Below are positions 1-39,816 of a stretch of DNA of 39,816 nucleotides, piece by piece. The notes beneath the pieces were generated by a model. It saw only the letters and a list, made by a program, of their open reading frames with translations, was not told where the DNA came from and made no database searches. The number at the start of each line of letters is the position of its first letter. Within the stretch, counting starts at the first letter, position 1. The stretch is taken from NCBI GenBank assembly GCA_024409055.1, contig JAKSUL010000009.1, positions 1-39,816 of the forward strand, in the 5' to 3' direction. This DNA comes from Bacilli bacterium. GTDB lineage: Bacteria; Bacillota_I; Bacilli_A; RFN20; CAG-826. Both the position numbers and the translations under genes were made by a program.

Positions 1-1505
1 ATAGATAAGGAAGAACCGTTTCCTAAATATAAGGAATCGTTTTGCTCTGTAGCGCCGGTTCCGAAAGAGTCTCTTGAATAAGAATCTTTTGCGAACACAT
101 TTGCGGCGTTATCGCCAGTTAAAGGGTGGTAGTTGCTATCCAAATCGAAATCGAATGTTCCGTTTCCGTAGAAGGCGTTTTTGTCCTCGTCGTAGCTAGA
201 GATATAGAAGTTATCGATATCGACAATCGTGCCGTCTTCGGGTTTGGATTTATTCAAATAGGTGAATTGGAAATAAGAAGTAAGAGTGATGGAAGAAGTG
301 TTCAAATACCCGTTATAGGTGTGCCATGTGGAATCGCCTTTTTCATTAAAGGACAATTCGTCGACATTGATAAACCCGCTTCCGTTTTTTGAGCATTCTC
401 TGGTGGACAAGGTCAAGAGATGATCTCCGCTAGAAAGATACTTGTTCCTAATGTCTTCGTTCATGTAAAGACGGTAGGAGAAGGAGAATTTGAAAAGACG
501 AGTTTCCTTGATGTTCTCCTTTTCGTTCGTCTCATTGTTGAAGAAATAATTGTTGAAGGTGTTTATTTCCGGCATGTCGCCGAAATCCTGAATTCGAAGG
601 AATGAGTTTTCATCCTTGGATGAATAGACTTGATACAAAGGATAAGAAGTAATGTAACGAAGCGCGCTTCCGTTCATCGGAGAATAATGCTCGAAATAAT
701 CGTCTCCGCTAAAGTAAAGGGGAGTGGATTCGGTGTTCTGGTCGAAAAGGGCGATCTCTTCTTTGTCTAGTTTAAGATTTATGAAGGGGTCTCTTTCGTC
801 TTTCGACAAATTGACTTCTTGGATAAGATACGAACTTTCTTCCGGAACCTCGAAAGAGTCGAAGCTTCCGTTTTTGAAGTAATTGTTATCGGAGATGGCG
901 ATTTGAACGTTATCGATGTCGAAATAGTTCTTCAAAGAAGTCGCGGTGGAGGTGTTGCCAAAGAAGTATTCAAGGTTAGCTTGGTTCGATGTTATGGAAA
1001 GATCGGAGATGTCCAAATCGAAAGAAGCACTCTTCCAAGAGAAATCTTTGAATAGCTGCGGCTCCAATTCTTCGTATGTGAAGGATTTGACGCTGTTTCT
1101 TAAAGAGAACGAGAAAACGGTATCGTCTTTTTTATATGGAGTTTGCCCTTCGCTAAAGCGATAAGAAAAGCTGACAGTCACTTTCGAAGAGACTGGCATA
1201 TTATCCAAATGCAAAGCGACCGAAGAATGCTTGATTCCTTTGGCAGAACTAAAATTGCTGAGCCTAAGGAATTTGTTTTTCGGTTGGAAGGAGATGTCTT
1301 CTAAGGCACTGCCGAAAGAAGAGAAACCTTTATTGTATTTATCAAGCGGGACGTAGACGCCATATTTGATAGGAGTGGTTTCCTTAGTCTTACTAAGGTA
1401 GGTTTTAGCGACTATATCTCCTTCTCCGGCATTTGCTTTAAATCCGGAGGGCGCTACTAAAACCGCGCCCAAACAAAATATGGCCGGAAATAAAGCTTTT
1501 TTCAT
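1..1505 (-). CDS. Secreted protein with tandem beta-sandwich-like repeats (3' end outside window)
   Basis: An open frame runs from ATG at 1505 to the window edge without a stop (501 codons visible), so the C-terminus is missing. The first ~26 residues (MKKALFPAIFCLGAVLVAP...) form a signal peptide. The mature part contains a duplicated unit of about 230 residues: 'VTVSFSYRF' near residue 109 recurs as 'FKFSFSYRL' near 338, and 'DIDNVQI...NGSFD' near 196-215 recurs as 'DIDNFYI...NGTFD' near 429-451. A third unit seems to start near 480. The pattern of short beta strands and aromatic residues suggests jelly-roll, carbohydrate-binding-like domains, but I recognise no family and no catalytic motif. 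It starts 18 bases after the stop of the surface protein gene at 1524-3329 and has no clear Shine-Dalgarno, so it is probably co-transcribed with it. Confidence 0.75.
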   Translation of the reverse strand, partial: MKKALFPAIFCLGAVLVAPSGFKANAGEGDIVAKTYLSKTKETTPIKYGVYVPLDKYNKGFSSFGSALEDISFQPKNKFLRLSNFSSAKGIKHSSVALHLDNMPVSSKVTVSFSYRFSEGQTPYKKDDTVFSFSLRNSVKSFTYEELEPQLFKDFSWKSASFDLDISDLSITSNQANLEYFFGNTSTATSLKNYFDIDNVQIAISDNNYFKNGSFDSFEVPEESSYLIQEVNLSKDERDPFINLKLDKEEIALFDQNTESTPLYFSGDDYFEHYSPMNGSALRYITSYPLYQVYSSKDENSFLRIQDFGDMPEINTFNNYFFNNETNEKENIKETRLFKFSFSYRLYMNEDIRNKYLSSGDHLLTLSTRECSKNGSGFINVDELSFNEKGDSTWHTYNGYLNTSSITLTSYFQFTYLNKSKPEDGTIVDIDNFYISSYDEDKNAFYGNGTFDFDLDSNYHPLTGDNAANVFAKDSYSRDSFGTGATEQNDSLYLGNGSSLS

Positions 1506-1523
1506 AATGAAACGAGGAAGAAA

Positions 1524-3329
1524 TTATTCGTGCTTCCTGGATTTGGCTTTGCCGATGAGCAAGGCACCAGCAACGATGCCTAATGTGGAACAAGCAATAG
1601 CGGCAGCGATGGCACCGTTATTGGAATTATCCAAGAGAGAAGATCCGTTCATCGGAGAAGTGGTGTCGAGCCTGGACTGCATGGCTTGGAGCTTTTCAGC
1701 GACAGTGACGGTGTATCCGCCGTGGTCTTCGAAGGATTCGGCGAGGATGGATGTCTGCTCGGCTTCGGTCAAATAGGAGATCTCGGTGACCAAGGTTTCA
1801 TATTGATCAGCTTCAGTGCAGGAGCTGACGTCTTTGATGTTTTGGAGCAATGTGGCGTACGGCAAAGCAAAGCGTCCGTACAAAGCGGTGTTTTCGCTCA
1901 AAGCGGTTCCGTTAACGTATGCGTTTTCGAAAGCGGCATCGAGATACCATCCACCGAAGGTCCTTCCTTCTGGCTTAGCGGCTTTTTCATCGTTCGGGGT
2001 GTAAGCTGCACCAGAGGTGAGGGAGGCATATCCGATGACGGTGCTGCCGAAGTATTTCGTGACAACGACATTTTGGTTGACGCCGACCGGCTTGGTGGTT
2101 GTGCCAAGGATTTTATAACCAGAGCCTTCGCAGTCGACCACGCAACCAGCGCCGGCATATCCAGCTAAATATCCAGAGTTATTGCCGGTGGCAGCGACGG
2201 TAACCTCGTCAGAGACATAGCAGTCAGTCAATGTTGTGCTGGTTGTGCACCAACCATTGATGCCGGCGAATCCTTTGGCGTTCTTATCAGTGTCGGCGGC
2301 TGCTTTTTTCATTGAGGCGATGTTGCCGAAATTGCTGCAAGATGTGATGGTGTTGGTCGTGGCGTGGGCGACGATTCCTCCTCCGTATAAAGCGGATGTG
2401 ATGTTTCCGGTGTTAATGCAGTTTTGGACTGTGGTGCCGGCTTTTGCTTCGCCAACGATGCCAGCAGTGCATTTATAACCCTTGATGTTGGCGTAGTTGG
2501 TGGAATTCTTGACGGTGTTGGCTCCTTGGGAAATTCCGATGAAACCGCCGATGCTGGTCGTGAAGTATCCATTCACATTGTCAATTGATCCACAGAAGGC
2601 GGATTGATCGATGGTGACTTTGGATTTGGCTAAGCCAACCATTCCCGAGATATAGCCTATGTTTGAGATTGTGCTTTCGACGCCATAAGTTGAGATGTTG
2701 CAGTAAGAAGTAACGTTCTCGATTACTTCGTTTTCGGCGTAGTAAGTTAAGGTTCCGACCCTGTCCTTGGTTTTGAGAGCACCAGTGATGATCAAATTTT
2801 TGACGGATCCGTTTTTGAGGGTGTGGAACAAACCGAAGCCTTGAGCGGTGGTCTTATTGATTGACAAATTGGCTATCATGTGGCTCTTTTCGACTCCGCC
2901 TTCGAGGTATTTGCCAGACAAGTGACCCGCAAAGTTGTAGGAGTAATCAGCGGCTGATTTTTTGGAGATAGGGGTCCATTCTTTTCCGTTTAAATCGATG
3001 TCTCTTGTGAGCAAATAGTATTGACCCGATCCGTAAGCTGCGACATTTGATTGAGATTGGAAGTATTTGAATTGAGCAGCGGTTGCGATCTGGTAAGGAT
3101 CGGACTCAGTTCCGGTTCCGCCTTCATAAGCGGTGGCGACAGAGGTTCCATCCCAAACCTGGGCTTCGTCTACCTTGACGAAATCAGGGCAAACCGGGGC
3201 GACCGGTTTCTCAGTGGTAGCGGCGGCGTCGACTGGAGCAGTAGCTTTGACATTCGCATAAGCTAAAGCAGAGGCCGTGGAAGCGGCGAGAAAAGCGAAT
3301 AAAGTGACGGCATAATAAGTTTTTTTCAT
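1524..3329 (-). CDS. GLUG-repeat surface protein with C-terminal membrane anchor
   Basis: 601-residue protein from ATG 3329, preceded by a GAGG ribosome site 8 bases upstream; an in-frame TTG at 3344 overlaps that site and is not preferred. It has an N-terminal signal peptide (MKKTYYAVTLFAFLAASTASALA). Residues ~75-400 are Gly/Asn/Cys-rich repeats of the form GGIVG..T..T..C.N.GNI, typical of GLUG/right-handed beta-helix surface proteins. A segment near 430-475 (GRTFGGWYLDAAFENAY) matches the InlB B-repeat/Listeria-Bacteroides repeat type. A short helical region follows, then a ~20-residue hydrophobic helix (AIAAAIACSTLGIVAGALLIG) and a basic tail KAKSRKHE. There is no LPxTG motif, so it is likely held by the membrane helix alone. 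Role: adhesion or glycan contact is inferred from the family, not shown. Confidence 0.8.
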   Translation of the reverse strand: MKKTYYAVTLFAFLAASTASALAYANVKATAPVDAAATTEKPVAPVCPDFVKVDEAQVWDGTSVATAYEGGTGTESDPYQIATAAQFKYFQSQSNVAAYGSGQYYLLTRDIDLNGKEWTPISKKSAADYSYNFAGHLSGKYLEGGVEKSHMIANLSINKTTAQGFGLFHTLKNGSVKNLIITGALKTKDRVGTLTYYAENEVIENVTSYCNISTYGVESTISNIGYISGMVGLAKSKVTIDQSAFCGSIDNVNGYFTTSIGGFIGISQGANTVKNSTNYANIKGYKCTAGIVGEAKAGTTVQNCINTGNITSALYGGGIVAHATTNTITSCSNFGNIASMKKAAADTDKNAKGFAGINGWCTTSTTLTDCYVSDEVTVAATGNNSGYLAGYAGAGCVVDCEGSGYKILGTTTKPVGVNQNVVVTKYFGSTVIGYASLTSGAAYTPNDEKAAKPEGRTFGGWYLDAAFENAYVNGTALSENTALYGRFALPYATLLQNIKDVSSCTEADQYETLVTEISYLTEAEQTSILAESFEDHGGYTVTVAEKLQAMQSRLDTTSPMNGSSLLDNSNNGAIAAAIACSTLGIVAGALLIGKAKSRKHE

Positions 3330-3422
3330 AAAAAAATACCTCAAGCAGTAGAAAAATTATTCTAATGCTCCTGTATTTTCAATACATTTCTATGTAATAA
3401 TAATTCAAAATAATATATTTCT
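3330..3422. promoter_or_regulatory. Divergent intergenic region with palindrome TACAT-TTCT-ATGTA
   Basis: This 93-bp gap separates the divergent surface protein and ArsR-type regulator genes. It holds a perfect inverted repeat at 3383-3396 (5-bp arms, 4-bp spacer). The decamer ATTTCTATGT occurs inside it (3386-3395) and again over the regulator's start codon (3417-3426), 31 bp apart. A weak minus-strand promoter can be read as TTGAAA (3382-3377), 17 bp spacer, TAATTT (3359-3354), which would place the palindrome at the -35 box. This is where an autoregulating winged-helix repressor would bind; that role is inference. Confidence 0.45.
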
Positions 3423-4355
3423 ATGTCACTAAAAACTTTTAAGCCAGAAATTTCTCTCGATGCCATCGACAATGATTATTCAAAGATAATCGATATCGGA
3501 AAGGCTCTAAGCGTTGAAAATAGAATCAAAATTATTAGCGCCTTAACTGATGGAGCCAAAACCGTCGCGGAATTATCCAATGTGCTCGCTCTCCCTATTT
3601 CTAACGTCATTTTTCACTTAAATGTGCTGGAAAAGGCGAACATCGTGAAAGTCTTCCCTTCCGGAAAAGGGTATAAAGCTTCTCTTTTAACCTTTAATAT
3701 CTCAATCAATTTGAAGGACGTCGAAACAAAACAAGAAGCTGAGCGTCAGATTTCCTCCGAAGAGTTTGACGTTCCCGTCGGTGCCTTCGCGGAGCTTCAT
3801 GACATTAACTATGGTTTCAATTTAAAGAATAAAAACGGGGAAACCCTGGCGCTAGAAAACGAATACGACCCCAAGAAATATGATGCACAGCTAGTTTTCT
3901 CGGGAAGTGGTTCGATTACATATCCTCTCCCAAAAGTGAAAGACGGTTTATGCGAAATCTGCATATCTTTGGAGATATGCTCGGAAGCTCCTTTTTACGC
4001 GATTGATCACCCCTCTGAGATCTTCTTCCTTATTAATGGAGTGAAAGTGGCCAGCTATATTTCTCCTGGCGACCTAGGAGGGCGAAAGGGAAATTTAAAT
4101 CCTCCCTCTTATCCTGATAACTTAACCCAATTTGGCCAATTGAAATCGGTTGTCATAAACAAAAAAGGTGTTTTCTTCGACGGAATATTCCTAAGCGAAA
4201 AGCTCAAGATCGATGATTTGAATTTGAAAACGGATTCCACGAACACTCTAAGGATAGGAAATCTACCTGAAAGCAAATATACCGGTGGGTTTAATATCTT
4301 TGGCAAAGAATTCGGCGATTATTCTCAGGGAATCAAAGTTATATATAAGTATTGA
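3423..4355 (+). CDS. ArsR-type winged-helix transcriptional regulator with C-terminal sensing domain (COG4189-like)
   Basis: 310 residues. Residues ~25-85 form an ArsR/SmtB-type winged helix: 'IGKALSVENRIKIISAL', the recognition segment 'TVAELSNVLALPISNVIFHL', then 'LEKANIVKVFPSGKGYKASL'. No metal-binding Cys/His cluster is visible. Residues ~120-310 form a beta-rich domain (strands around SGSGSITYPLPK, FFLINGVKVASYI, LRIGNL) that resembles carbohydrate-binding or sensing folds. The family known to me is the 'predicted transcriptional regulator with ArsR-type HTH' group often found beside glycoside-hydrolase genes. It is divergent from the surface protein operon and ends in a strong terminator. 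No clear Shine-Dalgarno precedes the ATG. It probably regulates the divergent operon and itself; this is inference. Confidence 0.75.
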   Translation: MSLKTFKPEISLDAIDNDYSKIIDIGKALSVENRIKIISALTDGAKTVAELSNVLALPISNVIFHLNVLEKANIVKVFPSGKGYKASLLTFNISINLKDVETKQEAERQISSEEFDVPVGAFAELHDINYGFNLKNKNGETLALENEYDPKKYDAQLVFSGSGSITYPLPKVKDGLCEICISLEICSEAPFYAIDHPSEIFFLINGVKVASYISPGDLGGRKGNLNPPSYPDNLTQFGQLKSVVINKKGVFFDGIFLSEKLKIDDLNLKTDSTNTLRIGNLPESKYTGGFNIFGKEFGDYSQGIKVIYKY

Positions 4356-4393
4356 AAAAAACCGCTAAGATTTCGCTTCCTAGCGGTTTTTTT
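4355..4393. terminator. Bidirectional intrinsic terminator between ArsR-type gene and thrS
   Basis: Perfect 12-bp stem: AAAAAACCGCTA (4356-4367) pairs with TAGCGGTTTTTT (4381-4392) around a 13-base loop. Each strand ends in a run of T, so the element can serve both convergent genes. Confidence 0.9.
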
Positions 4394-4407
4394 GATTGGT
4401 CTACAAA

Positions 4408-6306
4408 TTAATAACGAGCTTTGTCGTCGATAGATTTGCGGATGATTTTCACGAATTCATCAAGCGGGACGTTGACCTGTTTGTCGCTTCCATAGATACG
4501 GTAGGTGACGGAACGGGTCTCGACTTCCTTATCACCGATAACAAGGGTGAACGGAATCTTCTGGACGACGGAGTTACGGAGTCTATATCCAAGCTTTTCG
4601 TTGCTATCGTCGACCTTAGCCCTGACTTTGTTGGCGTCGAGGAGGTCATAGACCTCTTTCGCGTATTCGCCATGCTTATCGCCGACGACCGGGAGGGCGT
4701 TACACTGAACCGGAGCAAGCCAGGTCGGGAAGGCGCCGCCGTAGTTTTCGATGATGATGCCGATGAAGCGCTCGATGGAACCTAAGACGACGCGGTGAAG
4801 CATAACCGGCTCAACTTTTTCGCCTTTTTCGTCGATATAGAAGCAGTTGAATCTAGCTGGCAAGTTGACGTCGAGCTGGATGGTGCCACATTGCCATGTA
4901 CGGCCCATGGAATCCTTAAGCTTGAAGTCGAGCTTCGGGCCATAGAAGGCGCCGTCGCCGGGGTTGATCGTGTATTCGTGGCCGGAGTTCTTGCAGGCTT
5001 CGGCTAAGATGGATTCGCTCTTATCCCAGAATTCAGGGGTTCCGATGAATCCGTTTTCCGGACGGGTGGAAAGGACGATCTTATAGGAAAGTCCGAAGAC
5101 GGTGTAAACCTCATCGAACAAAGCCATGACGTTCTTGATTTCTTGTTCGAGTTGATCGTAACGGCAGATGATGTGGCTATCGTCTTGGGTGAAGGCGCGA
5201 ACACGGAATAAGCCGTTAAGGGCACCGGAAGCTTCGTGGCGGTGGACGTGTCCAAGCTCAGCAAGTTTGACCGGAAGATCTTTGTAGGAGTGGATGGAGT
5301 TGTTGTAAACAAGCATCGCGCCAGGGCAGTTCATCGGTTTGATGGCGAAGTCCTTTTCGTCGATCTTGGTGGTGTACATGTTCTCTTTGTAGTGATCCCA
5401 GTGCCCAGAGGTCTCCCAAAGCTCTCTTGAAAGCATGATCGGGGTTTGGATTTCCTGATATCCGTGCTTTCTATGCACTTCGTGCCAGTAGTCCAAAAGG
5501 GCGTTTTTAAGAATCATCCCGTTAGGAAGGAAGAACGGGAATCCTGGGCCGTAGTCGGTAAGCATGAACAAACCGAGTTCCTTTCCTAAGCGGCGGTGAT
5601 CGTTGAGCTTTCTCTTTTCGAGGATTTCAAGGTAGTTCTTGAGAGCTTCTTCGCTCGGCCAGCAAGTGGCGTAGATCCTCGTGAGCATCTTATTGTTGGA
5701 ATCGCCTCTCCAATAAGCGCCGGCGATGGACAAAAGTTTGAAGTGCTTGAGGTAACCGGTGGACGGGACGTGAGGGCCACGGCAGAGGTCGATGAAGTCG
5801 CCTTGCTCATACATGGAGATAGGTCCTTCGAGTTCGACGATGTGCTCGGTCTTGTAGTGGTTGTCTTTGAAGACTTCCAAGGCCTCGTTCATGGAGAGCT
5901 CTTTTCTCTTATAGGCGATGTTCTCTTTGGAGATCTTCTTCATCTCGGCTTCGATCTTGGCGAAGTCGGCGTCAGAGATGGTCTCATCTCCGAAATCGAC
6001 GTCATAGTAGAAGCCTTCCTCAATAGCGGGGCCGAATCCGAACAAGGCGTTCGGATAAAGGTGCTTGATGGCTTGAGCCATAAGGTGAGAGCAGCTGTGG
6101 TTGAGCATCTCGAATCCTTCTTTGTCTTCCGGCATGACGAATTCGATTTCGCCTTCCTTAAGAGGCTCTCTCATATCGTAGATTTTCTCGCCCATCTTAT
6201 AGGCGATAGCTTTGTTTTTCTTTTCGGGGTCAACAAGCTTGGCCGCGTCGAAACCGTTCTTTCCTTCTTCGATCTCGACTTCGTTTCCTTTGTAGATGAT
6301 CTTCAT
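4408..6306 (-). CDS. thrS: Threonyl-tRNA synthetase
   Basis: 632 residues from ATG 6306, with AGGAGG about 8 bases upstream. Upstream in-frame starts lie inside the T-box leader and are rejected. Domain order fits bacterial ThrRS: TGS domain (residues 1-60, MKIIYKGNEVEIEEGKNG), editing domain with the H-x3-H site (HSCSHLMAQAIKH) and its distal 'DLCRGPHVP' motif, class II catalytic core with zinc ligands in 'KPMNCPGAM' and later His residues, motif 2 'GLFRVRAFTQDDSHI', motif 3 'VMLHRVVLGSIERF', and the C-terminal anticodon-binding domain starting near 'WLAPVQCNALPV'. It charges tRNA-Thr with threonine in the cytoplasm. It is transcribed from its own promoter just after the upstream lipoprotein gene and is controlled by a T-box element that senses uncharged tRNA-Thr. 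Confidence 0.98.
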   Translation of the reverse strand: MKIIYKGNEVEIEEGKNGFDAAKLVDPEKKNKAIAYKMGEKIYDMREPLKEGEIEFVMPEDKEGFEMLNHSCSHLMAQAIKHLYPNALFGFGPAIEEGFYYDVDFGDETISDADFAKIEAEMKKISKENIAYKRKELSMNEALEVFKDNHYKTEHIVELEGPISMYEQGDFIDLCRGPHVPSTGYLKHFKLLSIAGAYWRGDSNNKMLTRIYATCWPSEEALKNYLEILEKRKLNDHRRLGKELGLFMLTDYGPGFPFFLPNGMILKNALLDYWHEVHRKHGYQEIQTPIMLSRELWETSGHWDHYKENMYTTKIDEKDFAIKPMNCPGAMLVYNNSIHSYKDLPVKLAELGHVHRHEASGALNGLFRVRAFTQDDSHIICRYDQLEQEIKNVMALFDEVYTVFGLSYKIVLSTRPENGFIGTPEFWDKSESILAEACKNSGHEYTINPGDGAFYGPKLDFKLKDSMGRTWQCGTIQLDVNLPARFNCFYIDEKGEKVEPVMLHRVVLGSIERFIGIIIENYGGAFPTWLAPVQCNALPVVGDKHGEYAKEVYDLLDANKVRAKVDDSNEKLGYRLRNSVVQKIPFTLVIGDKEVETRSVTYRIYGSDKQVNVPLDEFVKIIRKSIDDKARY

Positions 6307-6332
6307 ATAACCATCCTCCTTAAATAAATAAA

Positions 6333-6357
6333 AAGCGTCCCAAACATAAGGACGCTT
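6333..6357 (-). terminator. T-box-regulated attenuator hairpin of thrS
   Basis: In RNA sense, AAGCGTCC (6357-6350) pairs perfectly with GGACGCTT (6340-6333) over a 9-base loop and is followed by TTTATTTATTT. The 5' arm and loop share CCTTA with the antiterminator, so the two structures are mutually exclusive. Confidence 0.9.
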
Positions 6358-6535
6358 GAATGCGCGGTACCACCTTACTTCGGACTCAAAATAGAATCCG
6401 CTCTTAGCTTTCACCTTAACGCGGTGAGGTACGCCTAACTTATTTCGCTAGGTGCTCCGGAGTGGTACTTCATGCACCTATAGGTGCTTAAGCATGTCTC
6501 CTTCAACGCAAGCAATATTCTATGTCGAGCGTGCG
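6333..6535 (-). ncRNA. T-box riboswitch (leader of thrS)
   Basis: Reading the minus strand, the leader contains the conserved T-box sequence AAGGTGGTACCGCG (6376-6363). The adjoining TAAGG can pair with CCTTA in the downstream arm to form the antiterminator. This competes with the terminator hairpin at 6357-6333. Upstream are a stem-I-like structure (GGAG/CTCC and GCACC-TATA-GGTGC) and two more hairpins. An ACC triplet (6466-6464) in an unpaired segment on the 3' side of that first stem would suit a Thr specifier codon, although this assignment is tentative. The 5' boundary is approximate. Confidence 0.92.
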
Positions 6536-6544
6536 TAAAGTCAA
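6517..6544 (-). promoter_or_regulatory. Promoter of thrS leader
   Basis: TTGACT (6544-6539), 16-bp spacer, TAGAAT (6522-6517): each hexamer matches the SigA consensus at 5 of 6 positions. It lies 9 bases after the stop codon of the upstream lipoprotein gene and starts transcription just ahead of the T-box. Confidence 0.7.
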
Positions 6545-6553
6545 TAGAGGCGC

Positions 6554-7636
6554 TCAATCTTCGTAATCGTCGGGGTTGAAACGTTTGCCTTCGAATTGCT
6601 CGAATTCGCCCTGGACGAAATCGGTGTCGACGAAATTTTTCTGCCAATTGGCCTTTTTGCCTCCGGCATAAAGGGCGTCTTCGGATTCGGTGCTTATCGC
6701 GGAGATAAAACCGTCTTCATCAAACTCCATGGAAGCCGCGTAGTTGATGATTTCCGAAGGGGTAGTCAGATTGTCTTCGAAGATGGTGAATTTGATGCTC
6801 AAATCTCCGGTTTCGGTGAAATCGTTTAACCCAGTGCATTCACAGGCGAAATTCATATGGCCAAAGGCATTGACCATAAGCTCGATTGTCGGCATGAATG
6901 TGGTGGGGAAATCGATATTCAAGACGTCAGCGACATCCGAATAATAAGAACGGGAAATCGTCTGTTTGGAATCATCCCATTCTTCATCTTCGTAATCGGT
7001 TATCTGATAGAAATTTTTGGCATCATAGAAGGTTTGGGCTTCAAATGCGGTTTCGACGGTGACCTCGCCTTCATCATCAAGGAAAGCGTAGCTTCCCTCA
7101 GAGACGGTTATGTCGTTATATCTGACCGAACTATAGACGCTGCTGGTGATCATGGTGAACGGAGCGCCTTCAGTCAAATAATAAGTTCCGGTGATGGTTT
7201 CGGTATGACTGGCTTTTACGTTTCCGGCGACCTTTTCAAGAGCGTCTTGGAAGGAGAAGATCTCTCCCAAAGTGACGTTGAAACGAGGGAATTTTTGATC
7301 GGTGACCTCTATTGCGTATTCGACCGAGAAATCACCATAGATGACGGTGACGGTTTGAGTTCCGCCAGCGCGAAGAGAGGGGGCGATGACGTCGCAATCC
7401 TCAGTAACGTCGGTGGTTAATCCTTCTTCGACAAGAGTCACCACCAAGCCTTCGGAAGTGAATCTATCGCCAACATTGAAAGAGGTTTTGTAGTCGCCGC
7501 TTAACTCTAAATGAGCCTTAAAAGGCTCGCTTTGAGAAGGCGTAGTAAAACCGCTAGTCCCTGAGGAGGCGTTTTGACCGCCGCAGGAAGCAAGAAGCAA
7601 TGTTGAAGCTAATAGGATTAATGGTTTGTTTTTCAT
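6554..7636 (-). CDS. Lipoprotein with N-terminal bacterial Ig-like domain, unknown function
   Basis: 360 residues. A lipoprotein signal (MKNKPLILLASTLLLASC, acceptor Cys18) is followed by a Ser/Gly-rich linker. Residues ~40-115 look like a bacterial Ig-like domain with strands such as 'YKTSFNVGDRFTSEGLVVTL' and 'GTQTVTVIYGDFSVEYAIEV', close to the Big_3/Big_4 type. The remaining ~240 residues form an acidic, beta-rich domain with periodic Tyr/Thr strands and no catalytic motif I recognise; its layout (short strands such as GTYYLTEGAPFTMITSSV) resembles lipoprotein outer-face binding domains. Its start codon overlaps the stop of the upstream lipoprotein gene by 4 bases (ATGA), so the two are translationally coupled and probably act together. 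No terminator is seen between it and the thrS promoter. Confidence 0.8.
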   Translation of the reverse strand: MKNKPLILLASTLLLASCGGQNASSGTSGFTTPSQSEPFKAHLELSGDYKTSFNVGDRFTSEGLVVTLVEEGLTTDVTEDCDVIAPSLRAGGTQTVTVIYGDFSVEYAIEVTDQKFPRFNVTLGEIFSFQDALEKVAGNVKASHTETITGTYYLTEGAPFTMITSSVYSSVRYNDITVSEGSYAFLDDEGEVTVETAFEAQTFYDAKNFYQITDYEDEEWDDSKQTISRSYYSDVADVLNIDFPTTFMPTIELMVNAFGHMNFACECTGLNDFTETGDLSIKFTIFEDNLTTPSEIINYAASMEFDEDGFISAISTESEDALYAGGKKANWQKNFVDTDFVQGEFEQFEGKRFNPDDYED

Positions 7637-9591
7637 TTTTCGACTGCCGTGTAGTAGATGGTGGCGTCACCTTGAGCGTTGATGGTCAATTCGTTGGTGT
7701 TGGAATCGTATAAACCATCATAGATGACAGGAAAGGCACCAGAAGAAGGATTGGTGAAGGTGAATTTATTGTCTTTGATCGTCCATTTGTAGGTGCCGAC
7801 GAATTTTTGACCGTTTTCGACAACGGTATAAGTTTGAGCGGCGGTGCCATCTTCGAAGAACTCGAGATCAAGGAGGTATCCGTAAACCCTCTTTGTTTCG
7901 CTATGCCAGACGTGGCTGCAGAGAATCTTGGAATAATCGGTGGAGGCTCCGTTAACGGTGTAAGTGATGGTCTTATAAACGGTGGGATCAACGGCGGAAG
8001 CGATCGTGAGGGTGACGGTTCCGGCTTTCAAAGCCTGAACGGTGACTTTCTTGTTGTCGCTAGAGACGGTGGCGGAGATGATTCCGTCGACGTCGGTCGA
8101 GACTTTGATGGCGTTATCGGCGGTGGAGGGGAGAACGGTGATGGACAATTCGTAGCTGTTACCCTCGGTTAAGGTCGTGTCGTAGTAGCTTGGCAAAACT
8201 ATTGAGGTCGGGGCTGGCTTGATGACGTTAAGCTTCTTTTCAAACGTACGAGCGACGAAGACGCCGTCCACGCGTCCGCTATAAGAGAAGGTGATGGTGA
8301 CTTCACCAAAACCAACGACTTCGATGATCGAACCTGCGTCTCCGCCTTTGCTGATTTTGGCGACGCTAGGATCGCTTGTGGCGGTAGGAACTAAAACCCT
8401 ATCCATGGCTTTTGCCGGAGTGTAGGAAGTGGCTCTTCCATTAAGGAAGAGGAATCCGCCGTTAAAGACGACTTCGCTATCGATTCCGATCTCGCTATGG
8501 GTCGGCTGGAAGAATTCGACTGCTTCGACGGTTGATAAGAAGTAACTATCTGGATCAACGGCTTCGGAGCCATCGTCTTCCCTGAGTCCGTATTCAAGTT
8601 CGGCGCTAAAGGAATTGATAGAAGTGTAGGAATCTTCCGGGTTAGCAATGGATGCATCGACTTCCTTCATCGAATATTCAGCGGAGATAAGGAATCCGTC
8701 TTCGCTGGTGGAGAAAGAGGCGGTGTAGGTGTAGGTGATGACGTCTCCTAAGTCGCCGTTGATTTGGTAGCTTCCTTCATATGTGAAGTCGAATCCGCCG
8801 GTTGTGGCGTTGGGGGCGTAGTCAAATGTCGTAGCCCCGACCTGAAGGAGATACATATTCTCATATAAGGTATAGCCGACATAGTAGTACATGGCCGAGG
8901 TGACGTTGGCGGTGACTAGAAGCGGAGTGTTGGTGGATGTGACGTATTGATCAGGGGACAAACCGGCCTCCTCGGCTTCTTCGTCGCTATCGACGACAAA
9001 GAGCATTTCGGCTTTGTCTTGGTAGGCGTACTTGATCATCGCATCGTCTTCATAATCCGTGACGTCGATGAACATCGGGAAAGTACCAACGGTTCCATCG
9101 TCCATGGAGAATTGCTCGTCTTTGACGATTTTTCTTCTCACGATGTTATCTTGGACTTCGATTCTATCGCCGACCTTTTCAACGACTGTGCCGACTGATT
9201 CGCAACCCATTCCGTTAGCAAACATCGTATAGGTCTCGTCCAAAGTGTCGGAGATGGTGTTTGCCTCAGTTTTGTTGATAATGTGCGCGGTCGTGCTTCC
9301 ATACGCTTCATACATGGCGCACTCGCGAACGTATCCACAAACCTGAACGAAATCAGCCTTTCCTCCAGCCGGGTTTGGGAAAACCTCGGGAGCGGAAGAG
9401 GAAGATGTAGAGGAAGAAGGGTCTTCGCTTAAAGGAGTGGAAGTCTCGCTTGGAGTGGAGGTCGCCTCACTCGTATCCGAACTCGGAAGAGAAGGGAATG
9501 AGGAGGGAAGACTGGAGGAAGTTCCGCCTTGTCCGCATGAGGCTAAAAGCATCGCGGAAGAGAGGATAAAGATAACTTTGTTCTTGTTCAT
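7633..9591 (-). CDS. Large lipoprotein with Ser/Thr linker and BIG2-type Ig domain
   Basis: 652 residues from ATG 9591, chosen because AAAGGTGG sits ~9 bases upstream and the lipoprotein signal (MNKNKVIFILSSAMLLASC) begins here; a GTG four codons earlier overlaps the ribosome site. After the lipidated Cys comes a Ser/Thr/Pro-rich linker of ~45 residues that likely spans the cell surface layer. A large beta-rich domain of unknown type (~60-360) follows, then a region with 'DPSVAKISKGGDAGSIIEVVGFGEVTITFSYSG' character, and a BIG2 Ig domain (~465-550: TLTEGNSYELSITVLPSTAD, 'VTVQALKAGTVTLTIAS'). The last ~90 residues, with GTYKWTIKDNKFTFTN, look like a small lipocalin-like barrel. Function unknown; surface binding is inferred. 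It is the first gene of a two-gene operon. Confidence 0.8.
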   Translation of the reverse strand: MNKNKVIFILSSAMLLASCGQGGTSSSLPSSFPSLPSSDTSEATSTPSETSTPLSEDPSSSTSSSSAPEVFPNPAGGKADFVQVCGYVRECAMYEAYGSTTAHIINKTEANTISDTLDETYTMFANGMGCESVGTVVEKVGDRIEVQDNIVRRKIVKDEQFSMDDGTVGTFPMFIDVTDYEDDAMIKYAYQDKAEMLFVVDSDEEAEEAGLSPDQYVTSTNTPLLVTANVTSAMYYYVGYTLYENMYLLQVGATTFDYAPNATTGGFDFTYEGSYQINGDLGDVITYTYTASFSTSEDGFLISAEYSMKEVDASIANPEDSYTSINSFSAELEYGLREDDGSEAVDPDSYFLSTVEAVEFFQPTHSEIGIDSEVVFNGGFLFLNGRATSYTPAKAMDRVLVPTATSDPSVAKISKGGDAGSIIEVVGFGEVTITFSYSGRVDGVFVARTFEKKLNVIKPAPTSIVLPSYYDTTLTEGNSYELSITVLPSTADNAIKVSTDVDGIISATVSSDNKKVTVQALKAGTVTLTIASAVDPTVYKTITYTVNGASTDYSKILCSHVWHSETKRVYGYLLDLEFFEDGTAAQTYTVVENGQKFVGTYKWTIKDNKFTFTNPSSGAFPVIYDGLYDSNTNELTINAQGDATIYYTAVEK

Positions 9592-9623
9592 AATGGGCAC
9601 CACCTTTCAAAAATGGTTCAAGG

Positions 9624-9653
9624 ATATTAACACCCAAAAAGAAATATTAACAA
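9624..9653 (-). promoter_or_regulatory. Probable promoter of the lipoprotein pair, within direct repeats
   Basis: Minus-strand TTGTTA (9653-9648), 18-bp spacer, TAATAT (9629-9624). Both hexamers fall inside a 9-bp direct repeat (plus-strand ATATTAACA at 9624-9632 and 9644-9652, exactly 20 bp apart), so the repeat may be promoter elements, a regulator site, or both. Confidence 0.4.
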
Positions 9654-9712
9654 TATTTAATGTCCTTTCGACTCGCTATTTCGGTAAAAACGAAGAATAA
9701 AGTTCGTCTATC

Positions 9713-9741
9713 TTGAATAGAAAAAAGGACATCACTATAAT
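9713..9741 (+). promoter_or_regulatory. Promoter of eno
   Basis: TTGAAT (9713-9718), 17-bp spacer, TATAAT (9736-9741), a near-consensus SigA promoter as expected for a strongly expressed glycolytic gene. It gives a leader of about 35 bases. Confidence 0.85.
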
Positions 9742-9750
9742 TTCCGAGGT

Positions 9751-9766
9751 TAGTTATACCTAACTA
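9751..9766 (+). repeat. Inverted repeat at the 5' end of the eno transcript
   Basis: TAGTTA-TACC-TAACTA, 6-bp perfect arms, lies 10 bp after the -10 box, so it would form a hairpin at or within a few bases of the mRNA 5' end, just before GGAG and the start codon. It could stabilise the message or act as an operator. Confidence 0.5.
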
Positions 9767-9776
9767 TTGGAGATAG

Positions 9777-11087
<1,311 letters not shown>

Positions 11088-11107
11088 TTCGGTTAATCTT
11101 CAAAACC

Positions 11108-11134
11108 AAAAGGCAGTCGCAAGGCTGCCTTTTT
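11108..11134 (+). terminator. Intrinsic terminator of eno
   Basis: AAAAGGCAG (11108-11116) pairs with CTGCCTTTT (11125-11133) over an 8-base loop and is followed by T residues. Confidence 0.92.
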
Positions 11135-11357
11135 TCGTATACGGAAACTCATATCTTGTCAAAACGATGTCAAGCAAATTTGTAAGCTTTCTTTACACTT
11201 TGTAAGTATTTACTTCAATAACACTTCAATAAGAACTTCAATAACACTTCAATAACTTGTTGAAGTAACTTCAATAACGCTTGAAAAGATGCGATCGGCG
11301 CTTAGTTTTCAGTTAATTCTTTCTTGAACTTCGGTGAATCTAATGACTTTTTGACAT
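11135..11357. other. Convergent intergenic region holding repeats, no gene
   Basis: The gap between eno and the minus-strand SGNH gene is 312 bp and lies between two terminators. I see no reading frame with coding character. It contains CTTG...CAAG half sites near 11155-11174, the direct repeat TTTGTAAG (11179-11186 and 11199-11206, exactly 20 bp apart), and the ACTTCAATAA array listed separately. A small RNA cannot be excluded, but no confident promoter-terminator pair is visible. Confidence 0.5.
11212..11277. repeat. Array of ACTTCAATAA repeats in helical phase
   Basis: Five copies of ACTTCAATA[A/G-flanked] start at 11212, 11223, 11235, 11246 and 11268, giving spacings of 11, 12, 11 and 22 bp. 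One inverted partial copy, TTGAAGT, lies at 11260-11266 in the remaining register, and a degenerate CTTGAA follows at 11280. The units therefore repeat about once per DNA turn on one face of the helix, as in iterons or multimeric protein-binding arrays. Confidence 0.75.
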
Positions 11358-11398
11358 AAAAAAGACACCCTATTTCCTTTCGGATTGGGTGCCTTTTG
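11358..11398 (-). terminator. Terminator at the end of the carbohydrate locus
   Basis: Plus-strand arms AAAAGACACCC (11360-11370) and GGGTGCCTTTT (11387-11397). The single A/C mismatch on the plus strand becomes a G-U pair in minus-strand RNA, and the minus transcript ends in U residues, so it serves the minus-strand operon. It begins directly after the stop codon at 11400-11402. Confidence 0.88.
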
Positions 11399-11399
11399 C

Positions 11400-12389
11400 T
11401 TATTTTAAGGTCTTTCTTACCGCTTTATAAATGTTCGCGGCAATCAACGTGTTGCCAAATTCGTTTGGGTGAAGGTGCTTATCGGAGAAGGAGTATTCCT
11501 CTTTCGGGTAGAAATCGAATGTGTCGATGACGGTTAAGCCGTATTTTTCGGCGGTCTTTTTAATCCCTTTTCTATGAGACAAGAACGGATTGCCTTTCGG
11601 GGCTGCACTTCTATAGTCGTGGCGGTAATAGGGGAGAAGGACGAAAATCGGCTTACCTCTATATTGCTCGCTGATTAGCCTTAAGAATTCGTCGCAATCT
11701 ATTTTGATTCTGTCCAAAGACTTATGTCTCCAGTCATTCGTGCCATAAGCGACGAATACGGCATCGCATTGATACTTATGGACAAGTAGTCCAGGATCGA
11801 AGAAAGAACCGCCTACAGCCATGTTTTTGACTTCAGCATCAAAGGCTCTGCCTAAGATTGAGGAGTAGGATAAAGAAGGAGTTCTGACATCATATCCTTG
11901 GGTGATGGAATCGCCGTAAAAAAGGAAGGTTTTATTCTTCTTCATCGGTTTGATGAAAGCACCGTCTTCAATCTCGATGTCTTCGACATCAAGCCTAAAT
12001 AAGCAGGGGAAGCAGATGGTGACTCTAGCGGGAGTCTCATATAAGGAGAACTCGATGTCGAATCTCTCGCTGGTAGACGGCTCTTCGCCGAAATGACCAA
12101 CTAGGTTGTTGTTCACGAGGACGTCGACGTAGCAGAAATTCCTAGAAGAAGCGTTGGTTACGTTAGAAAGATGCAACTTAACGTTTTTGGAATCCGTTTC
12201 GAAATCCAAAACGATGTTTGAGGTGGCGTGGGCCCTTCTTACGAAGTCCGTTCCCTCGAAATCTCCTTTTTCGAACGCTTCTATTGTGTCTTGATGCATT
12301 CTTTCGAAACGGAGCGATCCATTGTCGTCATTTACCGTTTCGTAGCCGAAAGCGATGCTTTTGATTGTTTGTTTATCTAGTTTTTTCAT
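11400..12389 (-). CDS. SGNH/GDSL esterase with N-terminal beta-sandwich (CE2-like carbohydrate esterase)
   Basis: 329 residues, no signal peptide, so cytoplasmic. Residues ~55-145 form a beta-sandwich (SNIVLDFETDSKNVKLHLSN, 'NFCYVDVLVNN'), and ~153-329 an SGNH hydrolase: 'FLFYGDSITQGYD' (nucleophile Ser161), Gly in 'AVGGSFFD', 'VAYGTNDWR' (Asn218) and 'SDKHLHPNE' (Asp303/His307). A sandwich plus SGNH layout is that of carbohydrate esterase family 2 and related acetyl-xylan/glucomannan deacetylases. It probably removes acetyl or other acyl groups from imported oligosaccharides. It is the last gene of the long minus-strand locus, 4 bases after the GH3 gene, and is followed at once by a terminator. 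The precise substrate cannot be read from sequence. Confidence 0.85.
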   Translation of the reverse strand: MKKLDKQTIKSIAFGYETVNDDNGSLRFERMHQDTIEAFEKGDFEGTDFVRRAHATSNIVLDFETDSKNVKLHLSNVTNASSRNFCYVDVLVNNNLVGHFGEEPSTSERFDIEFSLYETPARVTICFPCLFRLDVEDIEIEDGAFIKPMKKNKTFLFYGDSITQGYDVRTPSLSYSSILGRAFDAEVKNMAVGGSFFDPGLLVHKYQCDAVFVAYGTNDWRHKSLDRIKIDCDEFLRLISEQYRGKPIFVLLPYYRHDYRSAAPKGNPFLSHRKGIKKTAEKYGLTVIDTFDFYPKEEYSFSDKHLHPNEFGNTLIAANIYKAVRKTLK

Positions 12390-12393
12390 AGAA

Positions 12394-14160
12394 TCAGATT
12401 TTCCTTAGGTTGTCGCTTGAATTTCCGATGAAATAAGTGGCGTCGATATCTTCTTTTAAAACGAACTCTACGCGTTTAGAGGATTCCTTTTTAAGCGAAA
12501 CCTTCTTGAAATCGACCAATTCCAATTTTCCGGTATCGCCGATTTTGTAGAGCTGAATAACTTCTTTTCCATCAACTGAGGATGTATTGAATAGATCCAA
12601 AGAGACGACGTTATCTTCTTTAGCGATATTCTTCAATTCGAACGTGGAGTAAGAAAGCCCGAATCCGAAGGCGAATTGCTGTTTGTCTTTGTGGTTATAG
12701 AAGTAGCGATAACCGACTTGGTCTTTCTCAAGATAGTTCGTGTTGTCGAAATCGTCCCCGGTGTTATTTCCTGGATAGTCGCTTATTGTCTTCGCAAAAG
12801 TCTCGGATAGTTTTCCAGAAGGATTGACCTTTCCGGTTAAGATATCGGCCACGACTTGGTTTTTATAGGCTCCGGCATATCCGGCGTATAGGATGGCGTC
12901 TACTTTATCGATCCATCTGGACATGTCGATCGTGGAACCGGCGTATATGATCACGATGATCTTTTTGCCTGTTTTAGAAAGGGAAATAATCTCTTCTTCC
13001 TCTTCTAACGGCAAAGTGATCCTTTCACGGTTGAGTTCTTCTCTTTCTTTGTCGCCGCAAGTGTAGATAACGGTGTTCGAACCTTCACCTATCTTTACGC
13101 CGTTTTTGGTTAAGCATTTAGGCAACTTTACGAAAGGAACGTTGCTGTTCACTTCGGAAGAGCCGCCTCCGTGGTAGTCTTCGAATGCTGGTTTTCCCAA
13201 TACCGATACTTCGCCTTTTAAAGGCAATACATTCTCGTTTTTAAGGAGAACGATGCCTTCACTAGCGATTTTTCTAGAGATATTGAGGCGTTTTCTTTTC
13301 GTTAGGGTAATTTTGCGCTTACTTCTCTCGCCTTCGATTTTCCTTTGAAGGCGCAAAAGAGGTTTGATTGAAGCGTTGATTTCTTTTTTGCTTAATTCCC
13401 CATTCTTATAGGCTTCGATCAATTCGTCGATGAATTTTGAATCGTAAGGCATGATGAGGTTTAGACCCGCTTTTATGCAGGGGAGAGCCTTCTTGACGGC
13501 TTCCCAGTCCGACATAACAAGTCCTTTGTAGCCGAAATCGTTTCTCAATATGTCATAAAGCTGCTTGTTGGCGTTGGCCTGCACTCCGTTTACGGAATTG
13601 TAGGAGGTCATCAAAGTCCAAGGCTTGGCTTTTAAGGCGATTTCAAAAGACTTGAGGTATATGTCTCTAAGCGTCTTTTCGTCGATATTGCTGGAAACGA
13701 ACTTACGGTTAATTTCGGTGGAGTTGCAGGCGTAGTGCTTTATGCATGCGCCGACGTGCTGGCTCTGTAAGCCTCTAATGAACTCCTTGGCCATGTTCCC
13801 GCTTAGATAGGGGTCTTCTGAGAAATACTCAAAGTTTCTTCCGCATTGAGGGATCCTTTTGATATTTACTCCGGGGGCCAACAAAACATCGACATTATGC
13901 TCGATGCAGTCGTTAGCGGCAGCTTTTCCCATCAAATAGGAAAGCCTTCTATCGAAGGTATTGGCAAGAAGCTGTATGGAGGGGTAAGAGACCGCTTCGT
14001 GGATCTCGCCGCCCCAAATAGCTAAATTCTTAGGATGCCTTAATCCGACAGGGCCATCGGAAAACAAAAGAGAGGGCAAAGAAGAATCAAGATCTTCGGT
14101 CTGCCAGTTGTTTTTGCCGACCAAGAGTTTGATTTTGTCCTTATAAGAAAGTCGTTTCAT
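12394..14160 (-). CDS. Glycoside hydrolase family 3, cytoplasmic beta-glycosidase
   Basis: 588 residues without signal peptide. Residues ~1-240 are the GH3 TIM-barrel domain with 'FSDGPVGLRHP', 'LLAPGVNIKRIPQCGRNFEY', 'CIKHYACNSTE' and the nucleophile loop 'GLVMSDWEAV' (Asp218). Residues ~290-480 form the alpha/beta sandwich; 'EREELNRERITLPLEEEE' matches the region that carries the acid/base Glu in many beta-glucosidases. The C-terminal ~90 residues (FAFGFGLSYSTFELKN) are the usual fibronectin-III-like domain. The protein is somewhat shorter than typical GH3 beta-glucosidases (700-800) because its linkers and insertions are reduced. It likely releases a beta-linked glucose- or xylose-type residue from imported oligosaccharides. 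It sits between the transporter permease (5-base gap) and the SGNH esterase. Confidence 0.93.
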   Translation of the reverse strand: MKRLSYKDKIKLLVGKNNWQTEDLDSSLPSLLFSDGPVGLRHPKNLAIWGGEIHEAVSYPSIQLLANTFDRRLSYLMGKAAANDCIEHNVDVLLAPGVNIKRIPQCGRNFEYFSEDPYLSGNMAKEFIRGLQSQHVGACIKHYACNSTEINRKFVSSNIDEKTLRDIYLKSFEIALKAKPWTLMTSYNSVNGVQANANKQLYDILRNDFGYKGLVMSDWEAVKKALPCIKAGLNLIMPYDSKFIDELIEAYKNGELSKKEINASIKPLLRLQRKIEGERSKRKITLTKRKRLNISRKIASEGIVLLKNENVLPLKGEVSVLGKPAFEDYHGGGSSEVNSNVPFVKLPKCLTKNGVKIGEGSNTVIYTCGDKEREELNRERITLPLEEEEEIISLSKTGKKIIVIIYAGSTIDMSRWIDKVDAILYAGYAGAYKNQVVADILTGKVNPSGKLSETFAKTISDYPGNNTGDDFDNTNYLEKDQVGYRYFYNHKDKQQFAFGFGLSYSTFELKNIAKEDNVVSLDLFNTSSVDGKEVIQLYKIGDTGKLELVDFKKVSLKKESSKRVEFVLKEDIDATYFIGNSSDNLRKI

Positions 14161-14165
14161 TTAAA

Positions 14166-15107
14166 TTATTCTTTTCCGCCGCCAACAGTGACGCCTTCGA
14201 TGAAGAACTTCTGGGTCACGATGAAGATGAGGATAAGCGGCACAAGAGCCACCAAAACCGAAGAGCAGAGATAGTTCGGGTTGGCTTTGAATGTTCCTGA
14301 GTATTCCTGAAGGAATATCTGCAAGGTGTAGTGGTGAGGATCGTCGGCCAAATATAGAAGTGGTTTCAAATAGCTGTTATAGCTGGCGACGAAGGCGAAG
14401 ATGAATTGAGCGATGAAGGCCGGGAAGGCTTCAGGGATAATGATCTTCAAATAGGTTTTGAAGGGTGAGAGTCCATCGATTTTAGCGGCTTCGATGACTT
14501 CGTCCGGGATGCTAGTCATATAGCTTCTAAGGAAGAAGATGACCGTGGCGCCGCCAAACATGGCCGGTAGAACGACAGGAAGATAAGATAACTCGCCTTT
14601 GGTCCATCCTAATTGATTAAAGAAGATGAAGGAAGGAACGGTTAAGGTCGCGGCCGGAATCATCATCGTGCAAAGTTGGACGAAGAATAGGGCGTTGCTT
14701 CCTTTAAAGCGAATCTTCGAATAGGCAAATGCGGCCATTCCGGAGAAGAAAAGGGATGAAACGGAAGTGATTATCGCGATAAGGAAGGTGTTTCCAAAGG
14801 CGAATAAAAGCTCAACCGAAATTTCGTCCGGCATCGGCGAATAAGTGAAGAGGTTTTTGAAACCGTCGAAAGACCAGGTTCTTGGCCACCAAATGAATGA
14901 GTTGGTGGATTGTAGATCGATTTGATTGACGAACGATGTGATGAAAATCGTGTAGAAAGGCGAGAGCAAAAACATCGCATACATCATAAGAATCGCGAAG
15001 ATAAGGATTGCCCCCATTATCTTTTTGCTTCTTACGAACTTTTTGGTGGCGATTATTTCCCTTGCTGGTATGCCTTCTTCGATTAGAGGAATTCTTCTGC
15101 TATTCAT
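14166..15107 (-). CDS. Carbohydrate ABC transporter permease (MalG/AraQ family)
   Basis: 313 residues with a cytoplasmic N-terminus (~30 residues) and six predicted membrane helices, the first being 'IMGAILIFAILMMYAMFLL'. The EAA loop that docks to the ATPase reads 'EVIEAAKIDGLSPFKTYLKI'. It belongs to the CUT1 sugar importer subfamily, inner-subunit MalG type. Its start overlaps the end of the partner permease by 8 bases. Together with the binding protein and ATPase it imports an oligosaccharide, presumably the substrate of the GH3, GH2 and SGNH enzymes of the locus. Confidence 0.95.
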   Translation of the reverse strand: MNSRRIPLIEEGIPAREIIATKKFVRSKKIMGAILIFAILMMYAMFLLSPFYTIFITSFVNQIDLQSTNSFIWWPRTWSFDGFKNLFTYSPMPDEISVELLFAFGNTFLIAIITSVSSLFFSGMAAFAYSKIRFKGSNALFFVQLCTMMIPAATLTVPSFIFFNQLGWTKGELSYLPVVLPAMFGGATVIFFLRSYMTSIPDEVIEAAKIDGLSPFKTYLKIIIPEAFPAFIAQFIFAFVASYNSYLKPLLYLADDPHHYTLQIFLQEYSGTFKANPNYLCSSVLVALVPLILIFIVTQKFFIEGVTVGGGKE

Positions 15108-16053
15108 TTACCCATTTCCTCCTCGTTCTGAAGTTGATGAAGGATGCGATGAAGACGATTATGAAGAGCACCCAGCTCATGACGGCGGCGATGCCCATGT
15201 TGTGACCTTCGGTGGCTTCGTAGTAAATGTACCTGACCAAAGTAAGGCCGGCGTTTTGCGGCCCGCCGATGGTGTCGTGGCTATAAATAAGCGCGAACAT
15301 GTTGGCTATATCGAAGGATTGCAAGCCTGCGATAATGCCTGTCATAAGCAAATAGAAGGTGGTGGGGGCGATTGAAGGAAGAGTGATCTTGACGAACTTC
15401 TTCAACGAATTGGCCCCATCGATATCAGCGGCTTCGTATAAAGTCGGATTGACGGCGTTTAAAGCGGCCTTGTACATGACGATACCGTATCCAGGCGCAG
15501 CCCATACGGTGGCGATGATGATCGTCCACCTATAAGCGTCAGCGTCAGAGAACCAGTTAACGCGAGCCCCTTCTCCGGCCAAAGCGACCAAAATGGTGTT
15601 GATGATGCCTCTTTGGGAGTTGAACATCCATTGCCACATCATAGCGGTGGCAACGCTTGAGCAGATGTAGGGGATAAAGAACAAGACAGCGAATAATTTG
15701 GCTCCGATTGGCTTTTTGTGAAGCAAAACGGAGATGAACAAGGAAATGGCAAGAGAAATGAACTGAGCTAATGTCACGAAGAAAGTTACGCCGATTGAAA
15801 GATAGAACTTAGGATCGGCGAACACTTCTTTGAAATTACCGAAATTATTCCAAACCATCGTGCTTAGGTCGGAATTTTCAATGCTGCAGAACTGCAAAGC
15901 AAAAGAGATCATCAAGGGGAAGAAGTTGAAGATCAAATAGGAGAGGAGCGGTATGGACACCGCGATGATGCCGAACCACGTCTCCTTGCTGACTTTCTTC
16001 TTTCTCCTCGGGATGATAAGGTCTTTGCTTACTAAACCTTCGGCGTCGGTCAT
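15100..16053 (-). CDS. Carbohydrate ABC transporter permease (UgpA/MalF family)
   Basis: 317 residues with a basic N-terminal stretch (RRKKKVSKETW) and six membrane helices. The EAA motif is 'LYEAADIDGANSLKKFVKIT'. Periplasmic-type loops are short, as in UgpA/MsmF rather than enterobacterial MalF. It lies 1 base after the binding-protein gene and overlaps the second permease by 8 bases, so the importer subunits are translationally coupled. Confidence 0.95.
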   Translation of the reverse strand: MTDAEGLVSKDLIIPRRKKKVSKETWFGIIAVSIPLLSYLIFNFFPLMISFALQFCSIENSDLSTMVWNNFGNFKEVFADPKFYLSIGVTFFVTLAQFISLAISLFISVLLHKKPIGAKLFAVLFFIPYICSSVATAMMWQWMFNSQRGIINTILVALAGEGARVNWFSDADAYRWTIIIATVWAAPGYGIVMYKAALNAVNPTLYEAADIDGANSLKKFVKITLPSIAPTTFYLLMTGIIAGLQSFDIANMFALIYSHDTIGGPQNAGLTLVRYIYYEATEGHNMGIAAVMSWVLFIIVFIASFINFRTRRKWVNE

Positions 16054-16054
16054 G

Positions 16055-17878
16055 TTATTCCTTTCCGTGGATCTTGTAGGAATAGGTCTTTAGTTTGTTG
16101 TTGACCCTATCTTCGTTTTCAAGGAAGAAAGCGGAGAGAGTTTGTTTTCCGTTACGAACCTTTTGATTGAGGTCGTCGCTCCAAAGAGTGACCCAGTCCT
16201 TGTTTTCCAAGTAAGACCAGTCGCCGATGTCGGAATCGGAGGCGTATTTGGAAATCAAATCGTAGGATCTGAACGGTTTGTTGGCTTGGTTGATGTATTC
16301 TTCGCTTCCAGCGAATTCTTCGTTGGTCGGAGCTCCGTCATTAGCGGCGCACAAAATCTTTTGGGCGTCTTTAGAGCACCAGTACTGCAAGAACTTAAAG
16401 GCGCTTTCCTTGTGAGCGGAGTTGGCCGGGATGGACCAACCGAGGTTCAAAGAAGAAGTGGTGGATTTTCCGACGATGGAAACACCATTATCTTTGACTA
16501 ACTCGCCGGTGTAGACCTCGCCGCCATAAGTTTCTCCGATGACCTTGAGGTTGCCGGATTCGTCGAGAGAGCCTCCGACGTATTCTCTATATTGATACAT
16601 CTTGGCGACGTTGAATTCTTTGCCTTGTTTGGTCATGGCGTCGTTAAGCAAGTTGACCTGCTCGAAGCCTTCGATGACCATGGCGGTGTCGCCAGCGGTG
16701 AAGTAGTTGATCTTGCTGCCGCCGGTGATTTCGTCTTTGGTCGGGGAAACGCCTAAGCCAGTGGTGGTGGCATCGACTTTGATACCCTTTTTGGTGGTCA
16801 AAGAGACGAATCTAGCGAAAGCGTCGTATTGGGATGGCAAGACGTGGAGTTTAGACATGACTTCGGCGAAGGAGTCGTCGTTTTTATGATCATCGACATA
16901 AACCTTGGAGCGGTAGTTGATGATATCGCCCTTTTTATATGTGTCTTCTCCGATGGTGACCTGGTCGATTGCGACGTAATTCTCCAAATCGGAGCCGAGG
17001 GTGAAGACGTATTTGCCGGTCTCTGGATCGAGATTCATGCAATCGCCGCCGACGGACCATCCGTGCGGGAACCAGTATTCGGTTAAAAGACCGTATTTGC
17101 TCGGAGAGGTCGCGGTCCATTCTTTGGTGAAGTATTTGGAGAGGTATTCGAGCTCGTCCCAGTTCATGGAAATCTCGTTGTTGAAGACTTTGTAGACCGC
17201 AGTTCCGCCTCTACTTTCGGAGGCGACTAATCCTTCGGCTGGGGCAACGCTATATTCGGCATAGCCGTGCGGGGCAAAAGCGGTGCCGTGCTCAGCGTTA
17301 TATGCGGCAAGCTTATCTTCCGGAACGGAGATGATGTTGATTTGGTTCTGTTTGAAGAAGCCTTCGTTGTAATAAAGGAGAGAAACGTCGGCAACCTGCG
17401 GCAAGGCATAAAGGTTTTCGCCTTCGCCACACCATTTGGTTGTTTTGTTGACCCTGAAACGGTTTAAGTTTGTGGCGGAGAAGTCTTCCAAATTCAAGAC
17501 CTTCGAACCATCGCTTTTCTTGGTGATGAGGGTCTCGTTGGCGAACAACTCGTCCAAGTTGGTGAAAAGATTCTTGTCGACATACGTCTTGGTCTTGTCG
17601 TCGTAAGCTCCAAAGATATCGACGTTGGTCGGGGATTTTTCTAAGCTGGTGGATTCGGTGTCGCCGTATTTCCTACCCTTCAAGACGAGGGAAACTCTGA
17701 CGCCGTCAGATTGTCCCTGGCCATCGTTATAGGCCCTAACAGCCTGCTTGACGGCCTCTCCGTTATAAGTGCTTTCGGCGGCCCAGAAAATGACTTTGTC
17801 GCGGCCATCGTTGCTGCCACCGCCGCAGGAGGCCATGGTTCCTGTCAATAAGAGGGCGAATAGAAATTGTTTTTTCAT
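16055..17878 (-). CDS. Extracellular sugar-binding lipoprotein of the ABC importer
   Basis: 607 residues. The lipoprotein signal (MKKQFLFALLLTGTMASC, Cys18) is followed by a family 1 extracellular solute-binding protein: 'DKVIFWAAESTYNGEAVKQA', 'NVDIFGAYDDKT' and the typical late segment 'SLNLGWSIPANSAHKESAFK' with 'FLQYWCSKDAQKIL'. It is clearly longer than the usual ~420 residues. Extra material lies between ~190 and 360, which includes aromatic-rich stretches that could widen the binding cleft for a branched or decorated oligosaccharide (inference). AAGGAG lies 10 bases before ATG. The gene is between the ATPase and the permeases in the importer operon. Confidence 0.92.
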   Translation of the reverse strand: MKKQFLFALLLTGTMASCGGGSNDGRDKVIFWAAESTYNGEAVKQAVRAYNDGQGQSDGVRVSLVLKGRKYGDTESTSLEKSPTNVDIFGAYDDKTKTYVDKNLFTNLDELFANETLITKKSDGSKVLNLEDFSATNLNRFRVNKTTKWCGEGENLYALPQVADVSLLYYNEGFFKQNQINIISVPEDKLAAYNAEHGTAFAPHGYAEYSVAPAEGLVASESRGGTAVYKVFNNEISMNWDELEYLSKYFTKEWTATSPSKYGLLTEYWFPHGWSVGGDCMNLDPETGKYVFTLGSDLENYVAIDQVTIGEDTYKKGDIINYRSKVYVDDHKNDDSFAEVMSKLHVLPSQYDAFARFVSLTTKKGIKVDATTTGLGVSPTKDEITGGSKINYFTAGDTAMVIEGFEQVNLLNDAMTKQGKEFNVAKMYQYREYVGGSLDESGNLKVIGETYGGEVYTGELVKDNGVSIVGKSTTSSLNLGWSIPANSAHKESAFKFLQYWCSKDAQKILCAANDGAPTNEEFAGSEEYINQANKPFRSYDLISKYASDSDIGDWSYLENKDWVTLWSDDLNQKVRNGKQTLSAFFLENEDRVNNKLKTYSYKIHGKE

Positions 17879-17892
17879 TGGATGTGTTCTCC

Positions 17893-19428
17893 TTAAAATT
17901 TGTTCTCTTCTTTGCCGTCTTTTATAACGGACTTAGCTTCCATGATGGAAAGCGTTGTTTCTTTATCGAATAGGTGGATGCCTTCCGGCTGGAGCGAGAT
18001 CGATACCTCATCGCCGACTTTGCTCGACACGCGGTAAGGAACTTTGATGTTGATGTTCTTGTAGCTTGAAGAGGCGTCTTTATCGCCCTCTAAGGTCAAT
18101 TGGGTCTCGTTTCCGAGGTTTTCGACGTCGAGCACCTTGAGGTGTATGCCTTCTTTGGATGAGAGGATGTTTTCGCCCCTAACGCCTAAGACGACGTCGT
18201 GCGTATTTCCGTCTAGATACGAATCGGCGATCTTTCTCATCGACTGAAGCGAGAATTGCATCTTCTCGCCGTCCTCGAACACGAATTCGACGTGCCTTGC
18301 TTCTTTCTTCATCTTTACGTGGAAGAAGTTCATTTGCGGGGTTCCGATGAAACCGGCAACGAAGATGTTGTTCGGGAAATCGAAGAGGTTGGTTGGCGTA
18401 TCGACCTGTTGGATGACGCCTTTATCCATAACGACGATCCTGTCGCCCATCGTCATAGCCTCGATTTGGTCGTGGGTGACGTAGATGAAGGTTGTTTTGA
18501 GTTCTTGGTGTAGACGCGTGATTTCGCTTCTCATGGATACCCTTAATTTAGCGTCCAAGTTGGATAAGGGCTCATCGAGCAAGAAGACTTCTGGATTCCT
18601 GACCAAGGCTCTTCCTAAGGCGACACGCTGTCTTTGTCCGCCTGACATTTCCCTTGGCTTTCTCTTAAGGAGTTCGGTGATGCCGAGGACTTCCGCGGCC
18701 GCCATCGTTTTGCTGTTGATTTCCTCTTTAGGCAAATGGACCTTTTTGGTTTTGGCGATCGAAGGAGTGGCGGTCAAGGTATTGATCTGAGCTTCCTTTT
18801 CTTTTATCGCCTCGTCGCAAACGGCGTTTCCGTTTTTCTTATACTCGGCGATCAGCTTTTTAATCTCGCCTTTGATGGATTTGGCTTTTTCGGCGTTAGC
18901 TTTGTATTCTGGATCTTTTTTGCCGGTGCCTAATTTGCTCTCAATTTCTTTTTCTTCTTTGAGCAACTCTTGGATCTTTTCGTCGAGGTAATAGGTGTCT
19001 TTAATCAACTTGATTTCGTATTTGAGCTGCTTAATTGCCTTTTTATCGACTACCTTAATTTCGTTTCCGTCTTTATCTAGAACCGGAACTTCGTTCAATT
19101 TGTTACGCAAACCGAAGGCGATGTTCTCGTAAGCGCTCATGTGAGGATAAAGGGCGTAATTTTGGAAAACCATCGCGATGTTTCTATCTTTCGCGGGGAT
19201 GTCGTTGACTAAACGGTCTCCTATGTAAAGGTCGCCTCTAGTTATTTCTTCTAGACCGGCGATCATTCTGAGAGTGGTGGATTTTCCGCATCCAGACGGA
19301 CCGACAAAGACGACGAATTCGCCATCTTTGATATCCAAATTAAAATTGGTGACGGCTTGATAAGATGAATTCTTTTTGTCGAAAGAAGAATAAATCTTAA
19401 AAATGTTTTTAAGTTTAAGGTTTGCCAT
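17893..19428 (-). CDS. ugpC: ABC transporter ATPase, UgpC/MsmK type, with long coiled-coil-like insertion
   Basis: 511 residues, against ~370 for normal UgpC/MsmK. Motifs are all present: Walker A 'GPSGCGKST' (43-51), Q-loop Gln89 in '[12 protein letters not shown]', signature '[15 protein letters not shown]' (261-), Walker B '[16 protein letters not shown]' (281-), H-loop His319, and the C-terminal MalK regulatory OB domain (~355-500, with '[10 protein letters not shown]' and '[16 protein letters not shown]'). Between '[11 protein letters not shown]' and '[14 protein letters not shown]' lies an extra segment of ~130 residues (110-238) rich in Lys/Glu and predicted helical, placed in the helical subdomain that contacts the permeases. 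Mycoplasma UgpC homologues are known to be similarly long. AGAGG lies 10 bases before ATG. It is the first gene of the importer sub-operon. Confidence 0.93.
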
Positions 19429-19449
19429 AAGTTATGACCTCTTGAGGTT

Positions 19450-19468
19450 ATATTAAATGCTTTAATAT
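19450..19468. promoter_or_regulatory. Inverted repeat upstream of the importer genes, candidate operator
   Basis: ATATTAAA-TGC-TTTAATAT: perfect 8-bp arms with a 3-bp spacer, 21 bp upstream of the ATPase start codon in the 108-bp gap after the SIS gene. It is not followed by a T run and is AT-only in the arms, so it is a better operator than terminator. The arm resembles the GATATTAA elements next to the AraC gene. Confidence 0.5.
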
Positions 19469-19536
19469 CTTTTTAGTTTTGAATGGGGTGTTTGTGATAA
19501 GAAATAGGTGGTAAATCTTAATTTTCCATTAAAAAC

Positions 19537-20157
19537 CTACTTATTTTTATAAAAATGTTCTTCGATTTTTATGCAGATGTAGTGGTAAATCGGAAGGTGA
19601 TATTCCTGAACCCTGTAGGTTTCCGTAGATGGAGCTTTGATCGTGATGTCGCTATATTGAGAGCACTTCGAATCTTTGCCTCCTGTAAAGCAAATCGTTT
19701 TGAGCCCGATTGCTTTTGCGACTTTGACTGCATTGACGATGTTTTTGGAATTGCCGGAAGTGGAAAGCCCAATGAAAACGTCGTTTTTGCTGCTTGCCCC
19801 ATATCCTAAGACCAATTGGGCGTATACCATAGTCGGGTCAACGTCGTTTGAGAAAGCCGAGATGATCGCGTTAGAGGAAGTTAAGTCGACCGCCGGCAAA
19901 GAACCTTGAAGGTTTTTGATCAAATATTCCCCGTCCTCGTACTTGGATAAAGACTGTTCGATTTCTTCCGGTAGTTCTCTTTTCAAAATGAAGGATTTCA
20001 TCAATTCCCCGACGAGGGGAGATGAATCGGAGGCGCTTCCGCCGTTACCGGCAATAACCAATTTTCCGCCATTGGAATAGCAATCGATGATCGCGTCTAT
20101 GGCGTCGTCGATGTCCTTTTTTATCGGGAGCAATTCGGGATAGTTTTCAAAAAGCAT
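19537..20157 (-). CDS. SIS-domain phosphosugar isomerase (GmhA/DiaA-like)
   Basis: 206 residues with the single SIS domain of the GmhA family: 'GGKLVIAGNGGSASDSS' (phosphosugar loop), 'STSGNSKNIVNAVKVAK' and 'TYRVQEYHLPIYHYICIKIE' near the C-terminus, where GmhA carries its catalytic Glu/His. It is likely a cytoplasmic aldose/ketose isomerase acting on the phosphosugar made by the adjacent ROK kinase. True sedoheptulose-7-phosphate isomerase activity is possible, but there are no heptose biosynthesis genes here. GGAGG lies inside the end of the ROK gene, one base away, so the two are coupled. Confidence 0.85.
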   Translation of the reverse strand: MLFENYPELLPIKKDIDDAIDAIIDCYSNGGKLVIAGNGGSASDSSPLVGELMKSFILKRELPEEIEQSLSKYEDGEYLIKNLQGSLPAVDLTSSNAIISAFSNDVDPTMVYAQLVLGYGASSKNDVFIGLSTSGNSKNIVNAVKVAKAIGLKTICFTGGKDSKCSQYSDITIKAPSTETYRVQEYHLPIYHYICIKIEEHFYKNK

Positions 20158-20158
20158 C

Positions 20159-21046
20159 TTATTTGTCCTCCATTAAGGATGAGTATTCGTCGATCTTTTC
20201 TTGAAGCGAGCAGGGGAGGATCTTGCATGAAGATAGATTCATCGGAAGCGATTCTTTCCTCACGGTTTTCATCATCTTATCCTGCAAAACGTCAATGACT
20301 CTTGGGTAAATTCCCCCAATGGCTATGCATTCGGGATTGAACAAATCGACGCAGGTAGAAACAACTTGGCCTAGGGACGTGGCCACAATCGAGACGATTT
20401 TCTTCGCTTTTTCGTCTCCTTTTCTAGCCAAGTCGAAGATCTCCTTTGCTGACTTCCTCGTCTCAAAATAGCTTAGAGATAAATCAGAGATTCCTCCGCC
20501 TGAAGCAAACGATTCGCTGGAACCTTTTTTGCCGTTTCTGGCGAAATGTCCTTGGCTTTTGATGCGGACATGACCGATTTCTCCGGCTCCGGCATTAGTG
20601 CCTGAATATAAACGCCCGTTTAGTATCAAGCCACATCCCAACCCCGTTCCAAAGGTTATGTAGACAAAGTTCTTCAAGCCTTTTCCGACTCCGTATTTAT
20701 ATTCCGCCAAAGCGCAGGCGTCCGCGTCATTAAGAAGCGAAACGGGCTTCGAATACCTATCATTAAGGAGCTTCACAATCGGGAAGTTATCGAATCCAGG
20801 AAGGTTTGCGGGCTTGTTGATTGTGCCACCAATAGGATCTAGCGGGCCTCCGCAAATAACGGAAATTGAGTCGAAGGTGAAATTACGAGAATCGATGGCC
20901 TCGACGAGCTTTTCATAAGTTTCCGAAGCGGATTCCGGATTTGTTTTTATGTTGATTTTTTCGATGATTTTGATTTCGTTTTCATCGATTTCCGCGAACG
21001 TTACGGCACTTTTGGTTCCACCGATAGCTATTCCTATTCTATGCAT
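20159..21046 (-). CDS. ROK-family sugar kinase lacking the zinc-binding cysteines
   Basis: 295 residues. The N-terminal phosphate loop reads 'IGIAIGGTKSAV', where most ROK kinases have D or E-x-G-G-T-K; here the acidic residue is Ala7. Catalytic Asp lies in 'SLLNDADACALAEYKYG' and the second phosphate motif in 'VYITFGTGLGCGLI'. The substrate-binding 'GAGEIGHV' is present. The usual ROK zinc site (Cys-rich C-x-C-G-x2-G-C) is replaced by 'SQGHFARNGKKGSSESFASG' with no cysteine. It should phosphorylate a hexose or hexosamine released by the GH2/GH3 enzymes; which one is unknown. AAGGAGG precedes the ATG within the last bases of the GH2 fusion gene (13-bp overlap). Confidence 0.88.
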   Translation of the reverse strand: MHRIGIAIGGTKSAVTFAEIDENEIKIIEKINIKTNPESASETYEKLVEAIDSRNFTFDSISVICGGPLDPIGGTINKPANLPGFDNFPIVKLLNDRYSKPVSLLNDADACALAEYKYGVGKGLKNFVYITFGTGLGCGLILNGRLYSGTNAGAGEIGHVRIKSQGHFARNGKKGSSESFASGGGISDLSLSYFETRKSAKEIFDLARKGDEKAKKIVSIVATSLGQVVSTCVDLFNPECIAIGGIYPRVIDVLQDKMMKTVRKESLPMNLSSCKILPCSLQEKIDEYSSLMEDK

Positions 21047-23904
21047 TTGAACCTGCCTCCTTCATATCCATAAAGAGGTCCGACAAGAGATAAGTACTGA
21101 TTTAGGGACGCTCCTTTTATGTTCAAGACGTAGTGGTTAAGACGTTCTTCTTTATCGTCTATCGCGTATTTGACTTCGTAATAAGTCTGATCAGATGTTA
21201 AGGCACACAAGAAGGAATGGACGACCTTATGCGGTTTGACTTTCTTCGAGCCTTTTGCAATAACGACGTTATGGGTTTTATCCACGACTTCGTATTTGAA
21301 CAAGACTTCCTCTTCGCTGGAGTTTACCAAGGCAATCTTAAGGTCTTCGCCTTCTTCAAATATGGTGGCGAGCTGAGGGTTTGAGGCCCTCTTGATGAAT
21401 TCATAGGCCAATTTCTTCGTGAAATCGTAGTCCATGATCGCGTCCGAAATTTGCCACCATCCATCGATTAGGTTCCACCAGATTATTCCGCTTGTGTTTT
21501 TTCTAGCCCTTGTTTTCTCGATGAAATATTTCATGGCCTCGGCTTGGGAAATTTGGCTGGCCAAAGAGAAGTAATGCAAATTCGATATATCGTCTTCGAA
21601 TAATGTTTTAATCTGATCGGACATCAGCTTGATCCTAAAAGCGTAGGGCGAAGAATAATCGTCTCTAACCGAAGTTGCGTGAGCCAAATATTCTTTATTC
21701 GGCAAGCCGTCTTCTTTAAAAATCGGCCAGGTATCTTTGATGAATTTGCTTAAAGTGCGGGGCGAGGGGCAACCGTGATATCCGGTTTCCGAGATGAAAT
21801 AAGGTTCGCTTTTGGCGTAATATTCGCCTCTAAAGTAATCTCTAGGACCCCATAAATGGTCTTCGGGGAGCAAATTAAAGTGACGATACCCTAAAGAATC
21901 TTCGTATGGAGAACTCGGCATATAAGGGATCGTTTGTTTGTTTTTCTTCAAGGCCTTTGGTATGGCGTTTCTAGTTATGGAGTTATCGTTAGGGTTGATC
22001 TTATCTCCAGCCCACTGACAGGCGACGTCGCATTCGTTATCCCCGGCCCAAAGGCAAATGGAGGGGTGATGCGACATCTTTTTGACAATCGAATCGGCCT
22101 CTTGGTATATCTTCTTCTCAAATTCACGGGTTCTAGGATAAATCGCGCATCCCATCATGAAATCCTGCCACACGAAAATTCCGTGTTCATCGCACCATGA
22201 ATAGAACTCGTCGCATTCATAAACTCCGCCGCCCCAGACCCTGATCGCATTGCAGTTGAGGTCATAAACGTGGTGGAGAGCCTTATACATTCTTTCTTTG
22301 TCGATGTGTTTTAAGGCGTCTATCGGTACCCAGTTGGTTCCTAATAGATATACGGGTTCCCCGTTGATGATGAATTGGAAGGTCCCACCCTTATGAATGA
22401 AAGAACTCCTCTTCAATTTGACGTTTCTAAAGCCGACTCTAAAGCATTTGCTGATGGAGGAATCGCCGTCATCTAGACTTATCACCAAAGTGTATAGATT
22501 GGCTTTTCCGTGGTTTCTAATGTTCCACGGAAGTGGGCTGGCGACTTCGAATTTGTTTTCTTTCTCGAGCTCTTTTTCGAAGTGGTATTTTGATTCGCCT
22601 GAAAACAAGTCGATTTTGATGTTCTTGTATCTAGAAACGTCGTCGAAGTGACAACTCACATAGCCGTTTTCACAATCGTAATCGACGTTTAGACGCATCT
22701 TGTCGAATACGCATTCTTCTTCGGATAGATATACCTTTTTCCAGATGCCACCTAATGGTGCGCGAAGGAAAATATCCCATCCAAACGAAGAGGCGCATTT
22801 CCTGATATTAAGAGACTCGTAATTGTATTTATTGGCAAAGCAATAATCGGGAAGCGGGATCTTTTTGCCTTCGCTAACCGCTGGAAGGATATGGACTGTA
22901 AGCTCATTTTCTTCGGCAAGGTTATCCACGATAAAATCGTGTTGAAGGAACATGTTGTCGGTCGTTCCGATAAGTTTTCCGTTTAGATAAACCTCAGAGA
23001 TGGTGTCGATACCCTTAAATGAGAGAACTCCACTTTTCTTGGTGGATTTAAATCTCTTTGAATACCATTGGTGACAGTCTTCGTATTTTTCGTAGTCCCA
23101 GGTATTTGTGGATAAATAAGGATGGCCTTCGATTCCGTTTTTCGACAGTATCTCTTCCATACAAACGGGGAGGTCGACAAGAAAATCCTGACTCCTGAAC
23201 CCGTCTTTTTCGTAATGGAAAGTCCAATCCAAAGATAAGTCGGACGTGCTGAGTATGCTGAGCTTATTCAAGATCCTCTTGGCGATGATCGAGTGCCCTA
23301 AGGCGTTGGGATGAAGACCATCTTTTGTGTATTTTTCTTTGTCTTCGGCTTTTGAAGGATCGATATCGAGTTCGTGATATAGATCGATGCAGTCGAATCC
23401 ATAGATAGAGGCGAAATAGGAAATGAAATTGGCATAGTTTTCAAGCTTATAAGACAATTCGCCTTTGCTCACCATCGGCTTAAGCCTAACGTTAAGTTCT
23501 CTTTTCATCGGCGTGATGAAAATTACCGGCTTATTGCGGTAGTGCTTTTTGATCTTCTCGCAGAGGGTTCTCAATGAGCCGAGGAAGGTGTGGGGAGTAT
23601 TGTCGTCTAACGTTCCGAAAGGGGCGTCGCCATGACCGTAGTCATTGGTTCCGCCGAACACGATCAAAACGTCGGCGTGATGATCCATCTTGTCGAATCT
23701 TTGGAGGAAATCCAAATCATATTGGGGATTTTCCAAATTCGGAGAGATAGATGGGGCGATCGAAGTGCCGCCGACCCCGTAGTTTCTGACTTCATAGCCA
23801 AGCTCTTTTTCGAGTAAGCCGCAAAAGCCTTCTTCGACGGGGAGATAGGCGGCCTCAGTGATCGAATCGCCCAATACGTTGATTACTATGCCGTTTTCTT
23901 TCAT
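21034..23904 (-). CDS. SGNH hydrolase-GH2 fusion (esterase plus beta-mannosidase-like glycosidase)
   Basis: 956 residues, no signal peptide. Residues 1-215 form a complete SGNH/GDSL hydrolase: 'NVLGDSITEAAY' (Ser14), 'NYGVGGTS' (Gly block), 'VFGGTNDYG' (Asn87), 'KDGLHPNALGH' (Asp195/His198). From ~222 a full GH2 protein begins with the family's N-terminal sandwich (DLSLDWTFHYEKDGF, ..., 'YSKRFKSTKKSGVLSFKGID', 'VYLNGKLIG'), the Ig-like middle domain, and the TIM barrel from ~500 ('LLGTNWVPIDA', 'CNAIRVWGGGVYECDEFY', 'SICLWAGDNECD' with acid/base Glu624, 'YFISETGYHG' with nucleophile Glu706). The NAIRVWGGG and W-x-G-x-NE patterns are those of GH2 beta-mannosidases. One polypeptide can thus de-esterify and then trim a glycan in the cytoplasm. 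It starts 1 base into the stop of the CBM9/LamG lipoprotein gene. Confidence 0.9.
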   Translation of the reverse strand: MKENGIVINVLGDSITEAAYLPVEEGFCGLLEKELGYEVRNYGVGGTSIAPSISPNLENPQYDLDFLQRFDKMDHHADVLIVFGGTNDYGHGDAPFGTLDDNTPHTFLGSLRTLCEKIKKHYRNKPVIFITPMKRELNVRLKPMVSKGELSYKLENYANFISYFASIYGFDCIDLYHELDIDPSKAEDKEKYTKDGLHPNALGHSIIAKRILNKLSILSTSDLSLDWTFHYEKDGFRSQDFLVDLPVCMEEILSKNGIEGHPYLSTNTWDYEKYEDCHQWYSKRFKSTKKSGVLSFKGIDTISEVYLNGKLIGTTDNMFLQHDFIVDNLAEENELTVHILPAVSEGKKIPLPDYCFANKYNYESLNIRKCASSFGWDIFLRAPLGGIWKKVYLSEEECVFDKMRLNVDYDCENGYVSCHFDDVSRYKNIKIDLFSGESKYHFEKELEKENKFEVASPLPWNIRNHGKANLYTLVISLDDGDSSISKCFRVGFRNVKLKRSSFIHKGGTFQFIINGEPVYLLGTNWVPIDALKHIDKERMYKALHHVYDLNCNAIRVWGGGVYECDEFYSWCDEHGIFVWQDFMMGCAIYPRTREFEKKIYQEADSIVKKMSHHPSICLWAGDNECDVACQWAGDKINPNDNSITRNAIPKALKKNKQTIPYMPSSPYEDSLGYRHFNLLPEDHLWGPRDYFRGEYYAKSEPYFISETGYHGCPSPRTLSKFIKDTWPIFKEDGLPNKEYLAHATSVRDDYSSPYAFRIKLMSDQIKTLFEDDISNLHYFSLASQISQAEAMKYFIEKTRARKNTSGIIWWNLIDGWWQISDAIMDYDFTKKLAYEFIKRASNPQLATIFEEGEDLKIALVNSSEEEVLFKYEVVDKTHNVVIAKGSKKVKPHKVVHSFLCALTSDQTYYEVKYAIDDKEERLNHYVLNIKGASLNQYLSLVGPLYGYEGGRFKCIE

Positions 23905-26447
23905 TATGCGATCTTTCTTTGAGCCTCAGTTCCGGTGAGGATCTTGATGCCCGAAACGAATAAGCCGGTGCCGATGTTTTGGCCGAAGACGCCGTAGTAA
24001 TTTGATGTTGTGGCGGCGCTTTCCCAGCTATTCCATGTGCTTCTTTCAAGAACTAACACGTCGTTTAGGTAGACCTTCACAATGTTTCCTTCTCTATAGA
24101 AGCCAAGCTTTGTCGGAGTGGTGGAAAGATCGATGTTGGTGATCGGGGTGTTTCCTTCTTCGACATTGGAGCCTGAAGAATTGACGGTCCTAAGCCTGAC
24201 CTGGGTGACCAAGCTATTGGCGGAAGGGGCGTAAAGGCAAACGCGGAGCCTTCTGGCGGCGGTGTTGTTAGCTTCATCGCCGACGATGAAACCGAAGTCA
24301 GACCAGGCGTTATTGACGTTCAATTTGAAGGTACCCTCCATGTAGACCGCTTCATCGGTGATGAGGCCTTTGTCTTTGTTAGTGAACCAAGAGGCATATC
24401 CTCCATTGCTGGTGTGGGAAACGGATCCGGAGACTGGGTCGACCTTGCCGAATACGCCTAAGCCGGCGTGGGTATTCTCGCTGGAAAGGTAATAAGAAGA
24501 ATTCTTTTCTCCTTCGAAGTGAGTGGTGGCCTCTTCTCCTTTGAAGTGGCTGATTTGGGTGAAGGTATTGTCGGATTTCCAGCCGGTCAAACCAAGACGG
24601 TAATCGCCGGTGCGGGAGGAAAGGGTCGGGATGGCTTTTTCAAAGGCGAGGGCATCGTTAACTAAAACGCTGACGACTCCGTCTTTTACGTAAACCGACA
24701 TCTTGTTTTGAGCACCTAAAGATAAGGACGAAGCCTTTTGAAGGTTCATGGAGCTATCCCACGTGATGATGTCGTTTTTGAGGAAATAGCAATCGAGGTA
24801 AGTCGTTTTCTTGTCGGAGGTTTCGGTGTTGTTATACCTCAGCAAGAAAGCCAAACGATAGTAATCGTTATCGAGCGGATAGGTCACCATGACGCCAGAC
24901 CTAGAGTCGCTATAGTTATAAGTGTCGTGCGAAGTGATCGTGGCTTCGATGAAACCGGCTTCGTTAAATGTCTCGGCCAAATTGACGATGGATCCCAAAT
25001 TCTTGGTGCAATTGACCGAAACAACGCCTTCTTCGAAAGAGTCGGCGTAATTGTTGGACAAGTGCTCGTCGTAAATGAATTCGTTGTTCTTCGTCTTCAT
25101 GTATTCGTCGAGATTCTCGGTGACGTAGTAGTATTCGCTAAAGGTGGCTCCGGTGAACCAAGAGACCAAGCCTAAATAGATGTCTGTGTCTTCCTTCAAG
25201 AATTCCATGTCGGATTTGACGGTGACTAGAACGTCGTTTAAATAGGTGTAGATAGAGGCGCCTTTTCTATAGATGCCTAAGGTGAATTCGCCTTTTTCGA
25301 TTTGCGAACCCATCATGACTTTGGTTGATTTATCCCAGATGTTTTTGGTTCCAGAGGAGTTCCTGACCGAGGGAAGAGTCAACTGATCTTTGATGACGTA
25401 AGTCTCACCGGCGTTTTTATCGAGCTCAAGGAAGTTGTAGGCTTGGGAATAATAGTTTTCCGCGGTCGCTTTGGTCTTGACCATGATGCCGATACGTGGG
25501 TCATCGCCTCTATAGAAGTCGTTGATTTTGACCTTGGCGGACCAATAGACGTCTTTGAAGGTCGGACTATCTTTCAAGAACAAGGTCAACTGGCCGTTTT
25601 TCCTGAACGTGACTTCGGGGAAATCACCGTTATCTTTGCTAACGTCGATGCCAGAACTATGCGGATTTTCAAAATTGGCGCCTTCAACGCTTGGGACGTA
25701 TCCGTTTTTCTTGAAAAGAGGATAGCTGCCCAAGACGGACGGATTGACTTTTCCGGTGTTCATATCGAGCATTTCCCAGAAGTAGTGGTTATCGAATTCG
25801 ACGGCAGAATTAAGCCTGATCATAGCCGTTCCAACGCCGATTTCCTCGACCTTGGCGTCTTCCATATTTAATAACGTGTACGGGAGATAGGCTTCAACGG
25901 AATATCCGCCGTTTGGATTGACCTTACCGGCTGAATAAGCACCTGCTGCAGGAAGCCTTTCATAAGCTCCGCCGGAGCCGTTGTTATATCTTCTTCTAAC
26001 GAGCAATGCTCCGTCTGCGCTCACCGTTACTTCGTAAATATGCCCATAAGGCGTATCGGCATCCGGAGAGCAGATATAAAACTCATAGCCACTTCTAGAG
26101 AAAATGGTTGGGGAGTTCAAATTGACGATTTGGTCATCTGTTTCGGCATAAAGGAATAGACCGTGTTCACCATATCCAACGTATGTTTTTGACTCGCATT
26201 CTGGAGTATCGGCGAAAGCCTTGTACTTAGCCTGGTCCCTATTGACGTCTTTGGAGACGGAAACATAAGGATTGGCGACGTAGAATTCGGCCTCTCTTTT
26301 CGCGTCGAGTTTGATGCCTTCGATGACTTTGGCATCGCTAGCATAGTGATCGACTTCGTAACCTGGGTTTTCGGCTTTTGGCTCACCTGCGCATCCTGTG
26401 AGGACGGTTAAGGAAGCGGCAACTAAAAGTAAATTTTTCTTTTTCAT
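23904..26447 (-). CDS. Lipoprotein with CBM9-like domain and three LamG-like lectin domains
   Basis: 847 residues. Lipoprotein signal with acceptor in 'LTVLTGCAGEP' (Cys19). Residues ~30-250 resemble carbohydrate-binding family 9/DOMON domains ('GLFLYAETDDQIVN', 'YEFYICSPDADTPYG', 'IYEVTVSADGALL', 'GGYSVEAYLPYTLL'). Three tandem concanavalin-A-like units follow (~260-445, 465-640, 650-840), each ending in a similar hairpin: 'YTYLNDVLVTV', 'VSVLVNDALAFE', 'VKVYLNDVLVLE'. No hydrolase motif is visible, so it is probably a surface glycan-capture protein feeding the neighbouring GH43-like lipoprotein and the ABC importer. AGGAG lies 8 bases before ATG, and its stop overlaps the GH2 fusion start by one base. 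Confidence 0.85.
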   Translation of the reverse strand: MKKKNLLLVAASLTVLTGCAGEPKAENPGYEVDHYASDAKVIEGIKLDAKREAEFYVANPYVSVSKDVNRDQAKYKAFADTPECESKTYVGYGEHGLFLYAETDDQIVNLNSPTIFSRSGYEFYICSPDADTPYGHIYEVTVSADGALLVRRRYNNGSGGAYERLPAAGAYSAGKVNPNGGYSVEAYLPYTLLNMEDAKVEEIGVGTAMIRLNSAVEFDNHYFWEMLDMNTGKVNPSVLGSYPLFKKNGYVPSVEGANFENPHSSGIDVSKDNGDFPEVTFRKNGQLTLFLKDSPTFKDVYWSAKVKINDFYRGDDPRIGIMVKTKATAENYYSQAYNFLELDKNAGETYVIKDQLTLPSVRNSSGTKNIWDKSTKVMMGSQIEKGEFTLGIYRKGASIYTYLNDVLVTVKSDMEFLKEDTDIYLGLVSWFTGATFSEYYYVTENLDEYMKTKNNEFIYDEHLSNNYADSFEEGVVSVNCTKNLGSIVNLAETFNEAGFIEATITSHDTYNYSDSRSGVMVTYPLDNDYYRLAFLLRYNNTETSDKKTTYLDCYFLKNDIITWDSSMNLQKASSLSLGAQNKMSVYVKDGVVSVLVNDALAFEKAIPTLSSRTGDYRLGLTGWKSDNTFTQISHFKGEEATTHFEGEKNSSYYLSSENTHAGLGVFGKVDPVSGSVSHTSNGGYASWFTNKDKGLITDEAVYMEGTFKLNVNNAWSDFGFIVGDEANNTAARRLRVCLYAPSANSLVTQVRLRTVNSSGSNVEEGNTPITNIDLSTTPTKLGFYREGNIVKVYLNDVLVLERSTWNSWESAATTSNYYGVFGQNIGTGLFVSGIKILTGTEAQRKIA

Positions 26448-26450
26448 GGC

Positions 26451-28454
26451 TTACTCTCCTAAAACGGCGATTTCGCCGACGGCGACTCCGCCTTTCTTTG
26501 AAACGACTACTTCGATTTCGTTTACATTAAGCTCTTCGAATTCGGCGATGGCGGCGGCGCATTGGTTGACGAAGCCGTTCTTTTCGTCGATGTCATTCGG
26601 GTTGACCTTAACATCCGACAGCGTGTAGACGATCGGCTGTCCGTCTTTCATGGAGTGGAGTCTGATCGTATCGACCTTGTCGAAAGCGGTGCTCAAATTG
26701 ATTGAGTCATAGACCAAAACCGATTTGACTTTCTTATAGGTGTTGAACTTCAAATCCAAAGTGATCTTTTCTTTTCCCGGATTGAATTCCTTGACGAAAG
26801 AATTGTAGGAGTAGACCGGAACCATTCCGTCGACTAGATAGGAAACATCCTCGGCGATATCGGAGGCGATGATTTTGGCTTCGTTAGCGATATTGGTATA
26901 AGTGGCGTTAGGACCGATTTGCGGTTGGACGGTGCTAGTTGGGCCGTTGCAATAGATGACGGGTTTATTGTCGTTGTTCTTCGTGAAGAAGCAGCGGTCC
27001 GCCATGATCTTCCTTTGACCCTTACCTTGGGAGACGATCCAGTGGCCATGGTAGATGATTATCAATTCGCCACCGGCTCTTACGAAGGAGTGGTGACCGC
27101 ATCCAGAGGAGCTGCGCTTATCGGAGATCGACAAGACCAATCCGCCTTCACTCCTCTCCAATTTGGTGAAATCACCTAAAGGTGAAGAAGATAAAGCTGT
27201 TCCGACCGTGTATTTAGGCGTGTTGCAGTTATCGACGGAGAAGGTCAAGAAATAGGTTCCATCTTCATAGATCATTTCCGGTCCTTCGTTGATGGTGTTG
27301 TCGGATGGCTCATAATCGACGCCTTCATCGCCGTTAACCGTTTTCTTGTTAACGGTGGTGAGCCTCTTCAAGGTGTTCCATTCAGGATCATCGGTCCAAG
27401 AAGCGCCCATCTTCATGCCGACGACGAAGTTGGTGTCGCCAGAGTAGGAGTGCCTTCTAACGAAATAGAGGTATTTGTCGCCTGTGACCGGATCCACGAA
27501 AGGATTGCAGTCGATTGTGGCAAAGCCTTCTTCTCCGTCGAATAAGACGTTTTCCTTAGCGTTTCCGTATTCGAATAAGTCTTCGGCCGAGATGAAAGGA
27601 TCTGGCTCTGAAAGGGCTCTTCTCGTCGCGCTTTCTTCGGTGTTCGTGTACTGGATGAACGGCCCATTTGGCGAGGCGGAGACGGCGACGCCGACATTGA
27701 AGTCGTTGATGACGTTTTCGATATGGATATACGAGGAGCGGAGCCTTGTGGCGTAATCTCTAGCTAATTCGGTCTTTTGGGCTTCCGTTTCAAGGGTGAT
27801 GATCGCGTTATCATAGGCCTTGATGTATTTTTCGATGGTTTTCCTAAAGGGCTGATATTTTTCCGGAAGGACTTCGACTCTGAAATCGTTGATAATCGCC
27901 TCACATTGGGAGAAGGTGAGTAAATAAATCGAGGAACGGATGGAGTTATATTCGTTCTTATCGGCGTGAGTCAAAAATTGAGGGTAGTAACTTCCGACCA
28001 TCTTGTTGTATTTGTCGTCGGCCGAATAGAACATGTAATAAACGCCCTTCGAAGAACCTAATCCATATTGGGACTGGTCGGCTTCGCCATCAAAGATGAC
28101 TTCCGGGGCCCAGAAACTAGTTTGGGAAAAAGATGTCTCGGTCGGTTCGAAAGCGGGGCCAACGGTCTCGTAATCGATGAAATTCTTGGTTCTATAGGCG
28201 GCGAATCCAAGGCAGCCCATCTCGAGATCGGTCGTCGGGTAGATGTAGAAATATCCGTAGTTTGGATCATTGACGTCACTGATGTATAAAGATCCGGGGT
28301 CAGCACCATAGACTTTGGTGTCGTTCCTGAAGAAGACATCTGTGTCGTAATCTTTTTCTAGCTGATCATAATAGCCATAAGGGTTAACGCTTTGGGATCC
28401 GCAGCTAGATAAGGATAGAAGCGTTAGGATTAGAAGAGATTTGCCTTTTTTCAT
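26451..28454 (-). CDS. GH43-like lipoprotein with helical insertion and C-terminal sandwich
   Basis: 667 residues. Lipobox 'LLSLSSCGS' (Cys18). Residues ~45-490 are a five-bladed-propeller protein of the GH43 clan: 'VYGADPGSLYI' (catalytic base Asp52), 'FWAPEVIFDG', 'ATIDCNPFVDPVTGDKYLYF' (pKa-modulating Asp315), 'TINEGPEMIYEDGTYFLTFS' (acid Glu390), 'GCGHHSFVRAGGELIIIYHG'. The propeller is interrupted at ~153-253 by ~100 residues of predicted alpha helix ('SQCEAIINDFRVEVLPEKY', 'TEAQKTELARDYATRL'). Residues ~520-667 form a beta-sandwich like F5/8-type carbohydrate-binding modules. It probably removes arabinose/xylose-type side groups or cuts a polysaccharide outside the cell. AGGAG precedes ATG; its start overlaps the epimerase stop by 4 bases. 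Confidence 0.88.
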   Translation of the reverse strand: MKKGKSLLILTLLSLSSCGSQSVNPYGYYDQLEKDYDTDVFFRNDTKVYGADPGSLYISDVNDPNYGYFYIYPTTDLEMGCLGFAAYRTKNFIDYETVGPAFEPTETSFSQTSFWAPEVIFDGEADQSQYGLGSSKGVYYMFYSADDKYNKMVGSYYPQFLTHADKNEYNSIRSSIYLLTFSQCEAIINDFRVEVLPEKYQPFRKTIEKYIKAYDNAIITLETEAQKTELARDYATRLRSSYIHIENVINDFNVGVAVSASPNGPFIQYTNTEESATRRALSEPDPFISAEDLFEYGNAKENVLFDGEEGFATIDCNPFVDPVTGDKYLYFVRRHSYSGDTNFVVGMKMGASWTDDPEWNTLKRLTTVNKKTVNGDEGVDYEPSDNTINEGPEMIYEDGTYFLTFSVDNCNTPKYTVGTALSSSPLGDFTKLERSEGGLVLSISDKRSSSGCGHHSFVRAGGELIIIYHGHWIVSQGKGQRKIMADRCFFTKNNDNKPVIYCNGPTSTVQPQIGPNATYTNIANEAKIIASDIAEDVSYLVDGMVPVYSYNSFVKEFNPGKEKITLDLKFNTYKKVKSVLVYDSINLSTAFDKVDTIRLHSMKDGQPIVYTLSDVKVNPNDIDEKNGFVNQCAAAIAEFEELNVNEIEVVVSKKGGVAVGEIAVLGE

Positions 28455-29326
28455 TTTTGTTCTCCTTTTAGAAGCGACTTAGCGATATCAATTGATAGTT
28501 TCGCCAAGTCATAAACGAGTGTGGTGTCGTATTTTCCGACTGTGTTATATATCGCGAGTTCCATATTGAAGACCCCGTTATAACCGATTTTTTCCAAGGA
28601 TCCGATGACCTTTCGCCAATCGATTGAGCCGAAACCCATGGGCAAATGGGAGTCCTTGTTCTTAAGGTTGTCGTTGATGTGGAGGACCTTTAGCTTGTCC
28701 CCGAATTTTTCGATCGTCTCATCTATAGGAAGATCGAGGATATTGACGTGTCCGGTGTCTACGCAGACGGCGTAGCAATCTTCGCCGAGAGCGTCGATGA
28801 AGGAGAGGATTTCTTCAGGAGTGGAGATCAAGGTTTTCCTCATGATTCCGTGTTCGTCGTTTTCCCAAAGGGTTTCTAAGCATCCGGTGATGCCGTATTT
28901 ACGTAATGTCGGAGCAAGCGTTTTGAAGATCTGATAATTGAGCTTGAAGTTCTTTTCACGGTCTTCTTCCTTTATTGAGAACAAACCGAAATGGAACACC
29001 ATGTACTTAGCACCCAAGATGGAGGTGGCTTCTATTTCCTTTTCAAGTTCTTTGATAAGCCAATCGTATTCCGCTCTTTCCAAAGGGAAGAATGCGTGCG
29101 TTTGATTGACGATGAGCCCGTTTTCGTCGCAGGTTTTTTTGTATTCCTTGGCCCACGATTTGTATTCGTCCTTCGCAAAATAAGGGCTCGGCTTATTCCA
29201 ATCGTCGCACAATGAAACATCAAGGCAATCGACGCCTGTCTTCTTTAGATTAGGCAGATACGATTTGAAATCCTTTTTGAAGGCCTTTTCAAATCCGCCG
29301 ATATTGATTCCTATCTTGTTATTCAT
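28451..29326 (-). CDS. Sugar phosphate isomerase/epimerase (xylose-isomerase-like TIM barrel)
   Basis: 291 residues from ATG 29326. A longer in-frame start at 29431 would add 35 residues lying over the aldolase gene with no family resemblance, so it is rejected. The protein is an AP-endonuclease-2/xylose-isomerase-like barrel: 'NNKIGINIGGFEKAF', 'KYMVFHFGLF', 'GITGCLETLWEN' (metal Glu), 'AVCVDTGHVNIL' (Asp/His), 'LKVLHINDN' (His), 'GSIDWRKVIGSLEKIGYNGV' and 'FNMELAIY' (Glu). These are the metal ligands of IolE/IolI/tagatose-epimerase-type enzymes. It probably epimerises or isomerises an intermediate between the dehydrogenase and the aldolase. The gene overlaps the aldolase gene by 8 bases. 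Confidence 0.88.
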   Translation of the reverse strand: MNNKIGINIGGFEKAFKKDFKSYLPNLKKTGVDCLDVSLCDDWNKPSPYFAKDEYKSWAKEYKKTCDENGLIVNQTHAFFPLERAEYDWLIKELEKEIEATSILGAKYMVFHFGLFSIKEEDREKNFKLNYQIFKTLAPTLRKYGITGCLETLWENDEHGIMRKTLISTPEEILSFIDALGEDCYAVCVDTGHVNILDLPIDETIEKFGDKLKVLHINDNLKNKDSHLPMGFGSIDWRKVIGSLEKIGYNGVFNMELAIYNTVGKYDTTLVYDLAKLSIDIAKSLLKGEQK

Positions 29327-29969
29327 TTTGGTCAGTGAATTCCTTGCATAAAGCGGTGATCTTGGCAAAGTCCTTATTCGCGATGGCTTCTTTGTCCAAA
29401 ATCGCCGATTGAAGTCCGGCGCCGAAAGCACCGGCTTTCATCCAAGATTTGCAGTTTTCTTTCGTGAATCCTCCAAACAACATCAACTTGGCTTTCGGGA
29501 GGATGTTGGAGATTTCGCTGATGTATTTCTCGCTCACGCAGTGGCCTGGGAAGATTTTCACGAAATCTGCTCCGTTAGCGGCAGCGGTTTGAACTTCGCT
29601 TGGAGAGTAAGCGCCCGGTATGCAAACAAAGCCTTTCCTAAGGCCGTATTTGAGGACCTTTAAGTCAAGGTGAGGAGAAACCAAAATGGTGGCACCTGCC
29701 TTTTTGGCTTTTTTGATTTGGTCTTTGCTGCAGACGGTTCCGACGCCGATCGCCATTTTGTCGCCGACTTCTTTCACGAGCATTTCGACCATTTCAAAAG
29801 TCTCTTGCTGGGTTTCGGGGGCCTTTTGCGATAGCGGCAATTCCATACACCTGATTCCGCCTTCATAGAAGGCTTTGGCTAATTCGACGATGTTTTCTTT
29901 GCCGATTCCTCTAACGACTGCGATGTAGCGGTCTTTATTCAAGAATGAAATGATTTGCTGTTTTTCCAT
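29319..29969 (-). CDS. KDPG/KHG-type 2-keto-3-deoxy-phosphosugar aldolase
   Basis: 216 residues, class I aldolase of the Eda/KDPG family. Landmarks are Arg20 in 'YIAVVRGIG', Glu43 in 'IRCMELPLSQ', 'MAIGVGTVCSKDQIKKAKKA' (phosphate-side loop), 'VSPHLD' and the Schiff-base Lys138 in 'GADFVKIFPG'. It splits a 2-keto-3-deoxy-6-phospho acid into pyruvate and an aldehyde such as glyceraldehyde 3-phosphate. No partner dehydratase or KDG kinase of the usual type lies in the window, so the true substrate is uncertain. It starts 3 bases after the dehydrogenase stop and overlaps the epimerase gene by 8 bases. Confidence 0.9.
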   Translation of the reverse strand: MEKQQIISFLNKDRYIAVVRGIGKENIVELAKAFYEGGIRCMELPLSQKAPETQQETFEMVEMLVKEVGDKMAIGVGTVCSKDQIKKAKKAGATILVSPHLDLKVLKYGLRKGFVCIPGAYSPSEVQTAAANGADFVKIFPGHCVSEKYISEISNILPKAKLMLFGGFTKENCKSWMKAGAFGAGLQSAILDKEAIANKDFAKITALCKEFTDQNE

Positions 29970-29972
29970 AAT

Positions 29973-31067
29973 TTATCTAAGAATCGTCTTAAGTGATTCT
30001 TTTGCTAACTCCCTTCTTTCTTCTCCTTCGTTGATGAGGACGCTGCTGACGAGCAATTTCGCATAGAAATCCTCGAAGAACGTTTCACCCATCTTGATTC
30101 CCATATCGCTGACGCAGGTCGGGAATCCCTCCGATCTAAGCTTTTCTGCGAATTTCTTGGAGCCTTCGTGGTCTCCGTTGAAATAAAGCTGAGCGATGAG
30201 CCCGGTGGCGACTAATTCGCCATGGATATAGCCCTTGGATTCATGAGGGAAGAAGAACCTGATGAATTCGTAGTATTTATGAGCGATTGCGCATTGTTTG
30301 GATCCGTTTACCAAGTTGGAACATAGGCCCGCGAGGACTGTTGACACATAGACGATGTCTTCTAAACCTTTATTCGGCTTTCCTTCCTCGATTGCCTTTT
30401 CGGCCTCTTTCAAGGATTTGTTGATCGCGTCGGCGATGAAGTCGGCGAGGAGAACAGCGGTTCTCATGCCGATGTATTCGCTGTAGTCATATGGTGAAGA
30501 GACCCTTTGCTTAAGCTCGATGTTTTTGGCAAGAGCGTCATAAGCGCCGGCTCTTAAGAGCCTCACTGGCTGATTGGCCATTATGTCCATATCGACGATG
30601 ACGAGAGAAACCGGGTTCTTAAGCTGCGTTCCGCCGAAAGTAGTGCCGTCTTTGTTGTAGCAGACGCTTAGCGGAGTAAGGCAAGCGCAGGTGGCGGAAG
30701 AAGTCGGGATGGTTATGACCGGCAACTTGGCGTAGGAAGCGACGAGTTTGGAGAAGTCCATGATTCGCCCTCCGCCAACGCCGATGATGCAGTCGTGATC
30801 GCCGATTGATTCGGCAAACTCAATTGCACCTTCGTGCGAGCAAGGTCCTTCAAATATCACCCAGTCGTATTTAACGCCGTTTTCGTTAAGCGTTGCTTCG
30901 AGGTCTTTCCTAACGATTGGAGTCGCTATTTCGCCTCCGATTATCAAAGGGTTTTTTCCGATGGCGGCTATTTCATTTCCGCAGGTCTTGATCAAACCTG
31001 GATATTGCAGAAAACGTCCGCAACCGTATTTATAAGCTTTGTCGTTTTTTAACACTGTCTTTTCCAT
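29973..31067 (-). CDS. Iron-containing alcohol dehydrogenase, glycerol-dehydrogenase-like
   Basis: 364 residues. Residues ~1-160 are the NAD(P) domain with 'KYGCGRFLQYPG', 'NPLIIGGEIATPIV' and the dinucleotide motif 'CIIGVGGGRIMDFSKLVA'. 'ITIPTSSATCACLTPLSVCY' and 'AGAYDALAKNIELK' (Asp177) match GldA-like members, and metal-binding His residues occur in 'CAIAHKYYEFI' and 'KGYIHGELVA'. It reduces or oxidises a polyol or sugar-type alcohol. In this locus it probably converts the transported sugar or its product rather than glycerol. GAGGG lies 8 bases before the ATG, inside the end of the upstream SGNH gene (38-bp overlap). Confidence 0.9.
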   Translation of the reverse strand: MEKTVLKNDKAYKYGCGRFLQYPGLIKTCGNEIAAIGKNPLIIGGEIATPIVRKDLEATLNENGVKYDWVIFEGPCSHEGAIEFAESIGDHDCIIGVGGGRIMDFSKLVASYAKLPVITIPTSSATCACLTPLSVCYNKDGTTFGGTQLKNPVSLVIVDMDIMANQPVRLLRAGAYDALAKNIELKQRVSSPYDYSEYIGMRTAVLLADFIADAINKSLKEAEKAIEEGKPNKGLEDIVYVSTVLAGLCSNLVNGSKQCAIAHKYYEFIRFFFPHESKGYIHGELVATGLIAQLYFNGDHEGSKKFAEKLRSEGFPTCVSDMGIKMGETFFEDFYAKLLVSSVLINEGEERRELAKESLKTILR

Positions 31068-32097
31068 TCAATATACCCTCCATGATTCTTAATAGCCTTC
31101 TTTGGATGAGGAGCGAGCCGATGTCGTTAGGATGAGTTCCATCCACGGAACAACGGTCTTCTTCAAGCGGCTTATATATCTTTGATCCATCTAAGAAATG
31201 GATTTTTTCGTCTTTTAGTTTTCGACATGTTGTCTTGATCGCCATAAGGCGATGTTTATCTTCCTCGCTACCGTGATAGTCTGGTCTCGACATCACGATG
31301 ATATGGGAGTTCGGCATATGCTCCTTTATGTATTTCACAAAGGGGTAATGCCTTTCCTTTAATTCTTCCAGCGAGGAATTGTGGTCGTATTCGATTACGA
31401 CGATATCGCTATTTAAGGAGGCGATGTATTTAGCCATTTCCATCTCTCCTTTGGCGTTGCCCGAGAAGCCGAGATTGACGTAATCGCACCCGCTTTGAAG
31501 CGATACTTGGTTAGCGAATGTGTTCGACGGTCTGCTCACCGCAACCCCATGGGTTATTGACGATCCATAGAAGCATAATTTCCTATTTAATAAATAAGGA
31601 TTATAAGGGCGAGTTTCTTTTCCTTCTTCAACCCATATTTCCACCGAAGTGGGGGAATTGAACAAAGGGAAGTTGAGGATTATGTCCTTGCTTTCGTTGT
31701 TTTTTAGATCCGCCGTATATGAGTAGTCGCCTTTATTTCGTTTTTGATATGGCTGAGGCAATAGTTTTGTGTAAACCTTGTCTCCATCTTTGACGATCAT
31801 ATCGAATCCCGAAGCGCTGACTTCGCTTACCTGCGGGAAGACGAATAGCGGCATCTTCGCTTTCAAGTGAATGTATCTAGATGTGGTGGAGAAACAGATT
31901 CTTCCGCCTGTGGTATTTCTGGATAAAGCCTTTATATTCGGCGGCATTTGTCGAAGCGATTTCGGATTAATTCTTGAGTAACCTTTTTTCGTCTTGAAAA
32001 GGCCGAATAGCGAAAAAGATTCTTCGCCTAAAAGAACCATATTCTTAGCTTCGTTCTTCTCTAGCGCAAAATTCTTGTCCAATTCAGCGATATTCAT
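31030..32097 (-). CDS. SGNH hydrolase of the GDSL_3 type with N-terminal GxDLY-like domain
   Basis: 355 residues, cytoplasmic. The N-terminal ~170 residues are a beta-sandwich with 'VSASGFDMIVKDG', resembling the GxDLY-motif domain found before Lipase_GDSL_3 modules. The hydrolase domain has 'KLCFYGSSITHGVAVSRPSN' (nucleophile Ser180, with Ser instead of Asp before it), 'YVNLGFSGNAKGEMEMAKYI', 'VVIEYDHNSS' replacing GTND, and 'CSVDGTHPNDIGS' (Asp319/His322). All of these are normal for GDSL_3. A carbohydrate acyl-esterase role is likely. It is the first gene of the 15-gene locus, with start 90 bases from the divergent AraC gene, and is the probable entry point for AraC-controlled transcription. 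Confidence 0.87.
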   Translation of the reverse strand: MNIAELDKNFALEKNEAKNMVLLGEESFSLFGLFKTKKGYSRINPKSLRQMPPNIKALSRNTTGGRICFSTTSRYIHLKAKMPLFVFPQVSEVSASGFDMIVKDGDKVYTKLLPQPYQKRNKGDYSYTADLKNNESKDIILNFPLFNSPTSVEIWVEEGKETRPYNPYLLNRKLCFYGSSITHGVAVSRPSNTFANQVSLQSGCDYVNLGFSGNAKGEMEMAKYIASLNSDIVVIEYDHNSSLEELKERHYPFVKYIKEHMPNSHIIVMSRPDYHGSEEDKHRLMAIKTTCRKLKDEKIHFLDGSKIYKPLEEDRCSVDGTHPNDIGSLLIQRRLLRIMEGILNGKDSVKKRQSL

Positions 32098-32187
32098 AGG
32101 CTTCTTTCTCTTGACGCCTTTATCTTTACGCTCTCGATATTAAAATAATAGTGTTTTATTATTGAAAAAGAGCGAGATATTAAGATT
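32098..32187. promoter_or_regulatory. Divergent control region between the locus and its AraC regulator
   Basis: This 90-bp gap contains a candidate minus promoter: TTCAAT (32166-32161), 18-bp spacer, TAATAT (32142-32137), with a poor -35 as is usual for activator-dependent promoters. It also holds an inverted repeat AATAATA-GTGTTT-TATTATT (32144-32163). The octamer GATATTAA occurs at 32136-32143 and 32176-32183, exactly 40 bp apart. The second copy lies 4 bases before the AraC start codon, where binding could block its own translation or transcription. I see no clear Shine-Dalgarno for the AraC gene. Confidence 0.5.
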
Positions 32188-32991
32188 ATGTCAACTTTTG
32201 TCTTCAAGAGCACAGATGAATTCAAAGGCCGTTTGTATAAGGCGGACATCAAGGAAAGAACGAATCCGATGCATGTCCATATCCATGAGTTTTTTGAGGT
32301 TCACCTTATCTGCGACGGGGAAGTGACCCAGACGATAAACGGCAAGATCTACGAGATGAAAAAGGGGGACTTTTATTTCCTTAATCCTTTTGATTTTCAC
32401 CAATACACGCCTAGAGGCGCGGTGACGTTAGCTAAATGCCAATTTGACCTTTCGATATTAGACGACAAAATCAAGGAATTCGTCTCAATAAATGGACACG
32501 CGATCGTGGCCCATATCGAAGAAGACTCTTTTGATTTGATAAAGGGGGTTTTCATTAGGCTTGTGAACGAGCAGAAGAACCCCGACAAATATACCGATGA
32601 CGTCGCAAGATTTTTGATTTCTCAACTCGCCATCGAAGCGTTACGTAGATACACGAAAACCATCAACATCGCCGCGACTGAAAAATCCTTCAATTCGGCC
32701 ATCATGTATATCCATTCGCATTTCAATGAGAATGTGTCCCTTGATAAAGTGGCTAACATCTCTGGCGTAGCCCCCAATTATTTTTGCTATATCTTCAAGA
32801 AAAAGTTCGGTGTCACGTTCAAGACGTATATTAAAAATCTAAGGTTGAACAGAGCCATATCTCTACTTAAATCCGTCGATAACAGGATCAGCGAAATAGC
32901 CATCGCCTGCGGCTATAGCTCTTTCTCGCAATTCACATCCGAATTCAAAGAATATACGGGCACAACCACTAAAAAGTTTAGAAAACAATAA
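32188..32991 (+). CDS. AraC-family transcriptional activator with cupin sensor domain
   Basis: 267 residues. The N-terminal ~150 residues hold an AraC-type cupin ('MHVHIHEFFEVHLICDGEVT', 'YEMKKGDFYFLNPFDFHQY') that binds a sugar effector. The C-terminal ~100 residues carry two helix-turn-helix motifs: 'NVSLDKVANISGVAPNYFCY' followed by 'FKKKFGVTFKTYIKNLRLNR', and 'RISEIAIACGYSSFSQFTSE' followed by 'FKEYTGTTTKKFRK'. It is divergent from the SGNH-headed carbohydrate locus and is the obvious candidate to activate it, and possibly the surface genes at 33118-36364, when the substrate sugar is present. Confidence 0.93.
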   Translation: MSTFVFKSTDEFKGRLYKADIKERTNPMHVHIHEFFEVHLICDGEVTQTINGKIYEMKKGDFYFLNPFDFHQYTPRGAVTLAKCQFDLSILDDKIKEFVSINGHAIVAHIEEDSFDLIKGVFIRLVNEQKNPDKYTDDVARFLISQLAIEALRRYTKTINIAATEKSFNSAIMYIHSHFNENVSLDKVANISGVAPNYFCYIFKKKFGVTFKTYIKNLRLNRAISLLKSVDNRISEIAIACGYSSFSQFTSEFKEYTGTTTKKFRKQ

Positions 32992-33044
32992 TTTTTTCTC
33001 GAAAAACTACTAAATCTTAAGTTTTACTATAGGAAAATTATTAT

Positions 33045-33085
33045 TTGAAATAAAAGCCTACCTTTTGTAGTAATTTGTAAATTAC
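33045..33085 (+). promoter_or_regulatory. Probable promoter and operator of the LamG-like surface protein gene
   Basis: TTGAAA (33045-33050) is followed by a 17-18-bp spacer and a weak -10 (TAGTAA or AGTAAT, 33068-33074). The inverted repeat GTAATTT-GT-AAATTAC (33070-33085; perfect 7-bp arms) overlaps that -10, where a repressor would block transcription. It ends 20 bp before the AGGAGG of the gene. The promoter assignment is weaker than the inverted repeat itself. Confidence 0.45.
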
Positions 33086-33117
33086 CAATTGCAAATATTT
33101 TTATTCAGGAGGTTTTT

Positions 33118-34809
33118 ATGCCTAAAAAAACGAAAACTCGCTTTGGTTTGCTCGCTGCGTTATCCGTCCTTAGCGCTGGCGCCGTCGCTGGCGTTGTTGC
33201 CACGGACAAAACTGCCGAGATTCCATTTGTCGAAGCTGCCGGCAGTGCCACGGTTGCGCCACTCACAGGTAAGGGCGCTTCCACCAAACACTGGGTCAAT
33301 CCGTTCACCGAAAGTGGCAAGTCCACGAAAAACTATGTGACCGCGACCTTCCAAGCCGATTCTGCCACGAGCGGTGGAATGTCGGGAGACTTCCGTGCCG
33401 GCGTTTCTATTGCCGGTGACGAAGGCTTCTTGGCCGCTTATGTCTACTATAAGGATGGCGTCGCAAGCCAGATCGCTTTCTCCGCCAGCGAGGGTTCCGA
33501 GACAAGCGTTACCGATCCTTGGAACAAGATGACCACCATCTATAACATTACAAAGACCGACGCCAACCCGAAAGGTTTCGTTCCTGCTAGCTACGACAAA
33601 TATCACACCATGAGCCTTTATAGGGAGGGTGAGAACGTCTATCTTGCTTTGGATGGCTCCCAGATCTTAACCGGCTATACAGAAAACTCTAAAACCGGCC
33701 TTTATAAATTTAGCGATTTGAAAGCTGGCTCCTTCCTCTCCACAACGACTGAAATGTATCCCTCTTTGTCGGTTATGAGCGGACAGGCCACCTTTGTCGA
33801 TTATTCTTACGCCCAAGGCGCAGCCGCAACAACGGCGTGGAATTCAGATCACCATGTGATCCAAACTGGTGATACGACCTACTCCGCTGGTAACGAATCC
33901 GGAAAAGACAGCAGGGGAAGTTATAACCTTAGAAGCAAAATCGCCATCTCTAGCGAAGAATCTAAGGGAAGCATCTATCTCGAGACCGAATTCAAAGCCA
34001 CTGCGTTAAACGAGACAACCAACACCGGCAACTTCAATTTCATGGGTTTCTACATCAAGAACACCACCGTGAATAAATGGTTGAACATCGCCTTCAAAGT
34101 TTCCGGTGCTTCTACCGACATGGTCGCCGATTGCGCATACATCTCGAAAACGAGCAGCTATTGGTGGAATGGCACAACCTGGAACGACAGCACTTCCTTA
34201 GGCAAAGTCACCGTCAACACCTACAACAAGCTAGCCATCTATAAGTCTGGCACCACATTGAAACTCTACATCAATGATCAGCTCTCCAATAACGCCGCAT
34301 TGGCCAACTTCGATTTGACCAATTCCATGGCCCTCGGAGATACAATAACCGCCAACGATGCCTACGAGTTCAACGTCGATACCTCTTACGTCAAGAGCTC
34401 ACGTTATAGGAACGTTAGGGTTTATGCCGGCGCCGAAGCCGATGCCGCCGCTGAAGCCATCGCCTTCAACAAGAATTACATGCACCCGGAAATCGCCTAT
34501 ACCGACGGTAGCGATACTGGCAACTGCATGACTTATTATCCGGCCGCCAAGACCGCCTATAACGCCATGACCCAAGGCGCCAAAGACCTCTTCTGCACCA
34601 AAGGCCAATTCGCTTACGCCAAAGATAGGCTCACCGCTTGGGCCAATGCCAACGGCGACGATCTGACCACCAATGGAATCTTGGGCGGAATGAGCATCTC
34701 CACGCTCTCCCAGCCGATTGATACAATGGCTATCATTTCCGTCTCCGCCATCGGCGTCGCGGCCGCAGTAGGCTGTGTTGCCTTGGTTCGCAAAAAGAAA
34801 GCTAAATAA
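33118..34809 (+). CDS. Secreted surface protein with two LamG-like domains and C-terminal membrane anchor
   Basis: 563 residues; strong ribosome site AGGAGG 6 bases before ATG. The signal peptide is 'TRFGLLAALSVLSAGAVAG'. Two concanavalin-A/LamG-like units occupy ~55-235 and ~240-430, each with a hairpin like those of the CBM9/LamG lipoprotein ('MSLYREGENVYLALDGSQI', 'LAIYKSGTTLKLYINDQL'). A helical region (~450-520, 'AAKTAYNAMTQGAKDLF', 'AKDRLTAWANANGDD') precedes a hydrophobic helix (AIISVSAIGVAAAVGCVALV) and the basic tail RKKKAK. There is no LPxTG. It is likely a membrane-anchored glycan-binding protein displayed on the surface. It follows the AraC gene in the same direction but has its own promoter region and terminator. 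Confidence 0.83.
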   Translation: MPKKTKTRFGLLAALSVLSAGAVAGVVATDKTAEIPFVEAAGSATVAPLTGKGASTKHWVNPFTESGKSTKNYVTATFQADSATSGGMSGDFRAGVSIAGDEGFLAAYVYYKDGVASQIAFSASEGSETSVTDPWNKMTTIYNITKTDANPKGFVPASYDKYHTMSLYREGENVYLALDGSQILTGYTENSKTGLYKFSDLKAGSFLSTTTEMYPSLSVMSGQATFVDYSYAQGAAATTAWNSDHHVIQTGDTTYSAGNESGKDSRGSYNLRSKIAISSEESKGSIYLETEFKATALNETTNTGNFNFMGFYIKNTTVNKWLNIAFKVSGASTDMVADCAYISKTSSYWWNGTTWNDSTSLGKVTVNTYNKLAIYKSGTTLKLYINDQLSNNAALANFDLTNSMALGDTITANDAYEFNVDTSYVKSSRYRNVRVYAGAEADAAAEAIAFNKNYMHPEIAYTDGSDTGNCMTYYPAAKTAYNAMTQGAKDLFCTKGQFAYAKDRLTAWANANGDDLTTNGILGGMSISTLSQPIDTMAIISVSAIGVAAAVGCVALVRKKKAK

Positions 34810-34823
34810 TTAGACGAACAACA

Positions 34824-34851
34824 AAGGGCCACAGAGATGTGGCCTTTCTTT
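34824..34851 (+). terminator. Terminator after the LamG-like surface protein gene
   Basis: GGCCAC (34827-34832) pairs with GTGGCC (34839-34844) over AGAGAT, extended by A-T pairs and one G-U, followed by TTTCTTT. The T run is interrupted, so read-through into the SGNH lipoprotein gene is possible. Confidence 0.75.
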
Positions 34852-34870
34852 CAAAAAGGTCGAAACAAAT

Positions 34871-36364
34871 ATGAAAATGCGCAAAAGAAATCTATTGGTT
34901 ATGTCAGTTGGATTTTTGTCCATTTTGACAATGAGTTTATCTTCATGCGGAAATAACTCTTCCCCGGAATCTTCCGTTGTCGATTTTGGATCCGTAACCA
35001 TCCAGGACATTGAATTGGGATTTGGAAAATCCTCGCTCATCACCCCTGAGTTCTCCAAACCGGAGATGAGGGAGAATTTGACTTATTCTTTTGATGGCGA
35101 CTCCATTTCCATCACCAAATCTGGACGCGATTACATCGTCAAAGGACTTGTTGAAGGAACACAAACAACGGTAAAGGCTGTGTCCGAGCATTTTTCCACC
35201 AGCTTTAAGGTCACCGTCTCGATTGATTACGGAACGGTAACGATCCCTGATATCGAAGTCGATCATAAAGGAACGGCAACCATTGAGCCCACCTTCTCCA
35301 AACCTTCTTTGGCAGAGCCTCTTTCTTATACGTTCACGGGTCAAAACATCTCGATAGAAAACGGAATTGTCACTGGTCTAGTCGGAGATTCCATTACAGT
35401 CGTTTCTGCTCAATCGGCCCATTTCAATACATCTTTTGAAGTAAAAGTAGGGCACGCTGATGCGACATTTAGCGTTGATGACACCTCTTTATTCGAGGGG
35501 TATTTCCTCTATGTTGAGCCAAAAACCAATGACGACCCTTCATTGATTACCTACTCTTCTAGTTCCTCCTTGATTAGGATAGACGGCCATAAGATAACCG
35601 GCATCACCAAAGGCATCGCCACGGTAACTGCCACAAAAGGTGACGAGAAGATAAACTTCAAAGTCACTGTTAAAGGCCATAACGAAGGGGCGGATTCATC
35701 CGGCAAGCCTCGCTCCCTCGACACGGATAAAGAAAGGCTCGAAGCGGTCAAAAACGGTTTAAGCTCTTTCGATTATGACGAAGGCGAACTCGTTTTGTTC
35801 GCAGGCGACTCCTTCATGGATGAAAGATGGTTCCTTGTTGACTTCTACACGACTCGTTTCGTCAATAAAAACGCCTATACGGTCGGTATATCGAGCTCTA
35901 GAGCGTCTCAATGGATTTACTTCCTCCAGAATTTCATCGCCTATCAGCCAAAAGCCATCGTTCTCCACGTCGGCACTAACGATTACTTCGACGGAAGTTT
36001 ATCCGTCGACACAGTCGCCGAAAGTTTGAAGACTATCTATGAGATGGCCCATAAGGAAATGCCAAACACCACCATTTATTGGTGGACGATCGAACAAAGG
36101 ATCGGTTTAAGCTACGCAAACCCCAACATCAAAGCCATCAACAACAAGATTTATCAATATGCTGAGGATAAAACATGGCTTAAAGTCATCGACACATACC
36201 ATGGTCTTTGCAACGAAAAAGAAGAGCCGATTCCGGAACTTTACGGCATGGGCGGGCAAGCTGGAAATAACGCAATCCACCCATCCTGTCCGTGGGGATA
36301 CGACGTTCTCCTTAATTTAACTTACGAGGCTGGACTCGTGATCACGGATAAAAAGGTGAAATAA
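34871..36364 (+). CDS. Lipoprotein with Ig-like domains and a C-terminal SGNH hydrolase
   Basis: 497 residues. Lipobox in 'LTMSLSSCGNN' (Cys26). Three short Ig-like/BIG2-type units follow: ~38-118 and ~119-194 are clear duplicates ('FGSVTIQDIELGFGKSSLIT' versus 'YGTVTIPDIEVDHKGTATIE'), and ~197-268 is BIG2-like ('ITGITKGIATVTATKGDEKI'). Residues ~300-490 are an SGNH hydrolase: 'LVLFAGDSFMDERW' (Ser314), 'VLHVGTNDYFDG' (Asn370), 'GNNAIHPSCPWGYDVL' (His470). The usual Asp three residues before the catalytic His is Asn467, which may lower activity or make it a Ser-His dyad. It would be an outward-facing esterase or glycan-binding protein held by lipid. Only an AAGG-type ribosome site is seen upstream. 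Confidence 0.87.
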   Translation: MKMRKRNLLVMSVGFLSILTMSLSSCGNNSSPESSVVDFGSVTIQDIELGFGKSSLITPEFSKPEMRENLTYSFDGDSISITKSGRDYIVKGLVEGTQTTVKAVSEHFSTSFKVTVSIDYGTVTIPDIEVDHKGTATIEPTFSKPSLAEPLSYTFTGQNISIENGIVTGLVGDSITVVSAQSAHFNTSFEVKVGHADATFSVDDTSLFEGYFLYVEPKTNDDPSLITYSSSSSLIRIDGHKITGITKGIATVTATKGDEKINFKVTVKGHNEGADSSGKPRSLDTDKERLEAVKNGLSSFDYDEGELVLFAGDSFMDERWFLVDFYTTRFVNKNAYTVGISSSRASQWIYFLQNFIAYQPKAIVLHVGTNDYFDGSLSVDTVAESLKTIYEMAHKEMPNTTIYWWTIEQRIGLSYANPNIKAINNKIYQYAEDKTWLKVIDTYHGLCNEKEEPIPELYGMGGQAGNNAIHPSCPWGYDVLLNLTYEAGLVITDKKVK

Positions 36365-36391
36365 CGCCTCATTTTATCGACAATAACAATC

Positions 36392-36424
36392 AAGGTCTTC
36401 GCTAATCGCGGAGGCCTTTTGTTT
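36392..36424 (+). terminator. Terminator of the SGNH lipoprotein gene
   Basis: AAGGTCTTCGC (36392-36402) pairs along its full length (two G-U pairs) with GCGGAGGCCTT (36408-36418) over TAATC and is followed by TTGTTTT. Confidence 0.9.
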
Positions 36425-36430
36425 TAGAAC

Positions 36431-36455
36431 AAAAAAAGACGCCATTAAGGCGTCT
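36431..36455 (-). terminator. Terminator of pfkA
   Basis: On the minus strand AGACGCC pairs with GGCGTCT over a 5-base loop (arms at 36449-36455 and 36437-36443) and is followed by seven T residues. Confidence 0.92.
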
Positions 36456-36473
36456 ATTTGATTCAAATCGTTA

Positions 36474-37436
36474 TTAGGCCAAGAGGTCGATAAGACGAAT
36501 CATATCGGCGTGCTTATCACGCGGAAGCTTAAGGGCTTCGTAGATATCCATGTCGACGATTTTGTTATTGACTAAGCCGACGCAGATGCCGCCTTTTCCG
36601 GCAATCAAAGCATCGACGGCGTAGGCACCCATGCGAGCGGCCATGACACGGTCGAAAGCGCTTGGGGATCCGCCACGCTGGAGACGGCCAAGAACTTCGT
36701 ATTTAGCTTCGTAAGGAGTGTTTTCGTCGATCATTTTGGCGAAGTCGGCGATATTCGGATAAAGCTTTTCGGCAACGACGACGAGAGCTCTCTTCTTTCC
36801 CTCGGCGCGCATGGCGTTGAGGGTCTTAAGGACATCTTCGTCGCTCATTGGGTGATCAGGGGTCAAAACGAGCTCGGCGCCCTCGGCGATACCGCTCCAC
36901 AAGGCGAGGTCGCCACAGTGGTTGCCCATGACTTCGATAATGGCGCATCTATCGTGGCTTTCAGTGGTGTCACGGATCTTATCGATGCACTCGATGATGG
37001 TGTTGCAGCAAGTATCGAATCCGATGGTGTAATCGCTAGAAGCGATGTCGTTATCGATGGTGCCCGGGAGACCGACGCAGTTAATGCCCATTTCGGTGAG
37101 CTTTTTAGCACCCATATAGGAGCCGTCTCCGCCGATGACGACGAGAGCTTCGATTCCGTGTTTCTTAAGATTTTCGACGGCCTTTTCGCGGACTTCGAGT
37201 TCCTTGAATTCAGGAAGACGGGCAGACCTTAAAATGGTGCCGCCTCTATTGATGATGTTGCTAACGGACCATCTGGTCATTTCGTGGATATCGTCATTGA
37301 CGAGTCCTTTGTATCCGCAGTTGACGCCATAGACTTTAAGGCCTTGGGCGATGGCGGAACGGACGACGGCGCGAATAGCGACGTTCATTCCCGGGGCGTC
37401 GCCGCCTGAAGTTAAGATACCGATTGTTTTAATCAT
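36474..37436 (-). CDS. pfkA: ATP-dependent 6-phosphofructokinase
   Basis: 320 residues, the standard bacterial PfkA length. Signatures: 'GILTSGGDAPGMNVAIRAVV' at the N-terminus, 'VVIGGDGSYMGAKKL' (the second Gly of GGDG marks the ATP-using form), 'GLPGTIDNDI' with the catalytic Asp, 'IIEVMGNHCGDLALWSGI' (the usual MGR reads MGN here), and 'EVLGRLQRGGSPSAFDRVMA'. It phosphorylates fructose 6-phosphate in glycolysis. AGAGG lies 8 bases before ATG. It stands alone between two terminators and the divergent dnaB gene; the usual partner pyruvate kinase gene is not next to it. Confidence 0.97.
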   Translation of the reverse strand: MIKTIGILTSGGDAPGMNVAIRAVVRSAIAQGLKVYGVNCGYKGLVNDDIHEMTRWSVSNIINRGGTILRSARLPEFKELEVREKAVENLKKHGIEALVVIGGDGSYMGAKKLTEMGINCVGLPGTIDNDIASSDYTIGFDTCCNTIIECIDKIRDTTESHDRCAIIEVMGNHCGDLALWSGIAEGAELVLTPDHPMSDEDVLKTLNAMRAEGKKRALVVVAEKLYPNIADFAKMIDENTPYEAKYEVLGRLQRGGSPSAFDRVMAARMGAYAVDALIAGKGGICVGLVNNKIVDMDIYEALKLPRDKHADMIRLIDLLA

Positions 37437-37525
37437 ATTAAAAACCTCTAAATTTATCGGGTAGATTATATGCCTTTCCTTTCTTTAAATAAAGAAATGC
37501 ATTGCTGTATTTGATGGACAAAATT

Positions 37526-37609
37526 TGTGGAAAATGTGGATGAAGATGTGGAAAAGGATAAATACCTTAGATTTAACGGGGTTTTCTAAGCGAATCCGTA
37601 TGTGGAAAG
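37526..37609. promoter_or_regulatory. Cluster of DnaA-box-like motifs upstream of dnaB
   Basis: In the 261-bp divergent gap between pfkA and dnaB, TGTGGAAAA (37526-37534), TGTGGATGA (37535-37543), TGTGGAAAA (37547-37555) and TGTGGAAAG (37601-37609) lie in the same orientation. The reverse complement of the DnaA box TTATCCACA is TGTGGATAA, so three copies differ by one base and one by two. Confidence 0.55.
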
Positions 37610-37644
37610 AGCAACTAATCTATGATTGTGTCTAGATTTTATTG

Positions 37645-37673
37645 TGGTCAACAAGGCTTTTCTCTTCTACAAT
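37645..37673 (+). promoter_or_regulatory. Probable promoter of dnaB-dnaI
   Basis: TGGTCA (37645-37650), 17-bp spacer, TACAAT (37668-37673); 4/6 and 5/6 matches to the SigA consensus, 24 bases before the dnaB start. It overlaps an upstream in-frame ATG, which supports the downstream start. Confidence 0.55.
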
Positions 37674-37697
37674 TTGCCGTGCTCAAAAGGGGGATAT

Positions 37698-38978
37698 ATG
37701 AAAGACGTTGGAAATAGCGACTTCTATGAAGTTAAAAAAATGGGGCTCGTCTCCGATGTCGACCGCATGTCTTTGGTCGATCTTTATTCCCCGTTAATTG
37801 GCGCGAAAGCGGTGGGAGTTTATCTCGCTTTGCTTCTTGATCCGACTTTGGATGGCGCCTTGTTGACCCACGATAAATTGTTCCGCCGACTCGATTTAAA
37901 AGCCGGCGAATTTTTCCAGGCGATTGAGCCTCTTGAAGCTTGTGGCTTGGTCCGCACTTACTTCAAAGAAAGCGAAGAAGCTCGTTTCTTTGTTTATTGC
38001 ACCTATTGTCCAAAAGATCCGAGGGAATTCTTCGACGACGTTTTATTCGTCGGAACCCTCCGCAAAAGGATCGGGGAAAAGGCCTTCAATGAGCTTGTTG
38101 AAAAATATAGTCCTTCCGCACCGGTAGAAGGATTCGAGGAAGTGACGACCACCTTCAAGAATTACTTCGAGCCAGACTTCAATGATCCAGCGTATAACGG
38201 CAAAGTCTCCTATGACGCTTTAGGGCACAAAATCGATCACATCAAGACCGATTTCAATTTGACCGAATTCATCGAAGAACTTCATAAACTCGACATAAAC
38301 GAGCATAACCTCTCCAAAGGAGAGATGCGTCGAGTTGAGAAGTTCGCAGTTCTATATTCTTTAGGCGGAGAAACGGTCGCTCAGGCCCTCTGCAGAAACT
38401 TTAAGCCTAGCGCCCCGATGGGCAAACGCGTCGACTTCCTTTCTTTCGACGAAGAATGCCGCCATTTAGCGGAATTCCCGTATCTAAAGAAAGCGGAAGA
38501 AGGGGAGAAATCCGATGTTTCTTCCAATACGCCCATCGCTCAACTGATCCGCAAAATGGATGATCTCACCCCAGTCAATTTTTTGACTGCTCTACAAAAT
38601 GGTCATAAGCCAGTGGCCAGTGACCTTAAGATCATCGAGTCCCTAAGAACTGAGTTGGGTCTTCCGGCCCCGGTCATCAACGCTTTGCTTTCTTATGTTC
38701 TTCAAACAAATGACAACCTACTCAATAGGTCGTTATGCGAGAAAATTGGCGCTTCTTTGGCTAGAGAAGACGTCAAAAATGCCCGCGATGCCATGGATTA
38801 TCTTTTGAAGACGCAGAAACGTAGCAGCGGCAAAGCGACCAAGACTTACGCCAAAAAGACCTACGTTAAGAAAGAAAAAGAAGCGGTGGTAGAAGAAAAA
38901 CCGACTGTCGAAGCGAAAAAGGAAGAAACGGTTACCGACGAAGAGATCGATTCTTTGCTGGCTGATCTTTATAATTAA
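37698..38978 (+). CDS. dnaB: Replication initiation/membrane attachment protein DnaB (DnaD-like domains)
   Basis: 426 residues from ATG 37698, which has AAGGGGG ~5 bases upstream; an in-frame ATG at 37626 would add 24 atypical residues lying over the promoter. Residues ~1-120 are a winged-helix domain of the Bacillus DnaB/DnaD type ('MSLVDLYSPLIGAKAVGVYL', 'LLTHDKLFRRLDLKAGEFFQ', 'LEACGLVRTYFK'). A DnaD-type domain lies at ~295-375 ('PVNFLTALQNGHKPVASDLK', 'ELGLPAPVINALLSYVLQTN'). The tail is Lys/Glu-rich and ends 'EEIDSLLADLYN'. This is the Bacilli helicase co-loader, not the DnaB/DnaC helicase. It is followed after 5 bases by dnaI, the conserved Bacilli order. Confidence 0.92.
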   Translation: MKDVGNSDFYEVKKMGLVSDVDRMSLVDLYSPLIGAKAVGVYLALLLDPTLDGALLTHDKLFRRLDLKAGEFFQAIEPLEACGLVRTYFKESEEARFFVYCTYCPKDPREFFDDVLFVGTLRKRIGEKAFNELVEKYSPSAPVEGFEEVTTTFKNYFEPDFNDPAYNGKVSYDALGHKIDHIKTDFNLTEFIEELHKLDINEHNLSKGEMRRVEKFAVLYSLGGETVAQALCRNFKPSAPMGKRVDFLSFDEECRHLAEFPYLKKAEEGEKSDVSSNTPIAQLIRKMDDLTPVNFLTALQNGHKPVASDLKIIESLRTELGLPAPVINALLSYVLQTNDNLLNRSLCEKIGASLAREDVKNARDAMDYLLKTQKRSSGKATKTYAKKTYVKKEKEAVVEEKPTVEAKKEETVTDEEIDSLLADLYN

Positions 38979-38983
38979 AAAAT

Positions 38984-39816
38984 ATGGAACGCGCAAAAAT
39001 ACCGACAATATCCATGAGGACGGACGATATCGACGACCTCAAGAAACAATATATGGCCGAGCTTAAGGCCGATAAGGATGTTTACGCCGACATCCAATCT
39101 TTCAATATGACCACCAAACAGGTCTATGAAAACGTCGGTCTACTTATGGAATACAAAGGCGATCGCGATGTTTGCAAGACTTGCCCAGGCTTGGATAAAT
39201 GTCCTAAGAAAACAAAGGGATATTGGTCTACGATCGATTTCGATGGCAAAAACCTCTCTTTCGGTGTTTGCCCTTGCAAGAAAGTCGCGGAGATTTTGGA
39301 GCTCCGTTCTCGCTTCTGGATTCAGGATTTCCCAGACGAATGGCTAGGGAAAGATTTGCTTACAGTCGATAAAAGCAATAACCGTAACGAAATAATAAAA
39401 TCTATGGTCGCCATTGCCAAAGGCCAATCCAATAGATGGCTCTTCATAAATGGATCCTATAAATCGGGCCGCACATACCTCACCGTCGCTCTTGCCAATA
39501 CATTGGCCAAAAAAGGAAAAGAGGCCATCGCTTTCTGCGACACAACCTCATTGGTCGATAAACTGAAGGATTTATCCTTCAATAGCAAAGACGAATTCTC
39601 CAAAGCCGTCGATAGACTTTGCTCGACTCCGGTAGTGGTGTTTGACGATTTTGGAAACGAACAAAAGAGCGAATTCGTCTTCTCAAGCCTCCTCTTCCCG
39701 ATAATTAACGCTAGAAGCAAAGCCGGATTGCTAACTATCTTCACTTCGGATTTCACAATCAAAGAAATCGGTGAGATGTATAGCGATAAAGTCTCGACCG
39801 CTAGAGGAAATCAGCT
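38984..39816 (+). CDS. dnaI: Helicase loader DnaI (AAA+), truncated by window end
   Basis: 277 codons visible from ATG 38984, 5 bases after dnaB. The N-terminal ~110 residues contain a zinc-binding Cys set (C64, C67, C73, C96, C98: 'VCKTCPGLDKC', 'FGVCPCKK'), as in Bacillus DnaI. The AAA+ domain follows with a P-loop 'LFINGSYKSGRTYLTVALAN' (157-164), Walker B 'TPVVVFDDFGNE' (Asp221/Asp222) and sensor I 'LLTIFTSDF'. The invariant Walker A Lys is Arg163 here, confirmed in the codons (GGC CGC ACA). It loads the replicative helicase together with DnaB and DnaD. No strong ribosome site is seen, so translation is probably coupled to dnaB. The C-terminal end lies outside. Confidence 0.92.
   Translation, partial: MERAKIPTISMRTDDIDDLKKQYMAELKADKDVYADIQSFNMTTKQVYENVGLLMEYKGDRDVCKTCPGLDKCPKKTKGYWSTIDFDGKNLSFGVCPCKKVAEILELRSRFWIQDFPDEWLGKDLLTVDKSNNRNEIIKSMVAIAKGQSNRWLFINGSYKSGRTYLTVALANTLAKKGKEAIAFCDTTSLVDKLKDLSFNSKDEFSKAVDRLCSTPVVVFDDFGNEQKSEFVFSSLLFPIINARSKAGLLTIFTSDFTIKEIGEMYSDKVSTARGNQ

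Follow-up and report, generated by a model that had tools for sequence, protein, structure and literature searches.

The locus raises the question of whether one gene at positions 21034-23904 genuinely joins an esterase to a glycosidase and, if so, on what substrate the two halves would work. The window, meaning the whole 39,816-nucleotide stretch analyzed here, is an entire contig of a 1.78-Mb genome that is 97% complete. The gene lies on the minus strand and is one uninterrupted open reading frame of 956 amino acids with an ATG start, in which an SGNH hydrolase (residues 1-215) is joined straight onto a complete GH2 enzyme (residues ~221-956). An earlier note had proposed this in-frame fusion with exact coordinates, without mentioning the strand. 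The gene is divided as follows:

23260-23904, minus strand: SGNH/GDSL hydrolase half (residues 1-215; delimited by Pfam, an alignment of 16 relatives and a VIA-align match to 3dc7)
23245-23259, minus strand: junction (residues 216-220; essentially without a linker)
21037-23244, minus strand: GH2 half (residues 221-956; delimited by Pfam, PDB matches to 9nfe and then to β-mannosidases, and conservation)

Pfam placed Lipase_GDSL_2 at residues 10-205 (3e-20), Glyco_hydro_2_N2 at 240-389 (3.7e-27), Glyco_hydro_2 at 442-493 and Glyco_hydro_2_C at 510-630. The C-terminal half has all the features of its family: the sugar-binding, Ig-like and TIM-barrel domains, the NE motif of the acid/base and the glutamate nucleophile. 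In the alignments, the SGNH half ends where its stand-alone relatives end and the GH2 half begins where stand-alone GH2 enzymes start, so that both halves keep their native ends without truncation or duplication.

A single indel, introduced during sequencing or assembly, could have merged adjacent SGNH and GH2 genes. Only one contig shows the fusion, none of the other genomes of the order has it, and the junction codons are open in the fusion frame only, both other frames meeting a stop at about codon 211-212. On the other hand, the only in-frame starts near the junction are TTG212, which has AGAGG merely 3 bases upstream, and TTG225, upstream of which no Shine-Dalgarno sequence was seen, whereas a GGAG-like site precedes most other genes of the cluster. 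Because the junction has no start with a well-placed Shine-Dalgarno sequence for a separate GH2, a split-gene error is unlikely. The native ends and the lack of duplication also argue against an indel, as do other fusions in this family, one involving a relative from the GH2 clade and one joining ROK to SIS, and we consider this explanation very improbable. G+C content is similar along the whole gene. The frame is open across the junction, as the earlier note had it, and along all 956 residues.

The SGNH half carries blocks I, II, III and V as GDSIT (Ser14), GVGGT, GGTND (Asn87) and DGLHP (Asp195 and His198), all invariant or nearly so, and Ser14, Asn87, Asp195 and His198 are invariant among its 16 aligned relatives. 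The GGTNDYGHGDAP motif is also retained. This half thus looks catalytically competent from its sequence. That it might be a dead structural or binding module is hardly credible given these intact residues and the conserved motif. Its relatives are small, mostly cytoplasmic-looking proteins. Among solved structures, 7bxd and 3dc7 (VIA-align Z 21.4) match it far better than Geobacillus Axe2 (3w7v/4jhl), a small SGNH acetyl-xylooligosaccharide esterase found by the SGNH profile at E 4e-9. Axe2 is intracellular and xylan-directed and, unlike the window SGNH, is not fused.

The known mannan esterases differ in architecture. The match to 6hfz, which we take to be Roseburia CE17, was a weak profile match only; CE17 consists of an SGNH domain plus CBM35, whereas the fusion protein has no CBM35 match and continues from SGNH into GH2. 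CE2 esterases have an N-terminal β-sheet domain before the SGNH domain, which here already begins at residue 7. The CE2 and CE17 esterases of Roseburia and Faecalibacterium mannan loci are intracellular. They are separate proteins of other esterase families, and the window SGNH lacks both CBM35 and a CE2-type second domain. In those Bacillota loci the two esterases are paired and act on imported manno-oligosaccharides (PMC13276840).

The nearest named relative of the SGNH half (about 40% identity) is encoded on plasmid pTS1 of Treponema saccharophilum. Its gene is flanked by a LacI regulator and a GH26 gene, with a second GH26 upstream; after the first GH26 come ABC permeases, an AGE epimerase, two GH130 genes and a phosphomannose isomerase. 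With its GH26 mannanases, GH130s and mannobiose-epimerase-type AGE protein, this is a standard β-mannan locus. In another genome (G525), a phosphomannose isomerase directly follows the SGNH relative. Three further relatives adjoin an α-L-fucosidase, in one case (L154) together with a fucose isomerase, a class II aldolase and an FGGY kinase; the other two (L153 and L155) have look-alike neighbors. One more adjoins an apiosidase-like enzyme. The fucosidase and apiosidase-like neighbors indicate that the SGNH clade is not mannose-specific. Given this variety of glycosidase loci, the clade looks like a set of intracellular deacylases that act on sugars in general alongside glycosidases, with mannan as one of several contexts. 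The earlier suggestion of acetyl-mannose as the substrate finds support rather than proof in the β-mannan locus and the adjacent phosphomannose isomerase; the breadth of the clade counts against it.

The GH2 half, too, looks competent as judged from conservation. The acid/base Glu624 and the nucleophile Glu706 do not vary among the 77 aligned sequences of its clade; their counterparts in CapGH2b are E465 and E553, which are mutated in the PDB entries of that enzyme. The earlier assignment of complete catalytic residues is therefore borne out for both halves. CapGH2b (PDB 9nfe series, a 'redox-regulated glycoside hydrolase' of GH2) is the best match of this half in both sequence (phmmer, 3e-116) and fold (VIA-align Z 30.6, rmsd 3.0 and 29% identity over 703 aligned residues), and the only solved member found in the same clade. 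It is listed as GH2 alone; the window enzyme adds an N-terminal SGNH domain and has no signal peptide. Cys551, Cys571 and Cys586 are kept in the window GH2, and a further cysteine common in the clade is replaced by Val556. Two clade members (L125 and L126) are about 70% identical to CapGH2b. In the open-access literature we found neither a paper on the 9nfe entries nor a substrate for CapGH2b, and no published activity was found for any member of the GH2 or SGNH clade.

After CapGH2b, the next-best solved matches by both sequence and fold were β-mannosidases. The classical enzymes (BtMan2A 2je8 and Dictyoglomus 5n6u) share the fold (Z 26-27), the NE motif and the loop-2 tryptophan. This residue, W557 within RVWGG, is shared by all 77 members of the clade and all 27 classical β-mannosidase-type members; in the β-mannosidase subfamilies GH2_13 and GH2_17, Trp replaces His in loop 2, near C2/C3 (PMC12243196). 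However, the classical enzymes are only about 20-25% identical to the GH2 half, and in the tree classical paralogues fall outside its clade (support 0.974). The clade also has residues of its own, R688 and W809 being invariant and N811 nearly so; all three are present in the window enzyme. The GH2 half is thus of β-mannosidase type by its loop-2 tryptophan and NE motif, in keeping with the earlier note, but sits in a separate clade. The window enzyme itself carries L380 and W817 at positions where the clade has a near-invariant proline.

Other SGNH-GH2 fusions were found neither in the order (279 genomes) nor among sampled genomes of the class (395) and phylum (392), nor by a pattern scan of GTDB genomes or in viral contigs, and no paper on such fusions was found in the open-access literature. 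About 80 GH2-clade loci were surveyed, a few of which begin right at the end of a contig and could not be assessed. Nearly all encode a protein of 750-800 residues, and none of these relatives carries an SGNH domain. The SGNH-GH2 gene is a real and apparently unreported combination of familiar parts. An SGNH gene lies within three genes in only about 5 of the 80 loci, so the pairing is occasional, and a general association of the GH2 clade with SGNH hydrolases was rejected on this count. One clade protein (G571) has an in-frame N-terminal histidine phosphatase (RHGE...AHGG), and directly downstream of it sits the sole GH130 detected in the genome concerned. In another genome (G587, locus L150), the gene right after a stand-alone GH2 encodes an SGNH hydrolase of another, unrelated type. 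The GH2 enzymes of the window, G571, G587, L151 and L070 form one clade with a support of 1.0.

The remainder of the operon and its surroundings is arranged as follows:

11400-12389, minus strand: second cytoplasmic SGNH hydrolase
12394-14160, minus strand: GH3 glycosidase without a signal peptide
14166-16053, minus strand: two ABC permeases
16055-17878, minus strand: extracellular solute-binding lipoprotein
17893-19428, minus strand: MalK-type ABC ATPase of an oligosaccharide importer
19537-20157, minus strand: SIS-domain (GmhA-like) sugar-phosphate isomerase, a conserved partner of the GH2 clade
20159-21046, minus strand: ROK sugar kinase, overlapping at its start with the last bases of the fusion gene, also a conserved partner of the clade
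23904-26447, minus strand: 847-residue lipoprotein of no known family, directly upstream of the fusion
26451-28454, minus strand: GH43 lipoprotein
28451-31067, minus strand: sugar-catabolic trio of an epimerase/isomerase-like TIM barrel, a KDPG-type aldolase and a glycerol-dehydrogenase-like Fe-ADH
31030-32097, minus strand: third SGNH hydrolase (GxDLY and Lipase_GDSL_3)

No signal peptide was found in the fusion, the GH3 or the second SGNH hydrolase; the neighboring GH43 and 847-residue proteins are lipoproteins. The window holds three SGNH hydrolases besides the fusion. The GH43, GH3 and aldolase genes are not indicative of mannan, and a classical GH2 adjoining a GH130 is already present elsewhere in the genome. 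Upstream, the genes for the aldolase, the Fe-ADH and the epimerase imply a further sugar, perhaps an acidic one, in the glycan as a whole.

The order GH2-ROK-SIS is kept across phyla. In the GH2-clade loci, ROK occupies position +1 in 16 and SIS position +2 in 13, as in the window; in two Clostridia relatives (L073 and L081) the pair lies beside or near the GH2 gene, and one related genome has a ROK-SIS fusion. The catalytic Glu/His pair of GmhA is invariant in the SIS proteins (Glu51 and His187 in the window). Because ROK and SIS recur with GH2, phosphorylation followed by isomerization to a ketose phosphate is the most probable fate of the released sugar. A missing phosphomannose isomerase was considered as an argument for the role of SIS and dropped, since the genome encodes a separate type I phosphomannose isomerase catalytic domain.

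Mannose fits best as the released sugar, and heptose is a minor rival. The GH2 could instead free a manno-configured sugar other than mannose, such as D-glycero-D-manno-heptose, which ROK would convert to the 7-phosphate and the GmhA-like SIS to sedoheptulose 7-phosphate. The SIS partner is indeed closest to phosphoheptose isomerases and has their catalytic pair, the genome has the separate phosphomannose isomerase domain, and the clade-specific pocket residues are unlike those of classical β-mannosidases. A GmhA-like sequence nevertheless leaves the substrate unfixed, and the GH130 neighbors and the mannan-locus SGNH favor mannose, making the heptose route unlikely.

Taken with the importer genes, the intact catalytic residues, the lack of a signal peptide and the resemblance of the GH2 half to CapGH2b and then to β-mannosidases are consistent with a bifunctional enzyme of the cytosol, both deacylase and exo-β-glycosidase, whose substrates would be acylated oligosaccharides taken up from outside, probably β-mannosyl ones. 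We assign this reading a probability of roughly 0.5. Acylated oligosaccharides would enter through the neighboring ABC system (solute-binding protein, two permeases and MalK-type ATPase). The N-terminal SGNH domain would strip off an ester group, in all likelihood acetyl, while the GH2 domain at the C terminus would free the terminal β-linked sugar, most likely manno-configured and presumably mannose, from what we take to be the same oligosaccharide. The ROK kinase would then phosphorylate the freed sugar, and the SIS isomerase, next in the operon, would turn the sugar phosphate into a ketose phosphate for glycolysis. Fusion would ensure equal amounts of the two activities and set deacylation beside deglycosylation, so that this gut-type Bacilli bacterium probably unblocks and cuts acetylated imported sugars in one place.

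That deacylation precedes release, and concerns the very residue that the GH2 frees, as the earlier note suggested, is an attractive but unproven inference. Alternatively, the ester may sit elsewhere on the imported oligosaccharide, on a residue other than the one released, both halves being active and the fusion providing only co-expression and proximity, with the GH2 independent of prior deacylation. Many unrelated glycosidases (GH29, GH26 and apiosidase-like) accompany members of the SGNH clade, most GH2 relatives have no SGNH nearby, and the additional SGNH hydrolases of the window point the same way; the direct fusion without a linker and the independent histidine phosphatase-GH2 fusion, however, hint at action close to the GH2. 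We regard this placement of the ester as possible but tentative. An AlphaFold2 model of the fusion was of medium quality (pLDDT 73.7, pTM 0.75) because single-domain rows were poorly placed in its alignment, the SGNH rows being partly misplaced, and its inter-domain geometry was not usable. A broader and rather doubtful idea is that 'decapping' hydrolases (SGNH here, histidine phosphatase in G571) have been added time and again to the N terminus of this GH2 clade within this Bacilli family, and that they would remove acyl or phosphate groups, respectively, from the same terminal manno-configured sugar and feed a dedicated, undescribed ROK-SIS pathway.

If the bifunctional reading is correct, the protein would be a ready-made enzyme for acetylated β-mannosidic oligosaccharides, and a widely distributed, uncharacterized GH2 clade would be tied to a conserved kinase-isomerase pair, making the substrate of the clade directly testable. 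The surprise is limited, since esterase-glycosidase bifunctional enzymes are known in principle and only the SGNH-GH2 join is apparently new. The pTS1 mannan-locus SGNH and the GH130 beside the phosphatase fusion in G571 speak for mannose, and the independently abutting GH2 and SGNH genes of L150 speak for the bifunctional reading.

Within a 25-kb stretch of the window lie four SGNH hydrolases, which differ in type:

11400-12389, SGNH hydrolase
21034-23904, minus strand, SGNH hydrolase forming one half of the GH2 fusion
31030-32097, SGNH hydrolase
34871-36364, SGNH hydrolase

The presence of four such enzymes of differing types within 25 kb suggests that the glycan targeted by the cluster is heavily acylated.

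A histidine phosphatase that retains the RHG...AHGG motif is joined in-frame, at the N terminus, to a member of the same GH2 clade at locus L149 (8901-11864, genome G571). This protein is a second case of an N-terminal hydrolase on this GH2, differing from the SGNH domain of the window, and a GH130 gene lies immediately 3′ of it. In the GH2 half of the window fusion, two near-invariant prolines of the clade are replaced, by Leu at residue 380 and by Trp at residue 817 in the DGWP loop. Residue 556, commonly Cys in the clade, is Val or Ile within the window's own group.

The GH2-ROK-SIS gene group (window 19537-23904) was also found at L073, L081, L084, L092, L109, L119, L131 and other loci, and its conservation spans Bacilli, Clostridia and Bacteroidales. 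Bacteroides versions often include an MFS transporter and GH78. A search for a published description of this gene group found none. In genome G580, the ROK kinase and SIS isomerase are fused into a single 512-aa protein (L154, 15154-16692); a nearby fucose locus contains a stand-alone relative of the window SGNH. In the window ROK kinase (20159-21046), the cysteines that usually bind zinc are missing. Relatives of this kinase have a GPVGYG-K-GSFEGF version in common, and the window copy has diverged further still.

The 511-aa MalK-type ATPase (17893-19428) matches the ATPase domain in two parts, residues 27-130 and from ~228, a split that suggests an insertion of ~100 residues. Homologues at L153-L155 are of comparable length. 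At 28451-29969, the predicted ORFs of an epimerase-like protein and a KDPG-type aldolase overlap by >100 bases. For the epimerase-like protein, the predicted GTG at 29431 is probably too early a start.
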